Shown here piece by piece: positions 1 to 64,000 of a stretch of DNA of 64,000 nt. The notes below the pieces were generated by a model. The model saw only the letters and a program-made list of their open reading frames with translations. It had not been told where the DNA came from and searched no databases. This stretch comes from Flectonema sp. DT1601 (lineage: Eukaryota > Euglenozoa > Diplonemea > Diplonemida > Diplonemidae): positions 1-64,000 of the forward strand of contig OZ025840.1 in NCBI GenBank assembly GCA_964019425.1, in the 5' to 3' direction. A program made the translations under genes and the position numbers. Position 1 is the first letter of the stretch; each line of letters begins with the position of its first letter.

Positions 1-2634
1 GCGGGTTTGCGGGTTTGCGGGTTTGCGGTTACTGTTTGCGGGTTTGCGGGTTTGCGGGTGTTTGCGGGGTTCGGTTTGCGGTGTTTGCGGGTTTGCGGGT
101 TTGCGGTGTTTGCGGGTTTGCGGGTTTGCGGGTTTGCGGGTTTGCGGTGAGTTTGCGGAGGTTTTGCGGTTCGTTTGGCGGGTTTGCGGGTTTGCGGGTT
201 TGCGGAGTTTGCGGGTGTTTGCGGCGTTTTGCGGGTTTGGCGGTGTTTGCGGGGTTTTGCGGGTTTGCGGGTTTGCGGGGTTTGCGGGTTTGCGGGTTTG
301 CGGGTTTGCGGGTTTGCGGGTTTTGCGGTTGTGCGGTGTTTGCGGGTTTGCGGGTTTGCGGTTTTGCGGTTTTGCGGTTTGCGGTTTGCGGTTTGCGGGT
401 TTGCGGGTTTGCGGTGCGTTTGCGGGTTTGCGGGTTTGCGGGTTTGCGGGTTTGCGGGTTTGCGGGTTGCGGGTTTGCGGGTTTGCGGGTTTGCGGGTTT
501 GCGGCGTTTGCGGGTTTGCGGGTTTGCGGGTTTGCGGTCGTTTGCGGGTTTGCGGGTTTGCGGGTTTGCGGGTTTGCGGGTTTGCGGGTTTGCGGGTTTG
601 CGGGTTTGCGGGGTTTGCGGGTGGTTTGCGGGTTTGCGGGTTTGCGGTTTGCGGGTTTGCGCGGGTTTGCGGGTTTGCGGGTTTGCGGGTTTGCGGGTTT
701 GGCGGGTTTGCGGGTTTGCGGGTTTGCGGGTTTGCGGTTTGCGGGTTTGCGGGTTTGCGGGTTTGCGGGTTTGCGGGTTTGCGGGTTGCGGGTTTGCGGG
801 GTTGCGGGTTTGCGTTTGGGGTTTGCGGGTTTGCGGGTTTGCGGGTTTGCGGGTTTGCGGTGTTTGCGGGTTTGCGGGTTTGCGGGTTTGCGGGTTTGCG
901 GGTTTGCGGGTTTGCGGGTTTGCGGGTTGCGGGTTTGCGGGTTTGCGGGTTTGCGGGTTTGCGGGTTTGCGGGTTTGCGGGTTTGCGGGTTTGCGGGTTG
1001 CGGGTTTGCGGGTTTGCGGGGTTTGCGGGTTTGCGGGTTTGCGGGTTTTGCGGGTTTGCGGGTTTGCGGGTTTGCGGGTTTGCGGGTTTGCGGGTTTGCG
1101 GGTTTGCGGGTTTGCGGGTTTGCGGGTTTTGCGGGTTTGCGGGTTTGCGGGTTTGCGGGTTTGCGGTTTGCGGGTTTGCGGGTTTCGGGTTTGCGGGTTT
1201 GCGGGTTTGCGGGTTTGCGGTTTGCGGGTTTGCGGGTTTGCGGGTTTGCGGGTTTGCGGGTTTGCGGGTTTGCGGGTTTGCGGGTTTGCGGGTTTGCGGG
1301 TTTGCGGGTTTGCGGGTTTGCGGTTTGCGGGTTTGCGGGTTTGCGGGGTTTGCGGGTTGCGGGTTGCGGGTTGCGGGTTTGCGGGTTTGCGGTTTGCGGG
1401 TTTGCGGGTTTGCGGGTTTGCGGGTTGCGTTGCGGGTTTGCGGGTTTGCGGGTTTGCGGTTGCGGGTTTGCGGGTTTGCGGGTTTGCGGGTTTGCGGGTT
1501 TGCGGGTTTGCGGGGTTTGCGGGTTTGCGGTGTTTGCGGGTTTGCGGGTTTGCGGGTTTCGGTTGCGGGTTTGCGGGTTTGCGGGTTGCGGGTTTGCGGG
1601 TTTGCGGGTTTGCGGGTTTGCGGGTTTTGCGGGTTTGCGGGTTTGCGGTGGGTTTTGCGGGTTGGGTTGCGGGTTTGCGGGTTTGCGGGTTGCGGGTTTG
1701 CGTTTGCGGGTTTGCGGGTTTGCGGGTTTGCGGGTTTGCGGGTTTGCGGGTTTGCGGGTTTGCGAGGTTTGCGGGTTTGCGGGTTTGCGGGTTTGCGGGT
1801 TTGCGGGTTTGCGGTTTGCGGAGTTTGCGGGTTTGCGGGTTTGCGGGGTTTGCGGGTTTGCGGGTTTGCGGGTTTGCGGGTTTGCGGGTTGCGGGTTTGC
1901 GGGTTGCGGGTTTGCGGGTTTGCGGGTTTTGCGGGTTTGCGGGTTTGCGGGTTTGCGGGTTTGCGGGTTTGCGGGTTTGCGGGTTTGCGGGTTTGCGGGT
2001 TTGCGGGTTTGCGGGTTTGCGGGTTTGCGGGTTGCGGTTGCGGGTTGGGTGGGTTTGCGGGTTTGCGGGTTGCGGTTTGCGGGTTTGCGGGTTTGCGGGT
2101 TGCGGGTTTGCGGGTTTGCGGGTTTGCGGGTTTTGCGGGTTTGCGGGTTTGCGGGTTTGCGGGTTTGCGGGTTTGCGGGTTTGCGGGTTTGCGGGTTTGC
2201 GGGTTTGCGGGTTGCGGGTTTGCGGGTTTGCGGGTTTGGCGGGTTTGCGGGTTTGCGGGGTTTGCGGGTTTGCGGGTTTGCGGGTTTGCGGGTTTGCGGG
2301 TTTGCGGGTTTGCGGTGTTTGCGGGTTTGCGGGGTTTGCGGGTTTGCGGGTTTGCGGGTTTGCGGGTTTGCGGGTTTGCGGGTTTGCGGGTTTGCGGTGT
2401 TGCGGGTTTGCGGGTTTGCGGGTTTGCGGGTTTGCGGGTTTGCGGGTTTGCGGGTTTGCGGGTTTGCGGGTTTGCGGGTTTGCGGGTTTGCGGGTTTGCG
2501 GGTTGCGGGTTTGCGGGTTTGCGGGTTTGCGGGTTTGCGGGTTTGCGGGTTTGCGGGTTTGCGGGTTTGCGGGTTTGCGGGTTTGCGGGTTTGCGGGTTT
2601 GCGGGTTTGCGGGTTTGCGGGTTTGCGGGTTTGC
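1..2634 (+). repeat. Tandem octamer array (GGGTTTGC)n, about 330 units
   Basis: Near-perfect head-to-tail array of the octamer GGGTTTGC, written on the plus strand. Variant units differ mostly by one G or one T (GGGTTGC, GGGTTTTGC, GGTTTGC, a GGCGGG form), and variants are denser in the first 500 bases. Many of these could be homopolymer errors of long reads. The long open frames across it on both strands are low-complexity artefacts. A G-rich short repeat next to retroelements that are telomere-associated in relatives suggests telomeric or subtelomeric DNA. However, at a left chromosome end the plus strand should be C-rich, so this is either interstitial, inverted, or a satellite unrelated to telomeres. 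Confidence 0.97.
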
Positions 2635-5600
2635 CGCCCACTCCCGCAACTCAGTCGAAATAGAAACCAGAACATGGGACTCTGTCCCCGACCAACCTCC
2701 TCCCGGCATTCAGATTGTTCGCCAAGCGCCGGAGGAACTTCAATGCAAACCAGTATTTTTCCCCGGTGTCTCCCCGGCCACCGCCGAAGCGTGCATCAAC
2801 CTTCCACCCATCGACTCAAGTTGCCCAGCCGTCACATCGTCCATGTCCACACCCTGCAGCTTCCGACATATCTTCGTCGATACCTTCACCTCCGACTCCC
2901 GATGGTCGAAGTCCACCCCCAAGAAAGTGTACTTCGTCTCCGCAGTAAAGCTGTCAGCTGGTTTCCAGGTTAAACAAAAGTCACCTGCAGCCGCATCGAG
3001 GTTCGCCGTAGCTGCAAGTACCCATACCAGCCTCACCTGTATACCGGATGTTGTCTATGAAGACATCAACCCGTACACCCCGCACACGCCACTCCGGCAG
3101 GACGTACGCAGGGTCGCCGGCAGCCGCCGCGGCCAGCGTGTGCATGATCTCCGGCGCACACACATGGCCCATCGGCAAACCGACAAAGTTCAAACCACGA
3201 ACCCCCCTTCCGTCTGAAAGCGAAAGAAAGAACGCGCTTCTTCCGGAATCTCGATCGCATAAAATCCCGTGCGAAAGTCCCGGGTACTCCACATTCCTCC
3301 CGAACCTGGTCTAAGTACCGAGAGATGTGGTGCAGAGGTACTTGCGCAGTGTACCTCTCTTCCAACCAGCTGTTCGCATCCTTGGTCCACAGGATAAACC
3401 TCTGGCGCAAGCCCTCGGGTTTCTCCTCTAGCACCGTGAATGGAACATTGTTCGCCTCACCCGGACCAGTTGCCTTCCGAGCAATGCCAAACGAAGCCAG
3501 TTCTCCAGCATGTTCCTCCGAAAATGCTGACCGTCCAGACGACCGGCCCGCCTTCCCCACCTCCGGCGAGAACGTCATCTTCCACACCTCGTCAAACCGT
3601 CTCCGTGGCTCGACATCCAACCTCCTCCGCAATCCTGCAACATCCATCACGGGCACACCACTCACATGCAAGGGAGACGCCTTCTCCTCCCGAGTCGAAG
3701 GCAACCGCGTCCCTCTTCCCCCGCCTCACCAGACTGTGCTGCGTTCCAATCCTCACAGCAGCTTCGTCGCATGCCAAGTCCCCAATGCCCTGGCAGTACT
3801 CACCGGGTTCGACGCATACCGGAGGGTTGTGGACGACACCCCTTCCCCCGCCTTCTGTGTGCTTGAGAAGACGTGATACCAGGGACGTTGACGTCAACCT
3901 TCCTTCCTCTAGCGCCTGCATCAGGACGCCGGCCGCCCCTCGCTTCACCGAGTGCGCCGTGAAGCCCTTCATGACCGGGTCTCTCCGCCACAGATCCACC
4001 AGCCTTTCCGATGTGACAGCCGTCAGTTGTTTCGAACGGAGAGAGCTCCCCCACCAACCGAGCGATCACCCCCACCAGATCGCCCCTGGATCACCACCCA
4101 TCTTGAGGGAACATACGGGTCCGCCCGACGATGCTTCGGTGTCATCCCCCAATCGATGATCACCTCGTCCATCTCGATCAAGATGAACTGTTGGGAAGTC
4201 AGCTTCTGTACCTCTCCCCACCTTGACGCCGTCTTCCAGCACACTAGAGCCGCCAACTTCACGTCTCGTGCTTGTTCGTTCGCCCACCGGACCAGCGTTT
4301 CCTTTCCGATCGGCTGAGCTTGCTTGACGAACCGCCGCCCCTTGTGCCCGGAGCGCGGCCGCCAAGCTGAGGAGCGGCTGCCGTTCCAACCCCAGGTGTC
4401 GGAACACACCGGACAGCGCTTTTGCGTAATTCAGCTGCCCCTGTGGTGTGACGCTCGTTGCCAACACGAACAGTGCCGCCGCCTCGGCCGTAACCGGGTA
4501 TGTGATGAGCCGCCGCCCAACCTTTGCAGCCTGCCCCACAGGTTGCGCCGTTTCTGCGAAGTCTCGGCCGCCCACATTTGTGCGACCACACCGCCCAACC
4601 GTTCCAAGGCCTCGTCGAGGTTGACAGCCCCTTCCTGTGCCAGCGGCCGTTCCCCAGCCCCTGCCACGTGCTCCAGAACCACTTGCCCGAACACCGACGG
4701 CATCATCGCCCCCTTGTCGGCCAAATGTCCTTCCCTCATACTTTCCATGTATGTTCTTCGTTGCTCCTGACGCACTTTTGGCTGCCCAGCATCTCCTGCT
4801 AAGCCACCACGGTCTGCCTTCCGAATCCAGCCCCCCGAACCGGAACAACGACCCTTCGCCTCCTTCCAACCAGATCGGGTCTCACCCCCACCTTCCGGCA
4901 GTACGACCTCTCTGACCCCCTGCCAGACATGTCCACTCCCCGAAGCGTGGCCTCCCCCACCTGGCTGGGCAAGCTTGTTTTGTCCTTCCTTCGAGCTTCC
5001 GTTCCCGGAACTGAAATCCCTCCGAACCTCCGGCCGTCCCGAGCCTCGTCCACCCGAACCCGACCCGAGCCGCCCACATCGACCAACAACCCTCCAACCG
5101 GTTTTGGGGAAAGTCCACCACCCCAAGAGACACGACCCCTCCGACCTGTTCCCGGTCGGGCATGTCTATCTCTCGGACCGGAACCCCTCCAACTCGGTTG
5201 GGAACCGCCAGAGCTGACCGTCAGTAGCCCTGGCCCCGACCGTTTTTTTGCCTTTGGCTTTGGCTTTGGCGCCGATGATGCAATACTCTGACCCCCAAAG
5301 CCAGAATGCGTCTTCTTCCCTACCACCTTGTCCGCAGCTTTCCTCGCTGCCGCCGTTTCCGGAGTCAGGGTCTCCTCCTTGAGCTTATTTTCGTAACTCC
5401 TTGCAGCAGCTTCGCTTGCCTCTTGGTACTGGTAGTACTCAAGCAACTTGAGGATTTCCAACGAGGACTTCTCCGGTCCCGCCGTGACCACCGTAACTGC
5501 TAAAGCCGCTAGTCTCTTCGCGTTCTCCCGCGTCCACTGCGCCCTTCCCGAGTACCTCCTCGCGATCGCCCACTGCAGATTCTCGCGGTCCGTCGGGCCA

Positions 5601-5840
5601 CCAGCAGCAAACCCAGCCCAGTTTTGCCGGTTACCAGCTGCCTCCGTCGAAGTCAGCTCGCTTCTCTCCCGATCTTCCTCCCAGTGCCCCGGCAACCATC
5701 CATCTCCTCCGAGGCCAAACTCCCGGAGGTGACTCGCATCCCCCAGCGCCGCCGCGATCACCCGCTCCTGCTCCACCGCGATCACCACTCCCCTCTCAGA
5801 ACCGCACAGGATCTTCATTCCGACCCGCCACTCCGGTCTC
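2635..5840 (-). mobile_element. Tyrosine-recombinase retroelement remnant (VIPER/TATE/DIRS-like), GC-rich copy
   Basis: Fossil retroelement in minus orientation, clearly more GC-rich than the host genes. Parts in coding order: a gag-like C-terminal region (about 5830-5230) with an acidic/Lys-Pro-rich tail; a tyrosine-recombinase region (about 4720-3600), recognised by a core-binding motif LNYAKALSG and a catalytic-domain box HSVKRGAA; and a reverse-transcriptase region (about 3700-2740) with an LPMG box, an FIDN catalytic box and an FLGVDF connection segment. This part order and these boxes fit VIPER/TATE-type elements. It is broken, with more than a handful of breaks spread over several frames, and it ends directly in the octamer array. 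It looks moderately old; motifs remain readable by eye. Confidence 0.85.
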
Positions 5841-6294
5841 ACGACTGAAGGCTCCTGAGGGGTTGGTTTTCCATCCCGAGGTGTTTCATAATACCCGACA
5901 ATGCCTTTGCGTAGTTTAGTAAACTTTGTGACTTCGCCCCTGTAGCGGTTACGAATAAGACCGCAGAATTTGCATCCATGGGTAGGCTCCTGTCGGTGAC
6001 CCACTTCACATACCTCGACCATAATCGTTTTCTCTGGTCGATGGTAGACACCGCCCACATCTTTCTTACGATGGCGCGTACCCGCTTCTCTGCTGCCTTT
6101 ATGGTAACTTCGTCTTCTGATTGAGTCCTTCTTGTTGGTCTGCGTTGCAAGATCTGTAAAGTTGCTTGCTCCATTATTCCTTTTCCTTTGACCAACTCGT
6201 CTTGCCGCATTTTGGCGATCATGCTCCCGGTTTTTTTGCTTAATAAAGTTATACTTGGCCGGGTCCAAGTAAACTTCCTTTCCCGTACTGCGAT

Positions 6295-7632
6295 TCAATT
6301 TTTCCGCACCTGCTGGGGCCAACGGCCTGGACCTAAAAAAGCCTTCGTTGGCTTTGGTTTCGGGGTCCAGGTGTTCTTATTTTTCTTCGAAGCTTTTTGA
6401 ATTGACCTGTCGATGTAGTCGTGTTGATTGGCTTCCATTTCCGTCAATACATCGCTGAGCCTGGCCCCCCGTACAACATATCCTTGTTGTACACGAAGCA
6501 GCGATAGACTCCTATTTCCCAAGCTAACCATTTCAGGCATCCCCTCCCAGGAGTTTACCTGTTCTGCCACCCTAACCCAGTCTACAAGCATTTCGAAATA
6601 TGCGAGTAGTACTCGGTCACCTGGTTTGACGGTGGTACAACCGTTGGTGTATTTAAAACGCAAGTCTCTAATGAGACCGGTCGCGTCCTCCTCAATGGCA
6701 TCTTTCCATTGTAAGACATCCTTCGAGTCCTCGATTCTCTTAGTTGTAAAGAAAACCTTCGTTTGTGTTGGGGACGTCTGTAATGTGGGAGCATCCTCCG
6801 GAACATTTCTGTTTGCAATTGCCGTCAGCCTGTCCACTTGTTCGTCCGAAGCGGCAGATTGTTCGAGCCCCGTCACCGATTGAGAGGTAGACCTCTTCGC
6901 GGCATCCTCCAAACTCTTCAAGATCCTGTCGATCTTTTTATCCTGGGCTACAGCCATTTCACGATTTTCGGTAATGGCCCCCCGCATCTTCGCCATCTCC
7001 GAATGTTGATCCCTGATCGCTGAATCAGTCATCCCAGCCAAATTGCTTGTATTCTGGCCTTGGCGGTCGGCAATAATGGCGTGTCCCTGCTCCAATGCCT
7101 GTTGACGGTTTCTCACGTTAACAGTTTCATGCTCCAATACAGTCTGTCTCTGCCCCGCTGAATTCAAAGCTTGCGAGGTAACTTGTTCAAGAACCGCTTG
7201 CCTCTGCACGGTGTTTGATACCACTTGGCTCGCACCCTCCATAACATGGTGAAACTCCGTACGGGAGACGGGTAAACCCTCCGTCACCCCACATGCTCGT
7301 AGCATTTCATCGAATCTCTGCACATTCCTGTTTCGCAGATGTGAGAGCATAACTTCCTTTGGCCTCATCGCTATTCCTTGCAACGAGTCTCTCGAAACAC
7401 CCAGGAAGGCCATCAACATATCATTAATGATGCTCTCAGCTTGATGCTGTACACACCATCCCCCTAAGTTCATTCTTACGTCATCCATTTTGTATGTACC
7501 TCGTTTTAATTCCTCTTCGCCGAAAGTGCTTTTCCAAGCATCTTCCAAACTTGAAGGAAATCTAAAATCGTACGTACTTATTACAGTCGAGGGGGATGGT
7601 TGGTCGATTATCATAGGCGTTTGTTGATCCAT
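6295..7632 (-). CDS. Gag-like first protein of the YR retroelement
   Basis: A 445-residue frame starting at an ATG just downstream of the leader. The middle third is Gln/Glu-rich and predicted coiled coil. The C-terminal part is globular, with a tail rich in Lys and Pro (KPKPTKAF). No known catalytic motif is visible. By position (first frame, before the recombinase) it corresponds to the gag-like ORF1 of VIPER/TATE/Ngaro elements. The frame looks whole. Confidence 0.7.
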   Translation of the reverse strand: MDQQTPMIIDQPSPSTVISTYDFRFPSSLEDAWKSTFGEEELKRGTYKMDDVRMNLGGWCVQHQAESIINDMLMAFLGVSRDSLQGIAMRPKEVMLSHLRNRNVQRFDEMLRACGVTEGLPVSRTEFHHVMEGASQVVSNTVQRQAVLEQVTSQALNSAGQRQTVLEHETVNVRNRQQALEQGHAIIADRQGQNTSNLAGMTDSAIRDQHSEMAKMRGAITENREMAVAQDKKIDRILKSLEDAAKRSTSQSVTGLEQSAASDEQVDRLTAIANRNVPEDAPTLQTSPTQTKVFFTTKRIEDSKDVLQWKDAIEEDATGLIRDLRFKYTNGCTTVKPGDRVLLAYFEMLVDWVRVAEQVNSWEGMPEMVSLGNRSLSLLRVQQGYVVRGARLSDVLTEMEANQHDYIDRSIQKASKKNKNTWTPKPKPTKAFLGPGRWPQQVRKN

Positions 7633-7691
7633 TTTAAATTATTAAATTAATTTAAAGATGCAAGAATGCCTGGAAAGGCAGATAGGCATAA

Positions 7692-7781
7692 ACGAATCAA
7701 TCGTAATGCACTATAAAAAAGATGGAAGAAACAAGTGGTCGTATACTATAGGCTCGACGAATCAATCATGTTGCACTATAA
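7692..7781. repeat. Pair of 25-bp direct repeats in retroelement leader
   Basis: Two near-identical copies (7692-7716 and 7757-7781) share ACGAATCAATC, then four variable bases, then TGCACTATAA. They start 65 bp apart and lie upstream of the gag-like frame. Split direct repeats are the terminal structures of VIPER/Ngaro/TATE elements, so they may be part of such a terminus; the partner copies at the other end are not in view. Confidence 0.75.
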
Positions 7782-7910
7782 TAAAATAAATGGTAAGACT
7801 GCTCACATTAAGAACTGATAAGACAATGGATTGCTACATAGAAATTTGTATCATAAGAATTAAGTGGTGAACTACAGCGCTGATCCTGAGAGATTCCCAT
7901 ATTGGTGTTA

Positions 7911-7930
7911 GGGTTTGCGGGTTTGCGGGT
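7911..7930 (+). repeat. Short island of the GGGTTTGC octamer
   Basis: About two and a half units of the same octamer as the left array, in the same orientation. It lies exactly between the leader of one retroelement copy and the outer end of the inverted duplication. It looks like a remnant of the array left between insertions. Confidence 0.85.
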
Positions 7931-9147
7931 GTTGTCTACTTCGGCCTCTTGATGCACTGGGATTTTGTGGGGGGTGCTTTCCGCTTGCAGCTGGCTTCTG
8001 GGAAGAAGTTCCAGGCTTTTCTTTCGCCTGCTTTCGGGAGGTTCTCACCGCCAGGGCTTCTTTTCGTCGAATGGCAGCTTCTCGAGCGGCCCCTGCGGGC
8101 TATGGAAGCATCCCGAGCCGCAGCCTTTACCACCTGCTGACGTTTCTCAACATCAGTTGCCGCTTCCCTTCGTCGAAGAGCAGCCGCCACCTTCTGAGCA
8201 GACTCTGCCATTTGTTCCTTCTGCTGACGTTCCCTCAACAGGATCTCCTTGGGCTGGTGTGTCGAACCCTTTCAGCTCACGTTCCTTTGCCATGACCGGC
8301 GAAGCTTCCAACTTCAATGTTTCTCTTCGACGAAGGGTTGCTTCTCGAGCAGCCTTTCGGGCCGCTATCTCGAGTTCCTTCTGCTTGAGTAACTTCACCT
8401 CCAAGGCTTCTTTCCTTCGAAGGGCAGATTCTCGTGCCTCCACCAACAGTGACCTCATTCGCTTCTGCTTCAATACGCGATCACGCGGCACATTTTTTGG
8501 GTTTATGTATTAACCTGTTTTGAATAACATTATTAAACTCAAATCCAAAATATAATTCCACAGCAGTAACAACATCATGGTTAAGGACACCTTGGAAGCA
8601 AGACGCCGGCGGTGGCACGCAGTCATGGCGAAGGAGCCAGAGCAGAAGCGATTGAAGGAGATAGAGGCTCGAGAATGTGCCCTTCAAAGGAAAGAAGCCT
8701 TGGAGGTGAACTTACTAAAGCAGAAGGAACTCCAGATAGCAGCTCGAAAGGCTGCTCGAGAAGCAACCCTTCGTCGAAGAGAAGCGTTGAAGCCCCAAGC
8801 TTCGGCAGTCATGGCAAAGGAACGTGAGCTGAAGGGGTACGACAACACACACACACCAGCCCGAAGGAAGGAACCATTGGAGGTGGAGATCCTATTGAGG
8901 GAACGTCAGCAGAAGGAACAAATGGCAGAGTCTGCTCGGAAGGTGGCGGCTGCTCTTCGACGAAGGGGAAGCGGCAACTGATGTTGAGAAACGTCAGCAG
9001 GAGGTAAAGGCTGCGGCTCGGGATGTCTCGATAGCCTCGAGGAGCTACCATTTTCGACAGAAGGAAGCGCTGGCGGTGAAAGCCTCAGCAGGCGAAACAA
9101 AGATCAACCACTGGAAGAACCCAAGGCATCAAGAGGCCGAAGTAGAA
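7930..9147. repeat. Imperfect inverted duplication encoding Lys/Arg/Glu-rich coiled coil
   Basis: The left arm (7930 to about 8475) read on the minus strand and the right arm (about 8640-9147) read on the plus strand are homologous over their whole length. The outer tips match over 20 bp (around 7931-7950 and 9128-9147). Both arms encode related coiled-coil peptides with shared motifs such as LLKQKEL, AARKAAREATLRRRE and RERQQKEQMAES. The arms differ by substitutions and small indels, so the duplication is not recent. The spacer (about 8476-8640) is AT-richer. Neither arm carries a long intact frame across its full length. Origin unknown: it could be a non-autonomous element or a duplicated host fragment. 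Confidence 0.85.
8577..8981 (+). CDS. Lys/Arg/Glu-rich coiled-coil ORF in right arm of the inverted duplication
   Basis: A 134-residue frame with an ATG start, almost entirely charged helix (Arg/Lys/Glu/Ala-rich, heptad-like spacing). A related frame runs the other way in the left arm (8491-8153). It has no recognisable domain and no neighbour suggesting function. It may be a piece of a structural, gag-like or cytoskeletal coiled-coil protein, or be untranslated. It is one of the very few plus-strand frames with any plausibility and is probably not a host gene. Confidence 0.3.
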   Translation: MVKDTLEARRRRWHAVMAKEPEQKRLKEIEARECALQRKEALEVNLLKQKELQIAARKAAREATLRRREALKPQASAVMAKERELKGYDNTHTPARRKEPLEVEILLRERQQKEQMAESARKVAAALRRRGSGN

Positions 9148-9839
9148 TAGTCACCCACCCCACATACATACAGAAGCACTATAAACCCGCAATCGGCTGA
9201 TGCTTTTTTCACCACTGTTATTCCCCATCCCGTAGTTCTTCTCACATTTCTATTTTATTGAAAATAATGTAATGAACGATAACCTTATTAATATAACTAA
9301 ATTCCTATATTTCCATCCCAGGGTCGCACACATTGCAGATACAAGTTCGATAAACCTGTTGTGAATGTTTATAAAATATTTCCAAATGAAACAAACAGAT
9401 AACCTAAGCCACATATCCAATCATCATAAACCTAGCCGTCGTTTTCGTGCTAGCATATTAATATAACCATCTTTCAGAAAAACAAAAACAATAAATAAAG
9501 AATAACCTTATCTTCGTCCATTCTGTGATATGACTTGATAAAACAGGGTGCAGTGTGCATTTTCAGCTAAGGGAGGACATTTTTCATTTGTCGTCCCGTT
9601 GGGACAGAAAAGTAATAAATGAATAATTAAAAGATTGCTTGTCTAACGATCAGCTTCTGCAACCAAGTCGGTGCAGCAAACTTATTGTCAATGAGCGGAC
9701 CCTTCGGAAAACAGAAAAAACAATTGAAGTTGAGAACTCAAACTTCTTTTGACACTAACAATAAATAATGAAATGAAAACAAGAGAAAATGATATTAGAT
9801 AAATTGAACACTGCCATTTGCAAGGTTCCCAAGTGGTAA
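9148..9839. other. AT-rich stretch without recognisable gene
   Basis: No credible coding frame. A single inverse octamer-like unit (AAACCCGCAA, near 9182-9192) follows the right arm of the inverted duplication. This is the mirror image of the octamer island at the left arm. Otherwise it is plain AT-rich sequence with short A/T runs. Confidence 0.6.
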
Positions 9840-9866
9840 GGGTTTGCGGGTTTGCGGGTTTGCGGG
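9840..9866 (+). repeat. Short island of the GGGTTTGC octamer
   Basis: Just over three units of the octamer, in the same orientation as the left array. They are joined directly to the GC-rich gag-like fragment on the right. This is the third place in 10 kb where a retroelement fragment abuts this octamer. Confidence 0.9.
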
Positions 9867-10930
9867 AGGGGCAGCCGGTGGCCCCTTATGAGTCGCCCCC
9901 TCCCGGTGCCCCTTTCTGCGCCTTCCGTGCCTGCGCTGTCGACGGAGTATCCCTCGCAGCATCAAGGGTTTCGTAGTATGCTTCAGCTCCCCGCGGCCCG
10001 TTCTCTGTGCGCAGCAGCTGCCACCCCATCATCTGGTGTAGTGCCGCTATGGCCCCTTCCGTACCTCCCAAAACAGCCCTCTCAACTGCATTCGCAAGCC
10101 TCTTCACTACCTCACTCGCAACTGCCGGAATACCTCTCAACAATCGCGCCCCAGCAGCGAACGGCACACTCCGCATATCCCAGCCACAAACCCGCATTCC
10201 TCGCGATGTCCTCAACAGGTGCATGCGACGCGGCAATTTCCGGGTTCCAATGCTGCACCGACCAGCCCTGCCCTGAACTCCTCTGGTGAGGCGCCACAGC
10301 CCACTGTCGTTGTGCAAGACTGCAATCGTCACATCAGCCGGTGCCACGCAGACAACAATCCCTCTTGAGCCTCCGCCCGTAACCTTGGAACAAAACCTTC
10401 TGTTACCTGTGGCTTTGTTGCAGCCTGCTGGATCGCTGCCGTAATGGAGCTCATCATTGAGTCCTGATCCGTCCTAACCGGCGGACCCTTGTGGAACTAC
10501 TTGCGGCCTTCCCATACCTGCCTTCAGGGTTTCAATCTCACCTTCCAGTCGTGCCATCACGGACTGCTGCTGCTGAACGAACCCTTGCATCATCTCCTCC
10601 ATCCGTGTCTGGCAGGACTCCGTTTCCGTCATGTGCCGCCTTGTCGATTGCGCACCGCGATGTAGATCCGCAAACGCCTGACCAGCCTCGCTCCTCAATC
10701 CTTGGATTTTCTCCTCGCCTTGGCGTAAGCTCTCAGCCGTTGCCTTCCTCAACACATCAGTGTCGACGCGCAAACTCTCCATCGCATCCACAGCTTCATC
10801 ATGGGTCACCAGGCGGTTCGAATCCCCCGAAGCCAGGCGACTGCTTGCTTTCGCAGCCCGCTCCGCAACGCCGGCCCTATTCACCGAAGACATCATTGCC
10901 AGCACCACCAACATCTTCTTGATTGAAACT
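9867..10930 (-). mobile_element. Third retroelement fragment, gag-like region only
   Basis: GC-rich minus-strand sequence coding for an Ala/Glu/Gln-rich coiled coil (about 10914-10474), then a Gly/Ala-rich tail (about 10347-9886). The layout of coil then tail resembles the gag-like regions of the two other copies, with weak similarity. It is a partial fossil with a few breaks and runs straight into the octamer island on its left. Family assignment rests on layout and neighbourhood rather than on a catalytic motif. Confidence 0.55.
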
Positions 10931-11552
10931 TTTTCAATGATTAATCTACAATGTCAATTTGTGGAAGTTTCCCGATTTGTTTTTTAATGGCATTCTTTAG
11001 GAATTTACTCAGCGGAGTAAATTTTTCATCCATAAAGTATTGAATGATATACTCGTCAATCGAATTCATTATTTCCTGCGATATGCTTCTCGGGTCTTCA
11101 AAGAGTCGATATAGAAGTGTTCGAAGTCTATTCGAGATGTTTAATTTAGATTAATGTGTCATCACATGTGTTTCGTCTTCTTGAAATTCTTTCTTAATGA
11201 ATGAATGACACTTACATGTCGATGGTTCACACAATTCGGTTGTTGCTTCGATCGTTGAACTACCGTTTGCGCGATCACATAACAGATAAACAATCTTTAT
11301 AAAAAAATAAAGATGAACATTTCTTTGTAAAATTCTTTAGGGGGGAGTAGTATAAGATTATCATGAAACCATGTCATGGTCAATAGAACAACCGCAGAAC
11401 AAGGTAGTGCTTTTTTTTTTTTTAAAGCTCTTCTCTTTATTACAAATAAATTGTAAGACGTCAAACAAATAATAGTTGTGTTCTTCGGACCCCTTTCCTA
11501 ACCAGCCCTCTTCAGATAGGAATTCCGAACCGGATTCAGAGTTATGGAATGA
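10931..11552. other. Intergenic, nothing recognised
   Basis: AT-rich sequence between the retroelement fragment and the first host gene, with a poly-T tract at about 11410-11423. No gene, RNA or repeat was recognised. Confidence 0.6.
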
Positions 11553-12578
11553 CTATTTAATATAAGTTGCAGATCCAAAAACATTTTCAAACGGAATTAC
11601 GTTCCCAAAAGGGTTCACTGGGCCAGCAGAGTTGTGGTCGTTAAAAATTGCAAATACAACGATTCTGAATCTATTTACAAAGTGCTCAGATCTCAGAGCT
11701 CGTTCAAATAGTTCTGCAACTATATTGGGAGGATTACAGAAAGCGCCACACCCAAAGGCGCTCAGAACAATGCTATCATGGCCGTGATGCAGTGCGGTTG
11801 CTAAGATACCGCATATTTTGCGGAACATCCCTTCTTCATGGTCATTGTTCAAATAACGGAACCCCGGTGACGGTCCACAGGGTGGTTTCCTGTATGCCGC
11901 ACATGCAATAAATGACATTCTCTGCGGTGTCTCCAAATAAGGATAACCACACTGCTCTGTTCCCCTAAAAACTAACACATCAGGGGAGTAAATAGTGCCT
12001 TCATCAGACATGGGATACGAAAAGTCAAATCGGCGAAGAGCTGGGAGTGTCGATGAAATGTCTCTCGAGTCTTCTTGTAAAGAAGCCCAGTAGGCCGTTC
12101 GCCTGAAAATATTCTCTTCTTGAGCGCCCGATCCTTTTAGCCAACCTCCTCCAGGAATAACCTGATTAGCCATGTTTAGCACCACCGGATTGTAACCTTT
12201 ATCTTGAAGAGTAAGACCTGCAACAAGGCAATCGCCATCCCATACTTCTGTTATCGTCTCAATTTCGTGTGCCGGCGCTCCTGGCAATGTTGTTGGAGTA
12301 TCATAATAGGTAACTCGTTCCCTTGCCTTGATCATTTCATCCATAAAATTAAGACTGTGCTTTACTGTGTGTACTGCAACCTGAACCCTTAACATTCTGT
12401 GTTCGAAATACCCATCCGCATTTTTAAAATTCATTCTCCATTTATCTGCGTTCCAGTTTTCCTTTTGAGATAGCTCCCAACCTGTTTCAACTAATTTCCA
12501 CCGTTCATCCAAATCCAAAGAACTTTTCCCATCCTTCTTGTTCCGTTTCTTCTCATCTCCTTTCCCCTTTCTATTCAT
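11553..12578 (-). CDS. Bacterial/fungal-type poly(ADP-ribose) glycohydrolase (DUF2263/TIGR02452 family), copy 1
   Basis: 341 residues, single exon. The family removes ADP-ribose polymers from proteins. The signature is clear: GGG at residues 143-145 followed by QEE at 153-155 (PGGGWLKGSGAQEENIF), the glycine loop and catalytic glutamates of the PARG macrodomain. This is followed by the conserved YSPDVLVFRGTE segment and the HDSIVLSAFGCGAFCNPP segment that ends the macrodomain. The N-terminal 20 residues are Lys-rich, possibly a nuclear signal. An acceptor-like AACAG lies 6 nt before the ATG. It sits 98 bp downstream of a clear paralogue on the same strand, a tandem duplication. The substrate could be another ADP-ribose conjugate. 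Confidence 0.88.
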   Translation of the reverse strand: MNRKGKGDEKKRNKKDGKSSLDLDERWKLVETGWELSQKENWNADKWRMNFKNADGYFEHRMLRVQVAVHTVKHSLNFMDEMIKARERVTYYDTPTTLPGAPAHEIETITEVWDGDCLVAGLTLQDKGYNPVVLNMANQVIPGGGWLKGSGAQEENIFRRTAYWASLQEDSRDISSTLPALRRFDFSYPMSDEGTIYSPDVLVFRGTEQCGYPYLETPQRMSFIACAAYRKPPCGPSPGFRYLNNDHEEGMFRKICGILATALHHGHDSIVLSAFGCGAFCNPPNIVAELFERALRSEHFVNRFRIVVFAIFNDHNSAGPVNPFGNVIPFENVFGSATYIK

Positions 12579-12676
12579 ATAGACCTGTTGCTATGAAGTA
12601 ATTAAATCAAATAACAAAACTACAGCTTCAGGATGAGCGCTCAAATTATGCATTACTTTACTACTGAGTACTCCAT

Positions 12677-13690
12677 TCACTTAATATCAGGAAGGTGGTC
12701 CTCAATCTTTTTGGATTTACCGAACACTACTTCAAACGGCTTCACATTGCCGATAGGGTTTCGCTCCCCTCCACAATTTTCGTCATTGAATATTGCAAAA
12801 ACCACTTTCTTAAAACGGTTTGCTATGGCTGGGTGTAACAGGGCATCTTTGAAAATTTCAGCGACGATGTTTGGTGGATTTCCGAAAGCACCACAGCCCA
12901 GGGCGCTGAGAACAATGGAATCGTGACCGTGGTAAAGAGCTGTGTATAAAATGCCAAGTATTTTTTTATAAGTCCCTTTGTGTTCAGTGTCGCGCATTTT
13001 GAAGTCAGGTGGAGGTCCACAAGGTGGATCGCGATAAGCAGCAGCAGCTACAAAGGTAACTTTTCGTTGTGACGGCGGATACTTAACAAATGGATAGCCA
13101 GTAGCTTCCGTTCCTCTGAAAATGAGGACGTCGGGAGAATAAACAGTTCCAAAATCGTCCAGTGGATATTGCCACTTAAAGGCGTCGAATTCAGGTAGAG
13201 TTTCAGATACTTGATTGGGTTCCGAAATAAGAGACGCCCAATAAGATGTTCTTCGGAACATATTTTCTTCTTGGGCCCCATCACCATCTTCCCATCCTCC
13301 TCCAGGTCCATACTGATTCGCCATGTTCAGAAGTGCGGGATTGTAACCTTCGCCCTGAAGCAACTGCGCGGCCACAAGACAGTCTCCAGTCCAAACCTCT
13401 ATCAATGTTGTTTGCTTTTCTCCATCCCTTGACGGTAGAGTCAGTCCTGTTGGAGTGCTGTGGTACTCAACTCTGGATCTGCTGTCGAGTATCTCTTTCC
13501 TAAACATCATCTTCATACTTTGGTGAAGAGTTCCTACCGCAACCTGAACCCTCATCCTCCGTTTCTTGTCCCAAGCCCCCGTATTCATTATGCGTTCGCA
13601 CGCTTCACAGTCCCACTCGTCATAGTCCACGTGCGTAAGCCCAACGGAAACGTTCGTCCATTGGTTTGTCTTGCGCTTCTTTATCGACAT
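12677..13690 (-). CDS. Bacterial/fungal-type poly(ADP-ribose) glycohydrolase (DUF2263/TIGR02452 family), copy 2
   Basis: 337 residues from the ATG at 13690. The frame is open further upstream, but only with non-ATG codons, and an acceptor-like TTGAACAG lies 10 nt before this ATG. The diagnostic loop GGG (130-132) and catalytic QEE (140-142) are intact, as are YSPDVLIFRGTE and HDSIVLSALGCGAFGNPP. It aligns with copy 1 along its whole length and is the upstream gene of the tandem pair. The N-termini differ: this copy has a Cys/Trp/Asp-containing segment (residues 15-35) that copy 1 lacks. Both copies appear catalytically competent, which suggests divergence in targeting or substrate rather than decay. 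Confidence 0.88.
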   Translation of the reverse strand: MSIKKRKTNQWTNVSVGLTHVDYDEWDCEACERIMNTGAWDKKRRMRVQVAVGTLHQSMKMMFRKEILDSRSRVEYHSTPTGLTLPSRDGEKQTTLIEVWTGDCLVAAQLLQGEGYNPALLNMANQYGPGGGWEDGDGAQEENMFRRTSYWASLISEPNQVSETLPEFDAFKWQYPLDDFGTVYSPDVLIFRGTEATGYPFVKYPPSQRKVTFVAAAAYRDPPCGPPPDFKMRDTEHKGTYKKILGILYTALYHGHDSIVLSALGCGAFGNPPNIVAEIFKDALLHPAIANRFKKVVFAIFNDENCGGERNPIGNVKPFEVVFGKSKKIEDHLPDIK

Positions 13691-14235
13691 CTCTTGTGAG
13701 CTGTTCAAAGATATCAATCCAACAATTGAATCAAAACGTTCATCCGAACGCCAGAGTTTCCCTGCCTATCAAAGCATAGCCTCTGTAAGCAACGTCCCTC
13801 CAATTTCCTAAAACCTTTACCGAGAATCCATTCCTTGGAAATAACCTTTGAGAAATTATTTGAATAACTGAGAATTGAAGAACAATAAGATCAGTATACA
13901 TTTCGGGTCACATAAGGCTAGAACTGTGAGGTTATAATCGGTGGTATAGTAATGGATTGGGCATGGGAACACCGTACTGCAGGAGAACTGAAAATAAAAA
14001 ACTGTCACCACCCATCCATAGCAGGCGGAATGATGCTCAACTGATTCCTGTCAGTGTTGGTCATCTCATCAAGTTATTTTACCTGTAAGAAATAAGGGGT
14101 ATGAAAAATGTATCAACGATATCACCTTTCAGGATCTTCTCAGTCAGTTGTTAACCTTGAGTGGCTGAGCCCGAAGTTTTAATGAAGCGCGATGGTAGAA
14201 ACCATTTCACAGGTTCTCTTCGATGGGATAATATC
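13691..14235. other. Intergenic, nothing recognised
   Basis: 545 bp between the PARG paralogue and the coiled-coil gene. No coding frame, RNA or repeat recognised. Confidence 0.5.
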
Positions 14236-17200
14236 TCACTCTCCGGCATTGGTGGTATTTGTTGTGAATTGAGTTTGTTCGTCGTCTGAGTCAACTCCGA
14301 ATCTTCTCAAGTGGGCAGTTTTGTCCATCAGTTTAGTACCCGCCGCAGTGAGTTCTTGCTGTTGTGCTTGAATATCTCTTTGCAATGCTTCCACAGTTAT
14401 AGTTTTGTTGTGAATTGATTCGCTAAGCTCTCCTACCTTGGCCTGCAAGGTATCATTTTGCATTCTCTCCTCAGCTGCATTATCCTGCGCTATTTGACAC
14501 CTTGCCGCCAGGTCCTTTGATAGGAGCATGTCGTGTTGCTGTTCTGTTTTACAGCGAGCAATAGTGTGGCGGAGGGCTCTAACTTCTTCTTCGAGGGAGA
14601 AGGTTTTGTTCTTCTCCTTAAATGCGTATAGTTGTATCGCATTTAACCTTCGCTTCAAGATCTCAACAATCTGACTCTTTGCACTTTTCATTGTCGGTAT
14701 TTTTTCTTGCTTTCGCTTATCAGCCTCCAACTTCCTCTTTTTGTCTTCTAACTGAGAGATCATGAGCTCCGCTGTTTTATTATTTTTTTTGTAAATTAAT
14801 AAAAACAGCTGACTTACTTAGGAAGGCAAACATACCGTCTTCTTTAGCTGATGTTTCGGGAAGTTTAAACAATTCTGTTTGCAACAGGAGGAGACACTCC
14901 TGCATGCACTTCTCTTCCTCCTCAGTTTCCTCGCCTTGTCTTATTTTCGTTTCCGTGTAGTTCTTGAAATCACTGTTTTTCTTTATTATTTATTTTGTAG
15001 CTTGCTGGAACAAAACACTACTGCAATTGGTATTTAGGTAACCGAAATTCAAAAGACAGTATCGGTTGGCCAAAAACTTATGTCTTTGAACCAAGCAAGT
15101 TCTGCCAACAGAAAGACACAATGCATATTACATACCGCTGCAAATTCTGAAGTCGGGTTTCGGTGTCACGCATGTTTCTGAGCTCACCTTCTCTCGCTGA
15201 GGCCTCCTTACGCATATCAGAAGAAAGCTTCTTTTGAACCTCAGCAGCCTGTCGGAGTCTCTCCATCTCGTGATCCACCGCAACACGACTTCTGACGAAT
15301 TGTTTTTTTTCCTCGTCAAGAGTTTGTTTGATGCGTTCGTACTTCCAATTGGCTTCTTTGACTTCGTTGAGAATTTGATCTTCCCGCTCGTGAAGTTTTA
15401 AAATTGTGTTTCGGTTGATTGAGATCTCGATGCGGAGTTTTCTGATGGCATCCAAATCTGCAGTCTTTGAGTTGCTCGTAGTCTGCGAAGTCTCTCGGTG
15501 TTTGTCAACTTCAGTCTTGGATTTCAATAAATTCTCTTTGAGATCTTTTATAGTTTCGTTTCCTATTTTATTGGATTCCATGCAGGTAGTAAGTTCTCGA
15601 AGTAAGGCTTCCGATTTGTTAGTTTCAGAGTTGAGTTCTAGTTTTAGATTCTTATTCTCAATATTAAGACAATCGTTCAGTTGCCGCTGACGGATGGCTT
15701 CCGACTCGTGTGCATGAATTTGACGTTTCAAGTTTTTTTGAATATCTGATTCTTCTGGTGGATCTTTTACTGTTGCTATTGTTATCGGACGTCGTACTCT
15801 TACTGCGGGTTGGGACGCTACTGCGATATTTCGACTGAGTTCTTCAATCTTCTTATCTTTCTCGACAATCTCCCTCCTGTGCTCAGCCTCATTCCTTATT
15901 TCTGTTGCACTCCACTGCGAAATCTCTCTTTCCAGGTCAGTCACAGTGCTCTGTAATATCGCACTTTTTCTCCGGTGATCATCTTTCTGCTCCTCACTCT
16001 CCTGATGAATTTGCGCTGCTAACTTTACCAAACTCACAAGTGTAGTATTCTGATTTGTTAACGCTCCGTGCATGTGCGCCAGCACTGCAACTTCGCGTTC
16101 TCGCATAATATCTTCCTCCGATTCTTGTGCTGGTTGCTTTTGTTTGAGTGCCGCTCCCTTCGCCTTGGTAGGTGGATCATCGGCAGCAGTATCAGTAATC
16201 CCATCTTTGGGTAATTCGATTAGTTCTCTGATGGCGGCCACAATCGAAGATGCTTGTTGAGCTGTAAAAGACGACTTCTTAGTAACAGTAATTCCAAGTT
16301 TCTTCAGTAAGGCGCAGTCGACATCTGCATACGCAATTACTGAGTACCGACCAGCATCTTGAAGGCTACCAATAGTTGCTTGAAGTCGCTGTTCTAGTTT
16401 TTGTTTTTCGAGTAGCAACTCCTCAATCGCAGGATCATCTTTTGAAGTAGCCTGTGCGGTTTGGGGATCCGTTTGAGACGCGAGATGCTTTAGTGGCGCC
16501 GACTGTGCAGCTGGGATGCTTTGATCAAAGTCAGACTTCGCAACCATTGTAGTGGGTGACGCTTTGGCAGTGTCTGACGGCAAATAATTAGAAATAGAGT
16601 CATTGATAGATTTATTAGAATTGCCAGCATCAATAATACCAAACAATAACTCCGATATGTGTAGCACAGCTTCAACACGCGAAGATAGTTGTTGATTATG
16701 TTGTACAGCACGACTCCCACTACCCTGAGGTTGCGCCCACGTAGATGCTGTTGTTTGTGTGCCTGCGGACCACGGCCGTTGGGAACAACGGCTAGTTATG
16801 TTTCCGATCATAGCCGAACATCTTGCTTTTGATGATACACAACGTGCCAGTCTTCGTAAACGGTCGACGAGTATTTCTAACAGAGTAGCGTGCACCTTAT
16901 ACAACGTTACTGGATCAGAGTCATACTGCAAACCAAATAATTCCTGATCCAAGTCGTGCATATCTGATGATACTTCAGTTACCTTGTCGTCAGTGTTTGT
17001 TCCGTATTGAAAGAAGTCAAGTCTTCGCTGGAGTTGTAAAATCTCAGACTTGATAACAGTAATAAATCCTCTCCCAGTACTGGAATTACTTGGCACACTT
17101 TTGTCAAACGATCTTCCCAAAGGACGCAATTTGTCACTTTGTACCATCGCACTTTGCGGACGCGCTACTTGTGCCATCACTTGACCTGCAATCGCTACAT

Positions 17201-17306
17201 TCTTAGGATTACTTCTCTTTGTCTCCTTTGAAGGTGATGATCTGGGTCTCTGTAATTTATCCCCAGGGTTCACGATGCTATTTCGCCATTCATGCACTCG
17301 CGACAT
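14236..17306 (-). CDS. Long coiled-coil protein, three exons
   Basis: Reconstructed exons 17306-15136, 14972-14836 and 14771-14236 give 947 residues in one frame. Introns of 163 and 64 nt both start GTATGT and end AAACAG. The ATG at 17306 (MSRVHEW) is preferred over an upstream GTG; an acceptor-like AACAACAG lies 15 nt before it. The first 90 residues are basic and Ser/Pro-rich. From about residue 300 to the end the protein is nearly continuous coiled coil, with Glu/Lys/Gln heptads, a small acidic patch in exon 2 (GEETEEEEK) and a short tail with the acidic DSDDEQ. No catalytic domain is visible. It is probably structural (cytoskeleton, basal body or tether), but nothing specific is recognised. 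Confidence 0.8.
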
Positions 17307-18062
17307 TTTGTGACCCAACACCTGTTGTTTTCATGATGCGTACTAAAAATGAATTTTTCTGACACTACCTTATTCTGAGCTGCAGCTGAAGATTGCAAGG
17401 ACCTGTAAAATAAACAATTGAAGTTCCCATCGGTAGCACAATTATTCAATAGAGGTATTTAGTTTTTCATAGATGATATTTAGAGGTGTGGGTGGTGAAA
17501 CAGTCTGATAATTTCTGACGGGAGCTCGCGAAGGGGTGGGGAGCAGGCTGCTCATACAAAAGAACGAAATAGAATTTCGGTCTGATGGAGCATCATTACC
17601 ACTTTACGTGAAACGGGTAAGAAGATGCCAAATCTATTTAAGATGTGGTTAGAAAATACTTTCCCGCTACCACGCTTTCAATTCTAGTAAAATAAAAACA
17701 TCCAATAATGAACAAACAGATACAACAGTACAATTCGGAAAAGCAATTTGTTGAGCAACTTTGTTAGCTGCACATCAGTAAGGCAATCCTTTTTAACTTT
17801 CGAGTCGCACCTGAATCCATAGTTACTATTGCTATGAGTTGGAGAGGAATTATTTGCATTGTTTGTTTATGTTCTTTCCGATTCTTATTATTTTCCCAAA
17901 GATCGTTACCTTACTAAAGTACATCGAAATCCGACCCTTTGAGTCCTTTCACGTGAACTTAGCAGAGGGAACAAAGTGTTCATTCCGGTTCTTATACCAC
18001 AAAGCATTTATAGCACATCTTCTACAGTAAAAGTGAAAAGTAAGTAGCCAACAGGTATTCCT

Positions 18063-18100
18063 ACACCGAAGAAGACTCTCAAAGGGAGTCCTGTTGGTGT
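18063..18100. ncRNA. Candidate structured RNA hairpin with internal loop
   Basis: Outer stem ACACC (18063-18067) with GGTGT (18096-18100). Inner stem GACTC (18074-18078) with GAGTC (18086-18090) and a 7-nt loop. Six and five unpaired bases separate the stems. The form is that of a single-hairpin pseudouridylation guide, but no box motif fixes the strand, and chance is possible. Confidence 0.25.
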
Positions 18101-18298
18101 TAATAATTACCAGCTGTTCCTGACAGTTCAATTTTTAAAATTCAAAACAGAAACACTTGAAACGAAGAAAAAACTTCCTTTCTTCCTGCTAAGCTCTCAC
18201 AAACTCTCAGCAGGGAAAAAGAGCTTTTTATTTGTAAATCAAATCAAGCAATAATGAAATAAAGGGGCAGGGAAGTATTGTCTGCTTCACGTGTTCGA

Positions 18299-18337
18299 GT
18301 CAGGCAAAAGACTTCGAATTGAGTGAATTCGTCTGAC
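18299..18337. ncRNA. Candidate hairpin
   Basis: Outer GTCAG (18299-18303) pairs with CTGAC (18333-18337). Inner CGAATT (18315-18320) pairs with AATTCG (18326-18331) with a 5-nt loop. The internal loop is strongly asymmetric (11 nt against 1). It could be a UTR structure or chance. Confidence 0.22.
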
Positions 18338-19029
18338 CCGTCCCCCTGTGTAACCACGAAGAGAGATCTTACACAAAAGGCTAGAAATGAAATAATTTTA
18401 AACAAGAGATCCATCTAATAGGTGAGCTACACAAAGGGAAGGGGAAGAATTTGCTGACTAATACCTCGCTCGCGTTTTCTGGATCGACGAAGAAAGGGGG
18501 GGAAAATAAAAAGGTTGAGAAAGAAAGATAGACTAAGTGAGTCTGCGTTACAGTACACAAGTATGAAGGAAAGCAATATTTTTTACAAATATCAGCTTTT
18601 CCGATAAACGGAAGTTTTTACTCCCCGAAGCAACCGCGGCTTCCCAAGATCCTGCGAGGAATTAATGGAGCGAGAAGGTGCTCACCACTAACTTCCATTT
18701 TTCACTTCAAACGTATGAGCAAGAAATTCATGCTTCTACGCTAATTCACAACTTTGCGTTTAATTGAATGCCATTTGGGGAAGAATACCTGCTGTGAGTA
18801 CAATTGACTCTCTGCGAGTCTTGCGAAAGAAAAGTAAAAAAAATAGTCAGTAGAAAAGACTACAAAAGGTAAAAAGAGTATCGCATATCACTTACAAGTA
18901 TGTAGTGCAGTCTCGCCAAAAACCGAAAAGTCATCTGACGAAGTTATAGAGAACCTGTTTTATTACGAACTTGTCGATCAATGCAGGTACGTGTTAACCA
19001 AGTGACTGTCTAAGATCTACTTCAGCCCG

Positions 19030-19314
19030 TCAAGGGAGGCACAGCCGTTGTTGATAAATCCAACTGGTTGGGACCCTCAAAGTGATGTTATTACGCGACA
19101 CAGATAAGCTTCTCCGTTTATATCTCGATATAGAACTTCTACTATAACGATTACCTTCCGGAGGGACATCTCCGTCGTCGCTGACCTTATTCTTCAGAGC
19201 CGCCTTGAGCCTTTGCAACAAACCCTTCTTCTTTGACTTCTTCTTAATTGGAAATGGGTAGTACTGCAGCAGTGCAAGTGTACCCCGAGGGGTTGGGTTC
19301 TGGTAGCTACACAT
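19030..19314 (-). CDS. Small basic protein, unknown
   Basis: 94 residues with an ATG start. A Lys-rich segment (PIKKKSKKKGLLQRLKAALK, residues about 22-41) looks like an amphipathic basic helix. The second half is Ser/Arg-rich (SRSSISRYKRRSLSVS), resembling a phosphorylatable basic tail. The best acceptor-like AG is about 45 nt before the ATG, farther than in neighbouring genes. There is no recognised family. Same strand as the rest of the cluster, between the coiled-coil and WD-repeat genes. Confidence 0.5.
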   Translation of the reverse strand: MCSYQNPTPRGTLALLQYYPFPIKKKSKKKGLLQRLKAALKNKVSDDGDVPPEGNRYSRSSISRYKRRSLSVSRNNITLRVPTSWIYQQRLCLP

Positions 19315-19578
19315 ATTTACAGTTTAGAAGTTGTTTGTGTAGACACAAAAAAGTGTGCTGTGAGATAGAAAGTTATTAAAAATAACAACACCATGTACAA
19401 GTATCTCAAACCACAAGTCTTATTCTTATTGTGCGAAACCTGTTTTGCATAAAAGAATTATATTTCAGCACCGATGTGCAATTAGTGCAAAGTAAAAGAT
19501 CGGCAAAAAACAATTGCACGATGATGGTGAATCACAAATACATAAAACGATTCAATACAGCAACAACAGCTACAGCTC

Positions 19579-21012
19579 CTATCCCCAAGATGACGTGTGA
19601 AATGCAGATCCTGTAGCAGAGACAAACGACCAATCAACTGGAGTGATAGCAGCAGCAATACCTGAGCTCTGAAGATCGACGCGGTAGATAGAAGTCGGGT
19701 CGCTACATGCCGATGAAAATGTCAGCTCATCAGCTGCATTTTCTGCAGCATTCGGAGTCCACTTCACCCAATTAGTTTTACTCTCCCAGGGGATAACCCG
19801 ACAACCAATAGCACACGGCAGTATAAATGAGGATAATATCGCTGACCAAGCGAATGATTTTGCCGGTCCAACATCCTCAGAAGCCAAGTCTGATGCAAGC
19901 GGATTCGAAAACACTCCACCCGCGTTCGTTCGCTCACCTTCTCCCTGTTCAGGAATATCTGAAATGAAGTGCTCTGGTGGAGCATAACATCTGACTATCG
20001 TATTAGTGGGCAAGTCAATTTCGACCAAACAACTCCCAGTGAGTGCCACTGCAGTTGTTTTTAGAAAGGGCGATGGCTGTAAATCTTGAATGGAATTCTT
20101 TCTCACTTCCGGAACAGGTCCTCTGATCTCATGTCCCATGTCGTCCGCTGTTTTGCCGCTAACAGAAACAGAGTTTATAGATCCTGACTTCAAGAAACGA
20201 AAGTCATATTCTGAAACCACCCCGTTAGCTGTACCCGTAAGCAACGTGTTATCAAAAAGGTGAATTGCGGTAACGGGAAATGACACTTTGCTTGTGTCCT
20301 TCTGGACTCCGTGAGCTACCCCAAACTGAGGAGTTTTTTTGTTGTCATCAAAGGCTCCAGAGTGGGAAACAGATCCGACATGTGAGCTCCCAGATCGACA
20401 ATCCCACAAATACGACTTTCCGTCTTTAGAAGCTCCCACCGTGATAGACTGATATTGTGAAGTTCTGAGGATTCCTTTCCTTGGTCCTGAAAGAGTTGTT
20501 ACTGGGGTTGGGTTGTTTTCATCGCAAACTTCCAGATCGAAGATCCAAAGACCCGGATGATTGTTGAAGGAAGTTATTAATCGACTGTCGCTTAACTTAT
20601 CCCACCGAACACTACTAACTGTGTGCTTCACTCGTGTTAACTCAACAGATTCAAGAAAAGGATTTACTTCACCAATAGTGATGCTGTTTCCTCCTCCCAC
20701 TGCTAATAACCCAGTCCTATCAATATCAACACTTGTACCAGACTGAACATCATTTGTGGTTGTTTTTATTTGCTCTAAGCATCCGTCTTCTCGCACTATT
20801 CTCGTCTTCATGGCCTCAGTCAGTTTGCTTTTAAGCGTCAGCATATCGAGTAGTAAGTGAGGCTTTGGCAGTGACCTTTTTGTTGCCCGTTTTCCCCCGC
20901 CCGCATCTTCTAATCCGCCTGTTGATACATCATCCCCCGACTTTCGCTTTCCCTTCTTCAAGAATGCATCAAGTGTTGTTTGTTGCCGGGCTTCTGGCCT
21001 CCTCTTGGGCAT
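19579..21012 (-). CDS. WD-repeat protein with N-terminal PIP-like box
   Basis: 477 residues, single exon. The ATG lies 3 nt after an acceptor-like TTATTATTAG. Near the N-terminus, QTTLDAFL (residues 11-18) matches the PCNA-interacting pattern Q-x-x-L-x-x-F-(F/Y), except for Leu at the last place. It is followed by a basic stretch (KKGKRK), as in many DNA replication and repair factors. The rest (from about residue 90) is a degenerate WD/beta-propeller fold: repeats show GLLAVGGGNSI, SVRWDKLSDSRLITSF, SKDGKSYLWDCRSGS and LLTGTANGVVSEYD. No close named homologue is recognised. DDB2-, CAF1- or Cdt2-type chromatin adaptors have a comparable make-up. A PCNA-linked role is inference. Confidence 0.75.
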   Translation of the reverse strand: MPKRRPEARQQTTLDAFLKKGKRKSGDDVSTGGLEDAGGGKRATKRSLPKPHLLLDMLTLKSKLTEAMKTRIVREDGCLEQIKTTTNDVQSGTSVDIDRTGLLAVGGGNSITIGEVNPFLESVELTRVKHTVSSVRWDKLSDSRLITSFNNHPGLWIFDLEVCDENNPTPVTTLSGPRKGILRTSQYQSITVGASKDGKSYLWDCRSGSSHVGSVSHSGAFDDNKKTPQFGVAHGVQKDTSKVSFPVTAIHLFDNTLLTGTANGVVSEYDFRFLKSGSINSVSVSGKTADDMGHEIRGPVPEVRKNSIQDLQPSPFLKTTAVALTGSCLVEIDLPTNTIVRCYAPPEHFISDIPEQGEGERTNAGGVFSNPLASDLASEDVGPAKSFAWSAILSSFILPCAIGCRVIPWESKTNWVKWTPNAAENAADELTFSSACSDPTSIYRVDLQSSGIAAAITPVDWSFVSATGSAFHTSSWG

Positions 21013-21258
21013 GTCCTAATAATAATAAAAAAAAGTTTACTGAGCTGCTGTACTAATGACGTGAACGAAGACTGCATAGCAACTGTATTTATTAAAGTTT
21101 TACGATAACTACAAAGTGACAACAGTTTGCAGTCATTTATCCAAAAAAACAAACACGCTTATTGCACACTGCTACACAATGTGTGTGAATAATACATTTA
21201 GAAAAAGTACACCCGTTTTACAAAGCACAGTATTGCTAGCTATGAACTACTAGCCTAC

Positions 21259-22968
21259 TTAGTACCCCATCGCGCACCCATCGGCTCTCGCATCAGAACC
21301 TGCGACTAAGACTCCATTATCTAACTTCACAATTATTTGTGCCCTTCCGAAGGCTGCCCTCTGCATACCATTCACTGGCTGCATATTGTGTCCCATTGCT
21401 TTTAATTTTTCAATTACTTCGCTGCTGAATTCCCCTTCGTAAGCGACCTGTCCAAATACACCCGAGTAAGAGTCATTCAGAATACAAAAGCGAGGCGCGT
21501 CGATCGATTGCTGCGGGTCCATTTCATGAAGTAACATATTCAGTAAATGCTGAACGTGTCCCTGAGGCTGCATGAATCCTCCCATATTCGTGAATGTTGA
21601 GTGAAGTGTACCATCATTGTTGGTAGTAATGCAGGGGATTATAGTGTGGTATGGGCGTTTGTTTGGGGCTAACGCATTCTTGTGTGAAGGATCAAGCGAA
21701 AAGTTATATCCCCTATTTTGAAGGGTAAACCCAGTCCCTTTTGGAACTATACCGGTACCAAAACCCATGTAATTAGAGTTTACCATACTCACAGCGTTAC
21801 CATGAACATCAACTACTTGGAATGAGACAGTGCAGCTGTCCTTCAAAGGTTGTCCATGTCTGCATTCCTCATCTGTCATTGCTCGTTCTTGAGATATGTT
21901 GTCACTTCTATTACTGGCGTACTTCTGCGACAACAACGATTCAATTAGATCTGCGTAGTTTTTCTGCTGCTCCTCTCCACCATACTCGGGATCTGTCACA
22001 AATTCTTTCGCATCAGCAAAAGCCAGACGAAGTGCCTCCAACTGGAGGTGCAACTGCGAGACGGAGCCAAATGGTTGCCTGTCTTCTTCATTTCTCTTTT
22101 TTAGTTCTTCCTTAATTATATTTAAAGCTATAAGGGCTGTAATACCTTGGCCATTTGGAGGATGTCCGTAGACCGTTTTCGATAAAAATTCTGTTGAAAT
22201 GGGATTTATAAAACTAGTAGTGTGACGATCCAAGTCATCTTGAGACATTACTGACCCGACTCCTTGAAGAGTGCTGGTGATGGCTTCAGCTACCCATCCC
22301 TTGTAGAATCCGTCTTTTCCACTTTTTACGATTTCACTTAATACGTTGAATACTTCTGGTCTTTTAAAGAGGCTACCCGTAGTCGGTGCCTTGCCAGCAG
22401 AGAGTATTTCTTCTCCGTTCGGTGCAGATTTCAGTGAACCTTCGCTTTCCTTCCAAGCAGCGCTGCAAACTGGAGCTACCGGAAATCCTTTTTTCGCGTA
22501 GCGCAAGGCAGACTCAAATATCTGCTCTCTACTGACGGAACCAGATCCGAACTTTTGTAAGCAATCTATCCACATCGCGACAACCCCTGGAACTGTTGCA
22601 GTGTGGGGATGGGAAGGTGGGAGGGAATCAAATCCTTCTTTTTTGTAACTTTCGACCACCTTTTCAATAGTTAGGTTGCCGGGGCATCTGCCGCTGCCGT
22701 TCACAGCACTGACTTTTTTGTCACTTGCAGAGTAATAAAGACAAAATCCATCCCCACCCAGTCCTGTTGAACAGGGTTCCACCACCGCAAGTGCTGCTCC
22801 AACTGCTATCGCCGCGTCCATCGCATTACCGCCTGACTTGAGTACCGACAGCCCAGCTTCTGTTGCCAGCGGGTTAGATGAAGCAACCATCCCCTCTGTT
22901 GCCATTACACAACTTCTAGATGAGCCACTCCCCTGCTGGAGTCGCTCATTACCATCCATCAAACGCAT
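21259..22968 (-). CDS. Gamma-glutamyltransferase/glutathione hydrolase-like enzyme (YwrD type)
   Basis: 569 residues from the ATG at 22968; the longer frame uses only a TTG. The family is an Ntn-hydrolase that splits gamma-glutamyl bonds of glutathione and related amides after autocleavage into two subunits. Visible hallmarks: N-terminal GMVASSNPLATEAG, SGGNAMDAAIAV and GLGGDGF; catalytic Thr at about residue 380 in KDSCTVSF, seven residues before the conserved Asp of VVDVHGNAVS; then GFGTGIVPKG and the ANKRP-like APNKRPYHTI, followed by GGFMQPQGH. The catalytic context is closer to the bacterial YwrD branch than to animal membrane GGT. No signal peptide or membrane segment follows this ATG. 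An acceptor-like TTTAAGAAG is 12 nt upstream. Confidence 0.9.
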   Translation of the reverse strand: MRLMDGNERLQQGSGSSRSCVMATEGMVASSNPLATEAGLSVLKSGGNAMDAAIAVGAALAVVEPCSTGLGGDGFCLYYSASDKKVSAVNGSGRCPGNLTIEKVVESYKKEGFDSLPPSHPHTATVPGVVAMWIDCLQKFGSGSVSREQIFESALRYAKKGFPVAPVCSAAWKESEGSLKSAPNGEEILSAGKAPTTGSLFKRPEVFNVLSEIVKSGKDGFYKGWVAEAITSTLQGVGSVMSQDDLDRHTTSFINPISTEFLSKTVYGHPPNGQGITALIALNIIKEELKKRNEEDRQPFGSVSQLHLQLEALRLAFADAKEFVTDPEYGGEEQQKNYADLIESLLSQKYASNRSDNISQERAMTDEECRHGQPLKDSCTVSFQVVDVHGNAVSMVNSNYMGFGTGIVPKGTGFTLQNRGYNFSLDPSHKNALAPNKRPYHTIIPCITTNNDGTLHSTFTNMGGFMQPQGHVQHLLNMLLHEMDPQQSIDAPRFCILNDSYSGVFGQVAYEGEFSSEVIEKLKAMGHNMQPVNGMQRAAFGRAQIIVKLDNGVLVAGSDARADGCAMGY

Positions 22969-23023
22969 TTTGTCAAATAACTTCTTAAAGAACAACTTTT
23001 ATAACAAATGTCTCTACAAGTAT

Positions 23024-23239
23024 TTATTTATTTATGTACAGTAGTGTATTTGAATAAGGAACTTCAGCCAATTTCCGATACGCCTTCAGATATTGTACCG
23101 CTGTGAGGAATAAAATAATAAATCCAAAGGACAGAAGACTAAATTGAATAAAATCTTCAAAACTGATGGGAGAGGATCGGGAAGATAGGGAGGGAGGTTG
23201 TGATGGCGGCCTCGTGGTGGGATCAGTTTTGCTCTGCAA
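23024..23239 (-). CDS. Possible small membrane-segment exon upstream of the GGT-like gene
   Basis: 71-codon open frame without an ATG, ending 56 nt before the GGT-like start. It encodes a Ser/Pro-rich head, then one strong hydrophobic segment (FSLLSFGFIILFLTAVQYL), then a basic turn. An acceptor-like GCGTTGCAG marks its start. It could be a spliced exon giving the GGT-like enzyme an N-terminal anchor, or chance. No donor in consensus form was found to join them. Confidence 0.2.
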   Translation of the reverse strand: MQSKTDPTTRPPSQPPSLSSRSSPISFEDFIQFSLLSFGFIILFLTAVQYLKAYRKLAEVPYSNTLLYINK

Positions 23240-24460
23240 CGCAGACTCGAATCACCCAACACACTGCTCAAAGAATATTCTTTACTACCAACGATTCTTC
23301 CCTAGCAGTCAGAAGGTTCTTCGCCTGTCTGGACTGCTATTGAAGATGATTCCGATTTCCTAACGTAAGAATACTTCGAACAGGTTACTACTATAGCACA
23401 CTGCTCAACATCTAAAATAAAACAAAAGAACGTGACAACAAAGATCGTCATTACTTTAATTGGTAATATCTGTACCTGGGACACAAAAAACAGGGAAAGA
23501 AAAAGAGAAAGTAGTCACGCGGAAACAGACCGGGTAACAATGACTTTATTGTCTTCCTTTATTTCATTCTGATGTTTTACTCTTTCTTAGTTGCTTTCTT
23601 ATATGAGACGTGCTCGTTAACCACGAACAGTTTTACGACATCTAATTAGATCTAAGCAGGCAGATTATTTCGTTGTCGGAAAGCAATCAAAGGAGCCACA
23701 ACTGACATGAGCAAAGAACAAGAATATGGAATCGGCTTTGGAGTCTGATATCGACTCACGTCACGTTGCTCGGAAACCAACTACCCCCAGCTCTCTCACT
23801 TCTCAATATAATATCTTCTTCTTCACTCCTCCAATCAAATGAGTTGTTGCGGAGCTGTGTGGACAGCATTCATTCTTTTGGACTCCAACGATGTTAAGAA
23901 GACCTTCAGAACATAACAAAAACGAAGGGGAAAGTGAATGGGAATACAGAAGATAAGTTTTTTTTTATTAATATCTTTCTATTGGAATTTCAACATAAAG
24001 CCGAAAGCTTCAGTGGTTAGGTTGATTCACTTTTGGATCAATAGTTTGCTCTAAGTTGTCTATCAGTTGTCTGACGCACGCGTTTCCAATAATTAGATCT
24101 CTTTCAGACACGGCTTACAAAAGTAATCCAAAAAGTGGATTAAATCCATTTTACTTATTTCTGTGAGTACAGAATGCTACCAAAATGCACAGCATTTATA
24201 AACACTGAACTCCTTAGTAATCACATTAGGGTTTGGTGTTACCAAAGATTATTCACAATACCTGGGAGGCCATTCACAAAGGGTTACCAAAGAGAGGTAT
24301 TTTAAAGTTAAAAAGTTAATTTGTTTATTTATTGGATTGCGATGTATGACATAACGAAAAAAACTGACATTTTGGGAGGTACGAATGTTCAGAACATGAC
24401 TGAATAAAATACGCTAATAAAGTGTTTAATATAATTATAACAGATCGTTAAAGAGATATT

Positions 24461-24502
24461 GATCTGTATGGCTACACGCAGGGAAGGTGTCGCATTGCAG
24501 AT
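24461..24502 (+). ncRNA. Covarying hairpin family, copy 1
   Basis: Outer stem ATCTG/CAGAT (plus a wobble), one or two bulged bases, then ATG/CAT and a terminal stem ACAC/GTGT over a loop starting GCAG. It is homologous to three further copies downstream; paired positions change together between copies. ACA occurs two bases after the stem. The strand is uncertain. Confidence 0.5.
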
Positions 24503-24688
24503 TGACAACTCTCTTCAATCGAAATTTGGAATAGTTTAAAATTCAAATTCTGAAATCAGTCTGAGTTCGATTGTTGTACTCAATGAACTCAATGAATAGA
24601 ATGGTACCTCACACAACTGTTACTCTGTAGCTATCTCAGGGGAGAACAAATGGAGTAATAGGCCACAGGGGTTCCATGTTGAGTTCTT

Positions 24689-24730
24689 GATCTGCATGGC
24701 CGCACGCAGAGAAGGTGCTGCATCGCAGAT
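24689..24730 (+). ncRNA. Covarying hairpin family, copy 2
   Basis: Outer stem ATCTGC/GCAGAT, a bulge, ATG/CAT, and terminal stem GCAC/GTGC over the loop GCAGAGAAG. Relative to copy 1 the terminal stem changes A-T to G-C on both sides, a compensatory change. ACA follows the stem after one base. Confidence 0.5.
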
Positions 24731-24832
24731 AACACAAGTTCAACTGGTAAATATACATTCAGCAGCCTAATTACACTCCACCCAAACAGTACTTTTTAGT
24801 AATACCACACAACGATATTGTTAATAGATCCT

Positions 24833-24874
24833 GATCTGAATGGTTACACGCAATGTAGGCGTCGCATCACAGAT
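24833..24874 (+). ncRNA. Covarying hairpin family, copy 3
   Basis: Outer ATCTG/CAGAT, ATG/CAT, and a terminal stem that re-pairs as ACGC/GCGT. The linear order and length match copies 1 and 2. Confidence 0.45.
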
Positions 24875-25045
24875 TCAAGTACAACATGCTCTCTGTGTGA
24901 GTCTCTCACACAGACATGGATATCAGTAGTAAGAAAAGACACCCTCAGAACATGTAATTACAATTAACGATGATTGCAAGTTATCAAAATATTAACTCTG
25001 AAAGGGAATTCAATTCTGTGGCGAAATATTTATAAACCTCGTTGT

Positions 25046-25083
25046 GATCCGCATGAACACGCGGTAGGCGTTTCATAGCAGAT
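25046..25083 (+). ncRNA. Covarying hairpin family, copy 4
   Basis: Shorter copy: outer ATCCGC/GCAGAT with one C-A mismatch (a G-U pair if read on the minus strand), ATG/CAT, and terminal ACGC/GCGT over a 5-nt loop. ACA lies directly after the stem. Confidence 0.45.
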
Positions 25084-25682
25084 ACAAACCCCAAGGTACT
25101 ATCCATCAGAACACTGATAATAAAAACAAACAGAAATACTCTATTCAGATAAAAGGTTAATGTTTTTTTTTTTTTTTTCAGACAACAGAAAGGCAACGTG
25201 GGCTGTGATTTCTGAGATGAGTTTCCTTCACAAAAAAAGTAATATATTTAAGTTGAGATAGCCGTGAGGCTAAAAGGAGGCTGAGGCTGATTTTGGAGTC
25301 TAAAACTTATTTTTGTAGAAGTGATTTCTGAATATATAATTCAAAGGTACTTCACGACTGCCTTCGGTACTTTAATAGTTGGTAATAAAAATGTTAAAAT
25401 GGAACAACACAAACACAACAACACCTTTCACGCGTTTTTTTAAATTTGGGGGCGATTTCACGCAGTTAGCATGAAGCGTTCTAACTGACAGTTGAGAATG
25501 TTAGTGAGAAAGTTGTTGTTGAGTACTGAAAGGCTGATTGGGAGCAGACAAACTACAAGAATGCTTCCACAGATATCATAACATAATTAGAATTCATTTT
25601 ATAACATTTCAAGATATATTTGAGTTGTAAGTCGACGATAAAGTGACTAAACAAATACACACTTTGTGCTCACGAAGAATGG

Positions 25683-25886
25683 GGAGAAACAGCAGGTCGC
25701 AACAGCGGTGAAATTGTTCACGCGACACATCCGCTGGTGCGACCACCGCTGAGGATAGGGTGGCGTATTTGTTAATAAAAGTATCAACGCCAAAGCGTCT
25801 CTCCGGTGAGAGGCTGGGAAGGAAAGGGAGAAACAGCAGCTGGCTGCAAACAGCGGGTACCCGCTGGTGCGACTACTGCCGAGCAG
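25683..25886. repeat. Duplicated stem-rich segment
   Basis: Two related segments (25683-25758 and 25827-25886) share GGAGAAACAGCAG near the start and CCGCTGGTGCGAC near the end. Copy 1 folds into GGTCGC (25695-25700) and CAGCGG (25703-25708) paired with CCGCTG (25731-25736) and GCGACC (25739-25744), separated by a 2x2 internal loop. Copy 2 holds the perfect palindrome CAGCGGGTACCCGCTG (25851-25866). Confidence 0.55.
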
Positions 25887-27328
25887 GACTCCCTTGTTAT
25901 TCCATTCCAGCAACATATCGCCTTCTTATCTTCATGTTTATACTATTCGCAATAACAAGAAATGGACTCCGAGCCAACAACAGATTTTAAATTCTTAACC
26001 AAAGAAAGAATGAAACTTATTTTTTGTTTCACCGAATTGGGTTGAGGAAGTGTGTGGCAGTCTGCGACACTCGTCGCGAAATACTTTTTTCTGAAGAAAA
26101 CAGAAATAAAAAAATAAAAAGTAGTTAAAAAGTATCCAAGGAATCGATAAGACCACATGAGGTCATCTATGGTGAATTAAGAGTGCGAGGAGGAGATAAG
26201 GAGAAAGATTAGTTTAGCTCACATCAGCATCTGTTTTCAGAAGAACGAAAGAGTTTACGAAACACCGCCGTATCAAACACTAAAGCAAAGGAACTTAAAG
26301 CCATGCTAAGGGATAATCTCACGGCGGGTTATGTTAATCAATCGGTACGCACATTCACGAGAGATTATAATACTCAATCAACTTCAATAAGAAACTATAA
26401 ATACAACGATGCACTACTTTTATTGTATTCAACCAGCAGTCGAAAGGACTCACTGAGAATTACTGTTCAAATAATATCCCGTCTAAGAAAGAAAGAGACT
26501 TCAGTCATCTTGTGAGAGTGAAGTCGATCTTTTTCTTAAACTGTCAGAATAATAATACGACCAATCACATGAATTGTTTGATAAATATCACACGAAGGCA
26601 AGCTCTCTATTCACAGGCTGCTGTGAAAAAAAAAAGCAGGAGAAGAAAATTTCAGAATTAAAGTCTTATGGACTGCAGTATAGTAGCAAAGATGTGTTAA
26701 AATGGACTTCCAGCGTCAACATCATATCAGATTGACTGCCATCCGACTCTACGCCAAACTAGTTATTAAAAACTAAAAATAAAATATTTAAAAAACAAAA
26801 CAAAAAAACGTTCGCCATATCAACAAAACAAAAAAAAATAATAATAAAAAAACAGGGAAGCCGTTGTTGTCCAACAAAATAATTAGAAAGAACACAATAC
26901 TTTCTGTGAGCATTGTTGTCTTTCTTAGAATCAACAACACCTTTTCCACATTACGTCAATAGTACATGTTCTCCGTATGACTACCTTTATTAGGATTTGG
27001 AAGTTAGTTTAATATTATCCAACAAGAACAATAGTAAAGTAGCAACAGATGTAGCAGCTTGTTGCTACGGCGTTTGTGTTAGAACGGGGGAAAATGTGGA
27101 ATATGAAAAAATAGAAAAAAAAGAAAATGTCTGCCTAGTTCGTCGTGGAGGTGAACGCAAGACAGAATATTACTTTGAAGTACTTTTAATAAAAGTAATA
27201 GAAAAGGGCAGGGAAAAAGTTATTTTTCGTGTGGAAAAACAGTTGGAGTGGAGGACTGGATACCAAACATTGGAATTGCATTGAAACTAACCAAAAAGAA
27301 GAATCAATAATTTGGATCTATGTGTGTC

Positions 27329-27356
27329 TCACCATACCCTTCGTGGGTGATGGTGA
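27329..27356. ncRNA. Strong isolated hairpin
   Basis: TCACCAT+ACCC (27329-27339) pairs with GGGT+ATGGTGA (27345-27356): 11 base pairs, one bulged G and a TTCGT loop, in otherwise A/T-run sequence. It could be a transcript-end or RNA-processing structure. No gene is assigned. Confidence 0.3.
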
Positions 27357-29536
27357 AGCATCTTCCGAAAACAAAAAAAAAAATTAAAAAAAAAAAAAAA
27401 TTATAGAATAACATACTTGTGAAAAAAATTAATTTTTTCCGTCAAATTAAAATCAAAAAAATGGCTTCGCCACCGGGAATGAGAAAAATTGACATAAATT
27501 ACCCCCAAAAAGGATGTTTTCTACTACATTAGAATCTCCGTCGTACGACGGTATCCAAATGAGAACACATTTATTTAATTTACGACTCATTAAACGGAGA
27601 GAAATATCGAAACAATTATTAGTAAACTTCACCACTTTAGACAGCCACTTGATCGATACTTGAGCGTCGTAGGAAGTCAACCAAATAAATTAAAAAAATA
27701 AATAAAAAATTAATTTTGTTCACAAGTATGAAATAATAATTAGATTATATCTCACGAGAATAAGACTTTATAACATCTTCCACAAGTCGAACAACTGGTT
27801 TGAGGACCGAAATTTATTTTTTCAAAGTCAGGTGTCACCCTGCGATGTAGCCAGATCGTTACATTGGGCTGACAGCTCCAAAAACAAAACAGAGAGGCGC
27901 TGCGCTAGAAATCAATAATAGCCACCTACTCCGATTTTCAAATGACACTTCGAAAAGTCCTCCTGGCAGCTTTCGTTGTAGAAAAAAAATAGATTCTGCC
28001 CAACTCACAGTGGATGGGCAAACCAATGTAGTGGCCGTGGGGAAGGATATAACATTTTCCTTAAATTGTGATGATGAAATACATCTTATGATTGCCACTA
28101 AACGATGTCATTTCACACGAGGAGGGAAAGGGTGGGGAGGGACAAAACGAAAAGCTACACCCTCAGAAAGGACTTGTGGCTTTAAGTTAAGTGGGAGGTA
28201 GTCGCGTCGGTTTTATTCAACAGAAATGTCGAATTGTATTTAACTACTACAACAAACGTTTTGGTTTCAGAGAGAATTCAATTACGCCTCTCATTTGGGT
28301 TTCTGAAAGTAAACAACAGCGACATCAACAAGGGAAATGAGAAAGTTAATGCGCGGAGTGCTAACACAAATCCCGCACACGCGATTCCCATCCAAACCTG
28401 ATCACCATTTCTGTGGAATCTTTCAAAAAAGATTCAACGAGCTCAGGGGAGGACTACATCAACACGCGAGGAATCTCATTTCCCAATCACCTGATGCCCT
28501 GCGGAAAGGGAACACACAACAACCACACAGAATCTTCGGCTATTTATTGCTCCTAAGCGAGGTTTGCACTTAGCTACTTGACCCGCGTCTGTTTGTTGTG
28601 CAGCAAGAAAAGGAATATAAAATAAGGGGACATACGAGAGGATCACTCCATCAGAAAACAGAGAAACAAACTGAAGCTAATTAGTCGGGTGATTTACCAA
28701 CTACAACATCCTGAAAGGGGGAGGAGGGTTTGGAGAGCAGAGCCACTCTGAACTGCTGTCGGCACAAACGGTTATTATTATTATTATTTTGTTTCTCCGA
28801 CAGCAAACAATTAAATAAAAGAATTATTACACAGGCTCAGTTGTGATGTTTATGTTGTCAGACCTTAAGTAGCTGAAGTCATTCACCTCTCCTAACAATT
28901 ACTTAACACTTAACAAAAAGGAATTTCAGGGGACACAATGTCCGCATCCCAATTATGAGTTTTGCTGTCTCAAGCGCCGTACTCCACAAGAGATGCACAT
29001 CAACCAACACAAATTGAATATAATAACCTACAAGTACACTGCAAGCACACATTACTTAAAGGCGCTTATTGAAACAGACCAGAAGTTGGAACAGTTTACG
29101 AATACAAATAAAAAGGAAAATGGGAACCTTGAATGTCGTCTAATATAAAGAAAATGGAACAAACTCAGCCAAGACACACTTGTCTCGAATTAAATAAAAC
29201 ATAATGAAAAAAAAAAAAAAAAAAAAGAAAATAAAAACATCTTTAAAAAGGAGAGTGCAATAGGCGCTCACTGTTGAGGTGACGCAGCGAGCACCTGGTA
29301 AAAACCATCATTGATGTACATTGTAGTGGACGCTGATCTCAAAGTGAAAGCCAATCTGACTTCAAACTGAAATATTTACAAAATATAAAACCATCGACCG
29401 GTTAATGATCATACGAATGTTAAACAATGGGTTCACCAATTAAAGGTGATTGGTCCCGTACAACTAATAACCCTCTTCCTGACTAGCTAGACGACTATCA
29501 CCAGATATATTCATTCGGATCGCTACGTCAGTACTC

Positions 29537-30697
29537 TTAACGATCTCCGACGAATACAGCAGCAGCGTGGTTTAGTCTTCTTCTGTCTAATGGAGACTCG
29601 AGGTAAAATAGAGACTTTGCTCCTTTCCTGTTTTCGTTTGATAGTTTGATGCTACGATAAGTTATTTTAAAACTCAACAAAAAAAAAAAAAAAGAAAAAA
29701 AAACATACCCACAGCTAACAACACTCCCAATTTCAAGAAGAACACCCCAAGGAGCAACAAACAACATTCTTTCCCAAACCATTGGAAGCATTACGTAAAG
29801 TGTCCATAAGAACGTTGATCCAGCAATGATAAGTGGAGTGAACGCAGATATGACCCAGGCCACGGCTTCATAGCAGCGGGAAATAATAGATGCGTTAGTG
29901 TTGGTAGAGCTGGGACGCTCAACTCCAACACATTTACACCACGTTGATATAATTATCGCTGGTGCAGCAGCTGCAATTAGTGGAACGACTGTGACCAGAC
30001 CATAAGCAACTGCAGCAGCTGACAGTTCTTGAAGAAAGTTTCTGTACAACATGCAGCAAACTTCACCCATCAAAAGCCAAAAGACAAATCCACCAAAGTG
30101 ATTGACTTCATCGAGTTTCTTTGGGGAACTCTCTGATAGCGTACGAAGTCTGCCGGCAATAATCCCGTGAAAGCAAATCGCCAGAAGTCGAAGTACTTGC
30201 TGGTCTTTCATTGCTTTATAAGAATAACATCCTCCGACAATACCAGTTCCGAATGATAGAACTGGATAAAGGAAACTAATCGAGTGAATATTTAACGTCT
30301 CACGTGTTGCTGCCAACAAAACGCAACCAATCGGGAGAAGGTAAAGAAGGAATTGAAGTCCACCTAATTCATCGATAATATCATTCATTCTCATAGTCCA
30401 TAAAAAGTAAAATGGAGCAAAGCAGGTTACAGTGAGGAAGAATCTACCAATGCGAACTTTCGCGTCTTCGACAACAACTTCCTTCTTTCGGCGTACGCGT
30501 TTTGCTTTCTTAACTCTTTTCTTGCGTAGTATTGGTGCCTGGCTGTCGCTGTTCACTTCAAGAGAACAACTCGAACTTCCAGGAGACGATGGTGGGGTAA
30601 CAGATCTCTCGTCGTCTCTGCTTCTGCTCGGCCCCGCTGAGATTGATCGCGAGCGATGAGCAGCCACCTGCTCAGTTCTGAATCCACTTTGATCCAT
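29537..30697 (-). CDS. Polytopic membrane protein, unknown, two exons
   Basis: Exons 30697-29709 and 29627-29537 give 359 residues. The 81-nt intron (GTATGT...AAACAG) is a multiple of three and free of stops, so the unspliced frame would add 27 mostly Phe/Leu residues. The splice signals and T-tract make an intron far more likely. The N-terminus (about 1-85) is Ser/Arg-rich with a strongly basic stretch (KKRVKKAKRVRRKK), cytosolic in type. It is followed by about eight hydrophobic segments between residues 88 and 330 and a short basic tail. No family is recognised. An acceptor-like TAATCAG is 29 nt before the ATG. Confidence 0.75.
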   Translation of the reverse strand: MDQSGFRTEQVAAHRSRSISAGPSRSRDDERSVTPPSSPGSSSCSLEVNSDSQAPILRKKRVKKAKRVRRKKEVVVEDAKVRIGRFFLTVTCFAPFYFLWTMRMNDIIDELGGLQFLLYLLPIGCVLLAATRETLNIHSISFLYPVLSFGTGIVGGCYSYKAMKDQQVLRLLAICFHGIIAGRLRTLSESSPKKLDEVNHFGGFVFWLLMGEVCCMLYRNFLQELSAAAVAYGLVTVVPLIAAAAPAIIISTWCKCVGVERPSSTNTNASIISRCYEAVAWVISAFTPLIIAGSTFLWTLYVMLPMVWERMLFVAPWGVLLEIGSVVSCGYVFFSFFFFLLSFKITYRSIKLSNENRKGAKSLFYLESPLDRRRLNHAAAVFVGDR

Positions 30698-31053
30698 TAT
30701 GAGTAAATGTTTGTAAATACGTTCAACTGATTAGAGGAATTGAAATAAAATAAAAAAGAATCCGAAGTAACGATACGCAAGTCACAAGAAATAGCGACAA
30801 CTCAAACCTGCAATTGACATCATCAAATCTGTGAGAGATATTTATATTAGAATTCCATTTGAACACAAAAATAAAGTTATCGGTTGAAAGAGTTTTCAGT
30901 TAGTTGGGTAAAAAATAAAAATGAAAATAAAACAGAGAGGAGGATGTCAGAACTGGCGAGGGTTAGAATCAGCCGTTCTGATAAAATCATTCCGCAAACT
31001 CGTAGTGGACGATGAGGATGTTGTAAATGAACCGATTACTACTACGAGACTAA
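30698..31053. other. Intergenic, nothing recognised
   Basis: 356 bp, AT-rich, between the membrane protein and the SAM-like protein. Nothing recognised. Confidence 0.5.
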
Positions 31054-32301
31054 TTACTTTCCATACCAAGAAAGAATAACTGCCCGCTCAGGTGGGATGC
31101 AATACTTAAAACCTTTCGGAATTAGTTGCCACCAAACTGGACAGTCAGCAGGCTTTCCGTGAACGACATCATTTGATGGTCCCCAGTGAGGAACAAACTC
31201 ACCGAGTGGAGCTCTGTTAACATGCCAGTGACCAGGAGGAGCTTCTCCGTGTTGTAGGAAGTCAACTGAAGTTAAAATATTCCATCTGTTGGTTTCAATA
31301 TTTCTGTAATAAATAACATTGTGGCGTACTCCTGTTGGGTCGTCAGGTGTCACTAATGAGACTACTTTGAAGATATTCGTCTCACCTGCTTCACATCTTT
31401 TTGGAATGTCAGCATTAACTTTATCTAAACTGCAGGCCCTGTCACCACCAACTCTCGTCCTGTAGACGGTGTAGAGTACTCCGCATTCCATTGGTGACAT
31501 TGCTAGTTTTAAGATTTTCTTCAATTTACTACTTTTATAAAGAGCTGCTACTCTGCTGTTGCGTTCCCAATACGTCTTCTCAGCAGCTGCTTTAGTAGCA
31601 GCGAGTTCTTTCATAATGTGATTAGCTTCTCTCTTTAGGACTCCCTTGTCCCATTTAACGAGACCGCAGGTGCGTTCAACAAGAAGGTCGGCACCACCAG
31701 CGATAAGAAGCTTGCCGTCAATATTCGCGCAGTCGGCTGCCTTTGCGATGGCGACAACGCGATCTTTGTGAGAAGTTCTACCAGCGCGTGCAATGGATTG
31801 CATGAAATTATTTACTTCCTGACATGTCCATTTACTTATGTCTTCAGAGTGTTCTGATTTCACATACGAATCGAAGTATTTATTAAAGTGTTCCGCAGTT
31901 ACGATTTCATCTTCGTCCAGATCTTCTTCTTCACTTTCTTCATCATCAGACTCATCACTGGATTCGTTTAATGATTCTCCGTCAATGGCTGGTGATAATG
32001 GAAGTGGTGTAACAGTCTTTGGACGACTTTCAATTTCAGTTCCAACGAACTCACTTGGAATGGTCTTATCACACCACTGAGACTGCAGCCACTTTAATGC
32101 GACGTTCTTATCCTTCGTTGCTAACAAGTTAGGATGAGCCATTCTCACTCTCCTCCAGGAATCCATTACTCTACTTCTCCTTCCATCTTCAGAACCCTCA
32201 TTGAAGTTCTCATCACACCAATTGCTGATATTTAAGAACCATTCAAATATAGTTTTAGGATCTGCGTAGAGTTTACACGGAACTTGAACTTCAGACGTCA
32301 T
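31054..32301 (-). CDS. Protein with SAM-like domain, otherwise unknown
   Basis: 415 residues, single exon; an acceptor-like ATTAAACAG is 11 nt before the ATG. The first 100 residues are Trp-rich helical. An acidic Ser/Asp/Glu stretch (about 108-137) follows. Residues about 160-240 resemble a sterile-alpha-motif fold: a KWTCQEVNNFMQSI start, NIDGKLLI in the middle, then a basic helix with REANHIM. The C-terminal 140 residues are a Trp/Pro-rich globular region (WNILTSVDFL, PPGHWHVNRAP, VWWQLIPKG). The SAM call is by eye and moderate. SAM domains usually mediate protein or RNA binding; no partner is indicated here. Confidence 0.65.
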   Translation of the reverse strand: MTSEVQVPCKLYADPKTIFEWFLNISNWCDENFNEGSEDGRRSRVMDSWRRVRMAHPNLLATKDKNVALKWLQSQWCDKTIPSEFVGTEIESRPKTVTPLPLSPAIDGESLNESSDESDDEESEEEDLDEDEIVTAEHFNKYFDSYVKSEHSEDISKWTCQEVNNFMQSIARAGRTSHKDRVVAIAKAADCANIDGKLLIAGGADLLVERTCGLVKWDKGVLKREANHIMKELAATKAAAEKTYWERNSRVAALYKSSKLKKILKLAMSPMECGVLYTVYRTRVGGDRACSLDKVNADIPKRCEAGETNIFKVVSLVTPDDPTGVRHNVIYYRNIETNRWNILTSVDFLQHGEAPPGHWHVNRAPLGEFVPHWGPSNDVVHGKPADCPVWWQLIPKGFKYCIPPERAVILSWYGK

Positions 32302-32659
32302 ATTTGCGACAGCTGTTTAATAAAATAATAAACATCACAACTGTTGTAACTTTACTTTAAATTCACTTCATTGATCAGAAGTTTGATTAGCCATCACTCA
32401 GATTGTATGTCGACATTCGCCTGAAGGCGCAATACCATTTCAAAGTAAGAAATTATGTAAAACACAGAAGGAAGCTTTGGTTAGGTAGTCAGTTCTGTGA
32501 TTAGAACATCAAACAAGAGAATTCCTGTACGGGATAACCAGCGATACAGGAAATACTCACATACTCTAATAAATAACCATAATGTGTTACAACAGCAATG
32601 ATGACACTGCTGGTATTCTCAAGACTCTAATTCCATCCGCTGTGGTTGTGGTCGTGACG
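32302..32659. other. Intergenic, nothing recognised
   Basis: 358 bp between the SAM-like and SMYD genes. Nothing recognised. Confidence 0.5.
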
Positions 32660-33853
32660 CTAGTCTTGCATCTGAAGATCAAACTCGTCCTCACTTCTCA
32701 GATGATAACAAGTGTTACACTCCATGTTGGTGTGCAACTCACCAGGTTCTGATCCAAAGATAGTTCGGCTACCTGTCGATAAGTCAAATCGAAATGGTAC
32801 GTACGTTCCTCTGCAGTCTGGTTGAGTGCAGGCAAAGCGAGTCATAAAAACATGATAGTATCCTTCCTTTGTACATCCGTCATCAAGTTCTTCATCAGAG
32901 TGATGAGATGATGGAGGTGTGCGACCTTCTTCTTCAGCCTCCATTGCGTCTTCGAGTTGACAACGGTTACAGTTGCACTCTATTCCATAAGTTTCTTCTA
33001 AGTGTTCTCTTCTATCAGAAGCGCGATACCCAACTGGAGTGTAAGAAATACACAACTCCTGACCTGAAGCAATTGGTTGTATTGATCTAACAATTACTGT
33101 ACAAGGTGGTTGATCAAACAAACCATCCTGACCACATTCATAAGTTATTCTCGCACAGTTTGGATAACACTTGTGATTGAACATCGAGAAACCAGGTGCC
33201 TGACAACTAACTTGACCTTCTCTAGCAATGCAACTGTTTTGTAAATCTTTAACCAGGAGTGACATGCACATCTCACGAGGCATGGCTTGAGGATCATTAG
33301 TAAATAGTTTTGTATAAAATAAAGTTATGTTTGTGAATGCCATCATTACCTCCTCCTCAACTACAGAAGAGTCCTCACACTGTTTAAGTATTTGATCGAA
33401 TGCTTCTGGTCCTGAACAGGTGTTGAATGGAGCGGTTGCGTTACCTGATTTCATGTAATGGCAATTTATTAAATAATAAAACGATTCTTTAAGACTTTCT
33501 ACTTGCTCAGCATGTTTGTATGCCTTGCACACCTCTAGAGTGTGCTGCTCTCTTTGATGTGCAGTTTTACAGTTTTCAGAACAATAACTTAACATCCCAC
33601 AGTACTCACATGAGAGTTCAATGCGACGTTTTGAGAGACATCTTCCGCAAAATGGAATGACTTCGTCTTCTTCGTCAGGTTCCTCGGGAGTCATAGAATA
33701 AGGAATTCCCATAAAAACAATCTCACCTGCTCCGATATGCCTCGTGGCCACTGCACCCCTTCCCTTCCCTTCGATTGCCATAACAGTAAATGGACAAGCT
33801 GACGGCAGTGTCGGTGCGTTAGTCGCTGACACGGGAAGACTTGAAGACGACAT
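32660..33853 (-). CDS. SET and MYND domain protein (SMYD-type lysine methyltransferase)
   Basis: 397 residues, single exon. SMYD proteins methylate lysines on histones and other proteins, using S-adenosylmethionine. The SET domain is split by a MYND zinc finger as in the family. The first part has GRGAVATRHIGAGE (about 31-44). MYND ligands are C69/C72, C82/C85, C91/C95 and H99 with C109. The second SET part has FNHKCYPN (NHxCxPN, cofactor/pseudoknot), GQELCISYTP with the catalytic-site Tyr, and a Cys-rich post-SET (CNCNRC). An acidic linker precedes a C-terminal Cys-containing tail. An acceptor-like CCCCTCAG lies 14 nt upstream of the ATG. Confidence 0.9.
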   Translation of the reverse strand: MSSSSLPVSATNAPTLPSACPFTVMAIEGKGRGAVATRHIGAGEIVFMGIPYSMTPEEPDEEDEVIPFCGRCLSKRRIELSCEYCGMLSYCSENCKTAHQREQHTLEVCKAYKHAEQVESLKESFYYLINCHYMKSGNATAPFNTCSGPEAFDQILKQCEDSSVVEEEVMMAFTNITLFYTKLFTNDPQAMPREMCMSLLVKDLQNSCIAREGQVSCQAPGFSMFNHKCYPNCARITYECGQDGLFDQPPCTVIVRSIQPIASGQELCISYTPVGYRASDRREHLEETYGIECNCNRCQLEDAMEAEEEGRTPPSSHHSDEELDDGCTKEGYYHVFMTRFACTQPDCRGTYVPFRFDLSTGSRTIFGSEPGELHTNMECNTCYHLRSEDEFDLQMQD

Positions 33854-34155
33854 CTTACTTTTAATATCTGAGGGGGGTCAGGGAAGTCAGATACTTCTGA
33901 TGAAGTGAAATAGTCAGCCGACAGGAAGTACCGACAGAGTCCTCTGTGGAAACAGAGGAGAGGATCGCTTCGTGAAAGACTTGAAGAAAAGGCTCCAGTC
34001 AGAATAAGTTATCACTTTGAGTACTACACCACAGTGGTGCTCAGAGTAATGTAAAGTGTAAATGTTTTAAATAATAACAAAAATGTTTTCTTTCAATGCG
34101 AATCCTCGTCACAGCAGGACTACAGATATCTCGTCAACAAATAGTTAGTTCTCAG
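33854..34155. other. Intergenic with a GNRA-type hairpin
   Basis: 302 bp. It holds a perfect 7-bp hairpin CCTCTGT/ACAGAGG (33941-33958) closed by the tetraloop GGAA. It lies between the stop of the upstream coiled-coil gene and the SMYD start, so probably in a UTR or spacer. Nothing else seen. Confidence 0.45.
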
Positions 34156-36138
34156 TTACAGCGCATCGTGAGAAACAATCGACTGTGGGTTCTTGACTTT
34201 CAATTCTTGTGTTTGCTGCTGCATTAAATTATTTAGTCGTCTGATTGTCGTTTGTTCGCTCTCAGCCTCGTTCTGTTCGATTTCAATGAATTGCTGGGTT
34301 TTGAGAAGAGAGATTTCTTTTATCTTCGCCTGAAGTCCTTTTAACTCAACAGTCGGAGGAATGAAATGTTCATTTGATTGATTGAGAGACTCTTCAGTCT
34401 TAACGAAGTCAGAGGCAGCAGATTGCATCAAATCGTCTATTGAAGAGAGAAGGTCGTTAGAGTTTGACAGGTCAGAAGAAATCGTTTTTTGCATCATTTT
34501 GTAGGTACCGACTTCAGCATCGTAGCTTTCAGCAGCGAGGGCTACCTGCACATCATGAATTCTATTAAGCCTCTCTGTGTTTGAGACTCTCTGTTGGGTT
34601 CGAGTCTGAAGCTCTCCACTACACAAAACAAACTCACGATAAACTCGAAGGTAGTCACGTTCTTCTTGAATTGTGAGGTCTTTGACAGCTTCTTCAGTTT
34701 TCTTTTCGCTGAGGAGTTGCTCCATTTTGGTGACGTACTCGCAGACTTCCTGTCCGAGATGAAGCGCCTGTGTGCTGAACTCTTTCAAATGAGCCATCCC
34801 TTGAAGGTGCTCACGGTGTCTTTGTACGAGTATTCGATGATCTTCTTTGCGACGTTCTTGTTCCTGTTTTCGAATAATGTGATTTGATATTAAATGAGAT
34901 CGATCCTGTCCGAGTTGTTTTATTCTGCTGACTAACTTCTCGATGTCTTCCCAGAGTTTGTTTTGCTCTTCCGCAATATTTTGAATTTTTAAAAAAGAGT
35001 TTTCAGATTCGTTTTCAAAGTCGCTCAACTTTGAATGATGTGACTCGTTCTCTATCTGCATCTTATCATGGAGGGTTGAGATGTCTTCTTCGACACTGGT
35101 TGCTAACATTTGTTTGTCTTTTAAGAAGGAGGTACTTTTCTCTTTCGCTTCATTTAGAAATTTGCAAACGCTGTCCACAAATGATCCAGTGTCACTCTGC
35201 CCGCTTGAGATCGTTCGAACTCTCGAATTGTAAATATCGCAGAGCTGTTTTAATTTCTTTACTTTCAAAAAGTGTTGTTCTCCAGAAACACCGAGTTGAC
35301 CTTCTTTTTGAGAACGATTTCGGAAGAGTTCAGCAGTTTGGACTTCTTTACGAAGGTCTCTTATTTCTGAGTCAGTAGCCTGAAGTTCACTTTTAATAAA
35401 ACTCAAGACGTCAGTGTGTAGATATTCATACGCTTCAATAATTATTCTCGGTAACTCCTCAACAGAGAAAGAAGAAGAAATCATCACACAAAGTGGTACT
35501 AACGTCCCCAACTGTTCTCGTCGTTGTTCCCATTTTCGACGAGGGATCTTATTCTCTCGCTGTTGCTGTTTTGATAATTCTTTCAGACAAGGTCTTAAAA
35601 ATGATATGTCGGGAAGACTTGTTGAGAGAAGTTTATTAAATGTTTCGCTCGTTGTTTTCAATCCAAAGAAAGACAGAAGTTTCCTAATAGAATATGTGAC
35701 TACTTCCGTACATTTCGTTCCGGTTTCAAATTCCAGGAGAGCGCTGTTTGAAGTTACGATCTTCTGCTGAATTGACTTCGGCTTCGTATCGACGTACGAC
35801 ACCAGCTGCTCATAAACAGTTGAGAGTGAGTCTTCGATGTCGATTAGTTCAGTTCGTAGTTGTCTGTTCACTTCTTTCTGTTGACAGCTGTGGTACCCCA
35901 TTTGAATTCCATTCACAGTAGCTACTCTTGGTGCTGATAATTCAGTTCTATTGTAAGCTTCTTCTGCTTTATTACTTAGTGGTGGATGTGGTGCTACTTC
36001 TTCCTCTTCCTCTTCTTCTTCTTCAGCATCGTTAGTTTGCTCTTCAGTTTCTTTGCTTTCAATAATCTGACGCAACAAGTCCCTTGAATTCGAAACCCTC
36101 CTATCACTGTTGTGTACAGTAATGGGTTCTTCGTACAT
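34156..36138 (-). CDS. Coiled-coil protein, unknown
   Basis: 660 residues, single exon. Residues 1-60 are polar with an acidic run (NDAEEEEEEEEEVA). Residues about 140-260 are a compact helical region (RKLLSFFGLKTTSETFNKLL, LVPLCVMISSSF). From about 260 to the end it is coiled coil, rich in Glu/Lys/Gln with several breaks. No catalytic motif. The ATG is 12 nt after an acceptor-like CTTCCACAG. A cytoskeletal or flagellar role is a guess from composition only. Confidence 0.8.
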   Translation of the reverse strand: MYEEPITVHNSDRRVSNSRDLLRQIIESKETEEQTNDAEEEEEEEEEVAPHPPLSNKAEEAYNRTELSAPRVATVNGIQMGYHSCQQKEVNRQLRTELIDIEDSLSTVYEQLVSYVDTKPKSIQQKIVTSNSALLEFETGTKCTEVVTYSIRKLLSFFGLKTTSETFNKLLSTSLPDISFLRPCLKELSKQQQRENKIPRRKWEQRREQLGTLVPLCVMISSSFSVEELPRIIIEAYEYLHTDVLSFIKSELQATDSEIRDLRKEVQTAELFRNRSQKEGQLGVSGEQHFLKVKKLKQLCDIYNSRVRTISSGQSDTGSFVDSVCKFLNEAKEKSTSFLKDKQMLATSVEEDISTLHDKMQIENESHHSKLSDFENESENSFLKIQNIAEEQNKLWEDIEKLVSRIKQLGQDRSHLISNHIIRKQEQERRKEDHRILVQRHREHLQGMAHLKEFSTQALHLGQEVCEYVTKMEQLLSEKKTEEAVKDLTIQEERDYLRVYREFVLCSGELQTRTQQRVSNTERLNRIHDVQVALAAESYDAEVGTYKMMQKTISSDLSNSNDLLSSIDDLMQSAASDFVKTEESLNQSNEHFIPPTVELKGLQAKIKEISLLKTQQFIEIEQNEAESEQTTIRRLNNLMQQQTQELKVKNPQSIVSHDAL

Positions 36139-36435
36139 TTTAATATCCTGCTGTGGAAGAATTGTACTAAGATTGCTATTTATTAATGTAAACTATTGTT
36201 TTTATTCCGAACTCACATCAGAGACGACACATGTGAATTCCACGTCATCCTCGCTATGCGGATATAACAGAGATGTGGTACTCCACTTGTGTGACAAGTG
36301 TACCAGCCCTTAACAATAAAATAAATAATATTCAATCCAGTTGGGTTAGGTTGGGGCTGAAGTACTATTTTTAGTTACGCAGAGCTGCTTGGATTGCAGA
36401 ACGCGAGTCAGCTCCATCAAAATAATAAACTGGTT

Positions 36436-37792
36436 TCAGGTAACGTTTAAAATATTTTCACCAAATCGAGTCATGAAATACTTCGCCCGTTCGTGTGCTG
36501 ACTGATTAAGATAATCAAAAGAGTGAATTACTCCGAAGAATATTATTATCCTGCCACTGTGACCACCAGAAAAGAAGTACGCCAGAAGCATGAGTAGCGA
36601 ACTGATACAATTAAAACGTTCATATCGCAAGAAAACACCCAACAGAGCAGTTGAAACGAGTCCATTTGATAAGACTCTTGTTAAGTACTCCTGAGTCTCA
36701 CTGTTGCTGATTGAACATCTACAACTGTTTTGCACACAATTGACTTCCCAATTCCAAAAGTTCCACGTGTTACAGATTACATCACACGCTTCAGAAGTAC
36801 AAATCTTCGTTCCAATAAAGTGAAGCGGATGGAATGCCAATACTTCCCATGTCTTGGTAGCAATTTCTGAGCTCAGCTCCTCAAATATTATTCCAAGACT
36901 TGCAGTCATTAATATCAATCCAACTACAGCTACTATTCTTGTTAGTCTCTCATCCAATAGATGATGTGCCCAACTGTTTGTTGTTAATTAAATCAAAGCC
37001 TCCATGAGTTGATATGAAGGAATTGAAAGATTACCTCAGCCAGCCAGCCAGCCAGCCGCATAAAACATACCTGGCTCTAGTAACGTTGTATTGATATTGA
37101 CATTGATCACATTTATAGTAAGAGTGGCTATTCTGACTGTTTGTTGTGAAGTTATTGTAGACAAATGAGACAAACGAGAATTAAATTTTGCTGGCAGATA
37201 TTTCCACAGAATACGCAATAATAGTTAACAACGAAACAGGTGCACCAGCCAACTGTTTTCTTGAAGTAACATACCTCCTCCATCTCCACTTGTTGAGGCA
37301 TTCAATGTGAATATATTTCATTGTTCCCTTACAGAGGCATGGGGAGAATAGTTTACCAGTTTCCGATGTTTCTTCGTCCCCAAAGCAGAGCCGACAAACT
37401 GGGTCGATCGGGTCAGGAGCTTGAGGCTCAGGTAGGCGGGTTTGCTGAGGTGCAGGTTGCGGTGGTGCAGTAGTTTTCTTGACGCTCGCTGGTGCTTTTG
37501 GAGCCTCCGAACTGCTACTTTTCGGCATCGAGTCTCCGTGCTTACACAGATAGACATGTGGAATCTGACGATCTGGTGTTGGTAGTAAACCAGCTGCTTC
37601 TAAACTTCCCTCTTCACACTTCGTCCCTTTGTAACAAATATGAACATCAACTCCTAACTGTGCTGTGAATGATTTCTTCAACGTGACGATATCAGAAGTG
37701 TCTGGTAACAATACCTGACACACCTTACGAGTACCACCATCAACACCAGATACTAGAGTTCCTTTAATAAGTATTGGTTTACCTGTCGTCAT
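36436..37792 (-). CDS. Ubiquitin-like/RING-CH membrane E3 ligase (MARCH-like), three exons
   Basis: Exons 37792-37275, 37136-37071 and 36973-36436 join to 373 residues. Introns (138 and 97 nt) have GTATGT donors and AACAAACAG acceptors. Residues about 4-82 look like a ubiquitin-like fold (beta start, LKKSF helix, GTKCEEGSL turn), followed by a Pro/Lys linker. The RING-CH finger follows: C133-C136, C152-C154, H162-C165, then C182-C185 supplied by the second, 22-codon exon; the spacing fits the C4HC3 RINGv pattern. The third exon has four hydrophobic segments, a typical MARCH membrane anchor. Such enzymes attach ubiquitin to membrane proteins. The ATG at 37792 is preferred over an upstream TTG. 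Confidence 0.85.
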
Positions 37793-38535
37793 AATTATGT
37801 TGGGGGGAGTTGCCCCACGGCTGGAGGGAAAAAATGCGCTGCCATTGAGAACTGTCAAACCTTAAGAACTTAGTGGAAACAGGGGCAGAAGAACTGACAT
37901 TCCAATTGGAGTGCTAACTCCGTACTGTGAAATAAGATACTCCTCTTTAACGTGTTTGGATCTTAGTAACAGAACGCCATTCTTAAAGTAACCAAAAATA
38001 AAACAAAAAGAAATTAGAAGCAAACAATCGCCGGATGTATTTCTTTCTTTCTTTATTTCGTTTTTTTTTTTTTTTTTTTTAAATTTTTTTTTCCGTATCG
38101 CAAGTTCTCAATACGTTGCCAGCACAACGTCATAACGAGAAGTATGTTTTGTGACAATAAAACAATTCAAAAGATCGTAAAATAATACAAATCAATGAGA
38201 AGTGAACGCCCCATCAAAGACGACTTGAAAATGAATTCCAGTCTCTCCATAACTACTTCACTACTGTTAAGTATAATAGAAGTTTCTCACGTCTGAAGGC
38301 AGACCCTCTCTGATTGTATTAAAGTTGTCTACTTAGGTAAGGCAGGTTGGAGAACATCCCAAATAATGAACTCATTCGGTTTCCTTAAAAATATAAAATA
38401 AATAAAACCAAAACTGAAAAAGGGGACAGTGAATGTGTATTTGAATAAAACACCGAACCAAGAGATTCATTATAAACCAGACAATGATTGTAAAACACGA
38501 ACTAAGTGCCAGCAGTCGCATGGGATCTTTCGAAT
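37793..38535. other. Intergenic, nothing recognised
   Basis: 743 bp with a long poly-T tract (about 38061-38092). No gene recognised. Confidence 0.5.
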
Positions 38536-39298
38536 CTATTTCTTACATCCCTCAAAATAATATCCGTACTTGTCTCCCATTAAATTGATGATGAGATCGT
38601 AGACCTGTTTTTATTTAAAAGTCTTCACGGCGAAACGACACGCGGGAGTTGGAAAGGTACTAAAAAGAAAACACATCAACCACACATACGGGAAGCATTT
38701 CAGTTGCATCGACTGCATTGAATTCCATCGCAAACAGACAGAAGTGCTTGAAAGCTGTATTGAGATGAGCTTCTTCATCGAGCCTTTTGATCTGCGCAAA
38801 GTGTGAGAAATAGATATGAGCGTAGACCCGAAACAATCTCCTCATGATGTTACCAACGATGGTGGAAAAGTTTTTAGGATACGGAGCACCTTCCTCTGTC
38901 GGGAAGATATTCTCGTCGTTTATTTGAGATTCGATCCACGACATTAATAACTCGACGTACAGAGGAGCGGAAACCTTTGTCGCTTTTTTATAATTTGTTC
39001 CATCTCTCCAGTGGTACTCATACCTCCTTCCTGATGACATTACTGGACAGCTAACTGCTGTACAGAACTCTGTAATGGAACCATACAAAACGTTAGTTAT
39101 ATTGTACAAGTCAACTGTGTGAACACTAAGCCAGTGGTTTAGCTCAACCTCTGGAGGTAGCTTTACAGCTTTTATCAGGTCACCTGATCGAACTAACGAC
39201 TTTGCGAATTGTAATAAATTATATCTCGCAGTTCCTTTTGTAAAGTCTTTCTGAGGGCGGAATGTTTTGAATTGGGTTGCATCATGAGGTGTGCTCAT
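38536..39298 (-). CDS. MOB1: MOB kinase activator 1, two exons
   Basis: Exons 39298-38690 and 38604-38536 give 225 residues. The 85-nt intron starts GTATGT and ends AAACAG; without splicing the true C-terminus (VYDLIINLMGDKYG...) would be lost. Mob1 binds and activates NDR/LATS kinases in the mitotic exit and Hippo pathways. Family hallmarks: LPPEVELNHWLSVHTVDLYN, the zinc ligands FCTAVSCP with HIYFSHF, YEYHWRDG, and EEAHLNTAFKHFCLF. Length matches the family (about 215-225). An acceptor-like CACACAG is 14 nt before the ATG. CDC20, a second mitotic regulator, lies 21 kb upstream in the same directional cluster. Confidence 0.95.
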
Positions 39299-40327
39299 TA
39301 TTGTATTGTGATCTGTGTGAGGTGTTGTTTGTTAGGAAGAAGAAGGAACCGTAGACATGACAACAAACCAACTCAATCAACTTCTCATATTATTCTTCGC
39401 CCTGCTGAATACGAGAATGAGATAACTCAGATTGCTACCTGTCATCACAATACACAATTGCATTTGGGGAACATGAAGAAGGGAGGGATAACACCAGGTA
39501 TCGAACCGCTCTGAAGAATTTAGGGATGGGAGAGAAGAGTTTCTTTTGTAGTTTTCCCCATTTTCTTATTTCTTTGTTGTTTTTTTATTTATTTATTTTC
39601 TTGTAAAATTCAAAAGTTTCCTGTTTTTTTTTTTTTTTTTTTGTTTTTTTTTTAAGCAAACGGAAGCGAACTTCGCTATGAATTCCCCCTTCTTTTTTTT
39701 TATTAAAAGTTTTTTTTTTTTTCAATGTAAACACTTTAGTAGTATTTTTATAAGTTTCTTCGTTAGATATTCCGTGTTGAAATCATTTTTCTCATTGTAG
39801 ATTAGACAGCTGTTGGGCTGATAAAAATCGCAATTAGACTGTACAACGCTCGACTACGAAGCCAAGAAAGAATGGGGAATGGGGGTTACAACATTACAAG
39901 GGATCGGATATAGGGGTTTAAGTTGTTATTTTTTTTCCTCTTTTTTTCAATAATTTTTTTTTTTTTTTCAGAAACAAAAGAGAGTCACCTCCATGAGCAC
40001 TACACTATTCGAGGAAGGGACTGGGGAACGCACGAAGCGAGTTACCAACAAAACGTCGCTGAGTTATCGGATGAGTCACGTCAGACCTTTTGTAAAGTGG
40101 TTTTAATAAACGAAGAAAACTAAATGGAGGGAAAATAACAAAAAAAAAAAAAAAAAAAGGGAGGGAGTGATTTCAAATGGAGGTGGGGGAGAAACAATGA
40201 GAATAACAAAATCGCAAATTTTTTTCGTTCTTTTTTTTTTCTCTCTAAGAACATTTCCAACTACTCTAGACATCTGAAGCAATAGCGAGAATACAAACTG
40301 TTTGTTGATGTTGTCTGAAAACACAAA

Positions 40328-40365
40328 GAGGTGAGACGCAAAGAGAGAATGAACTCTCACACCTC
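40328..40365. ncRNA. Paired hairpin family, copy A
   Basis: GAGGTG/CACCTC outer stem and GAGAG/CTCTC inner stem. It shares GGTGRGACGCAAAGARAG and ACTYTCACACCT with copy B. The inner stem differs by a compensatory change. It overlaps the stop of the small ORF at 40366. Confidence 0.4.
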
Positions 40366-40557
40366 CTAGTAGATCAAACAACACATCGCACAGTTATCTG
40401 ATGCAACGACAACATTTGTCATTTCATCCGGTAATCGATTACTATAATACCACAGCACTGAATGAGTGATCAAATACTGTTCACCAATAATAAGATACTT
40501 GATGATGGTCTCAAAGATAAGGAGATAATAATTCCGTAGACTGTCCTCTCTGGACAT
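40366..40557 (-). CDS. Small hypothetical protein
   Basis: 63 residues with an ATG start; an acceptor-like TGTCATTTTAG lies about 25 nt upstream, as for the large genes around it. The protein is hydrophobic and Ile/Tyr/Leu-rich (NYYLLIFETIIKYLIIGEQY) with a Cys-containing end. No family is recognised. It is bracketed by two copies of a hairpin element. It may be a real short gene or the first exon of something longer. Confidence 0.3.
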   Translation of the reverse strand: MSREDSLRNYYLLIFETIIKYLIIGEQYLITHSVLWYYSNRLPDEMTNVVVASDNCAMCCLIY

Positions 40558-40673
40558 GTTTATGGAAATTATTTGTTTTGTACTAAAATGACAGAAAAGT
40601 TACAAAGAAAAGTCAACATCTACGTCAAGTAGGTTTAATTATGAAATATGCGAAGGTGATTCTAACCCAAGGC

Positions 40674-40707
40674 GGTGGGACGCAAAGAAAGTATTAACTT
40701 TCACACC
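40674..40707. ncRNA. Paired hairpin family, copy B
   Basis: GGTG/CACC outer and GAAAG/CTTTC inner stem with a 6-nt loop. Homologous to copy A over about 34 nt. G-C to A-T replacement on both sides of the inner stem supports a conserved fold. Confidence 0.4.
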
Positions 40708-41571
40708 TCAAAGGGAACAAGCACTCAACGCATTACTTCACTTGAAGAAATCAGAAAACTTACATAAGAGTCAATGCCTAAAACTAAAGACTGACGAGGG
40801 GAATGCTTCACAAAAACTGTTAAACAAAATAAGATGCTCACGACTTTGGCTGATCAGCCCGCCGTTTGCAGATCGTAACTAATGAAATTGTGTGCAGAGG
40901 AGAGTGAGAAGGGAGCGAGCAAACTGCTCTAATCGCAAAGACAACTTCGATAGGAATGCAGTCTGTCAGAATTCTAATTAATTTGGAAATAAAAACTGCA
41001 AACAGAGAGCATATCCACGATGATGAAAATTATTAATAACTTCCTCCGAAGGTGAACTACAGCCACACCTAACAGAAGACTCATTTCACTCAACAGAGTA
41101 CGTCGACTAACTTAATAACAACTCGTGACGGCAGGAACTTAACCAACAACTCCAAAAGGGAGAACCCGAACCAGAAAACTAGTTCTCGGAATCCTCGGTG
41201 CTCGTTCGTAACACTTAAAAACTCGTACGGTAACATTTAGGGGAAAAGAAAACAAAACAAAAAAAATGTATCCAAAAAAAAAAAAAAAAAAAAAAAAAAA
41301 TACCCGAAAAAACACTTTTACATAAAAAGAAAACAGAATTAAGACAAAGTGGAATAGGAAGGGAGAACAACACTACAAGGTACTGCTGTGACTGCGAAAT
41401 ATATTTTCGCAGTTGAAGAAGTTACTCTTCGCAGTATTCGTGCGGAGAAAAAATAAAACGAATAACTGAAGAATACGAAATAACACCTTAAAGATACTCC
41501 TCTCATTTGGGTATCTCCCTCAAGGAGAGCCATTCTGTGCCTACTAATATCCGATTGCAAAGGGAGGAAGT

Positions 41572-44500
41572 CTACATCCTCGAGCTTTTATAGGCATCAG
41601 CTCCGTAACTTGGGTAGTTGCTTTGGTTGCTTGTTCTGGTTTTAGTTTAGTTTAGTTATTTTATTATATTATACAGAAGTCATTTCAGAAGAACTACTGT
41701 TCCTTAAAGTAAAGAGCTTCATGAGAACAATACATACTTGAAGTGATCTGCTCCTGCACTGGATACTGTCCTGGCAGTGCGTTGCGTAGAGGCGGCAGGC
41801 TTACTGTATGCGTCGCGCTGTTTTGTTTCCTGTGTTTCTTGAACAGACATCTAGAAAGCTAGCAGCTTTATTTATTTCTTAAAAATTACTAATGTCAAAC
41901 TTTTACAAAAATAAATAACAAAATAATCATACCGAAGGGATGCCATAATCTCTCTGTTTACTCGTCAAAAAGTGATCAGCGTCAGCGATAGATCTCTGAA
42001 CTGATTGTCTGCGAGTACTCCGAGCGATTGACGCAGGAGCGCTTGGAGGTGCCGGGAAGTTTTTCTGATTGGTACTCTTGAAGTGGTCAGGGTCAGAGTG
42101 AGCCATTCTATGGCGTTGACTGCTGCGCTGAACAGACCCACGAGAGTAGCTGTCTGGAGAAGGAGCTCTGTAGTTCTTCTGGTTAGTACTTTTAAAGTGA
42201 TCAGAATCCGCCCTCGTGAGCCCTCTACGAACAGAAGACGCGGTAGATCTCGCAGGGGATGCACCGAGATAGGCATCTCTGGTTGGCGCTTGGAAGGACT
42301 GCTTTGATGAGGTTAAGAAATGGTCTTTTGAAGCTCTTCTAACCGACACATTTGGACTCGAATTAACAGGCGGTTTGCCGTAGTTGGATCTCGCTGGCGA
42401 CTTGTAGTTCTGTTGATTCATCGACTTAAAATGATCAGCATCAACTTGATTCGAAGTACGCCTGCTGAAACCTGCAGTAGAACCAGCGGCATGTTGTCTT
42501 TTGTAGGAATCCGCATCTGGTGCTGCGTAATCTCTCTGCTTCGATGTTTTGAAATGGTCAGGGTCAGCTTTAGTTACCTGTTTCTGTTTTTGTGAGAATG
42601 ATCCTCTTCTTGGAGTATAGTTCTCATGTCCTGGTACTTTGTAGTCTGCCTGACTTGAAGTCTTGAAGTGGTCAGGGTCGGCCTTCGACAATTGACGCTG
42701 GACTGATTCACCTTTTGCGGTCTTTTGGTACGCAGATGAATCAGGTGCCGCGTAGTCCTTCTGTTTCGATGTTTTGAAGTGGTCCGCGCCTGCTGATGTC
42801 AGATTTCTGTCTGCAATTGGGGCCTTTTCCTTTTTAGCATATGCGTCACTACCTGGAGCTGGGTAATCTTTCTGCTTGCTAGTTTTGAAGTGATCAGCAT
42901 CTGCGTGAGTAACATGACGTGGCACGCTGGCGCTTTCTACTCGTCTCGGGCTGTAGACATCCTGACCGTAATCCGGGTAGTCAGCCTGCGCAGAAGATTT
43001 AAAGTGATCCGGGTGAGCCTTTGACAACTCTCTCTGTACGGATGCGCTTCCATGAGGGCGCGCATAGGCTGAGGCATCAGGTGCAGCGTAATCCTTCTGT
43101 TTTGAAGACTTAAAGTGATCAGGGTCAGCATGAGTAAGTTCTCTCTGTGGACTAGAGTTGACCTCTCTCGATGCATACGCATCAGCGTCGGGTGCCGCAA
43201 AGTCTTTTTGTTTACTCGTTTTAAAGTGATCAGGGTCAGCGCTTGTTAAACCACGACGGACACTGTCAGTTGCTGCTGGCTTTTGATATGCTGACGCATC
43301 AGGAGCAGCGTAATCTTTCTGCTTACTACTCACATAATGGTCAGGGTCAGCTTTCGTTAGGTTCCTACTCGGACTTTCATGTGCTGCCTGTCTGGCGTAG
43401 TTGGAGGCATCAGGAGCAGCGAAGTCCTTCTGCTTGCTGGTCAAAAAGTGATCAGGGTCAGCAGCAGTGAGTTCCCGTGGAGGGCTTGACATACCTTCAC
43501 GCCTCGCGTAGGCAGAGGCATCAGGAGCTCCGTAATCTTTTTGCTTGCTGGTCTTGAAATGATCTGGGTCAGCTCCAGTTAGCTCACGACGAACACTTTC
43601 AGTCATCACAGGCTTTTGGTAAGCAGACGCATCTGGTGCACCGTAGTCTTTCTGCTTGCTGGTGGTGAAGTGGTCAGCATCAGCCTTAGTCAGTTCCCTT
43701 TGCGGGCTCTCAACTTCCCCATGTCTGGCGTAGTTGGAGGCATCAGGAGCAGCAAAGTCTTTCTGCTTGCTGGTGAGGAAGTGATCAGGGTCAGCAGCAG
43801 TCAATTCCCGTGGAGGGCTTGACATACCCTCACGCCTCGCGTAGGCAGAGGCATCAGGAGCTCCGTAATCTTGTTGCTTGCTGGTCTTGAAATGAACAGG
43901 GTCAGCTCCAGTTAGCTCACGACGAACACTTTCAGTCATCACAGGCTTTTGGTAAGCTGAAGAGTCAGGGGCCGCGTAATCCTTCATCTTACTGGTGGTG
44001 AAGTGGTCAGGATCAGCCTTAGTCAGTCCTCTCTGTGGGCTTTCAAACTCACCGTGTCTGGCGTAGTTGGAGGCATCAGGAGCAGCAAAGTCTTTCTGCT
44101 TACTGGTCAAGAAGTGATCAGGGTCAGCAGCAGTCAATTCCCGTGGAGGGCTTGACATACCTTCACGCCTCGCGTAGGCAGAGGCATCAGGAGCTCCATA
44201 ATCTTGTTGCTTGCTGGTCTTGAAATGATCTGGGTCAGCTCCAGTTAGCTCACGACGAACACTTTCAGTCATCACAGGCTTTTGGTAGGCAGACGCATCT
44301 GGTGCACCGTAGTCTTTCATCTTACTGGTGGTGAAGTGGTCAGCGTCAGCCTTAGTCAGTTCTCTCTGTGGGCTTTCAAACTCACCGTGTCTGGCGTAGT
44401 TGGAGGCATCAGGGGCTGCGTAATCCTTCTGCTTACTGGTCAAAAAGTGATCAGGATCAGCAGCAGTCAATTCCCGTGGAGGGCTTGACATACCTTCACG

Positions 44501-47500
44501 CCTCGCGTAGGCAGAAGCATCAGGAGCTCCGTAATCTTGTTGCTTGCTGGTCTTGAAATGATCTGGGTCAGCTCCAGTTAGCTCACGACGAACACTTTCA
44601 GTCATCACAGGCTTTTGGTAGGCAGACGCATCTGGTGCACCGTAGTCTTTCATCTTACTGGTGGTGAAGTGGTCAGCGTCAGCCTTAGTCAGTTCTCTCT
44701 GTGGGCTTTCAAACTCACCGTGTCTGGCGTAGTTGGAGGCATCAGGAGCAGCGTAATCCTTCTGCTTACTGGTCAAAAAGTGATCAGGATCAGCAGCAGT
44801 CAATTCCCGTGGAGGGCTTGACATACCTTCACGCCTCGCGTAGGCAGAGGCATCAGGAGCTCCGTAATCTTGCTGCTTGCTGGTCTTGAAATGATCTGGG
44901 TCAGCTCCAGTTAGCTCACGACGAACACTTTCAGTCATCACAGGCTTTTGGTAGGCAGACGCATCTGGTGCACCATAGTCTTTCATCTTGCTAGTGGTGA
45001 AGTGGTCAGCGTCAGCCTTAGTCAGTTCTCTCTGTGGGCTTTCAAACTCACCGTGTCTGGCGTAGTTGGAGGCATCAGGAGCAGCGTAATCCTTCTGCTT
45101 ACTGGTCAAGAAGTGATCAGGGTCAGCAGCAGTGAGTTCCCGCGGAGGGCTTGACATACCTTCACGCCTCGCGTAGGCAGAGGCATCAGGAGCTCCGTAA
45201 TCTTGTTGCTTGCTGGTCTTGAAATGATCAGGGTCAGCAGCTGTTAGTTCCCTTTGCGGACTTGCAGCATTCTCATGTCTGCTGTACGCAGAGGCATCTG
45301 GTGCACCGTAATCCTTCATCTTACTGGTGGTGAAGTGGTCAGCGTCAGCCTTAGTCAGTTCTCTCTGTGGGCTTTCAAACTCGCCGTGTCTGGCGTAGTT
45401 GGAAGCATCAGGAGCTGCGTAATCCTTCTGCTTACTGGTCAAAAAGTGATCAGGATCAGCAGCAGTCAATTCCCGTGGAGGGCTTGACATACCCTCACGC
45501 CTCGCGTAGGCAGAGGCATCAGGAGCTCCGTAATCTTGTTGCTTGCTGGTCTTGAAATGATCTGGGTCAGCAGCTGTTAGTTCCCTTTGCGGACTTGCAG
45601 CATTCTCATGTCTGCTGTACGCAGAGGCATCTGGTGCACCGTAATCCTTCATCTTACTAGTGGTGAAGTGGTCAGCGTCAGCCTTAGTCAGTTCTCTCTG
45701 TGGGCTTTCAAACTCACCGTGTCTGGCGTAGTTGGAGGCATCAGGAGCTGCGTAATCCTTCTGCTTACTGGTTAAAAAGTGGTCAGGGTCAGCAGCAGTG
45801 AGTTCCCGTGGAGGGCTTGACATACCCTCACGCCTCGCGTAGGCAGAGGCATCAGGAGCTCCGTAATCTTGTTGCTTGCTGGTCTTGAAATGATCAGGGT
45901 CAGCTCCAGTTAGCTCACGACGAACACTTTCAGTCATCACAGGCTTTTGGTAAGCTGAAGAGTCAGGGGCCGCGTAATCCTTCATCTTACTGGTGGTGAA
46001 GTGGTCAGGATCAGCCTTAGTCAGTTCCCTCTGTGGGCTTTCATACTCACCGTGTCTGGCGTAGTTGGAGGCATCAGGAGCTGCGTAATCCTTCTGCTTA
46101 CTGGTCAAAAAGTGATCAGGATCAGCAGCAGTGAGTTCCCTCTGAGGACTCGCCATTCCTTCAGGTCTAGCGTAAGCGGAAGCATCAGGAGCAGCGTAGT
46201 CTTGCTGTTTGCTGGTCATGAAGTGGTTTGGGTCCGCTGTGGTTAGTTCCCTCTGTGGGCTGGCAACACTCTCTCCTCTCTTGTAGGCTGAAGCGTCAGG
46301 GGCCGCGTAATCCTTCATCTTACTGGTGGTGAAGTGGTCAGCGTCAGCCTTAGTCAGCTCTCTCTGTGGGCTTTCAAACTCACCGTGTCTGGCGTAGTTG
46401 GAGGCATCAGGAGCAGCGTAATCCTTCTGCTTACTGGTCAAGAAGTGATCAGGGTCAGCAGCAGTGAGTTCCCGCGGAGGGCTTGACATACCTTCACGCC
46501 TCGCGTAGGCAGAGGCATCAGGAGCTCCGTAATCTTGTTGCTTGCTGGTCTTGAAATGATCTGGGTCAGCAGCTGTTAGTTCCCTTTGCGGACTTGCAGC
46601 ATTCTCATGTCTGTTGTACGCAGAGGCATCTGGTGCACCGTAATCCTTCATCTTACTGGTAGTAAAGTGGTCAGGATCAGCCTTTGTTAATTCTCTCTGT
46701 GGGCTTTCAAACTCACCATGTCTGGCGTAGTTGGAAGCATCAGGAGCTGCGTAATCTTTCTGCTTGCTTGTCAAAAAGTGATCAGGATCAGCAGCAGTGA
46801 GTTCCCTCTGAGGACTCGCCATACCTTCAGGTCTAGCGTAAGCAGAAGCATCAGGAGCAGCGTAGTCTTGTTGCTTGCTGGTCATGAAGTGGTTTGGGTC
46901 CGCTGTGGTTAGTTCCCTCTGTGGGCTGGCAACACTCTCTCCTCTCTTGTAGGCTGAAGCGTCAGGGGCCGCGTAATCCTTCATCTTACTGGTGGTGAAG
47001 TGGTCAGGATCAGCCTTAGTCAGTTCTCTCTGTGGGCTTTCATACTCACCATGTCTGGCGTAGTTGGAGGCATCAGGAGCAGCGTAATCCTTCTGCTTAC
47101 TGGTCAAAAAGTGATCAGGATCAGCAGCAGTCAATTCCCGTGGAGGGCTTGACATACCTTCACGCCTCGCGTAGGCAGAGGCATCAGGAGCTCCGTAATC
47201 TTGTTGCTTGCTGGTCTTGAAATGATCAGGGTCAGCAGCTGTTAGTTCCCTTTGCGGACTTGCAGCATTCTCATGTCTGCTGTACGCAGAGGCATCTGGT
47301 GCACCGTAATCCTTCATCTTACTGGTGGTGAAGTGGTCAGGATCAGCCTTTGTTAATTCTCTCTGTGGGCTTTCATACTCACCATGTCTGGCGTAGTTGG
47401 AGGCATCAGGAGCTGCGTAATCTTTCTGCTTGCTTGTCAAAAAGTGATCAGGATCAGCAGCAGTGAGTTCCCTCTGAGGACTCGCCATTCCTTCAGGTCT

Positions 47501-50500
47501 AGCGTAAGCAGAAGCATCAGGAGCAGCGTAGTCTTGCTGTTTGCTGGTCATGAAGTGGTTTGGGTCCGCTGTGGTTAGTTCCCTCTGTGGGCTGGCAACA
47601 CTCTCTCCTCTCTTGTAGGCTGAAGCGTCAGGGGCCGCGTAATCCTTCATCTTACTGGTAGTAAAGTGGTCAGGATCAGCCTTAGTCAGTTCTCTCTGTG
47701 GGCTTTCATACTCACCGTGTCTGGCGTAGTTGGAGGCATCAGGAGCAGCGTAATCCTTCTGCTTACTGGTCAAAAAGTGATCAGGGTCAGCAGCAGTCAA
47801 TTCCCGTGGAGGGCTTGACATACCCTCACGCCTCGCGTAGGCAGAGGCATCAGGAGCTCCGTAATCTTGTTGCTTGCTGGTCTTGAAATGATCTGGGTCA
47901 GCAGCTGTTAGTTCCCTTTGCGGACTTGCAGCATTCTCATGTCTGCTGTACGCAGAGGCATCTGGTGCACCGTAATCCTTCATCTTACTGGTGGTGAAGT
48001 GGTCAGGATCAGCCTTAGTCAGTTCTCTCTGTGGGCTTTCATACTCACCGTGTCTGGCGTAGTTGGAGGCATCAGGAGCAGCGTAATCCTTCTGCTTGCT
48101 TGTCAAAAAGTGATCAGGATCAGCAGCAGTCAATTCGCGCTGAGGACTCGCCATACCTTCAGGTCTAGCGTAAGCGGAAGCATCAGGAGCAGCGTAGTCT
48201 TGCTGCTTGCTGGTCATGAAGTGGTTTGGGTCCGCTGTGGTTAGTTCCCTCTGTGGGCTGGCAACACTCTCTCCTCTCTTGTAGGCTGAAGCGTCAGGGG
48301 CCGCGTAATCCTTCATCTTACTGGTAGTAAAGTGGTCAGGATCAGCCTTAGTCAGTTCTCTCTGTGGGCTTTCAAACTCACCGTGTCTGGCGTAGTTGGA
48401 GGCATCAGGAGCAGCGTAATCCTTCTGCTTACTGGTCAAAAAGTGATCAGGATCAGCAGCAGTGAGTTCCCTCTGAGGACTCGCCATACCTTCAGGTCTA
48501 GCGTAAGCAGAAGCATCAGGAGCAGCGTAGTCTTGCTGTTTGCTGGTCATGAAGTGGTTTGGGTCCGCTGTGGTTAGTTCCCTCTGTGGGCTGGCAACAC
48601 TCTCGCCTCTCTTGTAGGCTGAAGCGTCAGGGGCCGCGTAATCCTTCATCTTACTGGTGGTGAAGTGGTCAGGATCAGCCTTAGTCAGTTCTCTCTGTGG
48701 GCTTTCATACTCACCGTGTCTGGCGTAGTTGGAGGCATCAGGAGCTGCGTAATCCTTCTGCTTACTGGTCAAAAAGTGATCAGGGTCAGCAGCAGTCAAT
48801 TCCCGCTGAGGGCTACTTACTCCTTCAGGTCTTCCATAGTTCTCTGGATCAGGAGCCGCATAGTCACGTTGTTTACTAGTGAGATAGTGGTCTGGGTCAG
48901 TTTGTATCTGGTGCCTTTCTGGGGCGTCTTCATGACCACGTTGAGGACTGTAGGCTTCAGGACCGTAATTAGCGTAGTCTTTCTGTTTGCTTGTAATGAA
49001 ATGATCAGGGTCAGTTGGTACGACGTGCCTTTCTGGTGCTTCATGGGACTCGCGTTGAGGACTGTAAGCTTCAGTCCCGTAATTTGCGTAATCTTTCTGT
49101 TTGCTAGTTACGAAGTGGTCAGGGTCAGTAGGAACTTCATATCTCTGAGGCGCTTCGTGTGCTTCAGCTCTCGCGTAAGCGGATGCATCAGGAGCAGCAA
49201 AGTCTTTCTGCTTGCTGGTGACGAAGTGATCAGGGTCAGTTGGAACCTCGTACTTCTCTGGGGCCTGATTGACCTCACGACGCTGACTGTAGGCATCAGG
49301 ACCGTAGTTTGCGAAGTCCTTCTGTTTGCTGGTGACGAAGTGGTTAGGGTCTGTTGGCACCTCATATCTTTCTGGTGCCGCATGAGCATCACGTTGAGGA
49401 CTGTAGGCTTCAGGTCCATAGTTTGCGTAATCCTTCTGCTTGCTTGTCACGAAGTGGTCAGGGTCAGTTGGCACTTCATGACGCTGTGCAGGCTGGTGGG
49501 CTTCCTGCTTCTCGTAGGCCGACGGATCAGGAGCAGCAAAGTCCTTCTGCTTGCTGGTGACGAAGTGATCAGGGTCAGTTGGAACCTCGTACTTCTCTGG
49601 GGCTTGATTGACCTCACGACGCTGACTGTAGGCATCAGGACCGTAGTTCGCAAAGTCCTTCTGCTTGCTGGTGACGAAATGATTTGGGTCGGTAGGAACT
49701 TCGTATCTTTCTGGTGCCGCATGAGCATCACGTTGAGGACTGTAGGCTTCAGATCCATAGTTTGCGTAATCCTTCTGCTTGCTTGTCACGAAGTGGTCAG
49801 GGTCAGTTGGCACTTCATGACGCTGTGCAGGCTGGTGGGCTTCCTGCTTCTCGTAGGCCGACGGATCAGGAGCAGCAAAGTCCTTCTGCTTGCTGGTGAC
49901 GAAGTGATCAGGGTCAGTTGGAACCTCGTACTTCTCTGGGGCCTGATTGACCTCACGACGCTGACTGTAGGCATCAGGACCGTAGTTCGCAAAGTCCTTC
50001 TGTTTGCTGGTGACGAAGTGATTTGGGTCGGTAGGAACTTCGTATCTTTCTGGTGCCGCATGAGCATCACGTTGAGGACTGTAGGCTTCAGATCCATAGT
50101 TTGCGTAATCCTTCTGCTTGCTTGTCACGAAGTGGTCAGGGTCTGTTGGCACTTCATGTCTCTGAGGAGCTTCCTGAGCGTCTACCTTTGCGTAAGCGGA
50201 TGCATCAGGGGCAGCAAAGTCTTTCTGCTTGCTGGTGACGAAGTGATCAGGGTCAGTTGGAACCTCGTACTTCTCTGGGGCCTGATTGACCTCACGACGC
50301 TGACTGTAGGCATCAGGACCGTAGTTTGCGAAGTCCTTCTGTTTGCTGGTGACGAAGTGGTTAGGGTCTGTTGGCACCTCATATCTTTCTGGTGCCGCAT
50401 GAGCATCACGTTGAGGACTGTAGGCTTCAGATCCGTAGTTTGCGTAATCCTTCTGCTTGCTTGTCACGAAGTGGTCAGGGTCTGTTGGCACTTCATGTCT

Positions 50501-53083
50501 CTGAGGAGCTTCCTGAGCGTCTGCCTTTGCGTAGGCGGATGCATCAGGAGCAGCAAAGTCTTTCTGCTTGCTGGTGACGAAGTGATCAGGGTCAGTTGGA
50601 ACCTCGTACTTCTCTGGGGCCTGATTGACCTCACGACGCTGACTGTAGGCATCAGGACCGTAGTTCGCAAAGTCCTTCTGCTTGCTGGTGACGAAGTGGT
50701 TAGGGTCGGTAGGAACTTCGTACCTTTCTGGTGCCGCATGAGTATCACGTTGAGGACTGTAGGCGTCAGATCCGTAGTTTGCGTAATCCTTCTGCTTGCT
50801 TGTCACGAAGTGGTCAGGGTCTGTTGGCACTTCATGTCTTTGAGGAGCTTCCTGAGCGTCCACCTTTGCGTAAGCGGATGCATCAGGAGCAGCAAAGTCT
50901 TTCTGCTTGCTGGTGACGAAGTGATCAGGGTCAGTTGGAACCTCGTACTTCTCTGGGGCCTGATTGACCTCACGACGCTGACTGTAGGCATCAGGACCGT
51001 AGTTTGCGAAGTCCTTCTGCTTGCTGGTGACGAAGTGATTTGGGTCGGTAGGAACTTCGTACCTTTCTGGTGCCGCATGAGCATCACGTTGAGGACTGTA
51101 GGCGTCAGATCCGTAGTTTGCGTAATCCTTTTGCTTGCTTGTCACGAAGTGGTCAGGGTCTGTTGGCACTTCATGTCTCTGAGGAGCTTCCTGAGCGTCC
51201 GCCTTTGCGTAAGCGGATGCATCAGGAGCAGCAAAGTCTTTCTGCTTGCTGGTGACGAAGTGATCAGGGTCAGTTGGAACATCGTACTTCTCTGGGGCCT
51301 GATTGACCTCACGACGCTGACTGTAGGCATCAGGACCGTAGTTTGCGAAGTCCTTCTGCTTGCTGGTGACGAAGTGATTTGGGTCTGTTGGCACCTCATA
51401 TCTTTCTGGTGCCGCATGAGCATCACGTTGAGGACTGTAGGCTTCAGATCCGTAGTTTGCGTAATCCTTCTGCTTGCTTGTCACGAAGTGGTCAGGGTCT
51501 GTTGGCACTTCATGTCTCTGAGGAGCTTCCTGAGCGTCTGCCTTTGCGTAAGCGGATGCATCAGGAGCAGCAAAGTCTTTCTGCTTGCTAGTTGTGAAAT
51601 GATCAGGGTCAGTTGGAACCTCGTACTTCTCTGGGGCCTGATTGACCTCACGACGCTGACTGTAGGCATCAGGACCGTAGTTTGCGAAGTCCTTCTGTTT
51701 GCTGGTGACGAAGTGGTTAGGGTCTGTTGGCACCTCATATCTTTCTGGTGCCGCATGAGCATCACGTTGAGGACTGTAGGCTTCAGATCCGTAGTTTGCG
51801 TAATCCTTCTGCTTGCTTGTCACGAAGTGGTCAGGGTCAGTTGGCACTTCATGTCTCTGAGGAGCTTCCTGAGCGCCCACCTTTGCGTAAGCGGAGGCAT
51901 CAGGAGCAGCAAAGTCCTTCTGCTTGCTGGTTGTGAAATGATCAGGGTCAGTTGGGACTTCGTATTTTTGTGGGGCATGATGGGCTTCACGTTGTTGACT
52001 GTAGGCATCAGGACCGTAGTCCGCAAAGTCCTTCTGCTTGCTGGTGACGAAGTGGTTAGGGTCGGTAGGAACTTCGTACCTTTCTGGTGCCGCATGAGCA
52101 TCACGTTGAGGACTGTAGGCGTCAGATCCATAGTTTGCGTAATCCTTCTGCTTGCTTGTCACGAAGTGGTCAGGGTCTGTTGGCACTTCATGTCTCTGAG
52201 GAGCTTCCTGAGCGTCTGCCTTTGCGTAAGCGGATGCATCAGGAGCAGCAAAGTCTTTCTGCTTGCTGGTTGTGAAATGATCAGGGTCAGTTGGGACTTC
52301 GTATTTTTGTGGGGCATGATGGGCTTCACGTTGTTGACTGTAGGCATCAGGACCGTAGTTTGCAAAGTCCTTCTGCTTGCTGGTGACGAAGTGGTTAGGA
52401 TCAGTAGGCACGTCGTACTTCTCTGGTGCCTGGTGTGCATCACGTTGAGGACTGTAGGCTTCCTTTCCGTAATCTGCGAAATCCTTCTGCTTGCTTGTCA
52501 CGAAGTGGTCAGGGTCAGTTGGCACTTCGTGTCTCTGAGGAGCTTCCTGAGCGCCCACCTTTGCGTAAGCGGATGCATCAGGAGCAGCAAAGTCTTTCTG
52601 CTTGCTGGTTGTGAAATGATCAGGGTCAGTTGGGACTTCGTATTTTTGTGGGGCCTGATGGGCTTCACGTTGCTGACTGTAGGCATCAGGACCGTAGTTT
52701 GCGAAGTCCTTCTGCTTGCTGGTGACGAAGTGGTTAGGGTCTGTTGGCACCTCATATCTTTCTGGTGCCGCATGAGCATCACGTTGAGGACTGTAGGCTT
52801 CAGATCCATAGTTTGCGTAATCCTTCTGCTTGCTTGTCACGAAGTGGTCAGGGTCCGTTTGTATAACATCCGCATGCGAGCGACCCTCCCTTGGGACAGA
52901 TGCTGGAAGTCCGTGGTCTACGTATTCCTGTCCGTATTCTGACATACCTGCAAATCCCGCAGACCCATGACCCCTCGGGGGTGAAGGTAACTCCCTCTGA
53001 GGGGAGTATGCACCCGCTCCATAATCTATGTAATTCCTACTGTACTGCGTCGATATATCATCATCTGGGCTGCCATGCGCCAT
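41572..53083 (-). CDS. Giant tandem-repeat protein, three exons, about 3775 residues
   Basis: Exons 53083-41933, 41850-41738 and 41635-41572. Introns are 82 nt (GTATGA...CTAG) and 102 nt (GTATGT...CCAG). After a unique head of about 70 residues, nearly the whole protein is roughly a hundred units of 37-38 residues built on D-P-D-H-F-x-T-S-K-Q-K-D-Y-A, then A-P-D-A-S-A-Y or N-Y-G-x-D-A-Y-S-P-Q-R. The first part (to about residue 1430) uses EVPTDPDHF units in 113-residue triplets; the second (to about 3260) uses ELTAADPDHF units in 111-residue triplets; the remainder is diverged. The last two exons carry GADHF and TSNQSNYPSYGADAY, completing a split final unit. There is no signal peptide or membrane segment. 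Short Ser/Lys/Tyr/Pro repeats recall microtubule-binding axonemal or cortical proteins (for example SAXO), but this is only a guess. Confidence 0.92.
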
Positions 53084-53694
53084 TTCTGACTATTTTCTGC
53101 AATAGCAGGACTGAATAGGAATTGTTTATAATTAAAAATAATAATAAAAAGTAAATTACTAATACGAGTGCAATGCACGAAGAGCTGTTCTTAGCTCCTT
53201 TCAACGCCGCTGGTACAGAACGACGTGCTGAGATGAGAGAACATCGCCACCAGTGCGCAAAATAAAAAAGAAAAAAACAAGAAAAGAAGAAAAGCGGGGG
53301 AGAAGTAAAAAAAATGAAAAAACGCTGTTCTTTTCTCTCTGGTATCGATAACGAGAATAGGGAAGAAAAAGGGACCAAAGGAACTCACACAGACGGGAAA
53401 GGTTGTTGTGAGCCGCAGGAAATTACCACTTAAAGTGAAATACTTTGACGGAGATAAACAAAAAAGAAAACGACCTCTGATGACAACAACATTTCAGGTT
53501 GGAACTACTTCCTTTAATTAAAATCAGACAACAGAATATACAACTTCATTAAATAAATACCAATTCCTGAATAACTGTTACCCAACTACCTGACAACACG
53601 TAGACTGATGTCTTCAAAGTGACGCATCCTCGTCTGCTAACACTATTTTAATTTTGCACAACACTTAACTTGAATAAATGGATCACTCAGACGA
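53084..53694. other. Intergenic, nothing recognised
   Basis: 611 bp between the TMEM214-like gene and the giant gene, with purine-rich runs on the plus strand (about 53265-53320). No gene recognised. Confidence 0.5.
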
Positions 53695-55813
53695 TTACTT
53701 GGATGCCATGGCGGTTTGGAGTTGGCTGATCTGATTTGATGTTATTATTGAGCTGGTCATTAATGATAAGTATTGTTCTAATCTGAAGATCTGAAAAAAA
53801 TTAATTAAAACACATACCCCTGTGACAATAGCAGCCTTTGCGGAGTTAAAGTGTGGGGATGCGGCGTCAATAAGTGGCTTTGCCTGTACTATAGCAGCGT
53901 CAACGTGTGGGGACATCGTCTTGCTCTGTTTTATTTAAAGCTAATTTTAGAACCTAACGTCACTTCACACTACATTGTAATAAATAACATACCACAGTAC
54001 TGGCTAACTTGTTTATCTCAACACGTTGTTCAGCAGGAACAAATGGAAGTGCGATGTAAAACACAAGACAAATCATAATAATGAAAGAGAGGAGTGAGAA
54101 GATAGTGCTGCAGAAGCCACCGCTGGCCTTCTTCTTTGCCATCGCTTCCTTAACTTGTTTTACATTTGCTGTAGTTTTTGGAGCTTCCAACGGCACAGCA
54201 TTAGCAAGTCCAGATACCTTCTTGCAAAGAGACATTAATTTAGAGACGTCGTCTTTTGTGTAGTTGCACTGCTTTGCTTTCCTACCCTCTGGTGCTAACT
54301 TCCCGCTGTTAATATCATTGCAATGGTTAACAATTCTTGTGAGTAACTTCTCCATTTCCTTACCGTTTAGTTTAGTTGCGAGACTCTTCTGATTCTTGTG
54401 AAGGTGTTCAAGAATAAGACAAGATTCTTTAACAATTGGAAGTAAGTCATTAGTCCAGCAGTACAGAGCTCCATGAGGACCTGAGTCGTTACAAATACAA
54501 GAAGTTAATAATTCAAGAATTAGGTCTCGGTTGTTCTTATCAGTGCGAAGGAGAGCCGCGAGTTTAGTGAAGTAAGTACGTCCGCTAAAAGGAGTGAAGT
54601 TGAGAGAGAAATTCATAATAAGAGAGTCAAACAGACGACGGGATCTCTTACTCTTGGCGGACAAGTGACCCAAGAAGAGACACAACTGATCAGATGAGAT
54701 TGGGTCGTTGTTATTTTCACTGCGATACTCTTTACGTTCCTTAACAGGAGGGTTAAGACTACCGAGGTGTTCAGCAACACAGTAGGCAGCATCAACAGCG
54801 GCACCCTTAGCGTCTGCTACTGTCATTTTGTTGTAGTAAACTCTGTTCCATGACTTCACTCCAGTTATCGCACCTGCGTCTGATAATTGTCCCAAAACCC
54901 AGGCGTAATTCAACGCTGCGTTATCAGTAATAGAACTTCCGGAGTAGAACATGTCCTCAACTGATTTGTAGTTGGCACAAAATGCTTCTGGTCTGTGTTG
55001 TAATAAGATCTGAATGGCTAACTTACTTCCTAAGAAGTGAGAACCACTATCAGGACGAGAACCATCTCTTCCAAAAGAGTTGTAAATCAAATCTTTCAAT
55101 GCGGAGTTCCACATCATATTATCGTCAGATTGGTTTATGATTTTGTGAATTAGTTTCGAGAGGTCATCAGTTCCAACATCTTTGAGAGGACAAGAAAATC
55201 TGTCCCTGAGTTGCATCACTTTGTACTTGTCGCTAATAATGCATTCTGGAGGGAATTGAGAATCGAGGAACGCAACTGCTGTGAAAAACTGATCCTTGGC
55301 TCTGCCAGGATATTTGGTAGGAAGTTCTTTAATCCCCGCCAATACCTTTTCCATAGTTTCATTCTTCGCAACTTCCCTAAACAGAATTGCTGCTTTTGGA
55401 CTCCCCGATTTCGGACTTGCCTTTCCATCAGTCTTCGTTTTCTTCTCAGCCGCCTTTGCCTTTTCCTTCTTTCTAATTGACTTCTTCTCGGCAGCTGTCT
55501 TCTCATGCTTCTTTTCCTCTACCTTCACTGGTTCTGGCGCAGAGGCCTTTTTCTTCGTCTTGTCAATAGCTCCGTACTGCGTGTTGGGATTTGTTTATGT
55601 TACTTGTGACTCTATTAGACTATTGACGATTATCGTCTTAAATAATAAAAAACATACATTAGCTCCCATTTGCTGATGCTTTTCGAACTCAGCAGCTAAT
55701 TTATCAGCAGCGGCCTTCTCTTCCATTCTCTTTTTGTGTGAGATTGACTTCGCCTCTGGAACTTTAGTCCAGCCACCACCATCATCATCATGCACGGGTC
55801 CCTTCTTTGGCAT
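53695..55813 (-). CDS. TMEM214-like ER membrane protein, four exons
   Basis: Exons 55813-55658, 55576-53993, 53925-53818 and 53790-53695 give about 647 residues, close to the family's usual length. Introns are 81, 67 and only 27 nt, all with GTATGT donors; all lie in phase 0. The N-terminus (MPKKGPVHDDDGGGWTKVPE) and a Lys-rich linker precede a large helical body (FLDSQFPPECIISDKYKVMQ, FGRDGSRPDSGSHFLGSKLA, LNYAWVLGQL). One hydrophobic segment near residue 555 (IFSLLSFIIMICLVFYIALP) and a short lumenal-type tail follow. In animals TMEM214 is an ER protein linked to stress-induced apoptosis and translocon contacts; the role in protists is unknown. The third intron is in frame, so retention would insert nine residues. 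Confidence 0.8.
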
Positions 55814-58043
55814 GTTCTTGTTTGTTTAGATCTAGTGGAGGGTAAGAAGAATAATATAACACAAAGAATGGTACCACCATCTGTCAGTAATACACTTCAG
55901 AATATAATACGACAAACACTCCTTGGGCACCTTCTCTTCGGTGATATCACTTCCCACACGACATTAGTACCAGCGCGCGCTACAATCACACGCAAGTAGT
56001 AAAGAAGTAAATTACTTTTTTTTAATGAGTCTGTCTTCTTCAGACTCATTCAATTTGTTTAAACAGCGACTCGCACCGCAGCAGTGCGAACTAATAAAAA
56101 CTTCCAACAGAATAACAACAGAAGAAGTCAACTGATTTAGTAGGTGTTTGCAATCACTCAATCAAGAAGGTTCTACAATGAAGATGAATGAATTGCTGTT
56201 TATAAAGAAAAAAGTTATCCTTAACTATCTGAAGTTATCAAAGAGAGGTCTTTTCGACTTTGGAGCAACGCATGATGCATCTGCTCCTTAAGATCACAAA
56301 ACACTAGCTTTTTGTAATGGTCTTTCGAATTTTTTTTTTTTTTTTTTTTTTTTTGCTTGGATTCGTTCTTATGTATTAATTTTTTTTAGTCATCATGTAT
56401 ATTGTTTCCTTTTCCTTTTTTTTTTTTTTTCCCCCCTCCTATTTTTTTTTTTTCTTCAAATTTTCAGCTTTCAATCTTTTATTATTATTATTTTTTTTTT
56501 TTGTTTCGTTCTTGCGGTCGACTGTACCGGGGAGCCAAAGTAGTCCCTTCTTATATGTATTTTTTTTATTTTTTTTTTATTATGTTTTTTTTTTTTTTTG
56601 TTGTTGAGTTTTGAAAGATAAAAAAAAAAAAAAAAATAAAGGGATTTCATCAAAACCAAAGAAAGAAGGTAAAAAAAAATAAATAAATAAAATTAAGAAA
56701 AGAAAAGAAAAAGATGTAAAAAGCAATCCGACGACACTAAGTGAAGAAGAAATCTGTTGTTCGGGTTTAACGGGGATGAAAAGATCCTTTTTTTTTTTTT
56801 TTTTTTCGTTGCCGCGACGTTTTTTCTCGTTGGTTTTGGATCACACCTCTCGCACGAGTTGACTTTACGAAATATTCGTATCCGTTTTAGCAACGATTAA
56901 CAAAAAAAAATTAAGGAAAAAAATAGTAGAACATTTTCCATTGTCACTGTTGATTACACATCGCTGTTATGTTCGAATAGAATGAGCGACAAGCAGACTG
57001 TTCTCAACAGACTGTTCTCCGATTTATAATTTCCTTTTTACACACTGGTGTTTGTGTCCGTAATTAAGCTCACACTTTTGTGAGGGTCATTTCGGACCAT
57101 GACAACATCAACCGATTTTCAAAAATCAAACGCTACAACCTTCGTGCACTCACCGCATAGAAACCCTAAAAGTTACCAACGAATTGAAAAAAAAAAAGAA
57201 AAAAGAAACAAACAAAAAAAAATAAAGGAATTACCGTGCTGCCATCATTCTTTTTAAGTTTTTTTTTTTTTTTTTTTTTGACAAAATATTGTGTTTGCCA
57301 GCTTCGCAAAAACGGAAAAAGTGTTCATGCGGATTGCAAAGCGCTGCACACAGAACATGTCTTAAATGCATTCTCATTAACAAAGGCTGTTCTTGAACAT
57401 AGATTTAGTTGAGAATGTGTGAGACCAGGCAGCATAGAGAATGACACGGCGGTTGGTAGTACACTGATGTTATAAATTTGGGATTGGAAGCGAGAGATCT
57501 GTTGTACATGTGTGAGGGAAAAATTTAAAAAAAATAGTGACCGCAAATTTTTTTTTTTTTTTCCAAAAAAAAAAAAAAAAATAATTAAGAAAATAAAATT
57601 CTCACCCTGTGATGATACCTGCTGGTAACCAGTTGAATACGTTAATTATACTCGAAATACAGGTAAGCAAAATAAAATGATTGCAAATGATGCCTTCCAA
57701 TATCACTGCAATCTTCACAAGACGCTTTCACCCAACCCGTTTATAATCCCTTATCGCACAGCGCGGAGAAAAAGACACAAAAAAGAAAGAAAAAAAAAGG
57801 GTTTATTAAGGGAGCGTGAGGAGGTTTCATTTTCTACGGTTGTGGTTTCCCGACACCAGGATTGTTGTGGAGGGGGGATGGTGGGGAAGCAAAAAAAAAA
57901 AAAAAAAAAAAAGAAAACAAAACAGGGGTAATTTCTGTTGGGAATATTTTCGCGAAAAAGAAAAAAGTAATCCACTGAAGCGAATAACATCCTAAGTTAT
58001 CGGTGAAGTGATCCTTTCGTTTAATTAAATTAATCGAAGTGGA
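55814..58043. other. 2.2 kb intergenic, homopolymer-rich
   Basis: Many long A and T tracts (for example 56333-56356 and 57895-57912) and no credible gene on either strand; frames here are Phe- or Lys-runs. A hairpin with an internal loop lies at 57056-57097. Confidence 0.6.
57056..57097. ncRNA. Candidate hairpin with internal loop
   Basis: GTCCG (57056-57060) pairs with CGGAC (57093-57097), and CTCACA (57069-57074) pairs with TGTGAG (57079-57084) across a 4-nt loop. Eight unpaired bases lie on each side, a nearly symmetric pocket. Confidence 0.28.
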
Positions 58044-59525
58044 TCAGTGTCCAAGTCCCATCTGAATTTGGCTTTCAAGTTGCATCTGAAGTGTTTGCTG
58101 TTTTAATTAAAATTTATTTACCAATTCCATTAAGAAGTATTATTATTATTAATCACATACGAGTGTTTCAGGGCTACTCAACATAAGGTTTGGAATAGAA
58201 GGCGATAATAGAGATGCAGGACCGAGACCCGCAGCAAGGAGCTGTTTGTTTATTCGATTATGTTGCCGTCTGTAATTCAAATTAATATCAAAAGTAGTTA
58301 CAAACCTGGTTGTGGAGTTGGAGGACATCGAGTTGCTTCCGAAGCTCTTCACTGCTGAGTTGCTGTTGGTTGTTGTTGTCGTTTTATTCCAACACTTTAT
58401 GAAATAAATAATTATTTAAAGTACTAATCACATACACCGAGTCCACCGACACCGAGGGCGCTTGTGTTTGGAAGTGAAGGCTGCAGACTCTTTGCCTGAG
58501 TGAGTCCGGCAAGCAGAGGTGAAGCTGATGGTTGAGCAACACGTTGTTGCTGCTGCTGTTGTTGTTGCTGTTGTTGTAGTTGCTGCTGTTGAAAATTGAG
58601 AAGGTTTGCTGGTCCGCTTACTGACGCCACGGCCTTCAAATTCAACAACTCCTTCTCCAACTCACCAATCTTCTTTTCGAGTGGATTCATCTGTTGAGGG
58701 ATCTGTTGTGGCAGATGTTGGTTGTGATGATGATGATGGTGGTGGTGGTGATGTTGTTGGTGGTTGTGGTGGTGTTTACCTCTTTTGTTAGCATTCGTGT
58801 TAGCCATTGCAGCAGCCTCCATCTGAACGTGATGCGGATATTGGACGGCAAGGTCGTGAAGGCTCTTCGGCTTTTCCTCCGCCATCATAGTAGCGACGTC
58901 ATGAGGTCCAACACCAGCAGATAGAAGTCGATCTATAATTCCTCCTGAGAGAGCTTTGCTCTGACCTCTTTGTCCTTTACTACCCTTACTGGTACTTTCA
59001 GGAACAGGTGTTGGTACTGGAGCTATAGCGCTTACTCCAATTGTTCCAGGAGTGTTTCCACCTGCTGGGTACTTGTGTTGTCTGCCGGTATTTACTTTTG
59101 GTTGCTTCATTCCAGCCAAAGTATTTGGTGCCGTGCTCTCCATCGCCGCCTGTAGCTTTCTAACGATTGAGGGGTCCTTACCATTTACTGAATTCATGTC
59201 ATCTGTTTTGTTATTTAATTTTCTGCAAGACTAACCAGTAGAATGTGTTTAGACTAAATAATTACATACTCTTCTCAGCTCTGCTCAAAGCAGGAACGAC
59301 AACGAGTGGTCCCGCCCCGTGTGATGTCTTTCCGTGTAAGCAAGTCTCCGCATTCCTTGCGTGGTTCGAGTCGATGTATGTGATAAACCCGATAGTTTTA
59401 CCTTTCGAGTCAGCAGTAACACACGCTAATTCGAGAGGTCCAAAACATTTAAAAATGTTTTGGAATCGTTCTTCCGAATACCCAGTTGGCAGTCCCGCCA
59501 CGAACAACTGCCGGTCCCGCGGCAT
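58044..59525 (-). CDS. RRM RNA-binding protein with His/Gln-rich tail, five exons
   Basis: Exons 59525-59270, 59202-58436, 58362-58306, 58241-58161 and 58097-58044 give 404 residues in one frame. Introns are 67, 73, 64 and 63 nt; three donors are GTATGT and one GTTTGT. Residues 5-80 form an RRM with RNP2 LFVAGL and RNP1 GKTIGFITY. The middle is low-complexity (poly-His with Asn/Gln around 205-225, poly-Gln around 290-305). A helical motif GIIDRLLSAGVGPHDVAT (about 150) is echoed in exon 4 by LLAAGLGPASL. The last three exons are short and encode amphipathic helices (LSSEELRKQLDVLQLHNQ). Probably an mRNA-binding regulator; target unknown. An acceptor-like CTCACAG is 9 nt before the ATG. Confidence 0.82.
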
Positions 59526-60435
59526 TTTAAGTTACTGTGAGAATAAAAAGATGAAATCCAAATAAAACAGATACAGCATGTCAAAGGTTGCTCACGTCAT
59601 ATTAATTCACTTTTTCAGATGAATAGATATAAACAAACGCTAACAGTGAATTTTTTGAAAAAGATTGGAATTTTTCATAGCATAGGATTTTACAAAGAAA
59701 AAGAATGGTTTAAAAAAAAAAAAAAGAATACGTCTCTTACAAGCACAAGGGAGAGAACAAGTAATTTAATAATAAAAAAACAGGTACCGAATTACCAGTT
59801 TCTTGTTTTTGAATCACCAAATAAGGATCTTGTTTTTACCAATGCTGCTTTGACCAACTAAGAAGGGGAAAGGAGGACAAAAAAAACGAATATTTCTCTT
59901 AATTATGACAAAACAATACAATAAATAAATAGGGGTTTGGCAGAGAGGGAGTGGGGGAGGGAATAAGTACACAAATCATCAAAAAAAAGGCGACACAAAA
60001 AGGAGGAGATGTCCACAGACTCATGCTCACCTCCTCCTAAGCCTCTATAGTGATTTATTGTGTCTCAGACAAATACAAAAATACGGCCTACCGAAAAATT
60101 TCTTTTTCTCATCGGTTTTTTTAGTTTATTCTTTAATTATTTTATTCTCTGAACAGAATTAAGCAACAGGTTAAAGGACGCAGACTCCCTCCCCAAATTC
60201 AAATAGGGGCCTGGATATTATAACTACCTCCCAACGTAACTGAGTACTGAGAATTTGTTTAAACAGAAAAGAATATTACAAAAATAGAACAATTGTATAA
60301 AAGTGACTATTGTGTCACAGGCGACTAACTCGCAGGAAATAGTATTTTCATAATTTACAGAAAAGCTAACGAACAGAAATAAACAACTGAAATACGAATC
60401 GACGAACGAGGAAACGAATAATAAATCCAAAGATC
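59526..60435. other. Intergenic with one hairpin
   Basis: 910 bp, AT-rich. AGGAGGAG (60001-60008) pairs perfectly with CTCCTCCT (60031-60038) around a 22-nt loop. Nothing else recognised. Confidence 0.45.
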
Positions 60436-61905
60436 CTATCGCAGAGTGAGTGGAGCGAAGTGCGATGGTTCAGCGACAATTTTTTGCCTCTTTGCTGTCT
60501 TTTCTTCTGCAAAACATTTCCAAAATCGAATCGTTTCATCACCGGCAGCTGATACAACTGTCTGAGCGTCAGGAGAAAGTGCGAGATGAAGTACCCGAGA
60601 AGAGTGACCAGAAAGGTTAGCAATCCTCTTCATTGATGGGTACTTCCAAAGTGAGAGTTGGTTTTCGGAATATCCGTGTGATGTGAGAAGTTCGTTTCTG
60701 TTTTTTGACCAAAGCATTGAACATACTTGTGACTTTGTATCAATCGTATTAATACATTCACCAGTTAGAGTGTTCCAGAATCTGATTGATCGATCTGCAG
60801 TACCACCACCACTTGCAAGTAATCCACTCTGGTGAGGTGACCAGCCGAGGGCTTTTACTGCTGCTCGGTGAGATGAGAGACGAAGACGTGGATTAGTTCT
60901 ATTTCTGTTATCCCAAACATGAAGCATATTATCATTACCTCCACTCGCTAATTGTGACCCGTCAGGTGACCATTGAAGTCCACACACTTCTTGTTGATGT
61001 GCTGACAAAGTATCAATTGGTTGACTTCCAACACGAGTATCGTGTAATAATATCAAATTACTTCTACTACCTGACGCAAGTAGTTTTCCATTCCATGCTA
61101 ATGAACCTACTCGAGCAAAGTGTCCCTTTAAACCTTTTGTTTTCTCACCAGTTGTAGTATCCCAAAGATCAATATCAGCACTGTTTGAACCAATTGCGAG
61201 AGTGTTTCCTTCTTGTGCGAACTTAACGCTGGTGATAATATTTTCATCAGACGTTTGCGTGAGGTGAGTTATGTCACCAGACTCTGCATTCCACAAATAA
61301 CAAATCTGACTAAGAGCAACAGTTAAGATATTAGTTGACGACCAGTCTAATAAATTTAAATAATAATCATCGATAAGATCAGGTGCGTCTAATATCCGTT
61401 CAGGAGTCTGAGGGATGTAACGAAAAGTATTATTTCTGAAGTTCCTCCTCCGATTACGAGAATAAATAACTCTCAGATTTGAATCATGTTCACTTAGAAT
61501 TCCCTGATGTTTATTCTTTGATCCGATTGGTAGGATTCTATCAGAAACTTCATCAGGAGAAGCACCAAATAGAGAGCAGGCTAAGTTCATTCTGTAGTAC
61601 TCTCCTACTGAAGAGTCCTCTTGACCTGGTCCTCGTTCACATGCAAGTGAAGTGCCGCCTTTCTTTAATTGATACATTGAGACACCAACACTTTCTTTTG
61701 TTCCTCTTTCAGGGATCAGTCTATCTGGTTGTGATGTTGTTGGAACTTCTACTTCTTCAGGGATGTCGTAGTCTATTCCTCCGAATACGCGCTGTCTAAA
61801 TCCTGAAATCGGAGTATCAAATGGAGTCCCAGGACTTGCTAATATTTTATCATCATCCATCACAGTAGATGACTTAGGTAGTGATAACCCACAGTTCATG
61901 TCCAT
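60436..61905 (-). CDS. CDC20: Cdc20-type anaphase-promoting complex activator
   Basis: 489 residues, single exon. Cdc20 recruits cyclin B and securin to the anaphase-promoting complex, starting chromosome separation. Visible: a C-box-like DRLIPERG (about residue 61), the fizzy-family lead-in PERILDAPDLIDDYYLNLLD, then seven WD repeats (WNAESGDITHL, VCGLQWSPDGSQLASGGNDN, RVLHLALSPDAQTVVSAAGDETIRFWKCF broken into usual blades). The C-terminus is Leu-Arg, a variant of the Ile-Arg tail that docks on the complex. The segment YLNLLDWSSTNILTVAL and the ending ADETxRxWKCF favour Cdc20 over Cdh1. A pyrimidine tract and acceptor-like CAAATAG lie 10 nt before the ATG. Confidence 0.95.
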   Translation of the reverse strand: MDMNCGLSLPKSSTVMDDDKILASPGTPFDTPISGFRQRVFGGIDYDIPEEVEVPTTSQPDRLIPERGTKESVGVSMYQLKKGGTSLACERGPGQEDSSVGEYYRMNLACSLFGASPDEVSDRILPIGSKNKHQGILSEHDSNLRVIYSRNRRRNFRNNTFRYIPQTPERILDAPDLIDDYYLNLLDWSSTNILTVALSQICYLWNAESGDITHLTQTSDENIITSVKFAQEGNTLAIGSNSADIDLWDTTTGEKTKGLKGHFARVGSLAWNGKLLASGSRSNLILLHDTRVGSQPIDTLSAHQQEVCGLQWSPDGSQLASGGNDNMLHVWDNRNRTNPRLRLSSHRAAVKALGWSPHQSGLLASGGGTADRSIRFWNTLTGECINTIDTKSQVCSMLWSKNRNELLTSHGYSENQLSLWKYPSMKRIANLSGHSSRVLHLALSPDAQTVVSAAGDETIRFWKCFAEEKTAKRQKIVAEPSHFAPLTLR

Positions 61906-62963
61906 TATTAATATTCTATTTGATTAGTTACGAGAGAGAGTTATTAAAAAAAGAAAAAAGGGAAGAATGGGAAGGTACAAAACAATGGGAAGGGTACTGA
62001 AGGGGGGGAAGGTAAATAAAATAAAACACTAAATTCTCAAAAAATACCACAAAAAAAAAAAAAAAAAAAAAAAAAAAATGTCAAAGGAGTGCGTACGTTA
62101 ACAAATCTTGTTTGAAAGGCTCATTTCAAAAGGGAAAGCTCGCCCATCGAAAACAAGACTATCGTAAGAAGATAATAACCAGCTGACCAGTAAAGGTGAT
62201 AAATATAATAATGATGGATCCCTTTGAGTGGATCTTTGTGAAGTAGAATCTGAAAAGAATATGCTCCTCCAGCTCTAAATATAAAAAACAACGAATAACA
62301 ACACGTTGTGTTGCAAGAGGTCGATCACTTCGAACGGCCGCATAACTATCACCAAAGACGATTGCTACCTGTGGAATCAGGTTTTGTGAAGGGAGGGTTT
62401 TTATGGATACCAGTCAAGGTACTTCATAAAACATAATGGTATTAAAAAATAGAACGTACAGCGCTACAGCTACTATACTTTTTTTTAAAGAAATTTTAAA
62501 ATAATTAGAACACCAACAGTACGGATGGGGATCTATTGAGATGACTAAAAGAATTCAAGTTCTCAAAAAGAGTGTCTTCTACAACACTTGTTTTGGAACA
62601 AGAATTTTCTTTGTTAAAACTAAACCAAAACTGAACAGAGCAGCACGCCATCAAAGAAAGCTGCTGTAAGGTTAAAGAACACTACAATTACAAGGAAACT
62701 TCATCACCAGCAACCATCAATCATGAAATTTTCAACAATGTTTGTTGTCGAAACTTCGATAAGGTTTTAGGGGTGAGAAGAAATCCTTCGGTTCGAAAGG
62801 AAGAAGGAAACGATATAATTAAACATCAGTCTCAGAAAGAAAACAAAACCAAATAACAAAGACTCAAAGAAGATACTTTGTTACAATAACTTTAGAGATC
62901 GTAAGGTATTCCGAATTAGTGTCATCACAACATAGATAACCTCAATGTGTTGGATGACTAACG
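61906..62963. other. Intergenic, nothing recognised
   Basis: 1.06 kb with a 29-base poly-A tract (about 62050-62078). No credible gene. Confidence 0.5.
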
Positions 62964-63998
62964 CTAGTGGTTCCTGTAGTTGACAACGTTAACATCGAAA
63001 CCTCTTCTGGGTTTCTGAAGTCTAAACGCCTCAACAGGAGATGAAAAAACGTGTGACTTCGCCCGATGATTGGATGCCAAGATTTGAGGTGGAGGCTGAC
63101 TTTCTATCATTGGCGCTTCAGGTTCTGGTTCAGGACCCGGAAAGAAATTCCCCGCTACGGAAACTTTGAAATCAGAAGTGGGGTGCACTTTCGAAAAGTG
63201 TTCCTCAATAGCCTGCTCTGTAGCAAACGCTCCCTGCTTGCAGACACCGCACATCATGACGAGGGGAACCCATTCTTCTTCCTTTTTGTTAACAAATCCA
63301 CCGCTTTCCAATTCCCACCACTCTGGAAATGAAGAGATTGGTAGAAACAGACTAACAATATCACCATTACTAATATGACTGTGGATCGCGGCATTTAAAG
63401 TTGGTCGTTTTCGAACAGTAAACCTACTTTGGAAAACAGGTAAACAAATTTGGAAGAGTGCAGTTCGGCGACTTGAAAGTTTTTGAGGTTTCGTTTGTGA
63501 TTGATAAGATCGTAATTGTGATTGAGTAATGTCACCTGTCACCTTACCAGGTTCACTTATTGACATCTCTTCTGGTGTAGAGAGTACTTCAGGAGTCAGT
63601 CGATTCCACAGTAGGTTCTCAGGAAAGAAAGGAATCTCAATACTCTTATCTCCTTTTGTTATTAAAACAACAACAGCTCTTTTTCCATAATGTTGTCCAA
63701 CTTCAGTTTGAGTTATTTTTGATGTCGTCACAGAAACATATCCTCCAACTGTACCTCTGCAACCTTCCCATCCATCGACCATTGAGATTCCTACTTTAGT
63801 TCCAATTGGAGGCATTACTCTCTTCCAAAGGAGATCAGAGAATCGTTCTGCGATTACTTTCTTCGTTGAAACATTAATTACGAGAAGTACAACATCTCCA
63901 CGAAGACCGTGTACAGTTCCAGATTCTCCTTTCCATTGTCCGTTAGTAATCTTAACAGTTGTTCCTAACGCAGGTGGATACCGATAGTGAAAAGACAT
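62964..63998 (-). CDS. KOW/SH3-like and C2H2 zinc-finger protein
   Basis: 344 residues from an ATG two bases inside the window edge, so an upstream exon cannot be excluded. Residues about 8-55 (LGTTVKITNGQWKGESGTVH) and 68-130 (IGTKVGISMVDGWEGCRGTV) are two KOW/SH3-like beta barrels with the usual Gly turn. Residues about 205-262 (FTVRKRPTLNAAI...WWELESGGFV) resemble a bacterial-type SH3 domain. A single C2H2 finger follows (CGVCKQGAFATEQAIEEHF with a final His, about 265-290), then a Pro/Glu-rich tail. KOW domains bind RNA or ribosomal and elongation factors, so an RNA-related role is plausible. No named homologue recognised. Confidence 0.72.
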   Translation of the reverse strand: MSFHYRYPPALGTTVKITNGQWKGESGTVHGLRGDVVLLVINVSTKKVIAERFSDLLWKRVMPPIGTKVGISMVDGWEGCRGTVGGYVSVTTSKITQTEVGQHYGKRAVVVLITKGDKSIEIPFFPENLLWNRLTPEVLSTPEEMSISEPGKVTGDITQSQLRSYQSQTKPQKLSSRRTALFQICLPVFQSRFTVRKRPTLNAAIHSHISNGDIVSLFLPISSFPEWWELESGGFVNKKEEEWVPLVMMCGVCKQGAFATEQAIEEHFSKVHPTSDFKVSVAGNFFPGPEPEPEAPMIESQPPPQILASNHRAKSHVFSSPVEAFRLQKPRRGFDVNVVNYRNH

Positions 63999-64000
63999 TT

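Follow-up and report, generated by a model that had tools for sequence, protein, structure and literature searches.

Four hairpin-forming elements in a gene-poor gap of a probable diplonemid contig: possible minus-strand RNA hairpins, with a decaying local repeat as close rival

The window analyzed here is a stretch of 64,000 nucleotides at one end of contig C61 (745,534 b), which belongs to a genome of 89.5 Mb in 92 contigs. Window positions 1-2634 (2.6 kb) are occupied by a terminal array of the repeat GCGGGTTT (TTTGCGGG), which is almost devoid of A and looks like a telomere with an unusual repeat unit; literature searches on telomere repeats listed no paper of use for this array. We examined the gene direction and the local repeats over 258 of the 745 kb of C61. 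Within its first 257,924 b, 77 of the 78 non-overlapping ORFs of at least 200 aa reside on the minus strand; this count includes one ORF formed by the terminal repeat, and the sole plus-strand ORF is subtelomeric. A directional gene layout like that on C61 has been described for Diplonema (PMC10161547). One minus-strand ORF of 3718 aa (41927-53083) consists of repeats around DPDHFxTSKQKDY with a DNA period of 111-114, and two adjacent, similar-looking minus-strand ORFs are located at 11553-13717. This ORF pair presumably resembles the TIGR02452 (PARG-like) family.

The four elements of interest are located in a region which the first-pass annotation had described as gene-poor, and no ORF of at least 150 aa was indeed found between 22,995 and 29,537. 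The gap and its borders are as follows.

21259-22995, minus strand: gamma-glutamyltransferase gene bordering the gap
22996..29536 (6.5 kb), no strand assigned: gap in the ORF list without ORFs of at least 150 aa, holding the four-element cluster
29537-30697, minus strand: ORF without a Pfam match bordering the gap

None of the ten ORFs in the gap matched Pfam at the curated cut-off, and ARAGORN found no tRNA genes in the window. Bacterial-type promoters and terminators showed no excess over shuffles, and a plasmid search with one gene of the window gave no match. The gap contains coding-like stretches, as several 93-nt windows were flagged by a hexamer score trained on this contig; the score reaches about 18-19 at 25656-25748 (plus) and 24019-24111 (minus), compared with a median of 19.5 for true coding sequence.

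The Cdc20 protein encoded in the window shows 65, 62, and 61% identity to records prefixed Rhum, Sspe, and RCo, respectively, which we take to denote the diplonemids Rhynchopus humris and Sulcionema specki and the euglenid Rhabdomonas costata. Further relatives are unnamed transcriptome records (60-66%), and the first-ranked record is labelled moth (41%). These matches agree with the euglenozoan origin guessed in the first-pass annotation. The rDNA array, which we located by pattern and of which we annotated one stretch, resides on contig C92 with a unit of about 6.9 kb. Its LSU rRNA gene aligns end to end with the Rfam model (3,460 b versus 3,401 model positions), leaving little room for extra spacers. 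The 28S rRNA of D. papillatum is reported to be unsplit, unlike that of kinetoplastids and euglenids (PMC10161547). Judging from the Cdc20 relatives and the apparently unsplit LSU, the host is probably a diplonemid. The SSU in the same rDNA reads GTGCCAGCACCCGCGG, in which a common universal primer site is altered.

The four copies of a motif of about 43 nt reported in the first-pass annotation are real, each beginning one base to the left of the position given there.

24460..24502, minus strand (putative): hairpin copy 1, with an AUCUG/CAGAU outer stem and an ACAC/GUGU inner stem in the minus reading
24688..24730, minus strand (putative): hairpin copy 2, with the inner stem GCAC/GUGC, an in-register double change relative to copy 1
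24832..24874, minus strand (putative): hairpin copy 3, folding less well than the other three (z -0.7 on each strand)
25045..25083, minus strand (putative): hairpin copy 4, the most diverged, 4 nt shorter, with pairing largely kept
24447..24509, no strand assigned: copy 1 with weakly shared flanks, GTT at 24447-24449 on the left and ACAA at 24505-24508 on the right

The copies have TGATCYGnATG, CACGC (aligned in three copies and shifted in copy 4), CAT, and CAGAT in common. The cores of copies 1-3 are about 80% identical; copy 1 matches copy 2 with 82% identity over 50 nt (E 3.8e-8) and copy 3 with 79% over 53 nt (E 4.7e-7). On the sequence level, the similarity of the elements is confirmed to lie far above chance. 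The similarity is confined to the elements. Among the ten pairs formed by the three spacers and the two outer flanks, nine show no similarity beyond 200 shuffles (p at least 0.19), and the pair of outer flanks is the only one near to standing out (p 0.025, 200 shuffles). Close to the cores, GTT occurs within 14 nt to the left and AAC within 14 nt to the right in all four copies. No quartet out of 3000 random ones shared any 3-mer and its complement in this manner (1/3000 with 16-nt flanks), a count to be read with the motif having been noticed before testing. An outer stem extending beyond the 43-nt core was considered and rejected, as including the flanks gave no better z-scores (-3.3, -1.4, +0.6, and -0.9 for copies 1-4), even though GTT, ACAA, and AAC recur.

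The start-to-start distances of 228, 144, and 213 are all multiples of three, which would suit coding exons present in several copies or the remains of a protein repeat. In line with such an origin, copies 1-3 read ICNATPSLRVAIQI, ICDAAPSLRAAMQI, and ICDATPTLRVTIQI in one frame of the minus strand, and 93-nt windows across copy 2 score 13.9 (plus) and 13.2 (minus) for in-frame hexamers, above the intergenic 99th percentile of 10.4. However, stop codons interrupt that minus frame between the copies, and copy 4 breaks it. The hexamer scores of the copies themselves do not exceed 2.8, except for copy 2 on the plus strand (11.2), and the absence of Pfam matches among the ten gap ORFs also speaks against a coding repeat, which we consider highly improbable.

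A covariance model search, which the first-pass annotation had proposed as a check, retrieved exactly the four elements from the window at 57-69 bits, followed by the next match at 14.3 bits. With default filters, the model found nothing in a further 203 kb comprising the rest of the examined part of C61 and the rDNA stretch. Genome-wide, we searched by pattern and by DNA query, so that the counts are lower bounds and a much diverged copy could escape; additional copies, as sought by the first-pass annotation, did not turn up in these searches. A 35-place pattern with up to three mismatches found only copies 1-3 in the whole genome, a 28-place pattern found all four copies and nothing further, and a pattern made from copy 4 found only copy 4. 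DNA queries of 71 and 91 bases gave only self-matches in the whole genome. A query with 6.3 kb of the gap gave 68 matches, of which those outside the gap avoid the elements and mostly involve A/T-rich parts of the query. A loose genome search for the two ends had 12 matches, namely copies 1-3 and nine with unrelated interiors, compared with 19 for the reversed control. The exact degenerate pattern was absent from viral contigs and matched twice in bacterial contigs, which we attribute to chance, because 257 Gb were searched. Rfam gave no match in the window at the gathering score; below it (E up to 5), three matches are located in the gap and none over the elements.

Most of the copies can still adopt a common hairpin. 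Including flanks, the z-scores of copies 1-4 are -3.4, -1.9, -1.0, and -3.2 on the plus strand and -1.9, -1.3, -1.65, and -3.3 on the minus strand. The bare cores have a mean z of -2.1 on either strand; among 20,000 quartets drawn at random from 389 windows of the same gap, 0.1% (plus) and 0.2% (minus) did as well.

The first-pass annotation had also proposed compensatory changes in the terminal stem, and this claim holds in part. The change from ACAC/GTGT to GCAC/GTGC is an in-register double change, but copies 3 and 4 form ACGC/GCGT only when the 5' arm is shifted by 2 nt; kept in register with the alignment, the stem of copy 3 contains an A.C mismatch. The RNAalifold structure of the plus strand pairs 44 of 48 cells, with three pairs showing one double change each; nine of 500 shuffles attain at least this covariation score, and 46 have at least three pairs with double changes. 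On the minus strand, the 11 pairs of the two helices contain standard pairs in 43 of 44 cells (41/44 for the same pairs on the plus strand), again with three pairs showing one double change each, and both the pairing and the double changes are reached by 24 of 500 shuffles. These double changes are single cells among four sequences and affect individual base pairs of copies 2 and 4. Copies 1, 2, and 4 seem to have retained their pairing, unlike copy 3, with modest support that depends on the assumed ancestor.

The hairpins fold about equally well on the plus and minus strands. Three cells are G-U on the minus strand (A.C on the plus strand) versus one the other way, four cells in all. Together with the strand of the genes, the G-U cells give a slight lean toward the minus strand as the active one, which is antisense to the hairpin originally drawn. 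The equal folding of both strands would also be expected if the elements were dyad-symmetric DNA sites, i.e., interrupted palindromes bound by a dimeric protein, for example in chromatin, replication, or transcription. The facing arrangement of the half-sites ATCTGnATG and ATCTGnnATG would fit such sites, as would the failure to find a second array in the genome at the search sensitivity applied. However, the mirrored change from A-T to G-C between copies 1 and 2 is expected for pairing and less so for a fixed recognition sequence, and the spacing of the half-sites differs by one base. We regard DNA sites as unlikely.

We compared the folds of the real copies with those of random mutants of the majority consensus carrying equal transitions, transversions, and deletions. 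The fractions of mutants folding as well as copies 1-4 were 0.021, 0.0045, 0.35, and 0.022 on the plus strand and 0.31, 0.004, 0.33, and 0.002 on the minus strand (n = 2000). The majority consensus contains a three-way tie at position 8, which had been broken alphabetically, and we repeated the test with each letter at this position. With C, as found in two of the four copies, the fractions for copies 1-4 became 0.07, 0.043, 0.52, and 0.064 (plus) and 0.81, 0.033, 0.57, and 0.02 (minus; n = 1500); with T, they were 1.3, 1.0, 42, and 4.3% (plus) and 29, 0.3, 37, and 0.9% (minus). Starting from single copies on the plus strand, the fractions were 0.013 for copy 1 to 2, 0.0085 for both 3 to 1 and 3 to 2, 0.46 for 1 to 3, and 0.50 for 2 to 3; the change from copy 2 to 1 gave 0.066 on the plus strand and 62% on the minus strand. 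Thus, the changes leading into copy 2 keep the structure above chance, but those leading into copy 3 do not. Under an assumed ancestor and with four copies that are not independent, these tests suggest that structure has been kept in copies 2 and 4 and possibly in copy 1, but not in copy 3. In the minus-strand mutant test, copy 1 gives no indication that its structure was retained. Because the test becomes clearly weaker when a single tied position is changed, we lowered our estimates for a family of RNA hairpins and for a new RNA class, and raised that for a decaying repeat.

A decaying local repeat is indeed a close rival. According to this explanation, a stretch of 45-60 bp was copied four times locally and has been drifting without function, the hairpin being a chance property of the founder. 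Short local duplication is common on C61, which supports this rival: among the 43 gaps of at least 600 b between minus-strand ORFs of 150 aa within the 258 kb examined, 20 contain self-similar stretches (E 1e-3), including the gap with the four elements. The other C61 gaps with local repeats make local duplication by itself ordinary here. Most of the stretches are A/T-rich, yet five of nine other gaps sampled hold stretches of mixed rather than low-complexity sequence. The stretches tested at 215, 219, and 225 kb have no structure; in each of the other two mixed-sequence gaps (40 and 174 kb), a good fold is seen in one copy out of two. Copy 3 resembles a random mutant, as does copy 1 on the minus strand, and copies 1, 2, and 4 test weaker with another consensus. 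Against mere decay, copies 2 and 4 fold better than most mutants under all three versions of the consensus (fractions 0.002-0.064), although the extent of this departure depends on consensus and strand. At individual base pairs of copies 2 and 4, the two arms have changed in concert, and the four copies have near-identical boundaries. A functionless, drifting repeat is accordingly a real possibility in our estimate.

We made several observations on the repeats of other stretches of the contig. A 46-nt element occurs twice at 40320-40365 and 40664-40709 with 83% identity, where GAGAG/CTCTC has changed to GAAAG/CTTTC and the first copy alone folds well. Outside the window, C61 174049-174085 and 174786-174821 are inverted copies of a 37-nt stretch, the first of which forms a strong GCCCTCC hairpin (z -4.4 for the first and -1.7 for the second on the plus strand). 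C61 225488-225557 and 225900-225972, also outside the window, are two copies with 78% identity, both carrying GTGATGA on the minus strand. This heptamer presumably resembles a C box, and neither copy showed a complementarity of 10 perfect pairs to rRNA on the minus strand. In the gap of the four elements itself, 25674-25760 and 25818-25893 share GGGAGAAACAGCAG on the left and CCGCTGGTGCGAC on the right, forming long nested stems around a diverged loop with z about -1.9 to -3.6; the gap-wide search found no other match to this pair in the genome.

The first-pass annotation had suggested that the elements could be single-hairpin H/ACA guides of pseudouridylation, with ACA directly after the stem in three copies. 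Strictly, this holds for one copy and only loosely for three, as ACA follows CAGAT after 2, 3, 6, and 0 nt; ACAA occurs within 6 nt after the stem in all four copies on the plus strand. In the trypanosomatid model, stem I has 5-8 bp, in most cases without a mismatch, and is usually followed by the box after 1-3 nt, the target uridine lies 13-16 nt before the box, stem II starts with 3-7 perfect base pairs, and stem I was searched for 49-83 nt upstream of the box (PMC2613932). Copies 1 and 2 come closest to this model: stem I has 5 bp, stem II has 4 bp, the loop measures 7+7 nt, and ACA lies 14 and 15 nt after stem II, respectively. Stem I has 5 bp in copies 1-3 on the plus strand, but copy 4 has a C.A mismatch. 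The distances between stem I and ACA (43, 44, 47, and 37 nt) all fall short of the published search range (PMC2613932). The box follows stem I after 2, 3, 6, and 0 nt and stem II after 14, 15, 18, and 12 nt, so that two of the four copies fit and copies 3 and 4 do not. Moreover, the loops are conserved and partly self-complementary.

Pocket complementarity to rRNA, another check proposed in the first-pass annotation, provided no convincing guide signal on either strand when tested against the rRNA of the annotated rDNA stretch. On the plus strand, no rRNA uridine pairs (3+3 or better) with the pockets of at least three copies and one pairs with two, whereas column-shuffled pockets had a three-copy site in 108 of 200 cases. 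The minus-strand pockets have one three-copy rRNA site, and comparable sites appeared in 85 of 200 shuffles. As for single pocket sets, eight of nine were unremarkable, being reached by 5-51 of 60 shuffles. The pocket of copy 3 on the minus strand pairs with 4+7 nt at LSU 1548, which one of 60 shuffled sets also reached; although this counts in favor of a guide, it is not remarkable among nine tests. Plain antisense complementarity to rRNA extends to 11 nt at most (minus copy 2 with SSU), a length reached by one of ten shuffles. The drawn plus-strand hairpins are also antisense to the array with 77 of its 78 long ORFs on the minus strand, at variance with processing from a polycistron on the gene strand. 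The H/ACA reading fails because the hairpins are too short, the box spacing fits in two of four copies, and no rRNA site is shared by at least three plus-strand pockets. Pseudouridine guides on the plus strand are thus very improbable.

What stands of the small structured RNA cluster proposed by the first-pass annotation is a set of hairpin-forming elements with mostly kept pairing, which is modestly supported, but not the guide role. Our tentative preference is a small family of structured RNA hairpins on the minus strand, locally duplicated within a polycistron. The four elements would be paralogous copies of a short RNA hairpin derived from an old local duplication, each with a 5-bp outer stem, a 4x4 internal loop, an inner stem of 2 bp + 4 bp, and an apical loop. 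They would be carried on the minus strand within a polycistronic transcript, minus-strand transcription being presumed here from the gene direction. From this transcript, either four small RNAs may be cut out, or one long non-coding or untranslated stretch may contain the elements as four modules to which proteins bind. In both cases, we infer that the elements act as RNA and that their conserved loops are recognized by a protein. The presence of a second hairpin family in the same gap also counts in favor of this reading.

A bolder version of the RNA-hairpin family, which we hold to be rather unlikely, is that the elements represent an undescribed diplonemid class of small RNAs with protein-binding loops, to which the second family of two hairpin copies in the same gap (25674-25760 and 25818-25893) would be added, making the gap a new small-RNA locus. 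Diplonemids have been described as abundant and species-rich marine eukaryotes (PMC10161547). The D. papillatum genome paper lists genes for rRNA, tRNA, snRNA, and SL RNA, and the word "snoRNA" does not occur in its main text (PMC10161547). Among the literature found, judged by the title and the start of the abstract, none dealt with small nucleolar RNAs of diplonemids.

If the preferred RNA-hairpin family is true, a duplicated, pairing-conserved RNA family in a polycistron would provide a handle on other small RNAs of diplonemids. If the elements are merely a drifting repeat, they would serve as a warning that short local duplications in this genome can mimic RNA families. We consider the A-repeat of Xist, presumably made of short conserved hairpin cores with unrelated spacers between them, as an analogue; the A-repeat is part of a long RNA, whereas the present elements are known from the DNA sequence, and no homology is claimed.

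With the H/ACA-like guides of trypanosomatids and Euglena (PMC2613932), the elements share a single hairpin with two stems and loops, a nearby ACA, a clustered arrangement, and a euglenozoan host. They differ from these guides by their shorter length, the inconsistent spacing of the box, the antisense orientation as drawn, the lack of a shared rRNA target, and the conserved loops. The repeat-bounded genes of D. papillatum, as described in PMC10161547, offer another comparison. Parts of UTRs or coding sequences are repeated in tandem there (PMC10161547), whereas a 43-nt hairpin core recurs here between unrelated spacers, with roughly 1.5 kb separating the elements from the nearest ORF of at least 150 aa. 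Both genomes have in common degenerate short repeats near genes that are arranged in long directional clusters (PMC10161547).
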